A stretch of DNA of 64,000 nt, from positions 5,629,474-5,693,473 of the forward strand of contig NC_056002.1 in assembly GCF_018446385.1 (NCBI RefSeq), written 5' to 3'. This stretch comes from Zingiber officinale (taxonomy: Eukaryota > Streptophyta > Magnoliopsida > Zingiberales > Zingiberaceae). Made by a program: the position numbers and the translations under genes. The notes beneath the pieces were generated by a model. That model was not told where the DNA came from and did not search any database. It saw nothing but the letters and a program-made list of their open reading frames with translations. Positions 1 through 64,000 of the stretch are shown here, in pieces (positions within the stretch are counted from its first letter, which is position 1; each line of letters begins with the position of its first letter).

Positions 1-863
1 TGGCAATTTTTCATATCTTGTATGCTGGCCAACAAGTTGTTTGACTGATATAACAAATAATGGGGTTCACAAAACTACCCCTCGGGTTGATGTCGTCCGG
101 GCCCTAGATTTCCAACCCCCTTCGTTCCGAATCAGTCGGAAAGCCTTGCTTGCAATCGTTGTGGGACTACAACCCACACGTCGCGTTTTCATTCAATTTT
201 TTCCAACAGTCCGACCATCCACCGGCCACCACCGGTCGTCCGACGACCAGTGGTTGTCTAGCTACCACCTCCAGCTGGTGTTACACTCGGGCAGCCGAAG
301 AAGAGCAACAAATAGCATCCGCCGACTGCTGTTCACCTTCGTGATAGCCCTTTGGAAGGGTTATCGGGCTGTTCCTTGGCCACCACCGGTCGTACAACGA
401 CCAGTGGACGTCGAGAAGCTACTGTAGCCACCGGACAACAAGGAGTATCCATCTCCTTGCTTGCTGCCGTGAGCTTCCAACCGTCGGAAAGTGTTTCCAG
501 CCACGGCGAGCTTGCCGGAGCACTTGCTGTGGATGCCGGAGTTGCTGCCGTCGACTACCTTACCATCCGGCAGTCAACTGTTGACCACCAGAGACTTTGC
601 CACCGGTTGGAGTGCAGGCGATATATAGTCACTTCACCCGGAATCGCAACGATCGTTGTTGCCGTTCATCTCGGCTCGTTGTCACCTGATTGCTTTGAGC
701 CGCTGGACACGAATCAAGTGGGTAACTTCCGTGTTAGACATCATCCTAGTTGCAATTGCCATCGAATACAAATCAGACTATGATCCCTCTCTTGGATCAC
801 TTCATCTCCCCCTCCCCCCCTTCAGCTAGCTAGTACCGAGGCGAAGACATGGCTTATGACTTA
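1..863. other. No gene recognised; moderately GC-rich repeat-like DNA
   Basis: Short open frames overlap here on the + strand, but none shows a recognisable domain or a convincing start. A motif of about 31 bases built around CCACCACCGGTCGT and GACGACCAGTGG occurs twice (about 223-253 and 376-407). That suggests part of a repeat or an old LTR rather than a gene. A short C-rich run is present near 812-824. Confidence 0.4.
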
Positions 864-871
864 GTGAAATC

Positions 872-1044
872 TAGACGGGATCTTCTAGTCCCATCTGCCC
901 TGGTCCGCTCCTGGACCAGAGGCAGTGATTAGAGAAATTGAATGATCCCTACTTATTTAGTAGGTGGGGACCATTAAATCTCTCTAATTACTGCAGTGGA
1001 CCAGGGCCTGGTCCGCTAAATGCGGACCAGAAGATTCCTGCTCG
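872..1044. mobile_element. Hairpin MITE, hAT-like, with 8-bp target-site duplication
   Basis: A 173-bp element whose two halves are near-complementary along most of their length. The left arm runs from GGATCTTCTAGTCC through TGGTCCGCTCCTGGACCAG to GATTAGAGAAATTGAATG; the right arm reads back the same order, with GGACCAGAAGATTCC at the end. It is flanked by identical 8-mers GTGAAATC at 864-871 and 1045-1052. An 8-bp duplication plus terminal inverted repeats and no coding capacity is what non-autonomous hAT elements show. Family assignment rests on the duplication length only. Confidence 0.75.
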
Positions 1045-1052
1045 GTGAAATC

Positions 1053-1617
1053 ACCTCGAGGATAACTCAGCTGGGATACGAATAGAGACAAGACTTCTCC
1101 ACTATGTATAATTTATTATTATAAAATTTTTATTTTATGGTCATGTCTGACATATGTGTGGTGTATGAAATGTAATAATTAAGAATTAATATATTTTTAT
1201 TTTCAATGCACATATTTACGAAACTTATTTTAGTACGCACTTGCGTCGGGCTACCCAATACAGCCTCCTTTGGCAAGAGTGGAAAGTTGGCCTTCATGGA
1301 AAAGAATGGGGAATCGACCTTCTTTGGGAAGAGTGGGGAGTGCCTTTTGTGAGGAGGACTCCTCAGGGGAGGTCAATGATTCGGCTCGTTGAGTCAGCTT
1401 AGTAGTTGAGGAGTCTATATTTACCTAGTTAAGGATCTGCAATGTGTACCCTTATTTACCTACACATCATTTATATAAAATAATTTTTAGAAATACTTTT
1501 CATTATATATTTGATTTTTTACTAAACCACGTAGATAAGTTTTTGAAATTACTAAATCATGTAGGTTAATTTTAAAATTACCAAATCACGTACCTATTTT
1601 TCATTTTACCTCTATCA
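1053..1617. other. Intergenic, no gene seen
   Basis: AT-rich sequence with a GC-richer patch at about 1240-1430 that repeats the words GAAGAGTGGGGAG and GCAAGAGTGG. I see no coding potential, RNA gene or terminal repeats. Confidence 0.5.
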
Positions 1618-4010
1618 GTCGACTGATTTTTTTATAAGTCAAATCGATTTTACTTTGTGTCGAAATGTCAAAATTTGAGTAAATCAGTCGACCGATTTTT
1701 TTTTTTTATTTTATCAAAGTTAATTTTAAGTAAAATCGGTTGATAGACCAAGCAACCTTGAATTGACATAAAACTAGTTCCTATGTATTCAGTTACCTCT
1801 CCTAATTATATTCATGCATTCAAACATCAATTTAACTCAATATATTGAAAGTAGTGATTTGTTGAACACAGATATATTTAAAAATTTTAATTTATTTTCA
1901 AAAAATTATCGCTCTCAATATATTTGGTCAAATTGGTATCCGAGGGCATGAATATAATCAAGCGAGGTACACGGACATCTAGGAGCTAGTTTTATGTCAA
2001 TTCAAAATTATTTGGTCCATCAATCAGTTTTACCCAAAATTGGTTGATGAACTAAACAACATCGGATTGATATGAAACTAGATCCTATGTGTTTAGCTAG
2101 TTCTCTTGATTATATTCATACTCTTAAATATTAATTTTACCCAATATATTGAGAGAAATAATTTTTTTAACATGAATATGTTTGAAAATTTTAATTAGTG
2201 TCCAAAAAACTATTGCTCGATATATTGGGTCGAATTGGTATTTAAGGGCATGGATATAATCAGAAGAGGTAGACAAACATATAAGAACTAGTTTCATGTC
2301 AATCATAGGTCATTTAGTCCCTTGACCGATTTTGGACAAACATATTCGTGTTTAAAAAATAATTTTTAGATATGAATTGAATTATTTCAAACATATTCTT
2401 ATTTAAAAAATCACTGTTCTCAATATAATATATTGAGTCAAATTGATATTTGAGAGCATGAATATAATTAGGAAAGGTAATCGAATATATAGGAACTAGT
2501 TTCATATTAATTCGAGGTCATTTTGTCCACCAGTCCATTTTGTCAAAAATCAACTGATGGACTAAATGACCTTAGATGAACCTAACTCCTATGTATTTGT
2601 CTACTTCTCATGATTATATCTATACCCTCAAATATCAATTTGACGTAATATATTAGGAGCAGTGATTTTTCAAACAGAGATATGTTTAAAAAATTTTTAA
2701 ACTTCAAAATTTTAAGCAAATCAGCCACTGATTTACTTTTTTTAATCAAAGTTGATTTAAGGTAAAATCAGTTAATAGATCAAACGACCTCGGATTAACA
2801 TTATACTAGTTTTTATGTGTTTGGCTAGTTCTCTTTATTATATATCTACGCATTCAAACGTCAATTTGACTTAATAGAACACGGATGTGTTTGAAAATTT
2901 TAATTTATGTTCAAAAAATCAAATGTTATCAATATATTGGATCAAATTGATATTTGAGGGCATAAATATAATCAGGAGAAGTAGAAAACACATAAAAATT
3001 AGTTTCATGTCAATTCGAAATCGTTTGGTCCATCGACCGATTTTACCCAAATTTGACTAATGAACCAAATGACCTCAAATTGACATGAAACTAGTTCATA
3101 TATGTTCGTCTACCTCTCCTGATTATATTCATGTCCTCAAACGTCAATTTGATATTGAGAACAATAATTTTTTGAATACCAATATATTTAAAAAGTTTAA
3201 TTTGTGTTAAAAATTATTGCTCTCAATATATTGAATCAAATTGATATTTGAGAGCATGAATATAATCAGAAGAGGTAGAAGAACATATAAAAATTAGTTT
3301 CATATCAATTCGAAGTCATTTGGTCCATCAGCCGATTTTGGGTAAAATTAACTGATGGATCAAATGACCTTGGATTGATACGAAACTAGTTCTCATGTGT
3401 TTGTCTACTTCTCCTGATTATATTTATGTTCTCAATATCAATTTGACCCAATATATTGAGAGTAGTGATTTTTTGAATACAAATTAAAATTTTTAAATAT
3501 TTTCATGTTTAAAAAATTATTGCTCTCAATATATTAGGTAAAATTAAAATTTGAGGACATGAATATAATCAAGAGAGATAGATGAACACAGAGAAATTAG
3601 TTTTATGTCAATCAGAGGTCATTTAGTTCATCAGTTGATTTTGGGCAAAATCGGCTGATCAATCGAATGACCTCGGATTAACATAAAATTAGTTATTGTG
3701 TGTTCGTCTATCTCTTCTAATTATATCCTTGTACTCAAATACCAATTTAACCCAATATATTGAAAGTAATAATTTTTTCAATGTGAATTAAATTTTTTAA
3801 ATACATTCGTATTCAAAAAATTACTACTCTTAATATATTGAGTCAAATTGATATTTGAGAGTATGAATATAATCAGGAGAGGTAGTCAAATACATAGAAA
3901 TTAATTTTATATCAATCCTAAGTTGTTTGATCCATCAATCAATTTTATCTAAAATTGACTTTGATAAAAAATAAATCAGACGATTGATTTAAAAAAAAAA
4001 TTAGTCGACG
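1618..4010. repeat. Foldback array: alternating inverted ~150-bp monomers
   Basis: About seven to eight units of roughly 300 bp follow each other (landmark GATGRACYAAAYGACC near 1745, 2045, 2565, 2775, 3060, 3350 and 3655). Each unit is itself palindromic. One half reads GAAACTAGTTCC, CTCCTGATTATATTCATG, CAATATATTGAGAG; the second half reads the reverse complement of these in reverse order. The array therefore alternates orientation every ~150 bp. It is bounded by inverted ends: ATCAGTCGACCGATTT plus TTATCAAAGTTAATTTTA near 1683-1735, and their complements near 3948-3995. A further copy of the end sequence lies near 2718-2765, so two foldback elements may be joined. No coding region is present. 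Confidence 0.7.
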
Positions 4011-4425
4011 GATCAGAATCCGTAAAACATAGTACAAAGTACAAAGTCATTGGCTTTAGCTTGATAAGAATCCGTAAAACATAGTACAAAGTCATTTGCT
4101 TTAGCAAATTCCTTGATCCAAAATGGAACATGATTCTATTGTTTTAATTTCTACTGCTGACTGATTGATGGAAAAAAAAAACAAAATCCAAGAAGAAAAA
4201 AAGGATTTAGAAGTAACTTAAAGCAATCAAGTAAAAAATTGACAAATTTGGCCTAGACCCCCATTTCTAGGCCGTCGCCGGAACCTCCTGTTGCTCATTT
4301 GCTCCCGGGCAAACAACACCGACTTCGCGTCCAATTTACCTCCGGGCACATGGCTATGATCATGAGGGATCAAAGGTTTTTTGGTAGCAACACAATCAAT
4401 ACTTGCTTGTCTGATCCTAAGGCTA
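4011..4425 (-). pseudogene. Decayed duplicate of the CLE peptide-precursor gene
   Basis: This stretch matches 6262-6690 along most of its length, including 3' flank words (AATCCGTA, CATAGTACAAAGTCAT, AAATTCC, TGATTCTATTGTTTTAA) and coding-strand words (GTCGCCGGAACCTCCT, GCAAACAACACC, GACTTCGCGTCC, GGTAGCAACACAATC). The stretch that encodes the GPNPIHN core of the peptide in the intact gene is absent: sequence passes directly from CCATTTCTAG to GCCGTCGCCGG. Homology fades before the signal-peptide part and no open frame remains. A small internal duplication (AATCCGTAAAACATAGTAC at about 4018 and 4070) is specific to this copy. It is best read as a segmental duplicate that lost function. Confidence 0.75.
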
Positions 4426-5149
4426 GAAGGCCAGTAAGTTGATGGGAAGAAACGATAAAGGGGGACTTAAGGAGGGCTACAGGGACTTATGGTGGTGTTG
4501 GATGCAGAGAGCACAAAGGCGAAGAAAACAAAAGCAGTGGAGGAAGAAGCAAATGAAAGCGATTTCAACGACATTGTTCTTTTTTGACCTAGTTTATCTT
4601 CTCTCACTCGACCGCGACCATCAGATCTAGGAATCAACAGGATCAATCCTCAATAGTCAGATCAAGCATACAAATCAACGCAATTTAGTTAATCATTACA
4701 ATCCTACTTACGCCTCAAATCTCTTTGATCAAGCACATCACATTAATATACACGATCTCAAAATAGTATTCCTTTGTGCCACAACGATCTCAAAATAGTA
4801 CCACCAAAGCATGTTCGATTTAAAAATTGAAGCTGATCAGCGTAATCCAAATGCACATGACGACATTTAATACATAGTGATGTTTGGATCACACTGTGGA
4901 TTTGCCACGTGTCTTCTTTAACTATTGGTGACAAGATTGACGCAACCATGGTATTTGCAATGACCTCATTCTTGTTGCAACATAATAGTCAGTCAGACTC
5001 ACATTTCCTTCGACTGTACTCGAGGGAGGCTTATGATACATGCATGATCACATTTGACATTTACAAATATGCGGGAGATAGTCAATAGTCTTGCTGAATT
5101 CGAAGTTAAGGTTAAAAGGAGTCAATTATAGTATCGCCATTCGATTTGT
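4426..5149. other. Intergenic, no gene seen
   Basis: Mixed-composition sequence with a few short open frames lacking any recognisable domain. A short repeated phrase (ACGATCTCAAAATAGTA at about 4752 and 4784) is the only internal structure noticed. Confidence 0.5.
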
Positions 5150-6255
5150 CAAAGGCAGGAGGATTCATCACCCAATTAGTCTCTCTTGATTTCTCTTGTT
5201 GGTTCACGTAACTCCAGGGGCTCAACTCCCCAATCCAACGCTCTACTCAACTCTAGTCGATCCACCCGACTCTAAGAGATAAGCTCCCCTGACTTCTCAA
5301 AGATGAACAAACACTAAGTATGACCTTTAAAGGTCCGTCGTCCGTGGGCTCGATACTAAAGGGTAGTTAAAGTAGCGGATCTTTTTAATTTTAAACGGTC
5401 TGCCTCACTCCGGGGGCTTAGTTCCCCCCGACTACCAACTTCACTCAGCCAGATGCTCCCGATTCCTCCAGTTAGTTACCTCAACTATCGGCTTTCCTAA
5501 GCCAGAAGCTCCATCGATTCCTCTAGTCACTCCATCCGGTTCTAGGGACCCAGTTCCTTGATTCAGAGCTCTTGTCAACTCCTGTAAGTTCACCCGACTC
5601 CAAGGGCTCGGTTCTTTCCGACTATCAGCTCCGCTCAACAGAAGCTCCCTCAATTCCTCCAGTCGCTCCACCCGACTCCAGGGGTTTAGCTCCCATATTT
5701 GGTGCTTTGCTTAACTCCCATTGGTTCGCCTAACTCCAGGGGCTTAGTCCCCTCCCCCAATTCCGTCAGATTAATTTCCGACTCTACTTTGGCTTAATGG
5801 ATTGTCTTTAAGTCAAATGATCCTTATCTAGTGGGCTGACGCCATAAATACTATCACATTTGGATTGTTAGAGTACGTGGAACACTATAATTATACAATC
5901 TATGGAGTATGAACAATATCATACAATGAAAATATAACGATGGGACATTTTCTTTATTGAGATACGACATCCAATTAATGAGGAGAAAGTACTCTTTCAT
6001 CAAGGTTATAAAAAGATCTCACATTTGTCTACTGTTCATCTTCTTCATTTTCTGTCGGTCGGAGATTAATTTAGGGCACCCTTGACCTTCCTTCTAACGT
6101 TCTGTTTCCTTCCCCTCTTTCCACAGTCTTGGGGGCGTTGTGGATCTAAGATTTTCTTCCACCTTCAACTCCCTTCTCTTGGTTTTTCCCTAAAGTCCGG
6201 TGATTCAGTCAACATTGATAATAGCTCAACTTCCGATGCTATGTGGTAGGAACAT
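5150..6255 (+). mobile_element. Degenerate gypsy-type solo LTR
   Basis: The left part (about 5200-5760) is a chain of imperfect tandem repeats built on the phrases CTCCAGGGGCTCAACTCCCC, CACCCGACTC and TCCTCCAGT. The right part has a TATA-like GGTTATAAAAAGATC at about 6005, followed by CTACTGTTCATCTTCTTC, TTTCTGTCGGTCGG, TTCTAACGTTCT and CCCCTCTTTCC. The same order of landmarks occurs in the clearer gypsy LTR at 38060-39530 (TATAAAAAGG, CTGTTCATCTTCTTC, TTTTCGTCGGGG, CTAACGTTCTT). No internal coding region follows, so this is read as an old solo LTR of a related family. It lies between the two copies of the CLE duplication. Exact ends are not visible. Confidence 0.5.
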
Positions 6256-6507
6256 TGGCCAAGCTTAATGAGAATCCGTAGGCATAGTACAAAGTCATGA
6301 AAAGACCATTTGCTCATTATAAGTAAGCAATACTGCATCATTTGCTTATTAACAAATTCCTCGATCCAAATTGAAACATGATTCTATTGTTTTAACTTCT
6401 ATTGCTGCACTGATCAGTGAAAAAGAAACAAAAAATCCAAACAGAACAAAAAATTTAAGAAGTTACTCAAAGCAAAACCTATTAAACTTCTACAGACCCC
6501 CCTGCTT

Positions 6508-6735
6508 TTAGCTCTTGTTGTGAATCGGATTGGGCCCTCGCCGGAATCTCCTCCTGCTTATGTGCTCCCTGGCAAACGACACGGACTTCGCGTCCGGTTT
6601 ACCTCTGGCCACTTGGTCGTGATCGCAAGGGATGGAAGGATTCTTGGCAGCAATACAGCCAACACTTGTCTCAGCAGCTAACATCAAAGCAATGCATACT
6701 GAGACAAGAAGGAGCTTGAGGCTGCAAGCTGCCAT
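6508..6735 (-). CDS. CLE-family signalling peptide precursor
   Basis: Single-exon gene for a 75-residue secreted prepropeptide. Residues 1-26 form a signal peptide (LKLLLVSVCIALMLA core). A hydrophilic variable region follows, and the conserved CLE dodecapeptide ends two residues before the C-terminus: R62-R-F-R-R-G-P-N-P-I-H-N73, then KS. CLE peptides are processed from the precursor, often hydroxylated on proline, and perceived outside the cell by leucine-rich-repeat receptor kinases that control meristem and vascular development. The usual Pro at motif position 4 is Arg here, as in the CLE45-type motif (RRVRRG), so a CLE45/CLE25/26-like role is the nearest guess. I chose the ATG giving MAACSLK; the frame upstream has no other ATG in phase close by. 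A decayed duplicate lies at 4011-4425. Which receptor or tissue is involved cannot be told. Confidence 0.85.
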   Translation of the reverse strand: MAACSLKLLLVSVCIALMLAAETSVGCIAAKNPSIPCDHDQVARGKPDAKSVSFAREHISRRRFRRGPNPIHNKS

Positions 6736-8187
6736 TGCTAGCAAATGTTGGAAGCTTGAGCTCTCTCAGTGAATTTATGTACCCTGGTTGATTCAGTCCA
6801 ATCATGGTTGAGGAACCCGAGGAAACTGTTTCAGAAGGTTCTGACATGACTCAACTCGTAAGAAAACGAAGCTCTTGCTTTCTGTCTCCCTGAGAAACAA
6901 TCTGCATGAATCTTGCGCTTGAAGGGCTGCACTGCATTCCAAGCGTAATTTGAAGACCAGTATCATGTTCTCTTGTGCCAAAATCCTACTTGTTTCTGCC
7001 TTTTAGTTTCTCCCTTTTCTTGTTCATTTTGATCAGTAATGTAATTTAAGCGAAATTAATGAATATTTGGATGAACTTTTGTATGAATTTGAGGGAGGAA
7101 ATGGAATTGAGTTGGTGTGGTTATAGTCTAAAAAGGAAAAGAGCAACAGTGTTTTTTTTTCTACTTTCTTTAAAACAATAAAACTATTATCAAACATTTT
7201 TTTTTGTAGTTTCTGAGGTACATTTTTGAGAATTCGTTTCTAAAAAGAGAATATGTTAAAGTTACCAAGATCAGGCAGTAGAAAACAAAGAAGAAGAACA
7301 AAAAAGGGGAAGAGGAAATGCTGTTGATTTGGCTCTGGCTTTCGAGCCATGACTTGAACTAGGTATAAAATAAGTCATGATTTATTTGTAATTAAGTCAA
7401 ATAAAATAATAAATAAATAAATCTTATTGTAGTTTATGCATAGGTATAAAATTAAAAGGTTAGAAATTTTAATACAATTCTTGTTAAAATTAAAGACTCC
7501 ATCTAATATTAATTGTCACATGGAGCATTAATTTAAGAGTTCACTGTAACAACTCATTTCCCTAATTGCTAATTAGCTCGTCCAGGGGTCCATTCAGCTT
7601 CTCCTCCTTCATAATTTCCAGGAACTATTAATGCACCTGAATGTTAGTTAATTAGGATTAATTATCATTGTTAACGATGACAATTGATTGCTCGTCTAGA
7701 AAAGGAATCATGCATGACGACTACTCACCATGTGTTGGTGAAGAGTCTTAATTCACATAATAACTATTTTTCAAAGGATATATTTATTCATGTCGAAATA
7801 AATATTGAGCAATGATACACTCAGGCAAAAAACTCAAGGAAAAGTTCAAGAATAAACACATAAAGTTATGATCTATCATTTCACTTTTTGTGGACCTCAT
7901 CATTTTATATGTCTATATTTTAATTTTTCCTTGATTTTTTTTTTCTGTGAGCATATCATTTTTCATAAATATTTTTACAGAATAAATTTTTAAGAAGCTA
8001 TCCATTTTATGTATATATATTCATTCAATTTACTGAGCCATAGATGAGATTATTATTGATAATATTTTAGAAATCATATCTCATTCTAAATTACACATAA
8101 TTTACACTTCCCTCTGTTTTAATCGTCTGCATGTCGATTTACGATCGAAAGATCTAAAAAAGCTACCTGTTTTTGGAATTTTTTTAG
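6736..8187. other. Intergenic: upstream region of the CLE gene and 3' flank of the MYB gene
   Basis: The first ~300 bases are the likely 5' leader of the CLE gene (transcribed leftwards); the leader strand carries several upstream ATGs. The rest is AT-rich, with homopolymer A/T runs and no gene, RNA or terminal-repeat structure that I could see. Confidence 0.5.
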
Positions 8188-9051
8188 TCAGAGCAAATCA
8201 TCCAGGAAGCCATCCTGCCCTTCGGTCTCGTCCAGCAGCCACGACTCCAGATACGACATCAAAGGCGGCGGAGGCGGCGAGGAGTCCTCGTTCAGCCCCG
8301 CAGCCGCCGCCGACGTACTAACGCTCCCCTGGCTCGACGCCGGCTCGCTCCGCCCCGGCCCGCCGGAGGCGGCTCCGCGGCGGCCGGGCTTCATCCACGT
8401 CTGCAGGAGTCGCGAGATGTTCTCGGTGCTGGAGGCGTAGCTGGTGGCGGACGCCTCCGGCGGCGGCCTCTCCACCGCCAGGGCCTCGCTGAGCGCCCTC
8501 TTCGCCATGCCGATGTCCGTCTGCAGGCACTTCTCCCACCGCCCTTTCGCCATCGACCTGCAGCCCGGCTGGATGCTGCCCTTGGGGTCGCTCTCCAGCT
8601 TCCAGAGCTTCTTCTTCAGGTGCGTGTTCCAGTGGTTCTTGATGTCGTTGTCCGTCCTCTCCGGCAGATACGAAGCGATCGCCGCCCATCTGTTTCCCAG
8701 CAGAGCTTGGAGGTGCACGATGAGCTTCTCCTCTTGATCCGTGAAGTTTCCCCTCCTTATCCCCGGCCGGAGGTAGTTCGTCCACCGGAGCCTGCAACTC
8801 TTGCTGCATCTCAAAAGCCCTGCAAGGAGAGAAAAAAAAAATATACATGAATCCCAAGAACAGAAGAAGAAAAAAACAACAGAGAATTCAAAAATAATAA
8901 TAATAATAAAAAAAATACCAGTATTGGTAGGAACAGCTCTCCAATTTCCAGGCCCATGTTCTTGGATGTAGGAGACTAAGATTATGTCCTCTTCCGGAGT
9001 CCATGGCCCCTTTTTGACGCCATCCTTGTCACAGCACGGTGGCCTTCCCAT
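8188..9051 (-). CDS. R2R3-MYB transcription factor, subgroup 1 (MYB30/60/94/96-like)
   Basis: Two exons: 9051-8919 (133 bp) and 8819-8188 (632 bp), joined across a 99-bp GT-AG intron (8918-8820). They give 254 residues. The start [17 protein letters not shown] is the hallmark N-terminus of plant R2R3-MYBs. Repeat R2 carries Trp17, Trp37 and Trp57; R3 carries Phe70, Trp89 and Trp108. The stretch [22 protein letters not shown] (residues about 137-158) and the acidic tail LESWLLDE mark subgroup 1, whose members regulate guard-cell behaviour, cuticular wax and stress responses in the nucleus. The 133-bp first exon has the classic length. The second intron common in this group, inside R3, is missing: R3 reads straight through. 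Exon 2 is very GC-rich compared with its AT-rich intron. Assignment to MYB60 rather than MYB30/96 is not possible from this alone. Confidence 0.92.
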
Positions 9052-9140
9052 CTCCAGTACTCTCTTGAAAAAGGTTTCAGTAAGAAGAAGAAGAAGAAGA
9101 AAAGCTTCTAAGAATGATGTTTGCAAGCTTCTGAAGGCTT

Positions 9141-9149
9141 GATATAAAG
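9141..9149 (-). promoter_or_regulatory. Candidate TATA box of the subgroup 1 MYB gene
   Basis: On the minus strand CTTTATATC lies about 90 bases upstream of the ATG. A pyrimidine-rich TTC-repeat leader (about 9080-9110) lies between it and the ATG. Spacing fits a short 5' leader, but nothing else supports the call. Confidence 0.4.
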
Positions 9150-11863
9150 ACAGGGGAAGTATTCAGATGAAGAAAGGGAGCAGGCGTTGACTATGGACGA
9201 TAATGATATGATGATGGATGGGAGGAGTTAATGGGCAGGGACGAAGGAGGTGCATTTCCCATGCATGAGATCCAAAAGTCAGCAGCTCGATCGGACCCTG
9301 TTTCTGGGAGTTGTCGATCTATGGCTTTGAGCAGTAGCATTAGTAGAAATTGCACGCCAAGTAGTCGACTCTACTAGTTGTACCTCTGGCTGCGTTGGCC
9401 ATCAACTCTATCATTAAAAAAACGTGATTAAGTTCACCCAGTTGTTCGTTACCGACTCTCAAGTCACTGAGTGTGTGAGAATTTTTCCAAAGATATATAT
9501 CCGTCGGAATTATTATGTTTGATTATAATAAATCTATCATCCATTTAACAAACGGACTAATTTAAAAGATAATTAGTTTAATTTTATAGAAATTTTCATA
9601 TGTCATTAGGGATAACAATTCCTACTTTATACTAGAATGAAAATTTTCTATAATACATTAGTTGAGATTCAAATCTTAAATTCTTTAATTATATATTGAA
9701 AGACATAACCATTATACTATTACTATTGTACTGGTCACCTTTATTTTCTCCAGGATAATAGAAAGTAAAATTTACCATTTTAAGAGTCTCAAACGTTGAA
9801 TCTTACGATCATCTATAAAAAAAAATAATAAATAAATCAAAAAAATATAATTAATTTTATTGAAATTTAAATTCTTATCCTATAATAATGACAGATGGTA
9901 GTAGTTAATGGATTCAGAAGGAGAATTGACACTTGGCTGACAAACTTGAATGGAGGATGAGTTATTGCTTGCTTGCTTGCTGCCGCTGATGGATTCAGAA
10001 GGAAGCTTCGCAGACCTCTTTGAATGGCAAACGTCAACGCTCGGAGTCAAAGTCCATTCAATGGGGGTGTTTTTATTTATTATTAACCTGAAAGAGCTCA
10101 AAGTTCGAGGCACCGAACTCTGCGTAATTCTTAATGTATTATTATTTTTTGAATTCCTTATCAACTCTAGACTCGATTAATTCAATTAATTCATGTCATC
10201 AATCTAATCTCATATAAAATTTTCATTTACCATCAGATAAATTTAAAAAGCACAGATAAATATTAGCATCACAAAGTGATTCAAATACCACAGACATATA
10301 AAACATACTGCATGAGTTTTAAACATTCACGACACAACACAGGAGCTCATCCTACTATTGCGCCATGCCCGGGGACCTTAATGCACAATTGCACGTTGTA
10401 AACGTATAGGATGCTTTTACTCTGGGAGTTGAGATCCTCGCTTCTAAAAATAATATGCACCCATGCCCTCTGACTAGTTGGACGGATTAAATCATATCTC
10501 AAAGATGCAATGTACATCATAAAAATATCATGACCGTTCAATTGATGAGGGGACATGAAAACACATTATTTTTAAAACAGAGGATCTTGAAAAATTTGTG
10601 AAAATAAAATAAGTCTCCTTCCACAAAATTTCTCACCTTTAATTCACTGGATAAATATTATTTTATAAAATATTTAATAGTAAAAGAATAATTGTATCTG
10701 TAAAATATATAAAGGTTTAAATTCATAAAAATCCATTTTTTAAAAAAATGATCACATTAAAAAAATAATTACACGTATGATTATTTTCTTTAAAATGTTA
10801 TAAGAATCTACCGTGTTTATTCTAAAGTATTTATGGTAAACCACTTGAATACCATACATTTTCGCATTTTACAAAGAAAAAAAAAACTATCCTTCTAATA
10901 TTTTTATTTTCTTATTTTTTTCTAATAAATTGAACACATTTGTATTTTATTTATGAGATGAAACACATATCACATCAATAATAAATTCATGCCCGTGGTT
11001 TATATCTATCGTATTACTTCATTATTTTCGTTGAAATTTTATAATCTCCTAAGAATTATTTCCCATATGAATCCCAAAATGCTCTTTAAAATTTACAATC
11101 CCTAGTCGTTTTATTTTACCCAATAAAAATTACAAACACACAACATTATTTTTATATCAAGCAAGTAATAATACTAATGATTAGAAATCCAACAACAATG
11201 CTTGATATTTAAAAAAAAAATCATATTAAAACATGTAAAATTTCTTGGTAAGTGAAAATGTAAAATTATTCAAAGTCGGCCAAATTTATTAAAAGCATGG
11301 GCATTGATTGTGACATTACTCGGCCTCTCCCTTTTGCTTTTGCATTCTTCATTCATCTCAAGCTTTAATTACTCCTCATTATAGCTATTAAACACCGTTA
11401 CAAAGTAGAGCCCTTCCCCATTTCTCTTCCCACTCAATTTGCGATGGAATAATCTACATGGAAAGGAAAAATTGTCAAGATCTATTAAAACATTAGAGGA
11501 CAAAAATGACTCGATGAACCTACACGCATGTGTGGAAAATATGGGCAATCTCTAGTCATTTGCTCATCCATAAATGAAATATTTGAAAGATAAAAAAAAG
11601 GATAATGATGATCAAGAAAAAAGAGTCCACTAATGAAATCTCGGAGGACAACGTGATGCATGTATCATTTTCCAATGAGAACCTATCGAGAAGGTAGCTA
11701 GGTGCAATTAATAATACCACAATTTTTCTAACTAGTCGGCAATTCGTCTTCCTCCTTCCTTATTTTCAAATAAAAGTTTATATTATTATTATTGATCACC
11801 CCTTATGGCACTACATGGATCACCATTGATTGTAATTTTTTTTCCCTCCACTTCTTCTCCTTC

Positions 11864-11893
11864 ATTTAATTTAATTTAATTTAATTTAATTTT
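11864..11893. repeat. (TTTAA)n microsatellite
   Basis: Five to six consecutive copies of the pentanucleotide TTTAA, followed by TTTT. Confidence 0.9.
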
Positions 11894-12475
11894 ATGTATT
11901 TTGTCGTTCAATAATTAATAAGCATGTTATGATACGTGTCGAATTTAATACCGTTGTCCCATGCATCCTCTCCTTCTCTGTTTAAGACGATACTGAAAGA
12001 ACGATCCACGCTCCTCTTTTCTTGGTGGATGTCCATACAATGATTAAAATTTTAATTGCTAGATGGTCCTTGCAAATTTTCCGAGGGTTATTTTGATAGA
12101 ATTTTTTTAATTATCTCGCTAATAAAATGCCGTTTTAGGTTTTCTTAATTGCACCCTGAATAATTTTTTTTTCTCCCTCACTTAATAAGTGGTTGACTTT
12201 GAAAATGATGAGGAAAACGAAAGTCAACAAAATTAAATTGGATGTATGTCGCACAAAGTAGGTGTTTAATTAGAAAGGGATATTAATATTATCTTATCTG
12301 GAATTATCTCTTATTTTATATTTTGAAAATTGCTTTTTTTTTTAAAAAAAATAATATATTATTATTATTTAATTGTCCTTTGTTTTTTTGGCAGCGGAAA
12401 CCGAGCTGTTTCCGAGTTGGCCAACCCGGCTGCTCCGTTTTCCATAATTAGATTTAGACCCGTCTGTGGTCCCTA

Positions 12476-12481
12476 CACGTG
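12476..12481. promoter_or_regulatory. G-box (CACGTG) upstream of the mannan synthase gene
   Basis: Perfect CACGTG palindrome within a GC-richer island about 760 bases upstream of the CSLA start codon. G-boxes are bound by bHLH and bZIP factors. A single hexamer at this distance is weak evidence of function. Confidence 0.25.
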
Positions 12482-13194
12482 GAAGTTGTCTGCGTCCTGG
12501 GTCATGTGGAACGGGCCGCAACTGCAAGATGTTAAAAACCTAGTGGGCCCAAGTTAGGCCATGTTATTCAATCTAATTAATTTCTTCCGAAGGAAAAATA
12601 AAGCCCCGATAAAGATTGACTTGACTGTCTAAGTGACATTTAAACAGATTTTTTAATGACTTTTTTTAATTTATATTTTCGAATTATATATATACACACA
12701 AAGTACTTAATACCCTCAATTTCCTTTCATACCTACGGTGATTGTCATGTTGAGGAATTTGAGCAATTATCTGGTTGATTTGATAGATAATAAAACAAAA
12801 GGTTGTCGAGATAATGTCTAAAATTTTAAAATAAATTATGGAATATGAAACGAGTTATTAATAATTATGGAAACAGCGGCTCAGGTGGGGTTGTCCAGGC
12901 CCAGAACAGTCCAACCGGCCCGGCCCGTAGACAACCTGGACAGCATAGACAGGGCTGGGCCGGGCACAGATCTTTTAAAAAAATATATTTAATTTCAAAT
13001 GATATTAACTGAACTAAGTATTTTCATATACAATATTATTATATAAGTACTGCTATATTTAAAGGATAACAAGACGGATTAAGACTTCTAATCACTCTTT
13101 TAATCCGTGTGCAACTGACGACCTTTGACCCAGGCACATCTCCAGCTGATCCAGCCCGCGGGGGCTTCTGCTGTCTAGAAGAGGAGGAAGAAGG

Positions 13195-13239
13195 CGAGAG
13201 AGAGAGAGAGAGTGGGTGGTGGTGGTGGTGGCTGGGGCC
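13195..13239 (+). promoter_or_regulatory. GA-repeat and GGT-repeat 5' leader of the mannan synthase gene
   Basis: A (GA)n run (13195-13212) and then a (GGT)n run lead directly to the ATG in a strong context, GGGGCCATGG. GA/CT tracts are common in plant 5' leaders near transcription starts. Confidence 0.45.
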
Positions 13240-16200
13240 ATGGAAGGTGCATACTTGAGCCCGAGCTTGTTTTTTCCAACTCTTGTACTTGCGCTGATGC
13301 TTGAACTAATGCGGGTCGATGCAGGCATTGCCGATCTGTGGGAACCCTTGGTTTCCTACTTGGATCAAGCTTCCGATTTCTTCCTCTCCACCCTGAGCAG
13401 GGCGGCGCCGGTATGGACGGCGGTGAGGGTCGCGGTGCTGGTGCCGCTGATGAAGGCGGCGGTGGTGCTGTGCTTGGTCATGTCGGTGATCCTTGTCGTC
13501 GAGAAGCTGTCGATGGCGCTCGTCGCCCTCTATGTGAAGGTCTTCGGACGGACGCCGGAGAAGGTGTACAAGTGGGAAGAGATTCCGCAGGATTCGGAGC
13601 TCGGCTCACTGCCCTACCCCATGGTCTTGGTCCAGATCCCCATGTTCAATGAGCGAGAGGTAGAAGTTAATGCTCTTGGAAGATCATAAAACTCAGTTTT
13701 TACACTTCCCCTTCAATAGAGCTCATTTTTTAAACACTTATCCGTGGATCTGTCACTGAGGTTAGTTTGTTCTTCCTCAAAACGTGCATCAAAGCAACAT
13801 TGTTAAAATTATCGGTTCCTCAAATTTTTTTCCCCCTTTGTGAATGTTCGAGTAGAGCCATCACTGAAGTCTGCAATATTTCCACTCTTTCGAACCATTT
13901 TTGCAGTGTCCAAAGCCTGGAATTTTTTTTTCTCAAAAGACAGTCACTTTATCGATGCATAACGCTTCTGGCTGGTTATTCCCCTGGCTTGCAACCAAAT
14001 TGCCCTCATTCGAGGACTTGGTGCCAGTTAACTAGGACACTGTGACACTAAGTTTGTCCTGAGTTATGTCTACGAGTCGCATCTGCTTTTTGATGGGGGC
14101 CAATGTGCTGTTTGCTTTCGTCTAACATGTGGAGGGTGGTTGGATTGGTTGGATTGGATGTTTGCGGCTCACATGAGAAGCAAATTTTGTTAGATTTTTT
14201 GTCCACGCTGACACCATTCATATGATGGTGCTCAACACCGGTCTCTGTTTTGAAGTTGTCTTTTTCATTGTAGGACCGAAGAACTGTTGCACATTTTTCT
14301 GTCTGATTCAGGCCTACTAAATATCAGTGTTTTAAGGCTAAACCACATTATTATTTAACCACAAGTACACGGTCAGTTTATGGATCATTTAGAGGCTTGG
14401 ATCAACCACTACCACCAACCCACTGGGCGGGGTCGGCATTTAGAGACTTGGATCACAATCCTAAAAAACATGAAATATGGTTGGACTTTTTTACTGCGCT
14501 TAGATCATGCTACAGTTTGTACTTTGTTATGGCCTCAATCATGGTTGCCAATTTGTCAGAAAACAAAAGCAATATGGAGCTAAAAATAATATGGAGAGGA
14601 CTTTTTTTTTTAATGTAAGTCCCTTTTTTAACTGCTAGATCATTCACTTATCAACTATAAAGATTAATTTCCTTCATTTCTACTTCTATCCAATGACTTT
14701 GAAAAAAATCATTTATAAAAAACACCAAGGCACCCTATTGTATTAGTTTTGCCCAACTTGCCATTTGCCAAGAATTACCTTACAATTATTGTATGATGTC
14801 TACAAGGTGACCAGTGTGACCTTTTGTATATAGGATATCATGCTTCTGGATCCTGAAACCAAGTCCCATCTTGCTTCACATGATGGTTTTGAATTTTGTA
14901 TAAAGATGCAACGGTAGGATACAACTGTAATACTTAGCAGATCTACTTTATTTATGTTTTTTTTAATTTTTTCAGTCTCTAGACTGCAGTCACTTAATAG
15001 AGTTACGGTAGGTCTGCATTGTTCTCAGCTGAGGACTGCAGTCATCAAGTAGAATGACGGTGCGCTTGCATTGTTCTCAGATGAGACAAAAATCGAAAAT
15101 TCTTTACTATCATCATTTCGGTGGGCATTCTCATGGAGTGCTGCATTTGCCAGGTCTCCAAAACATTTTCTCTCAGTAAAATTGCAGTTGGAACATTTGA
15201 TAACATTTGCAGACAGAAACATACAAATATTCTTATTTCTCTCAGATAAGAATGTTTCAGTTATTTTCTAGGCGATAAAAAACCTATGCACCGTGGATCA
15301 ATGTAAAAGGCTATGCTGTATGTCACTAAATTACATGCCAAACAAATAAAAATTCAACAGTAGTTGGTATGACTCAAGTATTATAACTTGGATTTATGAA
15401 GTTAGACATTGCCTTTTAGTCTAAGATCAAGTCAGTTATGTCATATGGGGTCAATTAAAGAAAAATTCAGCAGTTTCAGTTGTTAGAAAAAGAAATAAGA
15501 AAACAGAAACAATAACCATAGTTTTTGAACCACATTTTGCTCGTGAGCTTAACGTATTAACCGCATAATGCAGGTCTATCAAATTTCAATTGGAGCGGTT
15601 TGCACACTTGCATGGCCAAATGACAAACTCATAATACAAGTTCTTGATGATTCGACAGACATCACAATTAGGGTAAGTTTTCCTCTTATCATTGACTTCC
15701 TCCTAGGAGTTGCCTTTGGAGATTTTTTTTTACTTGTACAGCTTCCAAAGATATTTGCAAATAAGAATCACTTATGCTAAGATTTTTTTTTTTTACTTGT
15801 ATGACAGTCACTTGGGGGGATTAGGGTTGGTTGTTGTTGCACTTATATGACAGTGCTAAACTATATATAATTGCAAAATTAAGGATCATATGCTCAGTTC
15901 CACTTGAAAAGATGAGTTGCAGCAGCATGTGGGTTCCTGCTGTTTGGTGAAGTGACCCTTTCAACCAATAATAAAATTCATTAATTGGTTTTAGTAATTG
16001 AGTGTTTCTATGGAACTAGGAACATGCAATTCAATTACTCTTTCATGGCACAGCTGAATCATACTAAGATGAACAATTCAATGTATATTCAGGAATTAGT
16101 GCAAGAAGAATGTGGGAAGTGGCATAGAAAAGGTCGGAACATACACTATATATCTAGAGACAATCGAAATGGATACAAGGCTGGGGCTCTAAAAGAAGCA

Positions 16201-19200
16201 ATGGAACTTGACTATGTGAAGAAATGTGATTATGTGGCAATATTTGATGCAGATCATGAGCCCCCAACTGATTTCCTTTTAAGATCTGTTCCTTTCCTCA
16301 TGCACAATCGTGATATTGCACTCGCTCAAGCACGGTGGAAATTTGGTAAATTTATGCATAAGCAACTTTATCTATATTTTGCGTTGAATTGAACTTGGAA
16401 ACTATCACCGTTACATTGTATTGATGACCACGATGAATCAATTAGGCTCATTTGGATTTGCATTAATTATCCTCTAATACTTCTAACAAAATCTTCATAA
16501 AATCTTTGGAATTCTCACTAAAGAACATTACAACTTAGATCGAATAAAAACGAGTATTATAAATATTGTATACACCAATCTATTTCCTAAGCATAGTATT
16601 TGTTCTGTCTTTATTGTCATGACTTATAAACATGGTCAATAGACAAAGAAAAGGGGCTTATTTGACTTAAGTAATAATTTGATGGATTGCTTGTTTGTTC
16701 ATCAACTAGTATGTCATCTCATTCTCCTGACTTATAAGCATGGTCAATATTTGTATACAACAATCTCGTTACTTCACTACCACTATGGTAATATGGTAAC
16801 ATGCAGGGTAAACTTTGATGCATTGATATACTGTTTTGGTATTAGGGCCCAAGACTTGTATCCGGCAAACCTGGTTATCATATGTATGATTGTATCCTCT
16901 GCAGTGAATGCCAATGAATGCATAATGACAAGAATACAAGAAATGTCATTGAACTACCATTTTAAAGTGGAGCAACAATCTGGTTCATCAACTATGGCAT
17001 TCTTTGGATTTAATGGTAAGTTATCCTTTTTATTGCAACCATAAACTTTTACCATGAGGTCTGCACATCTACAAGGCATCACACAATGAGGCTCCATGAA
17101 TGCTTGTTATGAATGAATTTTCTCAAGGACTGTAAAGTATATGGTCAAAATGAATTCCACATAAATGTTGGATTACTAACAATATTGCATGATATATCTT
17201 GTGATACTTAAATCACATATTCATGGATATTCTGCCCCCGTCTATTTTCCTTGTACTAAGAAAACAAGGATGGACTTAACCTTTAGTGTAATTGATCAAT
17301 TGGTTTATTGATCTCTTTCCCAGGAACTGCTGGTGTGTGGAGAATTATAGCTATTAATGATGCTGAAGGTTGGAAAGAGCGAACTACTGTTGAAGATATG
17401 GACTTAGCAGTTAGAGCAACTCTTCGAGGCTGGAAGTTTTTATACATTGGGGACCTCAAGGTTTGTGTCTACATGATAAATGTTAACGTGCAGCTGTACT
17501 TATTGTGATGCATGCATAACTTCTTGCAGTTCAGAACTACACTGGATAAGGTTCTGGTTTCCTTTGGCAAAACTTTTCTATGAAGCATATGAATTTGGTT
17601 ATGACACAATTAGAACACACCAATATGATAAATCTATGAACAGTAGGTATAGGATGCCACAAATAGATAGATAAATAAAGGAAGGAAGACACATGATATT
17701 GCATGCATTTAACATATCTAGAAGTCTTTTGTAGATGATACAAGACAATGTATTGTACATATCGAAATAATATTTGAAGCATGAGACCGTGACTCTGGAA
17801 TGGTATGTCAAAAACGATATAGATGGAAGCAATTAGTTTTCTGAAATTTCAAGATTTGTAGCCTAGTGTTTATTTTAATCGTTTATTACCTGTTGGCAAA
17901 ACTTAGTTCTGACTTATTATTTGAAGTCTCTTAATAATTATTGCTCTCATACTCCATCGAAGAACATATTCTCTTGGCCCAAATAAGAAATCTATAAGAG
18001 TCTTCTTGGGATGTCTGTAGAGGAATTTTCCCTAGATTTTATCATGAACTTGTAGCTTTGGAGAAGCAGGGAATCATTATTCAAACTATTTGCAAGAATA
18101 ATGGTTTTTTTCTTAAGTTAACATTTAACTGAGCCTCATTTTTTTTTTTTTTGCCTAGGTTAAAAGTGAGTTACCAAGCAATTATAAAGCCTATCGGTAT
18201 CAGCAACATCGTTGGGCATGTGGGCCAGCAAATTTGTTTAAGAAAATGGCATTAGATATTATAATGGCCAAGGTCAGTGAGTGATACTTTGTTAATTGTA
18301 TGTCATGCAGTCAGTTAATGCTGTTAAATCCATGAGTTGGTGATGATTGTTCCAAGACACTGTTTGGATTTTCTTGAGATGCTGCTTATGGCAAACAAGA
18401 AGAGAAAGCATCATACCGTTCATGTGGACAAATTACTTAAACATCCTAAACTAGTCAGTTAAATACTATTACTAATGCACGTCATTTTATTTGATTTCAA
18501 CAGGAAGTGCCGTTAATGAAGAAATTATTTTTGCTCTACAACTTCTTCTTTGCGAGAAGGATAGTATCTCACAATGTGACTTTCTTCTTCTACTGCATCA
18601 TCATCCCATTATCTTCTTTTTTCCCTGAAGTTGTGATTCCAAAGTGGGGGGTGTTCTATGTCCCGACTCTTATTACCATCCTCAATTCAATTGGAACTCC
18701 AAGGTTTATCACTTTAACATTTTATTTTGCTTACTGACTACAGATATAAAGTTAAAGACAACTGAGGCTAGAATTATGTCAACAGTGCTGTCCCAAAACT
18801 ATTGACTTACATCGATACAATATATTTCCTAAATACTATTCTGATTAAAAAGAGAGAGAAAGTAGATAAGTTAATTCTTTTTCATAACTCTCTTCACTTT
18901 TTCCTCTTCATCAGGTCATTGCATCTAATTGTCGTCTGGGTATTTTTTGAAAATGTCATGTCCTTGCATCGATGCAAAGCTGTTTACATTGGTCTACTTG
19001 AAGCGGGGAGAGTAAATGAATGGGTTGTCACAGAGAAACTAGGGAACACATTGAAGACTAAACAAATTTCAGTAGTTGAGAAGAAATTCGCAAGGAAGTT
19101 GTGGGAAAGGTAATCTTGATGACAGTTCTTCATCCATAACATTAATTCTTCATAGCTACCAGAATTTCATGATTACTAATTAACCCTTATTCCATGCCAA

Positions 19201-19370
19201 ACAGGCTTCTTTTCTTAGAAGTGAGCATGGGATTGATACTCTTGATATGTGCATGTTACAATTTCTCCTTCAGGAAAGATCATCACTTCATTTTCATTTT
19301 CCCTCAGACTATTTCCTTCCTTCTGATGGGTTTTGGATTTGTTGGCACTTATATCCCACAAACCAAGTAG
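13240..19370 (+). CDS. CSLA: Cellulose synthase-like A: glucomannan 4-beta-mannosyltransferase
   Basis: Nine exons: 13240-13659, 15574-15672, 16093-16345, 16905-17015, 17324-17460, 18159-18272, 18504-18703, 18915-19109 and 19205-19370. All junctions are GT-AG and in phase; the product has 564 residues. CSLA enzymes are Golgi-membrane GT2 transferases that build beta-1,4-mannan or glucomannan from GDP-mannose/GDP-glucose for cell walls. Visible motifs: DDSTD (165-169), the D-A-D metal-binding motif (225-227), TVED (316-319, catalytic Asp319) and QQHRW (355-359). A membrane span lies at about 58-95; several more follow the catalytic domain (about 395-565). The N-terminus carries an extra hydrophobic stretch ([13 protein letters not shown]). 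ATG 13240 sits in GCCATGG; an in-frame ATG at 13216 is less likely. Intron 1 is 1.9 kb. The closest subtype is probably CSLA9/2-like. No frameshift or lost catalytic residue was seen. Confidence 0.95.
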
Positions 19371-20075
19371 ATAAACCAAGCCAGTAGGTTTGGTTCACTC
19401 CTTTACCGTCGCCTCTCTTTCTATATATTCAAATTCTTTTGCCATTTATTTATGTAACAGTCTTAAGTATAAGAAGGCCACAGCAGCATCATCCTGTACG
19501 AAGAGATTAACCGATTCCACCTTGAAAAAGCTCACCAGATAATAAGCAGGGGGGATGCAGGAGTTCTGAGAGCAAGAAGCTACATCTCATGCAAGTTTAG
19601 GCGTTTATGATTGAAAGAATGTAGAATGTAGCTACAAAGTTATAAGTGTAATGGATTCATTAAAATGTAATGATAGCCCGTTGTATTTACTTTTCCTCAA
19701 TTCTATTTTCCCTTTTTGTTTTAATCACAGGTGAGGAAAAAAAACTCTTCTCTTTAACAGTTTAAGACTGTGATAACATGTTAAAAATTAATAATGTTAC
19801 AGAGATAAACAGTGAGAATATGAAGAAGAAAAATGCTCTGAGAGCAGAATTGCATAGCTTTCATTCATTTAAACCTACATGGTGAAGAAGACCCAAAGTT
19901 TAATTACACTTATAAGGTCAAAAAGCCTAGTCATGCTACATCAATTGGAAGACTACTAAGACTAGTCATGCTCCAATATCCTTCACATTTTTGTCCTTCA
20001 AGGACAGCTCTTGCCATCAAGCTCCTATAGTTTCTATACCAGCATTTTAACTCTTAATTGAACTGAGAATAGTTT
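19371..20075. other. Convergent 3' regions of the mannan synthase and PSY genes
   Basis: The CSLA 3' untranslated region probably runs to around 19650-19710, where AATGTAATG and TTGTATTTAC resemble plant polyadenylation context. The rest is the 3' flank of the minus-strand peptide gene. No further gene seen. Confidence 0.45.
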
Positions 20076-20504
20076 CTACTCTGGTGGTTTGGGAGTATGG
20101 TGATCATTGGCACCTGATCCTGGATAATCATTAATCTCAAAATCCATCCTTTCACTTTTGCCTTCTTGGAAAACTTCATCTCCATTCATAATCTGCATTC
20201 CAGTTGAGAACATGAACTAAACTACATTTGGTTCAAGTTTAAGAGAACCAATGATGATCAACCATGGTACCTGAACAGTATCATTAGGAACCAACACTTC
20301 TTTATCCAATTTGAACAAACTTCGACTCCCTGGAAGAACAGAATCACTGTGTTTAGATTAAAAAAAAGAGGTTTACTTGATTTCCTACCAATGATGGTGT
20401 AGCAGATGATCACTTCTTGTTGGAATTGCAAGGCAGCATGAAGTAATGAGTTGAGAGAAGGCCAACGAGACCAGTAACCACTGAAGGCAGGAGAGCCTCT
20501 CCAT
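20076..20504 (-). CDS. PSY-family tyrosine-sulfated peptide precursor
   Basis: Three small exons on the minus strand: 20504-20389, 20325-20271 and 20192-20076, giving 95 residues; no single open frame shows the whole gene. Residues 1-26 form a signal peptide (LQWLLVSLAFSQLI core). Near the C-terminus is the motif D79-Y80-P-G-S-G-A-N-D-H-H-T-P, which matches the PSY consensus (DY, AN, H.P); Tyr80 would be the sulfated residue. PSY peptides are secreted and promote cell expansion through leucine-rich-repeat receptor kinases. The model needs the second of two adjacent acceptors at intron 1 (CAG at 20330, then GAG at 20326). Using the first adds four bases and ends the frame after about 47 residues. 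Donors GTAGGA and GTACCA are acceptable but not ideal. The family call rests on the short motif and the precursor layout. Confidence 0.72.
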
Positions 20505-21330
20505 GTCTTTTTAATTAAGCACACTAAGTGCTTTATTAGCAGAGTCATGAGGACTCCTTTTATGCAGTGCCACTGATGAACTTATCATAGCTTTTGGGTG
20601 CTTTCATGGGGCATTCATCTAGCAAAGGAATTAGGAAGAAAGTTTTGAGGCACCTTCTTTATGCTACCTACCTAACATAGATATCTCTTTCCTTTCCAGC
20701 TACTCCCACTATAGCATTATCTATCTATATCTATATCTATATCGATATCTATATCTATCTATATATATAGTATAAGTTATTGCTATGCATATTCAACTTG
20801 CAATCTCTGAATATCACTTTTCTCTTCTGGTTCTAATCAAGTCATTAAAGAGAGATGGTCAACTCCACGACTGATTTAAGAATGATTTACTTTGAACATT
20901 ATCTTTTGTGTGTCTTTTGGTGGACCGTGTTAGGTCTGCCACGGCTATGATTTGTCCCAAAGATTAAAAATAAAGCTCATGTATGTTTCTGGAGTCAAGA
21001 TAATCCACTGAACATCTTGAAAGCCATCATGATCACCTCACTTATCGTTGCCACAATGAATGGAGTGAACAGTCAGTATCCATCAGCATTCAACGTTCTC
21101 GTCCCCACTCAGTGGTCCATCTCTCAGTGTAGATGATGATTATTCATTGTTGTTTATTAGATACACAGAATTAAGCTAAGGATGGATCGTCAATCCATTT
21201 GCAGATTAATTTTTTTAACCAAAATTTGATCTGCCTAAAATCCGAAGTAAATAAAATATTACTTAAACTAATCAGGTCGGATAGAGGGTCTAATTGTAAA
21301 TTGGAAAAGTAGGAGGACTTTTTTTATAAA
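20505..21330. other. Intergenic: upstream of the PSY gene
   Basis: AT-rich sequence apart from a (TATCTA)n tract. No gene, RNA or element ends recognised. Confidence 0.45.
20717..20770. repeat. (TATCTA)n / (TA)n microsatellite
   Basis: A compound run of TATCTA and ATCT units ending in TATATATA, interrupted once by ATCGAT. Confidence 0.9.
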
Positions 21331-21790
21331 GTTGCCGATTACTCACCGGACCTGTGCCTGTTCCGCCGAAGCCAACTCCGTCTCCTCCTCACGACGTGAG
21401 ACAGCCGGACGCCGCCGCCGACCTTATTCCTCCTCGCGCCATGAGACGGCAAAAAGAACAAACCTCGGCCGCGCTCGTCGCTCTCCTTTCCCCGACGCCG
21501 CCCTCTCCTTGCCGGATCCGGCCCTTCCCCACCCTTGTCGATCGGCGCCGACAGCCCTTGCTTAGTTCCGTTGCCAGCCAACTGCCTCCTTCGAACCAGT
21601 CGATCACCGGCTTAAGCTTCGGTTTGAGGCGATGATTTCACTTCGACAGATATCGTAAGGCAGGCGCCACTCTTCCTTTTCCTCTTCATTGCTGCGTGTC
21701 GTCCTCATCCCTTTGCTTTCTCAAATTAGGGCAGCAACAGTGCCGAAGCTGCGATGGCGTGCTTTTCCTCGATCTGAAGTATTTGGGGGA
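21331..21790. other. Isolated GC-rich block, no confirmed gene
   Basis: An abrupt GC-rich block (rich in CGCC, CCGCCG and CTCC words) in otherwise AT-rich DNA. Overlapping short frames exist on both strands, but none has a recognisable domain. It could be the remnant of a 5' exon or a transposon-captured gene fragment; I cannot decide. Confidence 0.35.
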
Positions 21791-22412
21791 AAAAAATATA
21801 TTCATGATTCTAAAATATTTTAATTTTCTTTTAGGAAAATTTCACTTTTATAATTTTGGAAACGAGTAGTTTTTATAATGATGTTTTATTTTTTTTCTTC
21901 TTATAGTTATCTGATTATACCTTTTGTGATGTTCATTAAGCCATATTTAGCCCACTTTTTTGTGATTTTAAATCTTTTTCTATGTTATATGTAATATATA
22001 TTAAAAGATATTTTTTAAATATTCAAATTAGATAAATTATTCGATGTATAAATTCTAGGTGCCAATTAACTTAAACATTTTAAGAATTCTTGCTAACATT
22101 CTCTTAGTTTTCTAAATAAGAGAGAATAAGCCATGCTGATATAAACCCTTATAATCATGTTTAAAATTGATAGAGATGAAAGGCTGAATGTGTGGCTCTG
22201 GTGTGGACTAAATGAAAACTTTTTGTTATCTTGAAAATAACTTTGAAGTGCTCTTGCGTGTCGAAAAGAGTGTTAAGGAGTAGGCTAGGGAAAGAATTTT
22301 TAATGTAGACCCTTCGACGCTCAAGTTAATTATTGGTGGAAGATGAAGATGAAGAACTCTAGCAAGAATAGTGGATGCGTAAAATTATGTGGCTTAGCGT
22401 CGTATTCACGTA
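21791..22412. other. Intergenic, no gene seen
   Basis: AT-rich sequence without coding potential or clear repeat structure. It ends at the target-site duplication of the next element. Confidence 0.5.
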
Positions 22413-22420
22413 CCTGTACC

Positions 22421-23395
22421 CATAGTTTGTAGAATCGCGATCCTACGTGGAATCAATTTAGGGTCAGGATCGGATCGGTCAGGATCAGATCATAGAATCG
22501 TACGATCCTACCAAAAACCCTTAAAATCTTATCATACATGATTAATAATTTTAAAAAATACTTAAAAAATTTATTTACATATAAATAAATAACTAATTTT
22601 GTATATATATGCAATCATTTACACTCAACACCTCAAATTACATTACTACATATACAAATTTAAATTAACTTGTAATTCAACTATCATTCTCGCATAGTAA
22701 TAATATTTATATTTTCATATCATAAAATGAAAAAATATAAAATTTCTATTAACACAATAATAATAACACATTCAATGTCAAAAATATTTCCTTGGTTTAT
22801 AAGATAATTCAATTTAAAGGGCAACAAAGCACCTAACATATATAACAGAAGTTATTGAATCATTTGATTCAAATATGAATGCCGAAAATAATCTTCTAAA
22901 CATTAGTTGATGCCACACAATACTAGACAATAGGCATCTAAAAACTCATTATTTTGGGAAAAGAAATGACAGAATATTATTGATAAAAAACTAACTAAAA
23001 AATAATTAAACATATGTTTAAATAATTTAAAACCCTAATAAGATGAAAAAAAAAGATAATAAAAAAAGATAAAATCTTCTAGATATTCGAAAAGGATTTA
23101 AATGATATTTTTTGGGTTTGAAATAGGGTGATTAAGGATAAACTTTGAAATTTATTAAAGATCTCTGAACGAGTTTTGATTTGATATATTATAAGCCCTG
23201 TGGTTCAATCCGAGTCAAAAGTTATGACCTCTTAAAGCTTTCACCGATCCTGCTCTGATTCTGCTCCGATTCTATTCTGATCCTGCTGCGATCCTACTAT
23301 AAAAAGTGATTCTGCACGATCTTGGATCGATTTTGGATTTCTGGATCGTAAGATCGTACGATCCTACGATCCGGATCGTGATTTTGCAAACTATG
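22421..23395. mobile_element. Non-autonomous TIR transposon (hAT-like) with 8-bp duplication
   Basis: Terminal inverted repeats CATAGTTTGTAGAATCGCGA (left) and the complement of the right end (CATAGTTTGCAAAATCACGA) agree at 17 of 20 positions. Perfect 8-bp direct repeats CCTGTACC lie at 22413-22420 and 23396-23403. Subterminal regions are rich in GATCGTACGATCC and GATCGGATCGG words, and the middle is AT-rich with no open frame. The 8-bp duplication points to the hAT superfamily, although the TIR does not start with the usual CAGGG-type sequence. Confidence 0.78.
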
Positions 23396-23615
23396 CCTGT
23401 ACCAGTAGATGGAGATTCACTTTTATAATGTCTCTGTTTGTTTATGCATAAATTTTAAAATGTTTCCAAAAGAGGGTGGATTATAAAGATACTTTCACAC
23501 TTTTCCCCAAATGAACTTCTACGGTACAACTTGCATACAGAATATTCTCTATCCTCCGTGGTATAAGATATCAAAAAGGAATATGAGCCCGTTGAACTAT
23601 CGATCCCACAATATG

Positions 23616-23828
23616 GTAGCAAAAGACGAATACGCTCGCCCCCAGCATCCCCGCCTACCGTCCCATGGCCAACACGGAGGTAAATCACGGGCAACTACTA
23701 GCCTTTGGAATAGTAACTAGCACATAAGAGAGGCATTTATCTCGGCTTTGCCGAGATTCGAACCCCAGATCTCATAGTGGCAACACCTCATGTGCTAGCC
23801 ACTAGACCGTCCCGAGGGGACTAAGGAG
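23616..23828 (-). mobile_element. tRNA-derived SINE (Au-like) with 11-bp target duplication
   Basis: Read on the minus strand, the element starts near GTCCCCTCGGGACGGTC. It has an internal A box (GTGGCTAGCACATGAGG, near 23797-23813) and a B box (GGTTCGAATCTC, near 23754-23765) of the RNA polymerase III promoter, and ends with GAGCGTATTCGTCTTTT. Identical 11-mers CCCACAATATG flank it at 23605-23615 and 23829-23839. This is the layout of a tRNA-derived SINE; wording of the 3' half resembles the widespread plant Au SINE. It is not a functional tRNA gene: the region downstream of the B box does not fold back onto the 5' end as an acceptor stem. Confidence 0.85.
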
Positions 23829-23839
23829 CCCACAATATG

Positions 23840-24604
23840 CTCACATGGTAGGCTGACCGAGCTCCTTCTGTGAGCCAATCGACGCTAACTCCAGCCGATC
23901 AGACTTATAGAGTATGGTCATGAACTTACCCCCACTCGGCCTATCATTTTCAGCCAAAGAGGTCGACCAAACTAGTCGTCCGTTTTGTCTGATCGCACCG
24001 AAGTTTCGACCAGACAGATGACTTGACTAAGCTAACACCCATTTTATCTTCAAAGGGCAAAGAAGTCCTAGCTCTGAAGAGTACTAACTCGCCTTTATTT
24101 CTCAAGGTCGAGGAACTCGACGTCCAATTGACTCATTGATTGCGTCCGATCGACCCATTTATCCAATTGGATAATCCTCTTAGCGAACTGATTGACTACT
24201 CTATCTTTATATGCTAATCATTCTTTGACCTTAACTGTCATGTCAGTCGACCTTCTAAACTCTTACTCATGTTGGGGGAATCCACCATAACCAGCATATC
24301 ACCTTATAAATCACACGATGTAATTTATGATAAGTACGACATAAACATACATGAGTTTGACTATACAAAGTTCAAATTTAATAAAGCCCTTAAAATGAGT
24401 GACAGTTATATGTTTTATAGGTTGTGTTTGACTTAATTCGAATTTAGGCTATGCCTGACTAGACATGAGATTGGGTTTCGATATGGTCTGCGAGTTAAGT
24501 TTGACCAATGCCAATTTTATACACATATATAAAATAAACATTTTGCATATATCGTTATATATGATTACCTCGTAGCTATGATACAATGGAAGGCCCTTCA
24601 ATTA
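23840..24604. other. Intergenic, repeat-like, no gene seen
   Basis: Contains GC-richer phrases (GTCGACC, CCGATCAG, CTCGGCC) of the kind seen in LTRs elsewhere in this window, but no terminal repeats could be fixed. No coding region. Confidence 0.4.
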
Positions 24605-25606
24605 TGTTGGATATTTTTCTTTAAGAAAAATATAAATATATGGATCTCTAGATTTAATAGTTGCATCCGATTAATTAGCTCGACGATAAATTGATGACTC
24701 TAATCGGTAGAGTTTGGTATGGCGATATGGACCTTATCCCATTTATACTCTCGACATCCCCTTGCAGTTATTGAAGTAACCCTTCATATAAGAGACATCT
24801 TGGTATCGTCGCTACCGACCTAATCTTGTCAGTTGTCAAGTTATCCCTTCGAATATCGATACAACCTCTTTGGGTAAACTTATCCCTAAGGATAAGAGTA
24901 TTATGGTTGAAGTGAAGGCTATGCATTCTTTTCTTAAGACGATATTGCCCCGACCAGATGCATACAGTTTATTGGCAATCGTTTCCCAAGATACAACGAC
25001 TTGCGTCTTGAAATAGGAGCACTCAAACTTTCGAGCCTTGTCGAACTTTCAAAGTCTTGAAACTCTTAAGAAAGGAGAGAGAGAAGAGAACTCAAGAGGA
25101 GAATTCACAACTTGAGAATTGAGTGTTTTGAGTGGAAAGAATGAGCTTTGTTTTATACGAATGAAGGATTAATTACTCCTAAGAGGTGAAAGGTTTTTTC
25201 TAATAGGTGAAAGAGTATGAGATGTGTATTTTTCTCTTAAGCTTTTCACTTAAACCTTTTCATTATGGTTAATTAATTTAATTGATTAATATGATTAACT
25301 ATTTACTTAATCTATTGTAAATATTAATTAATCAATTAATTAATATCATATGATTAATCTTTTAATCAATAAATAAATTAATCAATGAAGTTAATTATAA
25401 TTTTATACCCCTCAATGGTTCCATATACTCGAGTTAGTGTTCATCCATGAACCCAACTCATATGCGAATCAAATTTTCGTCCGATCATATCGGACCAACT
25501 CTTCATTAGACATTAATTTCCCATTCACTCGAGAAATTTGTTTATGACGGTCTACTTACGAAATAGTTGTCTTATCCCTATTGGTCACTAAACTAATTTT
25601 CCAACA
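24605..25606 (-). repeat. LTR (3' LTR by orientation) of the LARD-like element
   Basis: 1002 bp, TGTTGG...CCAACA termini. Shares the order of landmarks with 27863-28845: ACTCTCGACATCCCC, TTGGTATCGTCGCTA, CGACTTGCGTCT, TTGAGAATTGAGTGTTTTGA, then an AT-rich AATTAATT block and CATATACTCGAGTTAG. Confidence 0.8.
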
Positions 25607-26739
25607 ATCTCCCACATGAATGGAAATTATAGATAAGTTTCAAGTGTCAAACAAGAGTTTCATCGTAAGATTATTGCATCAGGAGAGGTAGCTTGTGGCT
25701 TTGAACCTTCCGTAGTGGAATATGATCGGATTTACTTAGTTGCCCAATAAACTATGTCTTAAATTGTTCAATCATTGGAGTAAACCAAGACAATCATATC
25801 CACAAAATAGCCCCTAGGCTTTACTAGTTCTCTATTGTGTCCGTTTTGGTCATGTACAAAGCTTGAGATTCATAATTGTTTCATTGAAGCGGCTTATCTT
25901 CACACTTATATTGGTGATCTTCTATTAAGAGTATCCTGCAATACCCTATAATACCTATTATGGTATAATATAAGAATCATTAAAAACTTTTGTTCATCCT
26001 TTACTCATTTCATAGGTTGCACCTTTTGTCTCCAGGAATGAGTTGGAGTAATTACTCCTAGATGCTTCGAATTGTAGCTTAGTTGTCCCTTTTGAACCAT
26101 GATCTTGGGATCTCCAGTCAACATGGTTAGGTTACCACTACTCGATTTAAATATTGAGTTTTAGACTCACTCTCCTAAACATGTAGTATAATTGATCTTT
26201 TGGTAAGCCTAACGGATCCACACAATTCTCTATATTCCATAGAGATTTTACCACTAAAAATATACTCTTTAATGATATTAAGTCATTTCAAAATTTATCA
26301 TTTTACACTAGTACCCTTCTCATAATTTCTTAGATACCATAATGTATCATATATATTGGCACAGTAGTTAACCCTCACATTAGAAGGTTCGTGACCTTTC
26401 AATGCCTTATAGAGTTTTTTTATTTTTATCTCACTAGGGCTTGTGGTTTACTGAGAGGACAATTTCCCCCATAATTTCTAGGATAAACTCAAAACTTATC
26501 AACATAACTTTTATCATTTCCTCAATGTTTAAGTCACCTTTGTTGAATTGAGGTGAATGTGATATAGTTAATTATTGGAATGTTGCTCTTTCTTGAGAAA
26601 CATTCTTTGAGCAATATCTTGTATTCTCTCCCTCAATCCCATGGATGATCTTGCTTAGTTGATTTTTCTAACCACATTTCTAGTGTTTTATAAAACATTT
26701 CAAGGGCCTCAATCTTGCTTAAAAGTAAGTCTTCATAAC

Positions 26740-27400
26740 TCCAATCTTTTGATTTTTTTCGAGTTAAAATTGTAGTTGTCTAATCAGGATGATGATAACG
26801 TTTACATTTGTTGTAAAAAAAAAGTGCTTAATCTAGAAAGTATGCATCACTTGGCCTTTCAATTTCACTCAACTAGAGATATTATCGTCTAATTGGAGTG
26901 TTGACCAGGATTGTATTACTCTTAGAGAGATACTCGACTTAAGAAGCATACATCTCTTAGTCTTTAAATCTCATCGAGCTAAAGTTACGGTCGTTTGATT
27001 GGAGTACTGACCAGGATTATATTACTCTTTGAAAGATACTCGACTCAAGAAGTATATATCTCTTGGTCTTCCAATCTCATCGAGTCAAATATATGATCGT
27101 TTAATTGGAGTGCTGACCAAGATTGTATTACTTTTCGAGAGATACTCGATTCAAGAAGTATACATCCCTTAGTTTTCCAATCTCATTGAGCCAAAGCTAC
27201 GATTGTTTGATTGGAGCGCCGACCAAGATTATATTACTCTTTGAGAGATACTCGACTTAAGAAGTATACATTCCTTGGTCTTCCAATCTTATCAAACCAT
27301 AGTTATAGTCGTTTGATTGGAGTGCTGACCATGATTGCATTTATTCTTTGTGAGACACTTGACTTAATTCTTAGTCACTTGCACCACATGTAATGCAATC
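26740..27400. repeat. Regular 106-bp tandem repeat inside the LARD-like element
   Basis: The landmark TTGGAG (followed by TG or CG, CTGACCA and GATT) occurs at 26893, 26999, 27105, 27211 and 27317, an exact 106-bp period. A weaker sixth copy starts near 26787. Each unit carries AGATACTCGACTTAAGAAG and CCAATCTCATCGAG. No open frame runs through the array. Confidence 0.85.
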
Positions 27401-27862
27401 CTTCTAACTCATCTATTTTGACCTCCACTTAGGTCTTATTGAGTTAGACTCAAGTTTAGTTTTTTACTAAGTGTGCTTGATCTTTTATTTGAAGACCTTC
27501 ATTAGCCCTCTTTTTGAATAGTTTAAACTCACTATCCTCAGTCTTGACCATCATTATACCCATAGTATAATTTTGTTGTTCATCCTTTTAAGGCATGGTT
27601 TTCATATAGGAAAATTATATTCTTATGGTTCTCACATAGGAAAATTATATTCTTCCTTATCAGTAACTCTCACATTACTTGAGGTTCACTTTTAGATGCG
27701 CTAGAACATCTTTTGATAGTAACATTAAAAGATACATTTTCTTCAAATAATATAGTGTCTTTTACTGTCATCACTTGAAGACGATTACGGAGAATTTTTC
27801 CAATTTTTCTCTAGTATGAGTGGGACCCACGGTCACCATAATTGCCAATATTGTCTTATGAT

Positions 27863-28845
27863 TGTTGGAAAAATGTAGGTATATGGATCTTCGGTGTTGA
27901 AATCTAACAGTTGGGCCCGGTTAATCATCTCGATGATAAGTCGATGACTCTAACCGGTGGAGCTCGGTATGGCAATGTGGACATTGTCTCATTTATACTC
28001 TCGACATCCCCTTTCAGTTATTTAAGTATCCCTTCGTGTAAGAGATATACCCTTCTTGGTATCGTCGCTATCGACCTAATCTTGTCGGTCGTCGAGTTAT
28101 CCATTCGGATATCAACACAACTCATTTGGGTAAACTTATCCCTAAGGATAATAGTATTATGGTCAAGGTGAAGGTTAGACCTTCTTTCCTTAAGATAATA
28201 TTGTCCCGCCTAGGTGCTTATGGTTTATTGACAATCGTCTCCCAAAATACAACGACTTGCGTCTCGAAATAGGAGTACTTCAAATTTCGAGTCCTGTCGA
28301 ACTTTCGAAGCCTTAAAACTCTTAAGAGAGGAGAGAGATAGAAGAGAACTCAAGAGGAGAATTTATAACTTGAGAATTGAGTGTTTTGAGTGGAAGGAAT
28401 AAAATTTATTTTATATGGATGAAGGGTTTCTTTCCAAAGGTGAAAGGTTTTTTCCAAGAGGTGAAAGGGTATGAGATGTGTATTTTCCCTTAAACTTTTT
28501 TTATTATGATTAATTAATTTAATTGATTAATATGATTAACTATTTACCTAATCTATTATAAATATTAATTAATTAATTAATATCCTAATGGTTAATCTTT
28601 TAATCAATCAATAAATTAATCAATAAAATTAATTATAATTTCATACCCCTCAATGCTTCCATATACTCGAGTTAGCGTTCATCCATGAATTCAACTCCTA
28701 TGCGAATCAAATTTCCGTCCGATCATATCAGACTAATTCTTCATTAGACATTAATTTCTTATTCACTCGAGAAATTGATTTACGACGGTCTACTCGCCAA
28801 ATACCCGTCTTATCCCTATTGATCATCAAACTAATTTTTTAATAA
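27863..28845 (-). repeat. LTR (5' LTR by orientation) of the LARD-like element
   Basis: Second copy of the ~1-kb LTR. It begins TGTTGG at 27863; the far end has decayed to TTTTTTAATAA where the other copy has CCAACA, so the right limit is approximate. Confidence 0.75.
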
Positions 28846-29394
28846 GTTATCATTCATAGACCCATAGTTCAATTTCCAACTAAGGTACATTTATTTGCAG
28901 GAATTTCCTTTCAAATAGGACTCAGCAATCAAGAAATGTTAGGCTTCTAGTTGTCCACCACGAGCACTTTTTGATTTATCCTAATGACTTCCGTGGGTTG
29001 GATCGGTTGTCCCAGATTCAACGTTATCTCACCTGATTAATTATTTTTTATAATATCATTTTAATATTAGGTATTCTATTTTTAATGAATTATTATTATT
29101 TTAATAATTTTGAAAATACTCTTAAAATTTAAATATTTATAAAATAAATCCAACTGATATCCTAGATCAGCAAACCATGTTTACGTGATCCTATTTAGGT
29201 CAATGCCCTTATTTACCCGTTCAAAGACCTCAAATTTAATTACTATAAATACAACTATCACAACTTTGATGCTTGTTTTGGTGTGCGCGAGCTGGACCTC
29301 TTTGGCTTGGTCGGATAACATCCACCTCGATAGCCACCACATGCGTTGTCCTCCACATCATCACCACCACATCAACATTATATTCGACTAAAGG
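28846..29394. other. Intergenic, no gene seen
   Basis: AT-rich sequence. A short open frame at 29185-29391 ends in a His-rich run encoded by CATCATCACCACCAC and has no recognisable domain; I do not call it a gene. Confidence 0.45.
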
Positions 29395-29404
29395 CATATT
29401 TTAA

Positions 29405-29502
29405 TATAGTGGTAGAAAATGAATACGCTCATCCCCAGTATCCTGATCAATTCGTCTCAAGATCAATACAGAGGAGGTAAATCACGGACGATTACTATAG
29501 AA
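29405..29502 (-). mobile_element. 5'-truncated SINE copy
   Basis: On the minus strand this matches the 3' half of the SINE at 23616-23828: GTGATTTACCTCC, then CTGGGGATGAGCGTATTC and a short T-rich tail. The tRNA-related head with A and B boxes is missing. Possible target duplications CATATTTTAA lie at 29395-29404 and 29503-29512, though similar words (GGCATATTTT) occur elsewhere nearby. Confidence 0.6.
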
Positions 29503-29512
29503 CATATTTTAA

Positions 29513-30886
29513 CATGTTGACAGAGTAATAGATCTAATGAATCATTTTTTATCACATGATTGAAGGCATATTTTATCCTAAGGACTGACACAAGCAATTC
29601 ATACAGTAATATTATCATAAGCCTTAGAATCATTTTCAACGAATGTGAAATTCTCGTAGCTTATCTTACCCCTTACATATACTATTATTGTTAGACGAAA
29701 TCTTCATAATTTATCTGTCTATATTTAATCAGAGGCCGATAATACTAAATCATCTGGGATGAACATTATCACATTTTAATCTCAGACTAAGGGCATATTT
29801 TCAACCACATCACTAACAATATTGGCTTTGCTTAACTTACCCTAAATCTAAGCTCACTAGGTAAATCCTCGGGTTAGTTGAGACATGCTTGGCACGGCCT
29901 AAATTGATCCTAGTCTAGTCTAATCTAACCTAACACAGCTTCACATGAAGAAATATGCCTAAGTTGGGTCCCATCTCGGCTCTACCGATTGATACCTCTA
30001 CTTCTATTTATAAAACAAATTGATTATCTTAAATTATATTTACAATATCTGAATTTATTTTTATTTATTTATTATTTTTACTTTCTACTAAGATAAATTA
30101 TCCTAAACTCCCTACATACAAACTCAACTTCTTCCTAGACTCACATGCAATTTTTTTTACTTCAACTCCCTAATACACACTTATTTACCTAATTCTCCTC
30201 ATTTTTTTAATTAAAAAATTTAAAATAAAATATAATTCCTCTTATATTCAGTACATTCAAATTAGAATACAATATATCTATTAAATTGAGTACGATTCTT
30301 TTTCTATCTGACCAATCGATCGGGAGTTCATATCAATCGATTAACTTAGGCTCCTAGTCCATTCAACTTAAGTCAATCGATTGGTAGGTGAAAAAAGAGT
30401 TGTGTTCAATTAGATAGAAAATATATTCGATTTTAATTAAATGATGTTAAATTTAGGAGGAATTATACTTGATTTTAAATTTTTGTACCTATAAAAAATA
30501 ATGAGAGCTTCTATTCCTTCATGATAAATCTATCGATTTCTAATTGATCGGAGCTGCTCAATTGATAGAAATATACTAGATTTTAATTAAATAATATTAA
30601 ATTTAGGAGAATTATATTTCACTTTAAATTTTTTTTATCTAAAATTAAGAGGATAATTAGATAAATTGTTGTATATTAGGGAGTTGAACTAAAAAAAAAA
30701 AAAAGTATATACATAGAGTTGGAAATAATTTTTTTCTAACATATTGACTAAAGAGAAAATTAAGTTTACGTGCAAAGATTTTAGGTCAATTTACTACTCT
30801 ACCTGCTAACTTCCTACATCCATCTAGATATTTTTGCATCTTATTTTTGACATTATTAAGTCTACGCAGAACGATCACATCAGTTC
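29513..30886. other. Intergenic, no gene seen
   Basis: AT-rich. Two related stretches (about 30300-30480 and 30510-30640) share TTTTAATTAAAT and TTAAATTTAGGA with CAATCGAT words, suggesting a small diverged repeat. No coding region or RNA gene. Confidence 0.45.
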
Positions 30887-31018
30887 GAGAAGCTTCTCCA
30901 TCTCAATATCTTCGTATTGGTCACACATGGATCCTATTCAATGTCTTATGAACTGAGAAGCTTCTCCATCTCAATATCTTCGTATTGGTCACACATGGAT
31001 CCTATTCAATGTCTTATG
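30887..31018. repeat. 68-bp tandem duplication
   Basis: The block beginning GAGAAGCTTCTCCATCTC and ending AATGTCTTATG occurs at 30887 and again at 30955, essentially identical. It appears to be a recent local duplication in non-coding DNA. Confidence 0.9.
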
Positions 31019-31694
31019 TCATTAATAAAACATTTGACATTATAGTACAAATATATACTCTTGCATTAGTAGAGAAGACCGACCGGATTGATCTCATGAC
31101 ACATTACTACCTTTTACTTTAAAATGGACAAAAATAAATAAATAAATAATAATAAAGACAAATCAAATTCTACAACTTTGAAGTTGACAATGCGATCCTC
31201 ATCAGATTCCACAAGTCAATGATATAATTAACAAAATGACGAATCTAGACATTCGTGGTTGAATAACTTGAATAAGACAACGGACTCACTTTCAATTTCT
31301 AGGTTCGTTTTGTTGAAGTTTCACTCGAGTTGAATTAGTTCTGAACCGATTTAATTACGATTTCTGATCGAACCGGTTGACCCGACTAGATTTCGAAAAT
31401 GTTGTCATCAATACTTGTTGGTTGTTAAGCAATTGATCAAACACTAAGCACTAGTAAAATTTAGTGGCGAGAGTTTGCCCCAAAAGTAAATGGTGGGGTT
31501 GGAGGGAAAGGAAGTGAGAATCAAATAACACCCCCCCAAGGCCACAAAGGAACTTGTGGCTCAAATTCCACTCTGAGTGCTGACCTGGCCCTCCCTCCTT
31601 TCCCACTCTGTTAAACCCTGAGAGAACTGAGAAACAGAGAAGCAGAGGGAAGGTAAACTTAGGAGGAGAAGGAGGGGTGAAACAGGGGAAGGAG
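31019..31694. other. Upstream region and 5' leader of the CDF gene
   Basis: No separate gene. The last ~90 bases are purine-rich (GGAGGAGAAGGAGG, AGGGGAAGGAG) and are probably the 5' leader of the DOF gene. A C-run lies at about 31530-31538. Confidence 0.45.
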
Positions 31695-33318
31695 ATGGCG
31701 GAGAAAAGAGGCATCGCCGCCGCGATCAAGCTCTTCGGGAAGACGATAACATTGCAGCGAGAAGGCGGCGGGGCAGGAGATAAGGTAGTGATTCTTTTTG
31801 TTTTTTCCTTTTCTTTTCCTCTCCCTTTGTTTTTGTGTGCTATAGTAAATTGAATTTCAGGGATGGGGTTTTCAGTATGTTTGAATGGGTTTGGACACAA
31901 AGTTTGAATTTTGGCTTTGCTTTGATGAAGAAAACAGAGGAGATATGATTCCTTCTTAATTCTTATGGAATCAGGAGTCAGCTCTTTTAGGTTTTGATAA
32001 AGAATTCAGGATTTGATGATCTCTCCTCAGAGATTAACCATTGACTTTGAATTAATTCTTTGATGGCTGGCTGGCTTTTCTGTTTGATTAGATTGCGAAT
32101 ATTACTTCCAAAATTCACTTTCTTTCCCTTTTTCTTCTTCTTTTCTTTCATGCTCTTTTGAGGAATTTGTGACTTGAGATGAATGTTCATACTACAATTG
32201 AACAGACATGCTTTGGATTTTTGTATCAGTTTCAGAGATCAAACTAGTTAGTTTCTCACTGTTTTAAGATCACGTACAAGATTTCTTGTCAATCAAGAAT
32301 TGCCCCCAAAAATTTCTGCTCCAATTGCCTCTTTCCTGATACAACCCTGTTTCAGCCTCAGGGAACTGCTGCGAGACCCCACGAGGAAACAGCAGACTCG
32401 CGAGAGATGAACGAGTCTTCCACCCATCCTTCAATCGTTCAGGAGGAGGATGGATCCACTAAGAAATCGACATTCGACGAACAATCGAAAGAGAAAATTG
32501 TGACTCTGAAGAAGCCCGACAAGATACTCCCTTGCCCACGGTGCAGAAGCATGGACACCAAGTTCTGCTACTACAACAACTACAATGTGAACCAGCCCAG
32601 GCACTTCTGCAAGAACTGCCAAAGGTACTGGACTGCAGGAGGCACCATGAGGAACGTCCCCGTCGGAGCTGGTCGACGCAAGAACAAGAACCCGTGCCAG
32701 TACCGGCACATTTCGATACCCGAATCTGCTCTCCAAGCTCTCCGATTCGATGAGCCCTCAGCTCGTTACCCATGTTTAACCACCAATGGCACCGTGCTCG
32801 CCTTTGGCTCTGACACTCCTCTATGCAACTCAGCTTCCATGATCAGCTCAAAGATGGAAGAGGCATCGGAAGTCGCACCGAATCAAGAGGCAAACACTCA
32901 GATTCCATGTTTCAACGGATCTACCTGGCCATTTCCATGGAACACACCACTTCCTTTTTGCGCGCCGAACGTACCGATTCCGGTCTACCCCGCCGCAGCT
33001 TACTGGAGCTGCGCGGTGGAGCCCGGGACATGGAACACTCCGCGGCTGTCTGAGCCAGGCAAGCGTGTTCGAGATGGGGAAGATGGATGCAGGCAGGTCG
33101 ATCCTGCCAAAACATTCAGGATCGATGACCCTGAAGCAGCAGCAAAGAGCTCTATATGGACGATGGACGGCGAGAACATCACAGTCAACGGCGGAGGGCT
33201 CCTCAAGGCCTTCCTACCCAAGGACAGCATCAAGAACCATGCACCGGAGGCACCGTCACTGCTGCATGCCAACCCTGCAGCACTTGCTCGATCCCTGCAC
33301 TTCCAGGAGAGCTCTTAG
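31695..33318 (+). CDS. CDF: Cycling DOF factor (CDF-type Dof zinc-finger transcription factor)
   Basis: Two exons, 31695-31784 and 32356-33318, joined in phase 0 across a 571-bp GT-AG intron; 350 residues. Exon 1 carries the AIKLFGKTI motif found at the N-terminus of CDF proteins. The Dof finger is at about 88-143 with Cys90, Cys93, Cys115 and Cys118 (CX2CX21CX2C) and [20 protein letters not shown]. The C-terminal half holds motifs recognised by FKF1/GIGANTEA in this family: [24 protein letters not shown] and [15 protein letters not shown]. CDFs are clock-controlled nuclear repressors of CONSTANS/FT and act in flowering time and stress. The intron-1 acceptor is ambiguous: CAG at 32353-32355 or CAG six bases later would remove two residues (PQ). 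If only the second exon were used, an internal ATG at 32407 would give 303 residues lacking the N-terminal motif. Confidence 0.93.
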
Positions 33319-34738
33319 ACTAAACCACGCAAACTTCAACTGAAGACAGAAGCTGAATTTTGCACGAGGAGGAATTCCTCACCTTAATGGTTTCACTAGT
33401 GTGCTACAGTGAGAGCAATAGGTTCCTTTGAACATAAATAACTTATTTATGAGAAGTTGAATGAAAAGAATGATTAAATTAATCTACCACTGCTTTTGGA
33501 TTGTGTTCACGTTTTGTGAGTCGATGGATGCTAAAAGTATGGAAGAATTTTAGGACCAAAGGAACCAATGAGAATGCATTCATTGCTCAAATGTGCTTGT
33601 CATACGAGGCACAACTGAGAAGGGAGTGAGATTGGTTGAGATAAAGAAGTTGAACTGTGGCAAGCATCTTCACTTTCTCAAAGGCCACAACCCAATCGAC
33701 TCCTAAGAAAAAAGGTAAAAGAGAACAAAAAGCACGCATTAGAATTTGTTGATTGTTATATCAAGTGAAACAAGAAGGTATAAATAGTTTATAATGAAGA
33801 GATAAATAAAGAGGAAAGACAATTATTGGACCAAACTTTTAAATAGGAATTAATTAACATGGTTAGTACATGGTTGCTTGTTAGTTCCACCATCTCATCT
33901 GTAATTTTTCACGCCTCTAATGGAAGAGTTCATCTTCTTTTGACTTTGTGGTACATTAAGCTTTTAGGCACCCCTTTGTCATCCACTTATTGGAAGGTTA
34001 TATGTCATTGAGGCACTGTCTGAAAGCACATACACTTTGACAAAGCATGTGTTCTTTCCCATAAAGACAACTAAAATAGCAGCAAGTGAAGAATTAGTTT
34101 TGTAAAATGCCATTAATTAATCATATAAAGTATCTTTGAATTGTTATTTCTGAGTCAAACTATAGTAACTTGAATAATTATTTAACAGCACCTTTTATAA
34201 TAAATAACTATCAGAAGAAGAAGACCGTCTACCCTTTCAATTATATAAAAAAGAAAAATAGTTCAACCAACTTAACAGTGTGACCGAACCCAAACAGAAT
34301 GCTTTTTTTTTCCCTCCCCCTTTTGCAGAGTTCCTTCAGAGTAATGCTACAATAAATTGTTTGTCCTTGTCCAACAATGATAAGCATTATTTGTCTCTTC
34401 ACTCTGTTAGGTTTGCCCCTTTGATACCTACTCACCCTACAAAAGGAACGAGAAGAAGACGGGACTGAAAGCCTCCACAAGACAAATCCATGAGACAGAT
34501 TTGTAAACTGTGCTGCTTCTGAATGATGCTCAAGTTGGTAGTTTCTGATAGAGACTGAAGCATGTGAAGTAGCTCACGACAAGCATGGAAAACTGCAAAG
34601 GCAGAAACAAAACGATTTCCCTTTTATTTTCCTGCAACCTTTCAATTTTATCAACGAAATGATCAAGTTCTTACTGTTTCCCCGACACAATGAGACCCAT
34701 TATATTAAAGAGTACAAATTCCATAATTCTCTCATCTT
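33319..34738. other. 3' flank of CDF gene and intergenic DNA, no gene seen
   Basis: AT-rich 1.4 kb lying between the 3' ends of two convergent transcription-factor genes. A G-poor stretch with T-run (about 34303-34315) and scattered short frames are the only features. No RNA gene or element ends recognised. Confidence 0.5.
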
Positions 34739-35397
34739 TCAAGTGTCTCCTACGCCAAGAAAATCTATGAACGAAGGTGATGCATTAGTCTCAAAGCAGC
34801 TGCTCTCTCCATTTTCTTTGACTGATGATGACTCGGTGCATGAAGCATAGCCTCTAACGGTGGCTGCTCCAATCCTTCTCTGAACACCAAATTGTCTGAG
34901 CCTCCTTTTCCTGTAATCATCAGCCTGCTCCTCTCTCCACTTCTTCGCCATGAGCACATGCCAGTGGTTCTTGACCATGTTGTCAGTCCGGCCGGGGAAG
35001 AGACCGGCGATCATAGACCATTTGTTCCCGTACAGTTTCTGAGTAGCCAGTAGCTTCTCGTCCTCCTTCTCGCTGAATGTGGATCGGTCGATGCTCGGAT
35101 TGAGCTGATTGAACCATCTCAACCTGCAGCTCTTCCCTTAATTGAATACGAAATGTGATTCAATGACATGGCAGAATAAGATTCATGTAGTCTACAAAGT
35201 TTGTATTGTGTAGTTTAAACGTACTTACCGGACCTTCCTTGCATCTCTGCAGCTATGAGATTCCAATTCTGAGGGCCATGGATTGCCACCAGTTCTCTTA
35301 GCCTGCAGTCTTCCTGAAGCTTCCAATGACCTCTACTAGCACAAAACTTGGCCTCATGGCCACATTCATCTGACCTGTTGCTGGAAACAGGACTCAT
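34739..35397 (-). CDS. R2R3-MYB transcription factor, subgroup 21 (MYB52/54/56/105-like)
   Basis: Two exons on the minus strand: 35397-35229 and 35136-34739, with a 92-bp GT-AG intron (35228-35137) inside the RSG-KSC junction of R2; 188 residues. R2 begins RGHWKLQED and has Trp25, Trp45 and Trp64. R3 has Phe77, Trp96 and Trp115, with LYGNKWSMIAGLFPGRTDN and VKNHWHVLMAKK, diagnostic of subgroup 21. The C-terminus ends FIDFLGVGDT, another mark of the group. Members act in the nucleus on secondary-wall formation, lateral-organ boundaries, seed-coat and ABA responses. The start is the first ATG in frame (MSPVSSNR); the frame continues upstream only without an ATG. The protein is short for the family, mostly through a reduced region between R3 and the tail. 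No disabling change was seen. Confidence 0.92.
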
Positions 35398-36179
35398 TCT
35401 GATAACACTGCACAAGGTTTTAATTGCTTGTGTAAAATGAGACTCCACTCAACTATGAAAGAGAATGTGCATGCAATCTCTCAAGGAAAAGGTCTTTGGT
35501 CATCAGATAAAGCCTCTAGTATCTATTTATGCATGCAAATGCCATCCTTTTTTTAAAGCCATGCATGGTCCATTCAACAGTGTGCCTGACATTAACTTGA
35601 CAAAGCCTTCACGACCCATGTTCTTCTGCTGCTTTATGAACCTCAGGCACTCTGTTTCAGTAAGCCAACATGAGTTGTCCTTGCACTGAGTTTCCCTTTT
35701 ATTGTCCAAAACTCAACAGTGAACTAAGCAATGAATGGAGTACTTTTCAATGTGCATGGAAAGAAACATTGCAACAAGCCGAAGGAAACAAAATTTGCAA
35801 GCTTATATATTGTAAGAATATGGACCCATTCAGTTGCAAATTACTGTAAAAAGGATCGAGTTTGCATGAAGAGCTTGGATGAGAAGTCACTGGTGAACAT
35901 ATTTGAACTATGCCGACAGTTTTATGGGATAAAAGAAGAGTAATTATCGAGAGATTTGATGCTTGTGAGGTACTCTTGAACAGAAAGGACCCACTGATTG
36001 TGTAGTTTCTACACAACTCGTGCAAAAGCCCCCTTCCCTTGAGTGAAATGTGTCGTATTTGAACCTCAAGGCACTAAAAGGTGGCATCTACTGCTACAAC
36101 TAAAAAGTAACATATATCTAATAAGAAACAATAAATAATGGAAGTATGGAACCTATCGTAACAAAATAATAACGCTCAT
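35398..36179. other. Upstream region of the subgroup 21 MYB gene
   Basis: No gene recognised. Open frames on both strands are short and featureless. The solo LTR begins at the right edge, so the intact promoter space of the MYB gene is under 0.8 kb. Confidence 0.45.
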
Positions 36180-37390
36180 CTTGTCCGAAAGTTACATTTA
36201 AGTAGATAGACAATCGGTAAGGTAGTCGGTAAGGTGGCAGGGATATTAATGAAAGAAAGACTTAGAATTGAAAGTTGCGGATCTATATACATCATAGACA
36301 GAGCTAATGGGAATATTAAAGTGAGAATCAAGAAAAAAGTCTTTAATACAAGTAGTCCGACGTTTAAGTTAGAATCGTAGCCAAACAAAATGGAGAAAAA
36401 GATGAACAGTAAAATAATAATATGAATGTGTATACCTGTGCACGTGTAGTTGGTTAACGGAAATGATCTCTTTTTTATACTTACTCTCATAACTTCCGTA
36501 ATAGTGAGACGTCTGAGAATATCAGATGTCAAAATATGTCGAGTAGTAGAGGATATAAAGTCACCTTCTCCTAGGAAGAGAAAAGTTCTGCTACGTGTAT
36601 ATATCAGAGCAAAGAAATATTACCTAGTGAGTAACTGTTATTCTCTGATAGATGGGTGTGATTCCCTGACAAGTCTATCTCCTAATGGGAGTCAGACCGA
36701 CTATAGGGCCGGTCAGATTTATATTGGGAGTCATGTTCATGAGAAGTGGAGAACTGAGTTTCGAATATCTGATCGGATCTAGGATCGACTGGATTTATAT
36801 TAGGAGCTAGTTAAGCCCATGAGAAGTGGGGAACTGAGCTCCAGAGATCCGATCGGCTTTAGGGTCGGCCGAATTTATGTTGAAAGTCATGGCCATTAGG
36901 AGTGGGGAGCTGAGCCCTGGGGATCAAACCGACTCTAGGGTCGGTCGAGTTTATATTAGGAGTCATGTCCATGAGAAATAAGGAATTGAGCCCCGAAGAT
37001 CCGACCGGCTCTAGGGCCGGTCGGGTTTATGTTGGGAGTCATGCCCATGTAAAGTGGGGAGTCAAGCCCTGCTGAAGTCTGATCGGCGTGAGTCGGTCGG
37101 GTTTATGTTAGGAGTTATACCCATGAGAAGTGGAGAGCTGAGTTTCAGATATTTGACCGGATCTAGAGCCGGTGAGATTTATGTTATGAGTCATGCCTAT
37201 AAAAAGTGGGAAGCTAAGTCCCGTAGATCTGACCGACACTCAAGTTGATTGGGTTTATGGTGGGAATCTTGCCCATGAGATGTGCGGAGCTGAGCCCCGT
37301 TGAAAATGGTCCATTCAGATACATACACTTGATTTTCATTACCATTTTATTTTGATTTTGACTGTAACATTATCTTGACTATCGACCTCA
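36180..37390 (-). mobile_element. Solo LTR of a gypsy-like family, minus orientation
   Basis: The reverse complement of this stretch follows the LTR at 38060-39530 landmark by landmark: GAGGTCGATAGTCAAGATAA at the start, then a block of ~75-80-bp tandem repeats (about 36690-37310), then ATCAGAGAATAACAGTTACT, TATACACGTAGCAGAA, GACGTCTCACTATTACGGAA, a TATA region (AGTATAAAAAAGAG, about 36470) and TTTACTGTTCATCTTTTTCT. No gag or pol sequence follows on its downstream side, so it is a solo or fragmentary LTR. The inner end is approximate. Confidence 0.75.
36690..37310 (-). repeat. ~75-80-bp tandem repeats with palindromic core in the LTR
   Basis: Seven to eight units on the pattern GACCGGCTCTAGGGCCGGTC, TTTATGTTGGGAGTCATG, CCCATGAGAAGTGGGGAGCT, GAGCCCCG. 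The core GACCGGCTCTAGGGCCGGTC is close to self-complementary. The same unit, inverted, fills 38150-39030. Confidence 0.85.
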
Positions 37391-37426
37391 CCTTACTTAC
37401 CTTACCTTACCTTACCTTACCTTACC
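37390..37426. repeat. (CTTAC)n microsatellite at the LTR edge
   Basis: Six or more copies of the pentanucleotide TTACC directly abutting the terminal CA of the minus-oriented LTR. Confidence 0.85.
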
Positions 37427-38059
37427 TGTGGGGTCACTCATAATATATTGTATCAAACACCAATAATTAAAGGATAAAACTTATAGTTTAACTATAGAGT
37501 AGCACTAATATAAATGTTAGCCCTTACCTGCTGGGAACATGACACCATTCAAGGGCTTTGCCGACGTTTCTCTTCGAAGATGACTTGTTTCTTTAATACC
37601 AAACACACCGAGCCCATGCCTAGCCACATAACAGCAAGCTCTTCCTTGATTTTCATTCGCAATCCTCATTTAAAAAAAAACATATCAATGATGTATTCCC
37701 CTTTTTGTCGATTCATTGTGTGTTATTCAAGGTGAAACCTTTCAAAACCAGCCTGCTCTTTGTGTTGATTCTGTCCTTTGACAGCAACCAATTGAAGATT
37801 CTGACTTTTTTTGGAGCTTGTGAGGACCATATGTCTGAGTAACTCGAGCTGATTGTACCAGTGATTAATCGTATTGGATTCCACTTTCAATCTGCTGCAA
37901 TTATATCACTCCTCTTAGTTTTGATACTTCAGAAATCACTAGAACATCCTCCAGATGAAATTTTATGCTTATCAAGACACTGGAAATGCACTTGAACTAG
38001 AAATTTGTTTGTTGTCATTCCCCGGTGATACATAGCATTGTTAGTGGTCCCAAACATAA
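37427..38059. other. Spacer between the two inverted LTRs, no gene seen
   Basis: About 630 bases of mixed sequence without a recognisable coding region. It is probably original chromosomal DNA between two insertions. Confidence 0.45.
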
Positions 38060-39530
38060 TGTGAGATCGATGGTCAAGATAATTTGGCAATCAAAGTCAA
38101 TATGAAGTAACAATCAAAATCAAGATGTACGTATCTTAACGGACCACTTTCAATGGAGCTCAGCTTCCCACTTCTCATAGGTATGACTTCAAACATAAAC
38201 CAGGTCGGTCTCAGAGCCGGTTGGACCTTCGGGACTCAGCTCCCCACTTTTCATGGGCATGACTCTCAGCACTCAGCATAAACCCCACCGGTGCTAGAGT
38301 CGGTCAGACCTCCGAACTCGACCGGCCCTAGAACTGGCATGATCTCCGGAGTTCAGCTTCCCCTTTTTATAGGTATGACTCCCAGTATATACCCAATCGA
38401 CACCAGACTCGGTCAGGCCTCCGGGGCTCAACTTCCCACTTATATATCATAGCCATGACCCCAGCATAAACCCATCCGACGTCAGAGCCGGTCGGACCAC
38501 CATAGCTCAGATCCCCACTTCTCATAGACATGACCTCCAACATAAACCCGACCAGCTACAGAACCAATCGAACCTCCGGGGCTTAGCTCACCACTTCTCA
38601 TGGGCATGACTCCCAACATAAACTCGACCGGTCTCAGAGCCAATCGGACCTCTGGGGGTCAGCTTTTCACTTCTCATGTACATGACTCCCAGCATAAACC
38701 CAACTGATCCTAGAGTCGGTCGTACTTCAGGGATTCAACTCCCCACTTCTTATAGGCATAGCCCCCAACATAAACTCAACCGACCCTAAAGCCGATTGGA
38801 CCCCCGGGGCTCAACTCTCCACTTCTCATGGACATGACTCCCAAAATAAACTCGACGACCCCAGAACCGGTTGGACCTTTAGTGTTCAGGTTCTCACTTC
38901 TCATGAGCATGTCCCCAACATAAACCCGACCGGTCTACACCGATTAGACTTCAACGGCGCTTGGCTCCCTACCTCACATGAACATGGCTCCCAACCTAAA
39001 CTAGGTCGGCTCCAAGCCGATTGGACTCCCTCTAGGAGATAGCATTGTCAAAGAATCGTAACTACTTATCAGAAAATAATATCTATTCACCAGAGAATAT
39101 TCTACTACTTTGACATATACACGCAACAAAATATTCCTCTGCCTAGGGGGAAGGCTGTTGTGCATCCTTCACTGTCTGACATATTCTGATATCAGACATT
39201 CTCTGACGTCTCATTATTGTGGAAGTTATGAGAGGTAGTATAAAAAGGGGTCATCTCCATTAGCCAAGTACACGAACTCGCATGCACACATATCCATACT
39301 ACTATTTTACTGTTCATCTTCTTCTTTATTTTTCGTCGGGGCTATGGTTCTGACTTGAGTATCGAAATGTCTGTGTCAAGGACCCCCTCTCTGGTTCTCA
39401 CTCTAACGTTCTTATTTGCTCCCTTCATGATGTGTGTGCAGGTCTGTGACTCTTAACTCCAGGTCCTTCCTTCGTTAACATTTATGCTTTCTCATCAGTC
39501 ATTCATCTACTCATCTTTTAGAAGGGATTA
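38060..39530 (+). repeat. 5' LTR of the truncated gypsy element
   Basis: U3 begins TGTGAGATCGATGGTCAAGA and contains about eleven degenerate ~75-80-bp tandem units (38150-39030). These carry CCACTTCTCATGGGCATGAC, TCCCAACATAAAC and GACCGG...CCGGTC-type cores. A TATA box (AGTATAAAAAGG, about 39237-39248) and the R/U5 region follow. The right limit is uncertain by a few tens of bases. Confidence 0.75.
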
Positions 39531-39574
39531 AATTTAGTATCATCTGTGGAAACACATTCACTTGTTTTAGAATT

Positions 39575-40460
39575 CAAGGATGAATGCGGCTGGCAAAATC
39601 AACGTTGCCATGACACTGGAGGAGTATGAGCTATTTATGAATGCCAAGGCATAAGCACTATCCCGAGAACAAACTGTGAATTCTCACGCGTTGGGCATCT
39701 GTAGCCTCGATAGAGGAGTTTCCTGTGTCAGGGAGAAGATCCAAGCAGAAGCAGTTGTTTGAGTTTCTCTGAGCGTTTTTCTGAGCGCCTGGGGAAGGCT
39801 ACGTTAAAATTGAGCGGTCACAAGAATCTTGAGCTGAAAATTCACCCCTAAAGGACCTGAGGCGAGGAAAAGCTCCTGCCGTTCGGGAGTCACTTGAACA
39901 ACCTAGCGCACCTTTCTTGCAAGAGGTACTAGATGAAAAGCTGCCAAAGTATTTCTGACCTTTATTGATTGGGAAGTATGGAGGCAACACCAATCCTAAA
40001 GATCACCTTTGAAGATTCGAGAACGTCGCTCTATTGCACCAGTATAGTGATATAATAAAATGTCGAGTGTTTCTGGTCACTCTCCCAGGCTCGATACAGA
40101 TAGTTCAATCAACTACCGGTCAGGTCTATTACTTATTTTAAGGAATTCAGAAAACCTTCCTACACCACTTCGCTAGTAGCAGGAGGTATCAAAAGACCAG
40201 CCTAAATCTATTCATGCTTAAGCAAGGGGTCAAGGAATCTCTACAAATATACATCAAGTGATTCAACCAAGTGGTGCTAGATGTTCCGTCCACCACTTCA
40301 AAAATATTAATAAACATCTTCTCTCAAGGCCCTTTAGAAGGAGAATTCTTCCGAGCTCTCATCAGAAAGTTTGCAAAAGACTTTGACAACCTGCCGGGGA
40401 AAACAGTCAAATACATTAATGTGGAGGACTTAAGCCGCTCAGAAGAAGGAGGTGATTATC
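39575..40460 (+). pseudogene. Degenerate gypsy gag
   Basis: Across two frames the translation shows gag-like phrases: GKYGGNTNPKDHL, NVALLHQYSD, KQGVKESLQIYI and FNQVVLD, then a longer open piece (40271-40681) with DNLPGKTVKYINVEDL. These are characteristic of the plant gypsy gag (retrotransposon gag family), which forms the particle shell. Stops interrupt it at several places, including after NAKA near the start. Confidence 0.7.
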
Positions 40461-41039
40461 CTAGCTCCTGCTGGCCAAGTCGATCAGAAACCACCACTAT
40501 CTCTAATATGCCCCAGAGACCCTCCACTGAATCCTCTGTCGGTTCGAGAAGCGAGAGCAGTACAACACATCAAGGCCATTCAGACCTCTTTTACCAAACC
40601 CTTCTAGTGGGCACCTTGATTTTGCACTTACCATCAGTCCAAGATCCACAATACAAGAGATTGTTATCATCTCGCTCGTAAAATGCACCGAGCGGTCGAG
40701 CTAGGTCTGTCACCGCCTCAAATCGTACCTTAGCTCCTGAAGCAATTGGCTCCTAACTCCAGCACCTCCGATCACTCAGGCAAAACACCTCAAGTAATAG
40801 AAAGACAAGGCAGTGTTTCGGATGACCAAAGCAAGGAACCGCGACAGACCCGGGAAGAAGAGATCCGGGGAAATGCCATGGTAAGGGGCATCAATATGAT
40901 CTCCGAAGGCTCCACTAATAGTGATTCAACCAGAGCTAGGAAGGCTCATAGTCACCGACTTGAGATTTATACAGTTGGCTATAGCCAAGAACAAGTAGTC
41001 GAGCTCCAAATCAGCTTCAGGCCTCAAGACCTTGAGGGA

Positions 41040-41400
41040 GTGGAGCTCTCTCATGATGACGAGCTCACCATCAAAGCTATAATCATTAACAGTTGAGTCT
41101 TCATTGACACCGAATGCAAGAGAGCTCCAGCTAATGGACATATGATCCTATACGGGTTCACAGAGAACGAGGTACAGTCAATCGGTCAAATCAAATTGGC
41201 CATCTCTTTGGATTTTGAGCCCTTGGTGAGAACTCAAAGAAGCATATATAGTGGTGGACATTCCGTCCGCCTACAACGTCATCCTAGAGAGGCCTGTGCT
41301 ACACGAATTTTGTACGACTATCTCTACTTTCAATCAGAAAGTAAAATTTTTAATGGAAGGCTAGGTTGGTGAGATAAGGGGGGAGCAGCTCACTGCATGG
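41040..41400 (+). pseudogene. Degenerate gypsy aspartic protease
   Basis: After a linker, the translation gives SXVFIDTECKR, where an active protease would have a D-S/T-G triad. ILYGFTENEVQSIGQIKL and then YNVILE-type remnants out of frame follow. The order and spacing fit the protease domain between gag and RT. The active site is destroyed by a stop and substitutions. Confidence 0.55.
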
Positions 41401-41463
41401 AAATACTACGTTGATATAATAAAAATAGAGGCGCACAAGGCTCAGAAAATTCAGGATGGAGGG

Positions 41464-42200
41464 GTGCACACCATCCAAGAAGAGTCATTGCCTCTAGCTG
41501 ATGAGTTGGTCAAACAGGAGGAAGTACAAATACATCATGACCGACCAGAGGGTATTACGAAGATAGCGACCGACCTCCCACCAGAGACTAAGAAGAACCT
41601 GGTAGATTGTTTAACTCGGAACCAAACATCTTTGCCTAGTCTCTGCAAGGAACTGACACGGGTAGCCTCGATTGTGATGGAGCACAAACTCCACCTTGTT
41701 CCCGACTCCCAGCCAGTCAAGTAGAAGAAAAGAGATTTCCTGACTAACTAGAATAAAATTATTGGATCAAAAGTCGACAAGTTACTGGAAGCAGGATACA
41801 TCTAAGAGATGCAATTTCCCTCTTGGCTCGCTAATGTAGTCTTGGTATCCAAATCCAATAACAAGTGGCAGATTTGCATTGACTTTCGTTACCTTAACAA
41901 GGCAAGTCCCAAGGACTGTTATCCATTCCCCTGAATCGACCAGATAATTGGCTCTACTTTGGAGAGTGAACTGATATGCTGGATGCTTATTAGGAATATC
42001 ACTAAATTCCTCTTGCCAGGGAGGACCAAGAGAAGGTCAGTTTCATCACCTCAGATAGTACTTTCTGTTACACAGTTATGTCGTTGGAACTAAAAAAATG
42101 CAAGAACAACATATTAAAGGATGATGGACAGGATCTTATGAAAGCAGATCGATAGAAATATTAAAGTCTATATAGACAACATTCTTATCAAATTCGCTCA
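41464..42200 (+). pseudogene. Degenerate gypsy reverse transcriptase (5' part)
   Basis: The open piece 41464-41724 and its continuation show DLPPETKKNLVDCLTRN, HKLHLVPDSQPVK, VDKLLEAGYI, FPSWLANVVLVSK, WQICIDFRYLNKASPKDCYP and finally VYIDNILIK. These are the finger and palm motifs of gypsy RT. The catalytic YIDD is YIDN at 42169-42180, and in-frame stops occur after PVK and before EMQFP. The domain breaks off at the junction with element B. Confidence 0.8.
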
Positions 42201-42204
42201 GGTG

Positions 42205-42809
42205 TTTGGGGCCAACACCTCAAACACCGTGAATTTTACATGTCACGATAGTGTGGACGTATACAAAATTAAACATTAGTAAGAGGAGGGGTTTACCCAT
42301 TAATTATCTTGTCAATAAATCTTTATGACAAATAAAATTACCTCAAACACCGTGAATTTTGTATGCCACGATAGTGTTGACGTATACAAAATCAAACATT
42401 TGTAAGAGGGGTTTTTAATTTTATTATCTTGTCAACCTATTTATATGATAAATTAATAGTTGATTTTCTTCGGTCACACAAATAATAGCAGTGACTCCGA
42501 TGGGGAGGATACTATTAGACGTGCCTAAGTGTATACCATTACTTGACACTAAGTCCATTGATAAGATTGTGCCCCTTCCGATGGGGAAGATCACACGCTC
42601 TTAATTAACTTCCTATAGTCATCCAAAATGGAAGTTTAATCTAGTGATCCGCAAACAAGCTCATCCGATATGGAGAAAAAAACACTCAGAGCCAACGCGC
42701 AAGTTTGTTGCATCACTTATAAACCAGTAATGGAGATCGTGGAATTTATTTAAAATAAATCCCTCTCCCACTTAGTTATTTAAAGTGAGGAATTTTGACT
42801 ATGCTAGCC
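42205..42809 (-). mobile_element. Element B (copia-like), internal fragment left of element A
   Basis: The reverse complement matches the leader of element C (about 54055-54590): TAAGTGGGAGAGGGATTT, CCATCGGAGTCACTGCTATT, then two copies of CACACTATCGTGGCATAC with CACGGTGTTTGAGG. B is therefore a second copy of the C family in opposite orientation. Its far end is lost at the gypsy junction. It carries no coding domain here. Confidence 0.75.
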
Positions 42810-42999
42810 TACTTTGTTGGTGCAATCTTAGGTCAAGGTTGACCTGACTCGAGTTGACCTGACTCGAGTTGTGTTTTGATGTTTGACGATGTTTGACGAG
42901 AAGAGAGTTGTATTCTTGATGTTTGACAAGAATAGGTGTTTGGGAGATTGTAGGTGCAACCTTAGGTCAAGGTTGACCTGGTTGACCGTGATTCGGGAA

Positions 43000-43480
43000 A
43001 AGTCCAAGCAGGGAGCTTGGCACGCGAAAAGTCCAAGTGTGGAGACTTGGCACGGGAAAAGTCCAAGTATGGAGACTTGGCACGGGAAAAGTCCAAGTAT
43101 GGAGACTTGGCACGGAGAAGTCCAAGCAGGGAGCTTGGCACGTGGGAAAGTCCTAATTGGGATGTTAGGCAGTGTGGAAAGTCCTGGTGAGTGAAGCCAG
43201 GCAGTGGGAAAGTCCTAACTGGGATGTTAGGCAGTGTGGAAAGTCCTGGTGAGTGAAGCCAGGCAGTGGGAAAGTCCTAACTGGGAAGTTAGGCAGTTGG
43301 AAAGTCCTGGTGAGTGAAGCCAGGCAGTGAGAAAGTCCTAACTGGGATGTTAGGCAGTGTGGAAATCCTGGTGAGTGAAGCCAGGTGGAAAGTCCTGATG
43401 AGTGAAGCCGGGCAAGGGAAAATCCAGATAGATCAAGGGTGATCGGACATCTGGTGTTGAGAAGTCCAAGTGAGTGAAGC
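43000..43480 (+). repeat. AAGTCC tandem repeats in LTR U3
   Basis: First, four ~30-bp units (GGGAAAAGTCCAAGTATGGA with GACTTGGCAC), then ~58-bp units (AAAGTCCTAACTGGGATGTT with GGAAAGTCCTGGTGAGTGAA). Each unit contains a short inverted pair, e.g. CCAAG...CTTGG, CCTAAC...GTTAGG and CCTGG...CCAGG. Confidence 0.85.
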
Positions 43481-43559
43481 TTGGCATATGGAGTCGGAGG
43501 GGGCTCGGTAGCTCGTTCTCCGAACTAGGTTAGAGAGGGCACTCTAAACTTAGGAGTTG

Positions 43560-43930
43560 GATCAGTCTACAGACCGATCCAGTGATACTCAGTGTTTCCT
43601 GATCGGTTTGGTGACCGATCAGATTCCACTCAGTAGTTTACTGTGGAGTTCCTGATCGGTCCACAGACCGATCAGGAAACGATCAGAAGTGAAGAAAGAA
43701 GCACCTGATCGGTCCAGGGACCGATCAGGTGTATGCCTGATCGGTCTCCACGACCGATCTGGGAGAGCTGGGATCGGTCCGGGGACCGATCAGATTCCGC
43801 ACAGAGAGTTGGGCAACTCTCTGTGAAGCCTTCTGATCGGTCTGGGGACCGATCAGCACAGGGCCTGATCGGTCCCCACGACCGATCAGGCAAGCCCCAG
43901 ACCGATCAGGCTGAAGCCTGATCGGTCCAG
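43560..43930. repeat. Array of GATCGGTC-n-GACCGATC palindromes
   Basis: Eight to nine quasi-palindromes in about 370 bp, each of the form TGATCGGTC, 3-6 bases, GACCGATCA, spaced by unrelated sequence and located just upstream of the TATA box. The matching array in the 3' LTR is at about 48530-48900. Confidence 0.9.
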
Positions 43931-44557
43931 GTTCTAGCCGTTGCTACGCAACGGCTAGTTTCTTCACTGTCTTCTTCACAGGTATAAAGGGGTCGAGGGC
44001 TGCTGCTGCTCGATGACTTCTTCTTCTTCCTTCCTGTTGTGAAGTGCTGTTGTGCTTGAGCTTTGTTGAGCTCCTCCTTGTCGAAGCTTCGCGTGAGCTT
44101 CATTCCACGACTGGATCAGCTGCTGCTGAGTTGCTTGTTGCATCTGTCCGTGAAGTTGCTACTTCATCCGGGACCCCAGTCGACGAGAAGGCAAGCTACT
44201 GTGTTTACATTCCTGTTGTATTTTGTTCTTGCTATTCTCTTGTACTCTTAGCTTGCTGTTGCAAGTGATTGTGGCGAGGTTTCTCCACCCACAAGGAGTT
44301 TGATTTAGCCGGTTTTCCGGGGACTCATCCACCGACGGATTGATAGGCTTCGTCCACCTTACGGACACGCCGAGGAGTAGGAGTTTCATCTCCGAACCTC
44401 GTTACATCCTTGCGTAGAGGTTTGATTTCTTCTCCTGTTTTCTTTCTGCATTTAGTTTCCGCTGCGCTAACCCTAGTTTGTAGAAAGAAACGCGAGCAAT
44501 TGGGGTCGGCTATTCACACCCCCCCCCTCTCTAGCCGTACGAAGAGATCCTAACAAG

Positions 44558-44569
44558 TGGTATCAGAGC
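44558..44569 (+). promoter_or_regulatory. Primer-binding site of element A
   Basis: TGGTATCAGAGC begins three bases after the 5' LTR and is complementary to the 3' end of initiator methionine tRNA, the primer normally used by plant copia elements. Confidence 0.9.
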
Positions 44570-44617
44570 CAAGTTTGCTCTTCATCGGATTAACACCCGG
44601 GGAGCACGAGCTAGAGG

Positions 44618-46090
44618 ATGGATCTACTCGGAGAAGATGTCACCATTCCACCATTCTACGAATGCGGTGACTTCGCGTATTGGAAGGTAAGGATGAAGTA
44701 CTTTCTTATGACTAACATAATGAATTGGTTTTGTGTACAAGAAGGTTTTATTCCTCCGGTGGATAAGGAAGGAAAACCACTTGAGAAGAAGGAGTGGACA
44801 AGAGAACAAATTCACAAATCCGAAATCAACGAAGAGGTAACGAGAATAATTGAATTTTCATTGCCTACTAACATCTTGTGTAAGATAGGTTACAACAATG
44901 CCAAGGAATTATGGGATAACTTGGCCAAGTACCATGAGGAGAGCTCCACTTCAAGCCATGAAGAGGAGCCTAGTGAACCAAGTAGCTCACATCATGGAGG
45001 GAGCGAATTGGGAGTTGAGGGCTACTCAACATCCAAGGAAGAAGAGGAGGAGAGTTCCTCTTGTTCAAGATCGGAGCAAGAAGAAGATTCTACCTCCGGA
45101 AGGGATGAAGAAGAAAGCTCATCTCCATCCACAAACCTAGGTAACTCAAGCTTTTTAATTCCTAGCAAATTACACATAATGTGCTTTGAGTGTAGGGAAT
45201 TTGGGCACTACAAGAGTAAGTGTCCAAAGAGGGTTAGGAAGTCTCCACCGGCGCCAAAGGTCAAGAAAGCCGGAGTCCCGATATGCAAAGGCAAAGAGCA
45301 CGTGGTGTGCTTTCAATGCAAGCGAAGGGGACATTATCGGAGTCAATGTCCGAGGGGGAGGCAACCTCACAAGGACAAGAAACCGAGCACATCAATAGGG
45401 GGGGCTAAGGCAAACCCTAAGGTAATCTCTAAGGTTCATTATTGCACTTCTAATAAAACTCATGCTAGTAGTTTTGTTGCAATTGTTAATAATGATAAGC
45501 ATGTTAACTGTAGGAACCAATACATGTGCTTAGGAGCTAAACATGTTAGCCTAGGTAAGGATAACACTAAAAATACCAACCCTAGGATTAACGCTTCTAA
45601 AGTTAAGGAAAACCTAGGTAGAAATCCCAAGAAGATTAGACACATGCCTAGGAATATCTCAAGAGAAAATGACAAATTAACACTTGAGGTATTAGAGAGG
45701 GAAAATCAAGTCTTGAGGTCAAGACTTGATAATTTAGAAAAGGCTCTTAAAAACATGGAGAAGTCATCTCTAGGGTTTAAGAGTCAAAAACCCAAGTCCA
45801 AGGACAAGAAAGGTTTGGGTCACAAACCTAAGTCCCAAGTGGTCAAACCCACTTATCATAGTGTTCCATTCGATTATGGAACAAAACCTAGGGCTAGGAA
45901 GACCACCACCAAGGTCACAAGGGGAGTCACCCCTAGAGTTGATCTTGATGAGTCCCAAATGACCAAGGCTTCAAAGCCTAAGAGGGTCATTAGGAGGGTT
46001 GCTAGGGAAGTCATCCCTAGTGAATATTTAGTGAACCCAATGAGCTCACATAGATATTGGGTTCCTAGGAGCATCTTCTCTATCCCATAG
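44618..46090 (+). CDS. gag: Gag polyprotein of element A (copia-type, two zinc knuckles)
   Basis: Uninterrupted 490-residue frame starting 49 bases after the primer-binding site. The N-terminus (PPFYECGDFAYWKVRMKYFL...NNAKELWDNLAKYHEE) is the copia gag domain that assembles the particle. A Ser/Glu-rich linker (about 106-175) is followed by two CCHC zinc knuckles that bind RNA: Cys189-Cys192-His197-Cys202 and Cys231-Cys234-His239-Cys244. A predicted coiled coil (about 350-385, LEVLERENQVLRSRLDNLE) and a very basic tail follow. The end, SHRYWVPRSIFSIP, resembles the point where gag meets protease in SIRE-like elements, but a stop and non-coding DNA follow. The frame is intact, unlike all pol remnants in this window. 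Confidence 0.9.
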   Translation: MDLLGEDVTIPPFYECGDFAYWKVRMKYFLMTNIMNWFCVQEGFIPPVDKEGKPLEKKEWTREQIHKSEINEEVTRIIEFSLPTNILCKIGYNNAKELWDNLAKYHEESSTSSHEEEPSEPSSSHHGGSELGVEGYSTSKEEEEESSSCSRSEQEEDSTSGRDEEESSSPSTNLGNSSFLIPSKLHIMCFECREFGHYKSKCPKRVRKSPPAPKVKKAGVPICKGKEHVVCFQCKRRGHYRSQCPRGRQPHKDKKPSTSIGGAKANPKVISKVHYCTSNKTHASSFVAIVNNDKHVNCRNQYMCLGAKHVSLGKDNTKNTNPRINASKVKENLGRNPKKIRHMPRNISRENDKLTLEVLERENQVLRSRLDNLEKALKNMEKSSLGFKSQKPKSKDKKGLGHKPKSQVVKPTYHSVPFDYGTKPRARKTTTKVTRGVTPRVDLDESQMTKASKPKRVIRRVAREVIPSEYLVNPMSSHRYWVPRSIFSIP

Positions 46091-47793
46091 ATGGGTTAGA
46101 GAGTGTCAACTCCAATTAGAAGGGTAGTTAACCCAACTTTGAGGAAATTGACACTCAAGGAGCATTTTCAAGGTTTTGATAACCTTTGAAAATGAAAAAG
46201 AATTATTATTTACTCCTTGAAGAGTAAATTGTGCCATATTTGAAAAATATCGATTTTAATCTTATTTGGCACAATTTAAGAAAACCTAGAGAAATACCAT
46301 AATTGGGATTTTGGTTTTCTCTTAGGGATATATGGGCAATCTAGGGTTAGATTTTAAGTTAGCTAAGGCTAAGGATACTTAGATAGGGAATTTAGGTATT
46401 TTATTTGTGCTAACTTGCCATGATTGGTTGCCATATGCCATGCCATGACATCATATTTATTTTATTATCATTTGAAATGTCATGATAATGCTTAGGCTAG
46501 TTTTTATGTCATGCTTATTTAAGGTTCAAACTTTATGCCATGACATCATGACATTGACACATGTTTTCATTTATGATACCATTTTATGTCATGTCATCAT
46601 CTCTTGCATTAGTAATCAATTGAATTGATTTAAGGATGAAAAACACATTTTGATATTGAGATCAAATTTGTGTTTAGAAAATGCATGAGACCTTAGTCTA
46701 AGATACCTAAACCCATATCTCACATCAAAATTGACATGGATGTGTTTGATACACTTTAGATGTGTGTGAGATATTAGGATCATGAGTTAGGATCAAGGTG
46801 CATAGTTCTTGTACCTAGATAAGCCTAATTCAAGAAATGGAGGATCATAGGGAAAACTTGTGTACAAGTCATGTACATATAGTCCTAAGATTATGATCCT
46901 AAATTAAAGGGTTTAAAATCATTTCAAAATTGATTTGAAAAACCTTGATGAAGCTTTCCTAGTGATTGCATTCATCATTGAACATTGTGATACAAAGTTG
47001 AGTTAAACTTGAACTATTTCAAAGTTTTTGAACTTTGTATCAAGATTGAAAAATGAAAGTTATTTTCATAGAAAACTATTTTTCCATGATAGTGTATGAT
47101 ATGAGGAATGTATCCTCAAAGTTTCATAATTTTTGGAATTTTCTTGAATTTATTAGGAGTTTCTGATTTTGGAAATCGGAAGTTCTGATTTCAGTGGCTA
47201 GATCGGTCCGGGGACCGATCCAGAAGATCTGATCGGTGCGGACCGATCCAGATGTGGATCGGTGCCCGATCGATGAGTTCGATGAGTGCGATCGGTGAAG
47301 GGTCGATGCGGGGACCGATCGGGCGTCAATTTCGATTTTTCAGTTGTCTGAAATTTCAGTTATGGAGTTGAGTTTCGGGTTTCTAAAGGTTTGAAACTCT
47401 CCAAGACATTGTTGGTGCAATGGTCAAGGGGGAGTTGACCTTTAGGGGGAGTTTTTACCTAATTATCAAGGGGAGTTGACTCTTAGGGGGAATTTTTACT
47501 CCTTAAGACTTTTGAGGATTAGTGACATGAGATTATCACTAAATTGTGTGTTGAGTTTAGTTTCAAGGGGGAAATTAAGGGTTTCAATGAAAGGTATGGG
47601 ACTTTCATTAGGAAGAAACTCTTGACCTTGATTCCCTCTTTTTGATGTGTGTCAAAAAGGGGGAGAGATGTCCCAAGGGGGGAGTGTAGGTTTTGGAAGA
47701 ATGTTCAAGGAAGAACATTGGAAAACCTAAGTTAGGTTATCGGGTTAACCTAACTTGATTTTGGATTTTGTCAAACATCAAAAAGGGGGAGAT
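46091..47793 (+). other. Non-coding 3' interior of element A
   Basis: About 1.7 kb with no coding region in the place where pol should lie. It holds AT-rich repeats of ATGCCATGACATCAT, a second small group of GATCGGTC/GACCGATC words (about 47195-47320) and G-runs (CAAGGGGGAG, AGGGGGAGTT, AAAAAGGGGGAG). It ends in the polypurine tract at about 47780-47793. Confidence 0.8.
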
Positions 47794-49524
47794 TGTTGGT
47801 GCAATCTTAGGTCAAGGTTGACCTGACTCGAGTTGACCTGACTCGAGTTGTGTTTTGATGTTTGACGATGTTTGACGAGAAGAGAGTTGTATTCTTGATG
47901 TTTGACAAGAATAGGTGTTTGGGAGATTGTAGGTGCAACCTTAGGTCAAGGTTGACCTGGTTGACCGTGATTCGGGAAAAGTCCAAGCAGGGAGCTTGGC
48001 ACGCGAAAAGTCCAAGTGTGGAGACTTGGCACGGGAAAAGTCCAAGTATGGAGACTTGGCACGGGAAAAGTCCAAGTATGGAGACTTGGCACGGAGAAGT
48101 CCAAGCAGGGAGCTTGGCACGTGGGAAAGTCCTAATTGGGATGTTAGGCAGTGTGGAAAGTACTGGTGAGTGAAGCCAGGCAGTGGGAAAGTCCTAACTG
48201 GGATGTTAGGCAGTGTGGAAAGTCCTGGTGAGTGAAGCCAGGCAGTGGGAAAGTCCTATGAGTGAAGTTAGGCAGTGGAAAATCTGGGAGTGAAGCAGTT
48301 GGAAAGTCCTGGTGAGTGATGTTAGGCAGTGTGAAATCCTGGTGAGTGAAGCCAGGTGGAAAGTCCTGGTGAGTGAAGCCGGGCAAGGGAAAATCCAGAT
48401 AGATCAAGGGTGATCGGACATCTGGTGTTGAGAAGTCCAAGTGAGTGAAGCTTGGCATATGGAGTCGGAGAGGGCTCGGTAGCTCGTTCTCCGAACTAGG
48501 TTAGAGAGGGCACTCTAAACCTAGGAGTTGGATCGGTCTGCAGACCGATCCAGTGATACTCAGTGTTTCCTGATCGGTCTGGTGACCGATCAGATTCCAC
48601 TCAGTAGTTTACTGTGGAGTTCCTGATCGGTCCACAGACCGATCAGGAAACGATCAGAAGTGAAGAAAGAAGCACCTGATCGGTCCAGGGACCGATCAGG
48701 TGTATGCCTGATCGGTCTCCACGACCGATCTGGGAGAGCTGGGATCGGTCCGGGGACCGATCAGATTCCGCACAGAGAGTTGGGCAACTCTCTGTGAAGC
48801 CTTCTGATCGGTCTGGGGACCGATCAGCACAGGGCCTGATCGGTCCCCACGACCGATCAGGCAAGCCCCAGACCGATCAGGCTGAAGCCTGATCGGTCCA
48901 GGTTCTAGCCGTTGCTACGCAACGGCTAGTTTCTTCACTGTCTTCTTCACAGGTATAAAGGGGTCGAGGGCTGCTGCTGCTCGAGGACTTCTTCTTCTTC
49001 CTTCCTGTTGTGAAGTGCTGTTGTGCTTGAGCTTTGTTGAGCTCCTCCTTGTCGAAGCTTCGCGTGAGCTTCATTCCACGACTGGATCAGCTGCTGCTGA
49101 GTTGCTTGTTGCATCTGTCCGTGAAGTTGCTACTTCATCCGGGACCCCAGTCGACGAGAAGGCAAGCTACTGTGTTTACATTCCTGTTGTATTTTGTTCT
49201 TGCTATTCTCTTGTACTCTTAGCTTGCTGTTGCAAGTGATTGTGGCGAGGTTTCTCCACCCACAAGGAGTTTGATTTAGCCGGTTTTCCGGGGACTCATC
49301 CACCGACGGATTGATAGGCTTCGTCCACCTTACGGACACGCCGAGGAGTAGGAGTTTCATCTCCGAACCTCGTTACATCCTTGCGTAGAGGTTTGATTTC
49401 TTCTCCTGTTTTCTTTCTGCATTTAGTTTCCGCTGCGCTAACCCTAGTTTGTAGAAAGAAACGCGAGCAATTGGGGTCGGCTATTCACACCCCTCCTCTC
49501 TAGCCGTACGAAGAGATCCTAACA
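47794..49524 (+). repeat. 3' LTR of element A
   Basis: 1731 bp, near-identical to the 5' LTR except in the tandem AAGTCC block (about 48150-48370), where units are shortened and rearranged. The close match elsewhere indicates a recent insertion. Confidence 0.9.
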
Positions 49525-49529
49525 TACTT

Positions 49530-50148
49530 AACATGCATACTAACAAGCACACACAACACAGCATAAAAAACAATAAATAGAAAAACTAATTTTCAACTAT
49601 TATGGCTTTTATCTATTGTTGTCCTCCGTGTGTCACCAACCCTAGCTGCTGCCATCTTTGGCCACCGCCACCGGGTCTAGTTGTCGCATCCATCTTGCTC
49701 CTTGTTCCACTACGCCTCTGGTCCTCAAAAGGTTCCGCGCCTTGCAAGATTCGATCCGCGACATAAATAGAATTTTACATTTTTCGATCCTATATTCCTC
49801 GAAGGAATGCACATGTAAACTAGATCGAACATAAAATAAAATTTACATCCATCGATCCTATATTCCATAAAAGGAATGTACATGTAACTAGATCAAAAAA
49901 TAAAATCCTAATAAAACTAAATACAGCTTCTGCTGTATTTTATAATACAATCATACATATACAATAAAATGCCCTTGACATGTCCAAGGGTCCAATCACA
50001 CACACAATATCTATAAGCCATAATAATTGGATCCTGCATCCACAAAGTTAGCACATCCTACTATTATCCTACCTAAATTATGTATGACATGTGCATAATT
50101 AAACTAATACCAAATACACAGAGGCAAAACCTTAGCTCTGATACCAAT
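49530..50148 (-). mobile_element. Element B, internal leader right of element A
   Basis: Reverse complement of the leader following the 5' LTR of element C (53471-54055). It includes the primer-binding site TGGTATCAGAGC (complement of 50135-50146) and the words GACATGTGCATAATTAAAC, TAGGATCGAAAAATG and GGTGACACACGGAGGAC. It was contiguous with 42205-42809 before element A inserted; joined there, the sequences share the single TACTT target. Confidence 0.8.
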
Positions 50149-50780
50149 TGTTGGTTGCTACTTGGAAAACCTAATGGTTCCTCTGTACAAAAATTTTGTA
50201 CAAGATCTGAACCTTTCCTAGCTACCATGTGTTCTTTTAAATTAAACTTGGATCGCCTGCGGAACTTAACACGTTTAATCCCAAGTTTAACTTATATGTT
50301 CTTTTAGGTTTAGATTTAGATCTCTTGCGGAACTTAACACGTTCGATCCAAATCACCTAGGTCACAAAGTTGATTAAATATTAATTTCCAAATTTGGCTT
50401 CCAGGACTGCATGGCGAGGCACATGACCTTCTTGGATATGGGAACAACCACCACCGCCTAGACAAAGCCTTTTAAGGAAAGTTAATATTTAATTTCCTTA
50501 AATAACTCTAGGTTAACCAAAAAGAACAATCGAAACACAAGTTCGAAAAGAAAACAAAATAACGCAACATCGAAAACTAATTCGAAACCTAAAATCACAT
50601 GTCTCTTGTATTTGGTATTTTTACAAAGAAACAAAACTAGTATGATGCGGAAAAAATTACTAGTTATACCTTCTTTTGTGAACTTTTAATGACCTCTTGA
50701 TCTTCTACCGTATTCCTCTTCTAACCTCGGACATTGTGTGGGCAATGGTCTTCCGAGATGAGAACCACCAAGGCACCTTC
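50149..50780 (-). mobile_element. Element B, LTR fragment left of element C
   Basis: Minus-strand LTR end (TGTTGGTTGCTACTTGG in + orientation). Its complement matches the last ~630 bp of element C's own 5' LTR with moderate divergence. It is interrupted at CCTTC by element C and resumes at 62478. Confidence 0.8.
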
Positions 50781-53470
50781 TGTTAGAGTGTATACTAAAA
50801 GCCTAGCTTTTGGTATAAACATTTATCTAGAAATAAGAATCACATTGGTCAAATGTCTACATTTATGATAAATGTAGTTGCTCAATTAATTTATATTGTA
50901 GATAACATGGTGTGTGGTGTCACATACAGAAGATCATGTTATCGGTTCCTTATAAATTATAAACAGTAGCTCACGACCAAGATGGAAAGGAACAAACCAT
51001 TGGAAGGTCGTAGTGTAATTAGGTATTAGTTTATCTTAACTATATAATTACACCAGTACACTTAGAGTGTATTGAGTAGGACCATTTGAGGTCGTTCCTT
51101 TTATACTGACTTTATAAAGGAACAAAGACCTCAGTTATTATGGAAGTGTGTACTCTTAATCCTAATATAATAACAATCACATATATTTGATATTTATTTC
51201 TTTAATTTATCAATGGGTGAGATTTAGTTCGATGAATCAATAAGCCCGATAAGTTGGGAAATGATATCACTTATAGTGTGTGTTGTTGATTATAGAAGGA
51301 AACTGTGTCCTAGTAATCTAGGTTGAGAATGTCCTCAAGAGGAGCTCATAAGGATTGTCATGTTAAACCCTGCAGGTGGACTTAGTCCGACATGACGATA
51401 AGGTTGAGTGGTACTACTCTTGGACTAAGATATTAATTAAATGAGTTGTCAATAACTCGCTTAATTAATGGACATTTGACATCTTAAACACAGGGAGACT
51501 AACACACTCATAATAAGAAGGAGCCCAAAATGTAATTTGGGATTGGTGCGGTAGTTCAATAATAGTTCTTTAGTGGAATGAATTATTATTGATGGAATTA
51601 AGTTGTGTGTTCGGGGCGAACACGGGAAGCTTAATTTCATCGGGAGACCAAAACCAATTCCTCCTCTCGGTCCCTATCGTAGCCTCTTGTATATAGAGAT
51701 TTATACCCACCACATACCCACCTTCTTACCCAACCAATAGGGGCCGGCCAAGCTAAGCTTGAAGCTCAAGCTTAAGGCCGGCCAAGCCTAAAGGTTGGCC
51801 TTAAGGTGGCCGGCCAATAGCTTGGAGCCCAAGCTTAGGTGGTCGGCCACATCATATTAAAAAAGATTTTTATTAAAATTATTTCTTATGTGGATATCAT
51901 GATTTTAAAAGAGAGTTTAAAAATTAAAAATTTCCTTTTATAACTTTCTACAAAAGATTAAGAGAAGAGATTAATCTCTTTCCTTATTTGTAGATTAAAA
52001 GGATGGTTTTAATTTTTTGTAAAAACTTTCCTTATTTGTAAATCATCTACATGTTTAAAAGAGAGTTTAAAATTTGAAATCTTTCCTTATTTGTTGATTA
52101 AAGGAGGATTTTAAATTTTAAGAAAACTTTCAATTTTAATCATGTTCATGATTTAAAAGAGAGTTTAAAATTAAATATTCTCTTTTATAAGTTTCTACAA
52201 AAGATTAAGAAAAGATTTGATATCTTTCCTTATTTGTAGATTAAAAGAGATTTTAAATTTTTTTTAGAGATAACTTTCTTTTTATCCACATGTTTAAAAG
52301 AAATATTTTAATTTATAAAATTTCCTTTTTATTAACCACCATGAAGGGAAAAATTATTTGAGAAATTTTTATAAATTTCCGAAAGCAAATTAGGAAGTTT
52401 TAATTCTTGTGTGAATTAAAATTTCCTTGATTTGTGGAATGGTGTGGCCGGCCATTGTATTTGTAAAAAGGAAATTATTTTTAATTAAATAAAATTTTCT
52501 TTTTCATGGAAAAATAATTAAGGAAGTTTTTAATTAAATTTCCTTATTTGCCAAGACCAAGGATTATAAAAGAGGGGGTAGAGAAGGCTTCATGGTGAAC
52601 AACCTCTATTATTTCTCTCCCTCTTTTCCTTGGTGTTGTGGCCGGCCAACCTCTCTTCCTCTCTTCCTCTTGGTGGTGGCCGAACCTTCTCTATTGGCTT
52701 GGAGCTCTTGTGGTGGCCGGATACTACTTGGAGAAGAAGAAGAAGAAGGAGATATAGCTTGTATCCCTTGGAGCTTGGTTGGTGTTTTGTTCTTCGTCCT
52801 TGGTGAAGCTTCTTTGTGTTGGCCGAACCTAGCTAGGAGGAGAAGAAGGTGCTTGGTGGTTTCTCATCTCGGAAGATCGTTGCCCACACAACGTCCGAGG
52901 TTAGAAGAGGAATACGGTAGAAGATCAAGAGGTCTTTCTAAAAGGTATAACTAGTAATTTTTCTTTCCGCATCATGCTAGTTATTTATGGAAATAATACC
53001 AAATACAAGAGGCTTACGATTCTAGTATTTTGAATATATTTTTCGAAGTTGTGTTCTTTTGTTTTATTTTTCCTTGTGATTTGATTATTCTTTTCAGTTA
53101 ACCTAAAGTTATTTTAGGAAATTAAATATTAGATTTCTATAAAAGGTTTTGTCTAGTCGGTCGTGGTTGCTCCCATATCCAAGGAGGTCATGTGCCTCGC
53201 CACGTCAGTACTGGGAACCAATTATAGAAATTAATATTTAATGGAATTAATAACTTAAGGTGATTTGGGTCGAACGTGTTAAGTTCCGCAGGAGATCCAA
53301 GTCAAAACCTAAAAGAACAAATAGATTAAGTTTTGGATCAAACGTGTTAAGTTCCGCAGGCGATCCAAAATTTAATTTAAAAGAACACATGGTAGCTAGG
53401 AAAAGGTTCAGACCTTTGTACAAAATTTTTGTACAGTGGAACCTCTAGGCTTTCCGAGTAGCAACCAACA
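50781..53470 (+). repeat. 5' LTR of element C
   Basis: 2690 bp, with GGCCGGCC-type words (about 51745-51850), an AT-rich middle built on AAAAGAGAGTTTAAAA repeats, a TATA box (GGATTATAAAAGAG, about 52562) and a transcribed leader. A 120-residue frame at 52592-52954 also occurs in the 3' LTR (61599-61961). It has no known domain and is probably a chance leader frame. Confidence 0.9.
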
Positions 53471-53472
53471 AT

Positions 53473-53484
53473 TGGTATCAGAGC
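53473..53484 (+). promoter_or_regulatory. Primer-binding site of element C
   Basis: TGGTATCAGAGC starts two bases after the 5' LTR and matches the initiator tRNA-Met 3' end. Confidence 0.9.
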
Positions 53485-54790
53485 TAGGGATTTGCCTCTG
53501 TGTATTTGGTATTAGTTTAATTATGCACATGTCATACATAATTTAGGCAGGATAATAGTAGGATGTGCTAACTTTGTGGATGCAGGATCCAACTATTATG
53601 GCTTATAGTTATTATGTGTGTGATTGGACCCTTGGATATGTCAAGGTCATTTTATTGTGTGTGCATGATTGTATTATAAAATACAACAGGAGCTGTATTT
53701 AGTTTTATTAGGATTTTATTTTTTGATCTAGATACATGTACATTCCTTCGAGGAATATAGGATCGAAAAATGTAAAAATTCTATATATGTCGCGAATCGA
53801 ATCTTGCAAGGCATGGAACTTTTTGAGGACCAGAGGCGCAGCGGAACAAGGAGCAAGATGGATGCGACAACTAGACCCGGTGGCAGTGGCCAAAGATGGC
53901 AGCAGCTAGGGTTGGTGACACACGGAGGACAACAATAGATAAAAGCCATAATAGTTGAAAATTAGATTTTATATTTATTGCTTTTATATTGTACTGTGTG
54001 TGCATGTTAGTATACATAGACTAGTATAGTTAAAAATTCCTCGTTTATAAATAACTAAGTGGGAGAGGGATTTTTAAATAAATCCCATGGTCTCCATTAC
54101 TGGTTTGTAAGTGATGCACACACGCTTTTGTTTCTTGGTGTGGCCCTCCATCATCATCATCATCTCCCAGACTTCCACTTTGTGGTGACGAATTTAAAGG
54201 CGTGTGATCTTCCCCAACGGAAGGGGCATAATCTTATTAATGGACTTAGTGTCAAGTAATGGTATACACTTAGGCATGTCTAATAGTATCCTCCCCATCG
54301 GAGTCACTGCTATTATTTGTGTGATCGAAGAAAACCAACTATTAATTTGTCAAATAAAAAGGTTGACAAGATAATAAAATTAAAAACCCCTCTTACAAAT
54401 GTTTGATTTTGTATACGTCCACACTAACGTGGCATACAAAATTCACGGTGTTTGAGGTAATTTTATTTGTCATAAAGATTTATTGACAAGATAATTAATG
54501 GGTAAAACCCTCCTCTTACAAATGTTGAAATTTTGTATACGTCCACACTAACGTGGCATGCAAAATTCACGATGTTTGAGGTGTTGGTGAATTTAAATAA
54601 TATTGTTTGAGGAATCAATGTTATTTTAAATTCAAAGAGTTTTGACCAAATATTTGATCAAAGACAGATCAACTATTAATTTTATTCGTCATAAAGTAAA
54701 GTTGACGAGATAATAAAATTAATGAATAAAATCTCCTCTTCGATTTTGTATATACAAAATTCATGGAGATTTTAAGGAGTTGATCTTGAC
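53485..54790 (+). other. Leader region of element C, no gag frame seen
   Basis: About 1.3 kb where gag would be expected. It contains two direct copies of a ~130-bp block (ACACTAACGTGGCATACAAAATTCACG, in the shorter words CACACTAACGTGGCAT and TTCACGGTGTTTGAGG, at about 54418 and 54541) and short frames only. No zinc knuckle was found. Confidence 0.6.
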
Positions 54791-54799
54791 CAAATATTT

Positions 54800-56402
54800 T
54801 TGTGATTCTTAGGATGTTTGTCAATCCCTAGTAGTCATACTATAGAAAAAGACTTAGTAGTCCCAATTGTAATGATTGAAAATAGGACTTGGACATTAAG
54901 GTAGACTGTCTTCTTAGAACTAAGAACAATTTAGGTGTATTTAATTCATTAGTTGAAACATGTCTAGTGGTGTTATCTACCAGAACCTGGAGTGTAGATA
55001 CAAGATGCCATTAATCATGTCTGCAATTCATTGCAGGGTTCTAGGAAACCCGACAACTAAATGAAAGGTAAATCACCGTCCACATGGGCACTACTGTAAA
55101 AGTGGTAGCTGTTGCAGTGGGAGATGTTTATCCTTTGATAAGAATAAAATATGGATTTTAAGTAATTGTCTTTACGTACCAAGTTTAGAAAGAACCTGAT
55201 TTCAGTTTCTAAACTATTATAGATATTGTGTCTATTTTGATAACAAAGTTGTTATCAAGAAAAATAGGGAAGTTATCTATTCTGGTATAATGGTTGACAA
55301 TTTATAAATAACTCCCACGATGCAACAAATGGAAATTAGTAACACATCTTCTAATTTTAAGAGAAAGCAACCTTCGAAAATGAACCAATTATATCTTTGG
55401 CACCTAAAGCTAGGTTATACTTAAGTAGGATTCATTGGTAGCTGATGAACTTTTGGGTTCATTGGTAGTGGAAATCTTTCCAACCTGCGAGTCTTACTTG
55501 GAAGGAAAATAACCAAGAAGCTTTTAAGTCCAAGGGGTATGGAGTCAAAGATATGTTGAAATCGGTTCATTCTGATTTATGTGATCCTATGACTATCCAG
55601 ACAAGAGGTAGTATTGAATATTTCATCTATTTTATAGACAACTATTCAAGATACAAATAAATTTACTTAATGTACCGCAAGACTAAGTACTTTGATTAGT
55701 TCAAAGAGTACAAGGCTGATGCGGAGAAATGTTAAAGTAAATGTCACTATGGTAAGATCGTAGTGGCAAGTACCTCTTGGGAGAATTTAGGAGTCACTTA
55801 TCAAAAGTAGGGATTCAATCCCAACTAACTGCACCTGGTACACCCCAACAGAATGGTGTAGTAGAAAGAAGGTAAAGGACTCTTATGAAATAATTAAGAT
55901 GATGAGTTATTCAGAAAATTACCAAAATTGTTTTAAGGATAAACTCTGATAACGAAAGTGAACATAGTACCTTCCAAGTTAGAACTCTCTACTCATATAG
56001 AATTGCTGAATAGGTGAAAACCTATTTTGAAGCATATTCGGATTCGGGTAATCCAGCACATATGTTAAAGAGAGACAATGATAAGTTGGATAGGAGTTCA
56101 CTTGTTTGTAAGTTATCCTAGATAAACAAAAGTAGGTTTATAGTCTTAAAAATCAGAAGGTCATTGTTAGCATCAATGACTGATTTTTTAGAAAAGGACT
56201 ATATAATGAACCACGTGCTCATAAGTAAATTTGTTCTTAAAGAAATAATAAAAGACATGTCTAATCTAGTACCAATTGTACAAGATGAGATACCACAAGG
56301 AAACTGCAACACGTATCACAAATGATACACAATTACAGAAAGTGCCTTGTCATAGTGGGAGGGTTGTTAGGCAACCTAAAAAGATTTATGTTTTGGGAGA
56401 GT
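54800..56402 (+). pseudogene. Degenerate copia pol, 5' part (GAG-preintegrase and integrase)
   Basis: Translations in changing frames show KNKIWILSNCLYVPSLER, IYSGIMVDNL, NQLYLWHLKLGY (where active copies have WHRRLGH), then SVHSDLCDPMTIQTRGSIEYF and FIDNYSRYK of the integrase core, TPQQNGVVERR and GRVVRQPKKIYVLGEFL. Stops and frameshifts are frequent. The reading continues across the solo LTR at 58236. Confidence 0.8.
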
Positions 56403-56407
56403 TTTTA

Positions 56408-58235
56408 TGTTGGTGCAACCTTAGGTCAAGGTTGACCTGGTTGACCCGACTCGAGGTGACTTGACTCGAGTTGTATTTTGATGTTTGACTTGGGAAGATT
56501 GTCGGTGCAACCTTAGGTCAAGGTTGACCTAGTTGAGTTGCATGTCGATGTTTGACGAGAAGAGAGTTGTATTCTTGATGTTTGAGAAGAATAGGTGTTT
56601 GGGAGATTGTAGGTGCAACCTTAGGTCAAGGTTGACCTGGTTGACCTGATTCGTGAAAAGTCCAAGTATGGAGACTTGGCACTGGAAAAGTCCAAGTACG
56701 GAGACTTGGCACGGGGAAAAGTCCAAGCAGGTAGCTTGGCACGCGGAAAGTCCAAGTATGGAGACTTGCACGGGAAAGTCCTAACGGGATGTTAGGCGTG
56801 TGGAAAGTCAGTGAAGTCAGGCAGTGAGAAAGTCCTAACTGGGATGTTAGGCGGTTGGAAAGTCAGTGAGTGAAGCGAGGAGAAAGTCCTAAGCGGGATG
56901 TTAGGCGGTGTGGAAAGTCTGGTGAGTGAAGCCGTGGGGAAAGTCCTAAGCGGGATGTTAGGCGGTTGGAAAGTCTGGTGAGTCAGGCGGTGAGAAAGTC
57001 CTAACCGAGATGTGAAGCGGGTGAAAACCCTAGTGAGTGAAGCTAGGTGAAAGTCCCGTGAGTGAAGCCGCAGGAAAATCCAGATGGATCAAGGATGATC
57101 GGACATCTGGTGTTGAGAAGGTCAAGTAGGTCAAGGGAGTGACCGGATACTTGACACGAAGAGAAAAGTCCAAGTGGGTCAAAGGATTGACCGGACACTG
57201 TGAGGAGTCTTAGCAGTCAAGGGGTGACCGGATTCTAAGCATGATGTACCAATAGGTCAAGGTTGACCGGATATTGGTTTGGAAGGTTTGAGACTTGGTT
57301 TGGGCAAAAACCAAGCTCTGGATCGATCCAGCGATACGTTTGTGTATCGATCGATTCGGTGACCGATCGATAACAAACAGAAGGCAAAGAGCTTACTGAT
57401 CGGTCTGGGACCGATCGGATGAAGTCTGATCGGTCTCCACGACCGATCGAGACGCAGCAGAGAGGTGGGATCGGTCGTGGACCGATCCATTGTGGCTCGA
57501 TCGGTCCACGCATCGATCAGAAACGAATAAAGTTGGGAAACCGTGAGCAATCTGATCGGTCTAGGGACCGATCAGCCTGATCGGTCCCGGACCGATCGGA
57601 AGGTCTGGACCGATCGGGTGGAGCTCGATCGGTCCACGATTCGACCGTTGAGTCACAACGGGTCGCTCCGTCTTCTCCGCGGCTTCTGTCTTCACTGTGC
57701 AGGTTCGCAGTTATAAAAGGAGATCAAGGCTTTGGTGCTTCTTCTTCTTCCTTCTTTCTTCTCTTCTGCTGAAGATTTGTCGAAAGCTTCGCGTGAGCTT
57801 CCCCGACTGGAACAGCTACTGCTGTTAGGGTTTTTGAAGCTGCTGCTTCATCCGGACTCCAGTCGACGAGAAAGCAAGTTTGGTAGAGTGCTTGTGTATT
57901 CTTATTGTATTTCTTGCTTATTCTTTGTACTTGTACTCCTGTTTGCTGTTGCAAACAAGTGTGGCGAGGTTTCTCCACCCAGAAGGAGTTTTTATTAGCC
58001 GGTTTTCCGGGGACTCATCCACCGACGGATTGATTGGGTTCGTCCACCTTACGGACACGCCGAGGAGTAGGAGCATCATCTCCGAACCTCGTACATCGCT
58101 GTGTTAAGGTTTGATATTCTTCCTTTCGTTTCTAGTTTATTTTTCCGCTGCACTAACGAATTGTAGGAAGAAACGAGCGATTTGGGGCGGCTATTCACAC
58201 CCCCCCTCTCTAGCCGAGTACGAAGGATCCTAACA
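56408..58235 (+). mobile_element. Solo LTR of an A-related family (TSD TTTTA)
   Basis: 1828 bp, TGTTGGTGCAACC to GGATCCTAACA, with TTTTA at 56403-56407 and 58236-58240. It has the same plan as element A's LTR: GGTCAAGGTTGACCT head, tandem AAAGTCC units (56655-57070), GATCGGTC/GACCGATC palindromes (57320-57640), TATA (TTATAAAAGG, 57711) and U5 words GTGGCGAGGTTTCTCCACCC and CCGGTTTTCCGGGGACTC. Only one LTR remains, so the rest was removed by LTR-LTR recombination. Confidence 0.9.
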
Positions 58236-58240
58236 TTTTA

Positions 58241-59790
58241 GACTCGATCCCTGGAGGACATGAACCTGATCTTCGGACATATGACGAAACACTCCAAGAT
58301 AAAGATGCAATATCTTGGCAAAGAGTAATGAATAACAGAATTAGAATATATATATTCTAATAAAATCTGGAAGCTTATAGAACCACCAAATGGTATAAAA
58401 GCCTTTGGTCTATATAGGAAAAGAGGGATAGACAGGAAGGTAGAAACTTTCAAAGCAAGGCTAGATGAAAAAGTAAACTTTTTCACTGGTAGTCATGCTT
58501 AAGTCTATCCGGATTCTTTTATCTATTTGGCAAGTGGATGTCAAGACAGCATTCCTTAATGGAAGTCTTGAAGAAAACATCCATATAAAGCAACCAGAAG
58601 GGTTCATTGCAAAGGGCTAAGAGTATCTTGTGTGTAAGCTCAATCAGTCTATGGACTAAGGCAAAGCTTCAAGGTCTTGGAACATCCGGTTTATCAAAGT
58701 AATCCAGATCTATGGATTTAGTAACCGAATAAGTCTTGTGTATACAAAAGATGTGATGGAAACGTGGTGGTATTTCTTGTACTATACTTAGATAACATTT
58801 TTGGTAGTTGGAAATAATATCAAAATGTTGTCAGAAGTAAGGGTATAGTTGTCCAAACAATTCGATATAAAGGACTTGGGAGAATGTATATATTCTTGAG
58901 ATTAAAGTAATAAGGGATCACAAGAAAAGAATATTTTACTTATCCCAAGCTTCATACATCGGAAAAATCCTTGCTCGTTTTAAGCATACAAAACTACAAG
59001 AAAGGTTTCTTACCTTTTCAGGATGGAGTAACTTTATCTAAAGATATGTCTCTGTAGATATCAAAGGAGATAAATGAAATAAAGGCAGTTCTTTATGCTT
59101 CGGCTATCGGAAGCCTAATATATGCTATGCACGAGATCAGAAATCTGTTTTGCCAAGGGCATAGTTAGCAGATATCAAAGTAACCCTGGACAAGGACAGT
59201 GGACTGCAGTAAAGCATATATTGAAGTACCTTAGAGGCACTAGAGATTATATGCTAGCTTATAAGGCAGTTAATTTGGTCCTAGTGGGTTGCATGGATTT
59301 TGGCTTCCAATCGGATAGGGATAATAATAAGTCAACCTCGGGGTTTTGTGTTTACTTTAGGAGGTAAAGTCATAACTATGAAAGAGTGATAAGCATAGGT
59401 GTTTTTCTGAACTCCACCATAGAAGCTTAGTATATGGCAAGCCTCTGAGGTAGCCATAAAAGCTGAATGACTCAATAACCTCAAGATAGACTTAGATATG
59501 ATTTCTGGTTTGTCCAAAAATTATTACAATTTATTGTAATAATGTTGGTGCAGTAGCAAACTCGAAGAAACCATAAGTCTATAAGGCAAGTAAACACAAT
59601 AGAGCGCAAGTACCACCCAATACGAGGAATCGTATAAACGAGGAGAAGTTGTTGCCGCCTAGATTGCATCAGGTGATGACCTATAGATCCTTTCACTAAG
59701 GTCCTTAAGGCAATAGCTTTTGATGGGCATGTTGAAGGGATGGGAATCAGATGTATGACAGCAGATATGGCAGCTTAGTCTTTTAGTATA
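58241..59790 (+). pseudogene. Degenerate copia pol, 3' part (RT and RNase H)
   Basis: Copia RT motifs are spread over three frames: AYRTTKWYKSL-type remnants, WQVDVKTAFLNGSLEENI, VCKLNQSMD, then LYLDNI at 58782-58799, where active copies have YLDD. Also present are FDIKDLGEC, SQASYIGKIL, YASAIGSLIYAM (frame-broken), the RNase H-side phrases QWTAVKHILKYLRGTRDYML and DNNKSTSGFC. More than ten stops or shifts are present. Confidence 0.85.
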
Positions 59791-59800
59791 AGTGGGAGAT

Positions 59801-62477
59801 TGTTATAGTGTATACTAAAAGCCTAGCTTTTGGTATAAACATTTATCTAGAAATAAGAATCACATTGGTCAAATGTCTACATTTATGATAAATGTAGTTG
59901 CTCAATTAATTTATATTGTAGATAACATGGTGTGTGGTGTCACATACAGAAGATCATGTTATCGGTTCCTTATAAATTATAAACAGTAGCTCACGACCAA
60001 GATGGAAAGGAACAAACCATTGGAAGGTCGTAGTGTAATTAGGTATTAGTTTATCTTAACTATATAATTACACTAGTACACTTAGAGTGTATTGAGTAGG
60101 ACCATTTGAGGTCGTTCCTTTTATACTGACTTTATAAAGGAACAAAGACCTCAGTTATTATGGAAGTGTGTGCTCTTAATCCTAATATAATAACAATCAC
60201 ATATATTTGATATTTATTTCTTTAATTTATCAATGGGTGAGATTTAGTTCGATGAATCAATAAGCCCGATAAGTTGGGAAATGATATCACTTATAGTGTG
60301 TGTTGTTGATTATAGAAGGAAACTGTGTCCTAGTAATCTAGGTTGAGAATGTCCTCAAGAGGAGCTCATAAGGATTGTCATGTTAAACCCTGCAGGTGGA
60401 CTTAGTCCGACATGACGATAAGGTTGAGTGGTACTACTCTTGGACTAAGATATTAATTAAATGAGTTGTCGATAACTCGCTTAATTAATGGACATTTGAC
60501 ATCTTAAACACAGGAGACTAACACACTCATAATAAGAAGGAGCCCAAATGTAATTTTGGATTGGTGCGATAGTTCAATAATAGTTCTTTAGTGGAATGAA
60601 TTATTATTGATGGAATTAAGTTGTGTGTTCGGAACACGGGAAGCTTAATTTCATCGGAGACCAAAACCAATTCCTCCTCTCGGTCCCTATCGTAGCCTCT
60701 TGTATATAGAGATTTATACCCACCACATGCCCACCTTCTTACCCAACCAATAGGGGCCGGCCAAGCTAAGCTTGAAACTCAAGCTTAGGGCCGGCCAAGC
60801 CTAAAGGTTGGCCTTATGGTGGCCGGCCAATAGCTTGGAGCCCAAGCTTAGGTGGCCGGCCACATCATATTTAAAAGGATTTTTTATTAAAATTATTTCT
60901 TATGTGGATATCATGATTTTAAAAGAGAGTTTAAAATTAAAAATTTCCTTTTATAACTTTCTACAAAGATTAAGAGAAGAGATTAATCTCTTTCCTTATT
61001 TGTAGATTAAAAGGATGGTTTTAATTTTTGTAAAACTTTCCTTATTTGTAAATCATCTACATGTTTAAAAGAGAGTTTAAAATTTGAAATCTTTCCTTAT
61101 TTGTTGATTAAAGGAGGATTTTAAATTTTAAGAAAACTTTCAATTTTAATCATGTTCATGATTTAAAAGAGAGTTTAAAATTAAATATTCTCTTTTATAA
61201 GTTTCTACAAAAGATTAAGAAAAGATTTGATATCTTTCCTTATTTGTAGATTAAAAGAGATTTTAATTTTTTAGAGATAACTTTCTTTTTATCCACATGT
61301 TTAAAAGAAATATTTTAATTTATAAAATTTCCTTTTTATTAACCACCATGAAGGGAAAAATTATTTGAGAAATTTTTATAAATTTCCGAAAGCAAATTAG
61401 GAAGTTTTAATTCTTGTGTGAATTAAAATTTCCTTGATTTGTGGAATGGTGTGGCCGGCCATTGTATTTGTAAAAAGGAAATTATTTTTAATTAAATAAA
61501 ATTTTCTTTTTCATGGAAAAATAATTAAGGAAGTTTTTAATTAAATTTCCTTATTTGCCAAGACCAAGGATTATAAAAGAGGGGGTAGAGAAGGCTTCAT
61601 GGTGAACAACCTCTATTATTTCTCTCCCTCTTTTCCTTGGTGTTGTGGCCGGCCAACCTCTCTTCCTCTCTTCCTCTTGGTGGTGGCCGAACCTTCTCTA
61701 TTGGCTTGGAGCTCTTGTGGTGGCCGGATACTACTTGGAGAAGAAGAAGAAGAAGGAGATATAGCTTGTATCCCTTGGAGCTTGGTTGGTGTTTTGTTCT
61801 TCGTCCTTGGTGAAGCTTCTTTGTGTTGGCCGAACCTAGCTAGGAGGAGAAGAAGGTGCTTGGTGGTTTCTCATCTCGGAAGATCGTTGCCCACACAACG
61901 TCCGAGGTTAGAAGAGGAATACGGTAGAAGATCAAGAGGTCTTTCTAAAAGGTATAACTAGTAATTTTTCTTTCCGCATCATGCTAGTTATTTATGGAAA
62001 TAATACCAAATACAAGAGGCTTACGATTCTAGTATTTCGAATATGTTTTTCGAAGTTGTGTTCTTTTGTTTTATTTTTCCTTGTGATTTGATTGTTCTTT
62101 TCAGTTAACCTAAAGTTATTTTAGGAAATTAAATATTAGATTTCTATAAAAGGTTTTGTCTAGTCGGTGGTGGTTGCTCCCATATCCAAGAAGGTCATGT
62201 GTCTCGCCACGTCAGTACTGGGAACCAATTATAGAAATTAATATTTAATGGAATTAATAACTTAAGGTGATTTGGGTCGAACGTGTTAAGTTCCGCAGGA
62301 GATCCAAGTCAAAACCTAAAAGAATAAATAGATTAAGTTTTGGATCAAACGTGTTAAGTTCCGCAGGCGATCCAAAATTTAATTTAAAAGAACACATAGT
62401 AGCTAGGAAAAGGTTCAGACCTTTGTACAAAATTTTTGTACAGTGGAACCTCTAGGCTTTCCGAGTAGCAACCAACA
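59801..62477 (+). repeat. 3' LTR of element C
   Basis: 2677 bp, very close to the 5' LTR. Differences are single bases and short indels, for example the loss of a few bases in GTTCGGGGCGAACACGGG (here GTTCGGAACACGGG). Confidence 0.9.
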
Positions 62478-63058
62478 CCTTCTTCTTCCTTCCTTCAAGT
62501 TTCGGCCAAGCAAAAACTTCCAAAGGATGAAGAACTTTTTCCACCAACCAAGCTCCAAGGGATGCAAGAAACAAGCCTCCTTTCTCTCCTTTTCTCCAAG
62601 TTAGATCCGACCACTTCTATGTCTCCAAGAGGTGATGAAGTCTCGGCCACAAGAAGGAGAAGAGAGAAGGGGAAGGGGAACCTCTAGGGGCCGACCACAC
62701 CTAGGAAGAAAAGAGAGGAAGAAAAAGAATAGAGTCGTTCTTTATTAAGGTACCTCTACCCCCTCTTTTATAATCCTTGGTCTTGGCAAATAAGGAAATT
62801 TTAATAAAAACTTCCTTAATTCTTTTGCAATGAAAAAGAAAAATTAATTAATTAAAAATTAATTTTCTTTTTCCAATTTTCTTGGCCGACCACTTTCTCC
62901 CCAAAACAAGGAAAGTTTTAATTAAAACAAGAATTAAAACTTCCTAATTTGTTTCCGGAAATTTATAAAAATTTATCCAATAATTTTTATCCCTTCATGA
63001 TTGGTTAATAAAAAGGAAATTTTATAAATTAAAAACTTTCTTTTAAACATGTGGATAA
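62478..63058 (-). mobile_element. Element B, LTR fragment right of element C
   Basis: Continuation of the B LTR interrupted at 50780. The complement matches element C's LTR from its TATA region upstream (CCTCTTTTATAATCC, TGGTCTTGGCAAATAAGG, AAACATGTGGATAA). Element D interrupts it at 63059. Confidence 0.8.
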
Positions 63059-64000
63059 TGTTGGAGGATCGGTGGCCGCTAGAGGGGGGGTGAATAGCGT
63101 CTCACCCAAAACTTTACTTCCTATAATGTTAGTGCACAGCGGAATACAAAAATAAACTAACAAATACGAAAGTTAACCTAAAAACAATAAGGAAGAAGAC
63201 AACAAACCAAACACAAACCCTAACACAAGGCGTTTACGTGGTTCGGAGATAACTTGCTCCTACTCCACGGAGTGTCCGTAAGGTGGACGATCCCTCAATC
63301 CGTCGGTGGATTAGTCCCCGACAAACTCCGGCTAGCTCAACCTCCTTGTGGGTGGAGAAACCTCACCACAACTCCAACCAAGATCTCTTGGACAAAAGAG
63401 AAACCTTGAGCACTTAGTGACTACTAATTAGGCTTTAACCAAGTCTAATTTCGTCACCTTGGCCGGCCATACCAAGCTCCTTCTTATAAAGCTTGGAACA
63501 AATCAGAACCTGATTTGCCTGTTACCAGTCGACTGGTCCTTGCACCAGTCGACTGGTGCCAGCCCAACGGCTCTCTCAACGGCTCTGCTACAGTGCATCA
63601 GTCGACTGATCCATCACCAGTCGACTGCTACATTGCGCTACAGTACGCTACAGTAACTGCTACGGTGCCGCTACAGTGAAACCCTAAAACTAGGATTTTA
63701 CTCCGAGTACAATCTCTCATGCACTTGTACCCTCACCCTTATGACTCATTTGACGCTTTCTTTGCAGCCTTGACCTTTTGCCTTCAAGCCTACTTCCTTT
63801 GGCTCTCGTCCCTCGGATGCATCCAAGCCCGCGGCTTGTCCCCAATGCTATCCTTCGCGTATGCCTCGAAGTCGCTTCCCTCGGCCATTGTCCTTGTTGC
63901 CTTGTCCACGGTCCCTCGGATGCTCCATCCTTCACCGGACCCGAAGCCGTCAACTTGAGTCACATGTGTCACCTGCAGTCCTGCACAACTCAAGTACACA
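63059..64000 (-). mobile_element. Element D: partial LTR at the window edge
   Basis: Begins TGTTGGAGGATCGGTGGCC and, read on the minus strand, ends like A-type LTRs: TATTCACCCCCCC, with the CGTCCACCTTACGGACACTCC and GTGGTGAGGTTTCTCCACCC landmarks in the same order. Its U3 has a different palindrome, ACCAGTCGACTGGT (63525-63630), in place of GATCGGTC. It is inserted in element B's LTR. The remainder lies outside the window. A small TACAGT/CTACAGT cluster is at 63585-63680. Confidence 0.75.

Follow-up and report, generated by a model that had tools for sequence, protein, structure and literature searches.

Arrays of mirror-image boxes stand before the TATA box of LTR elements in a 64,000-nt window of the Zingiber officinale genome (3.09 Gb; assembly GCF_018446385.1, NC_056002.1, positions 5,629,474–5,693,473, forward strand); these arrays are real, and they are a further example of a Sirevirus retrotransposon design published in 2010. 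An earlier sequence-only reading had taken them for an undescribed system, a claim that falls because the accessible text of Bousios et al. (2010; PMC2829016) already describes palindromic CGG-CCG boxes in Sireviruses, both upstream of TATA and within the linker that precedes env. Additions to the published design are the copy number of the box, the covariation of its arms, a second hairpin array further upstream and the occurrence of boxes within (TA)n-flanked elements. Sirevirus palindromes have been proposed in the literature to be either promoter switches or a host-recognition site. With its more than 70,000 boxes of nearly identical sequence, a further hairpin array in the same LTR whose arms covary, and box copies inside DNA-type elements, this genome offers many natural variants that separate sequence, pairing and position, and thus makes these two ideas distinguishable.

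The features of the window are collected in Table 1. Quasi-palindrome arrays occur, as had been read, just upstream of the TATA boxes of element A and of a solo LTR (inverted units, up to one mismatch per arm), with the dense GATCGGTC-n4-GACCGATC arrays stopping 56–78 bp before TATA; the solo LTR has additional, more degenerate inverted units besides those counted. Allowing at most one mismatch, GATCGGTC occurs 98 times in the window (25.8 expected; the highest of 100 shuffles gave 37), and inverted repeats with arms of at least 7 reach 14–15 per kb in the array windows vs. 0.5–0.9 in shuffles (10 each). The proposed two LTR families are one, since blast and alignment unite A with the solo LTR: with gaps excluded, identity falls from 97% where the LTR begins to 78% across the upstream array and 63% across the palindrome array, and rises again to 82% in R-U5, in agreement with the view that palindromes persist while their flanks differ. 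Element D, which shares its U5 core with A and the solo LTR, does carry palindromes at the equivalent place (CCAGTCGACTGG twice, TCAGTCGACTGA and GCAGTCGACTGG). Boxes are present in the linker of A too, and are therefore not exclusively a U3 feature.

Table 1. Location of the features of the window (positions within the 64,000 nt).
Feature	Position	Strand	Remarks
TSD TACTT (5 bp) of element A	42810-42814 and 49525-49529		
5' LTR of element A	42815..44555	+	TG...CA ends; 98.2% to 3' LTR
U3 array of ~31-bp hairpins, A 5' LTR	43004..43484	+	
GATCGGTC-n4/5-GACCGATC palindrome (RM) array, A 5' LTR	43560..43927	+	8 units
TATA box (TATAAA), A 5' LTR	43983..43988	+	
Primer binding site TGGTATCAGAGC	44558..44569	+	within CA/AGTGG TATCAGAGC
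gag ORF, element A	44618..46090	+	~490 aa, zinc knuckles; Pfam zf-CCHC only
GATCGGTC palindromes, A linker	47201..47324	+	2 units; upstream of multiple polypurine tracts (PPTs)
Four AGGGGGAG PPTs	47427, 47444, 47658, 47784 (span 47427..47791)	+	last one followed by AT/TG of LTR
3' LTR of element A	47794..49524	+	
Array of ~31-bp hairpins, A 3' LTR	47983..48455	+	
Palindrome (RM) array, A 3' LTR	48531..48898	+	8 inverted units, then one pair facing outward
TATA box, A 3' LTR	48954..48959	+	
Solo LTR, same family as A	56408..58235	+	TSD TTTTA on both sides; blast to A
Palindrome (RM) array, solo LTR	57321..57634	+	5 units; TATA at 57712
Part of LTR D	63060..64000 (window end)	-	U5 core near 63364, TATA 63488
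Four AGTCGACT palindromes, LTR D	63525-63628	-	

The arrays are identified as the repeated-motif (RM) boxes of Sireviruses by non-coding hallmarks; their position, copy number, mostly 4-base spacing and arm covariation are shown as well. Element A shows six of the seven non-coding Sirevirus (Ty1/copia) hallmarks that were tested against the available portion of PMC2829016: a cluster of identical AGGGGGAG PPTs ahead of the 3' LTR; an AT/TG site (AGGGGGAG-AT-TGTTGG at the terminal PPT); an inverted repeat of 14 bp around the PPT/3' LTR junction, whose left arm GTCAAACATCAAAA touches the PPT and whose other arm, the complement, lies 59 bases inside the LTR; the CA/A(T or G)TGG TATCAGAGC junction, here CTAACAAGTGGTATCAGAGC; a palindromic CGG-CCG core upstream of TATA; and the C-rich integrase signal, scored as a C-run near the LTR end rather than against published consensus letters (C9 at 44519 and C7 at 58200, 27–29 bp from the LTR ends; the 3' LTR of A has no run of five C). 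According to the same text, the inverted repeat averages 28 bp and is thus longer than that of A, its arm lies on average closer (28 bp) to the LTR edge, and the C-rich signal has a mean distance of 21 bp; the RMs it gives for Barbara (TCGGTCYCACCGA) and Vitis (CGGTCGACCG) are close to the box of the window. Departures from the design as laid out there are the box itself (GATCGGTC-n4-GACCGATC), the second array with its covarying arms, the boxes in (TA)n-flanked elements and the lack of pol in A. Between 44615 and 47793, plus-strand ORFs of at least 80 aa comprise gag and an 83-aa frame within it; no pol-sized ORF of copia type follows gag among the frames of this length. Being gag-only, A is probably non-autonomous, and it is classed as a relative rather than a full Sirevirus. 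Its gag is 39% identical over 103 aa to that of a pol-bearing relative. The pol-bearing relative on C1 (U5 cores at 223375 and 233257, PBS at 223653) has boxes at 229217-229590 and at 232200-232624, together with four PPTs, AGGGGGAGATTG, and ORF pieces matching Retrotran_gag_2, rve (integrase) and RVT_2 (E 5e-79).

The arrays are by no means confined to a few copies. Perfect boxes with a spacer of exactly 4 bases number 72,726 in the genome, against 87,944 when spacers of 0–12 bases are allowed, and in 13 of the 22 loci sampled on C1 the arrays precede the U5 core by 318–748 bp. Among 174 non-redundant units, admitted with up to two mismatches per arm, 102 have perfect core letters. The check for compensatory changes, set beforehand, gave an excess: 15 in the core vs. 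5.45 in within-locus shuffles, a value reached in 0/5000. The bases flanking the core covary as well (299/504 paired vs. 206 in within-locus shuffles; 0/5000). On the 15 units of the window alone this flank signal is borderline (33/75 vs. 26.9; 1381/20000 shuffles reach it; for the eight units of the 3' LTR of A, 25/40 vs. 17.9; 83/20000). A scan of viral contigs with two patterns gave 0 matches, and a literature search gave nothing about this motif; of 723 papers containing the 8-mer, 20 were judged by title, and none of these concerned it.

It is judged fairly probable that the RM boxes constitute a dyad-symmetric, multi-copy cis-regulatory module, bound by a dimeric host factor, that drives the LTR promoter. 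The near-identical dyad boxes (CTGATCGGTC-n4-GACCGATCAG), sitting directly upstream of the LTR TATA box and again in the linker, would act on double-stranded DNA, each would be bound by a dimeric host factor, and the module would drive the promoter; in relatives with an extra gene past the linker boxes, the linker copy may drive that gene. Several observations fit this proposal less well. Covariation of the core-flanking bases (T-A 84, G-C 32 and C-G 11 among the 174 units) would not be needed by a single fixed protein site and suggests that pairing as such matters. The loops differ between the strands, positions 1–2 being YR in 109 of 128 LTR tetraloops (mirror form in 59) and in 24 of 31 linker loops (mirror form in 10 of 31), an asymmetry not expected of a symmetric DNA site; common descent could be the cause. 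For the seventh hallmark, an RM array that forms a CpG island, CpG observed/expected in 1-kb array windows is 0.56–0.59 for A, weaker than the islands described for Sireviruses, and 1.01 for the solo LTR. Helical phasing of the boxes is strong in the 3' LTR of A (1/3000 random arrays equally good) and absent from the solo LTR (1299/3000 as good); as a general rule it was rejected, the 3' LTR of A being the one strong case in the window. The modes of 163 distinct spacings (near 32, 41, 53 and 63) fit whole turns, with a broad peak; because of this breadth, and because the modes are inherited modules, phasing is retained as a lead.

A possible, though unlikely, alternative is that structure comes first: transcripts through the U3 of the 3' LTR would form long arrays of hairpins that either benefit the element or supply the small RNAs with which the host silences it, and palindromicity rather than sequence would be selected. 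The flank covariation argues for it, as do the folding of the arrays (MFE z -20.4 for 48525-48935 in A, -11.2 for 57300-57650 in the solo LTR) and the other palindromes that fill the core-masked spacers (stem bases 67 vs. 8.4 shuffled in A, 40 vs. 6.3 in the solo LTR). So do the ~31-bp units (AAAGTCC-arm-loop-arm'-GGCA, with arm types CCAAG, CCTAA, CCTGG and CCAGA), whose arms covary in 255 of 408 cells vs. 145.8 expected, more weakly once collapsed to distinct arm types (621/20000 or 283/20000, depending on the anchoring rule). In maize Sireviruses, small RNAs concentrate on the LTR palindromes, as far as the available text of PMC5311732 and PMC10760457 goes; the Ji/Opie/Giepum elements described there (on Bousios 2016) have a palindrome-rich, variable LTR cis-region like that seen here, whereas their palindrome, CACCGGACNNNGTCCGGTG, differs from the present box and the small RNAs are those shown in maize. 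Against selection for structure, the letters of the core vary less than pairing by itself would demand, and one-sided transitions in oriented copies leave G.U on the element strand not clearly more often than A.C (36 vs. 29), so that no RNA-level tolerance of pairing is seen in fixed copies. Moreover, stem excess extends beyond U3 to the gag (228 vs. 78) and masked linker (431 vs. 148) of A, and for element E the 2.7-kb LTRs give fold z values of -6.8 and -8.4 against shuffles. The ~31-bp array, further upstream in U3 than the RM array, had gone unmentioned in the sequence-only reading.

Improbable, too, is an origin of the palindromes as by-products, which would arise and be kept perfect when reverse transcription, replication or repair involves template switching or inverted duplication; correction of quasi-palindromes would then generate compensatory changes without selection for pairing. 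At locus L010, inverted duplication is evident, the 260-bp array forming a single large palindrome at 94%; modules of the arrays recur at spacings near 32, 41, 53 and 63, and the pairing excess in the flanks fades by position 4. Young copies carry mostly one-sided changes (97.4% of cells paired vs. 97.2% shuffled), with four pairs changed on both sides vs. 1.3 expected, a weak compensatory test. Such a process leaves unexplained why the core is constant over 8 bases, why the loop mostly has 4 and why the boxes sit beside TATA. The stem excess is far stronger in the U3 array windows (5–7 times shuffles) than in the 53 windows that include neither A nor the solo LTR (median 1.58 times).

The same boxes were also found within short (TA)n-flanked inverted-repeat elements, of which 30 exact left ends were counted and the four in loci picked for palindromes were read. 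Terminal inverted repeats between the (TA)n flanks, a trait of TA-microsatellite MITEs, occur in three of seven elements tried: two at L056 (40/43 columns, and 29 columns with three mismatches and a gap) and one at L005 (65 columns, 4-base gap); the repeat is weak at L009, and L024, L011 and L012 have none at the ends chosen. Micron elements are short, with terminal inverted repeats and (TA)n flanks. MuTAnT and microsatellite-associated MITEs share this layout, and the interior of the present elements differs from that of this group, as the accessible parts of its descriptions give it (PMC5907723, PMC8449440, PMC4486113), in holding Sirevirus-type palindromes. The short spacer of the box is identical (GGAACCTCC) in Sirevirus promoters, linkers and the (TA)n-targeting elements. 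A comparable sharing is reported in the available text on maize, where the Sirevirus palindrome occurs in another TE class, Helitrons (PMC5311732, PMC10760457). That unrelated TEs hand on the palindromic box of 24 bases to one another as a cassette, its fold itself selected and each class exploiting, or caught by, the same hairpin-reading host machinery, is a doubtful suggestion.

Palindrome arrays as a common U3 design are supported for A, the solo LTR and D, and not supported for the gypsy-like LTRs, to which the sequence-only reading had extended them on account of GACCGG...CCGGTC at the equivalent place. A single design common to all LTR retrotransposons of the window, putative gypsy ones included, is highly improbable: one exact GACCGG...CCGGTC (at 37003, within a 76-bp tandem array) and a fold z of -5.3 (36650-37300, minus strand) speak for it, whereas the extension was rejected on two of three kinds of test, with no arm covariation in the 13 of 16 array units used (60/104 cells paired vs. 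60.4 shuffled; three units of other length excluded), inverted repeats at or below the shuffled level for windows 36001, 37001 and 38001 (0.98, 0.75 and 0.56 times shuffles) and, in the sister array (38150-39050), a fold z of -0.3. A minor observation concerns element A, in which a fifth copy of AGGGGGAG lies inside gag, at 45353.

The palindrome arrays of the window are almost certainly RM boxes of the kind published for Sireviruses, i.e., palindromic CGG-CCG boxes located upstream of TATA and in the linker (Bousios et al., 2010, PMC2829016), and not the undescribed system that a sequence-only reading had proposed. Within the portions of the open-licence literature searched, four aspects were not met: this particular box, the scale of its copies, the covarying second array, and its presence in (TA)n elements.

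The array-bearing element A and the solo LTR had been attributed to two LTR families. Identity along the LTR (97% at its start, 78% in the upstream array, 63% in the palindrome array and 82% in R-U5) places them in a single family on sequence grounds and, being only 63% in the palindrome array against 78–97% elsewhere, marks this array as a fast-changing part of the LTR. Element D, truncated at the window end, has a U5 core in common with this family (83%) and palindromes of its own, including one in which both arms changed with pairing retained (TCAGTCGACTGA vs. CCAGTCGACTGG) and one changed in a single arm (GCAGTCGACTGG).

Positions of the elements and other features in the window and in comparison loci
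Feature	Position	Details
Element A	window 42815-49524	LTRs 98.2% identical; 5-bp duplication TACTT
Solo LTR	window 56408-58235	TTTTA on either side
Direct 2.7-kb repeats	window 50781-53470, 59801-62477	98.7% identity; TGGTATCAGAGC site at 53473
Tandem arrays, 76-bp units	window 36640-37300, 38140-39060	inverted pair
Host-like ORFs	window 32248-33318, 34739-35137, 8188-9162	one Dof zinc-finger protein, two Myb-domain ORFs
AT-rich repeat	window 1668-3975	diverged copies clustered in both orientations; TCAGTCGACTGA at 1615
L007 element, 5' LTR	C1	TATA 223090; PBS 223653
L007 element, linker boxes	C1 229217-229590	four PPTs
L007 element, 3' LTR boxes	C1 232200-232624	AGGGGGAGATTG at 231731
L010 palindrome array	L010:1393-2350	260 bp form a single palindrome at 94%

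Matches to GATCGGTC with at most one mismatch number 98 in the window (25.8 expected), and array-holding windows contain 14–15 inverted repeats per kb compared with 0.5–0.9 after shuffling. Short-stem bases reach 7.2–7.4 times the shuffled level in windows 43001, 47001, and 48001, 5.3–5.4 times in two solo LTR windows and 4.7 times in that of element D. The median for the 53 windows outside A and the solo LTR is 1.58 times, and since 18 of them exceed all 60 shuffles a milder stem excess is widespread. Fold energies, scored as z against 40 shuffles, were -20.4 (A) and -11.2 (solo LTR) for the palindrome arrays and -5.7 for element D. Nine further stretches of A and the solo LTR gave -2.4 to -4.6, and element E, whose 2.7-kb LTR is unrelated, gave -6.8 and -8.4 in two stretches of that LTR. 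Stems also occupy 431 bases of the A linker outside the boxes (46091-47793; 148 shuffled) and 228 of the A gag ORF (78 shuffled).

In the plant assembly searched (3,090,333,446 bases, with the window at C17:5629474-5693473) TGATCGGTC-n4-GACCGATCA occurs 72,726 times, so the arrays are not confined to a few copies; its reversed control gave no match in the whole genome, and spacings of 0–12 raise the count to 87,944. A 491-base array query returned 6,375 candidates, 40 of which were scored. Of 22 loci sampled at palindromes within the first 3 Mb of C1 (20 plus L055 and L056), 13 have an array that precedes the U5 core by 318–748 bp. Another, L007, is a linker array within a longer element whose ORF pieces correspond to gag, integrase and RVT_2; its pol is broken into ORFs of differing frame, and the copy may therefore be inactive. 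An ORF 3' of the array matched only Transposase_32 (E 0.0026), under that family's cut-off, so that a putative env-like gene there is suggested by position alone.

Covariation of the arms was examined in 230 units from loci L005–L024 and the window, reduced to 174 non-redundant ones; each arm could have two mismatches at most, and a strict unit had to lie no more than 200 bp away. Of the core cells of the 174 units, 1261 were intact, 113 had a one-sided change and 18 a change on both sides (15 paired, 3 unpaired). The 15 paired changes compare with 3.9 in shuffles and with 5.45 when shuffling was kept within source (168 units from 19 loci or window stretches holding at least three), none of 5000 shuffles reaching 15 in either case; compensatory change, which the sequence-only reading had put forward as a check, thus exceeds chance. 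Flanking positions 1–3 were paired in 299/504 cases (206 in the within-source shuffles; 0/5000 reach this), the flank test being only borderline on the window's own 15 units. The effect is small across 28 aligned copies of the A array (25 distinct rows), with four two-sided pairs vs. 1.3 (2/500 shuffles reach this). These tests indicate that arm pairing is preserved over long times and between units, whereas decay in young copies mostly strikes a single arm at a time.

A second array occupies the upstream U3, which AAAGTCC-like anchors divide into 16 (A 5'), 15 (A 3') and 19 (solo LTR) segments, mostly of 24–32 bp. Most, not all, form a stem AAAGTCC-arm-loop-arm'-GGCA, and one loop, TGAGTGAAG, is found with arms CCTGG/CCAGG, CCTAG/CTAGG, and CCAAG/CTTGG. 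With anchors blind to pairing, 47/63 variable cells were paired (28.6 expected; 21 distinct units), 45/57 in a second count (26.2; 19 units) and 255/408 across 45 sources (145.8; 136 of 141 distinct units, five being too short), values that no shuffle reached. Restricted to distinct arm types the signal is modest (621/20000 and 283/20000 shuffles reach it).

A double-stranded promoter-box mechanism is somewhat favored for the palindromes; pairing-based and mutational explanations are live rivals and may act together with it. The loop is of four bases in 128 of 181 oriented LTR units, beginning with a pyrimidine in 123 and ending with a purine in 99. One-sided transitions on the element strand gave 36 G.U vs. 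29 A.C, and thus no sign of RNA-level pairing tolerance in these units.

Short (TA)n-flanked elements on C1 (L005, L009, L011, L012, L024, L056) also bear the Sirevirus-LTR GATCGGTC palindromes. In L005, L009, L011, L024 and L056 the boxes adjoin (TA)n together with an end resembling GAAAT...CTG(CGG); L012 is 89% identical to L011. Terminal inverted repeats occur in two L056 elements (40/43; 29 columns with three mismatches and a gap) and in L005, are weak in L009 and were not found at the ends selected in L024, L011, and L012. The 9-base spacer GGAACCTCC/GGAGGTTCC is common to L005, L009, L056, the L007 linker array and an A-type LTR copy (L036), which favors transfer over convergence. A similar situation is reported in maize, where the Sirevirus palindrome extends to another TE class, being also the most frequent motif of structured regions in Helitrons (PMC10760457). 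The L010 array lies in an insert bounded on both sides by exact direct repeats (61 bp or longer), and this insert looks like U3 sequence placed by repair or recombination.

Arm covariation was sought in 13 of 16 of the 76-bp tandem units and not found; the units have a diverged CGG..CCG motif each and are possibly LTR-derived. The host-like ORFs and the AT-rich repeat are listed in the table, and the direct 2.7-kb repeats probably represent a second LTR element surrounding the solo LTR.
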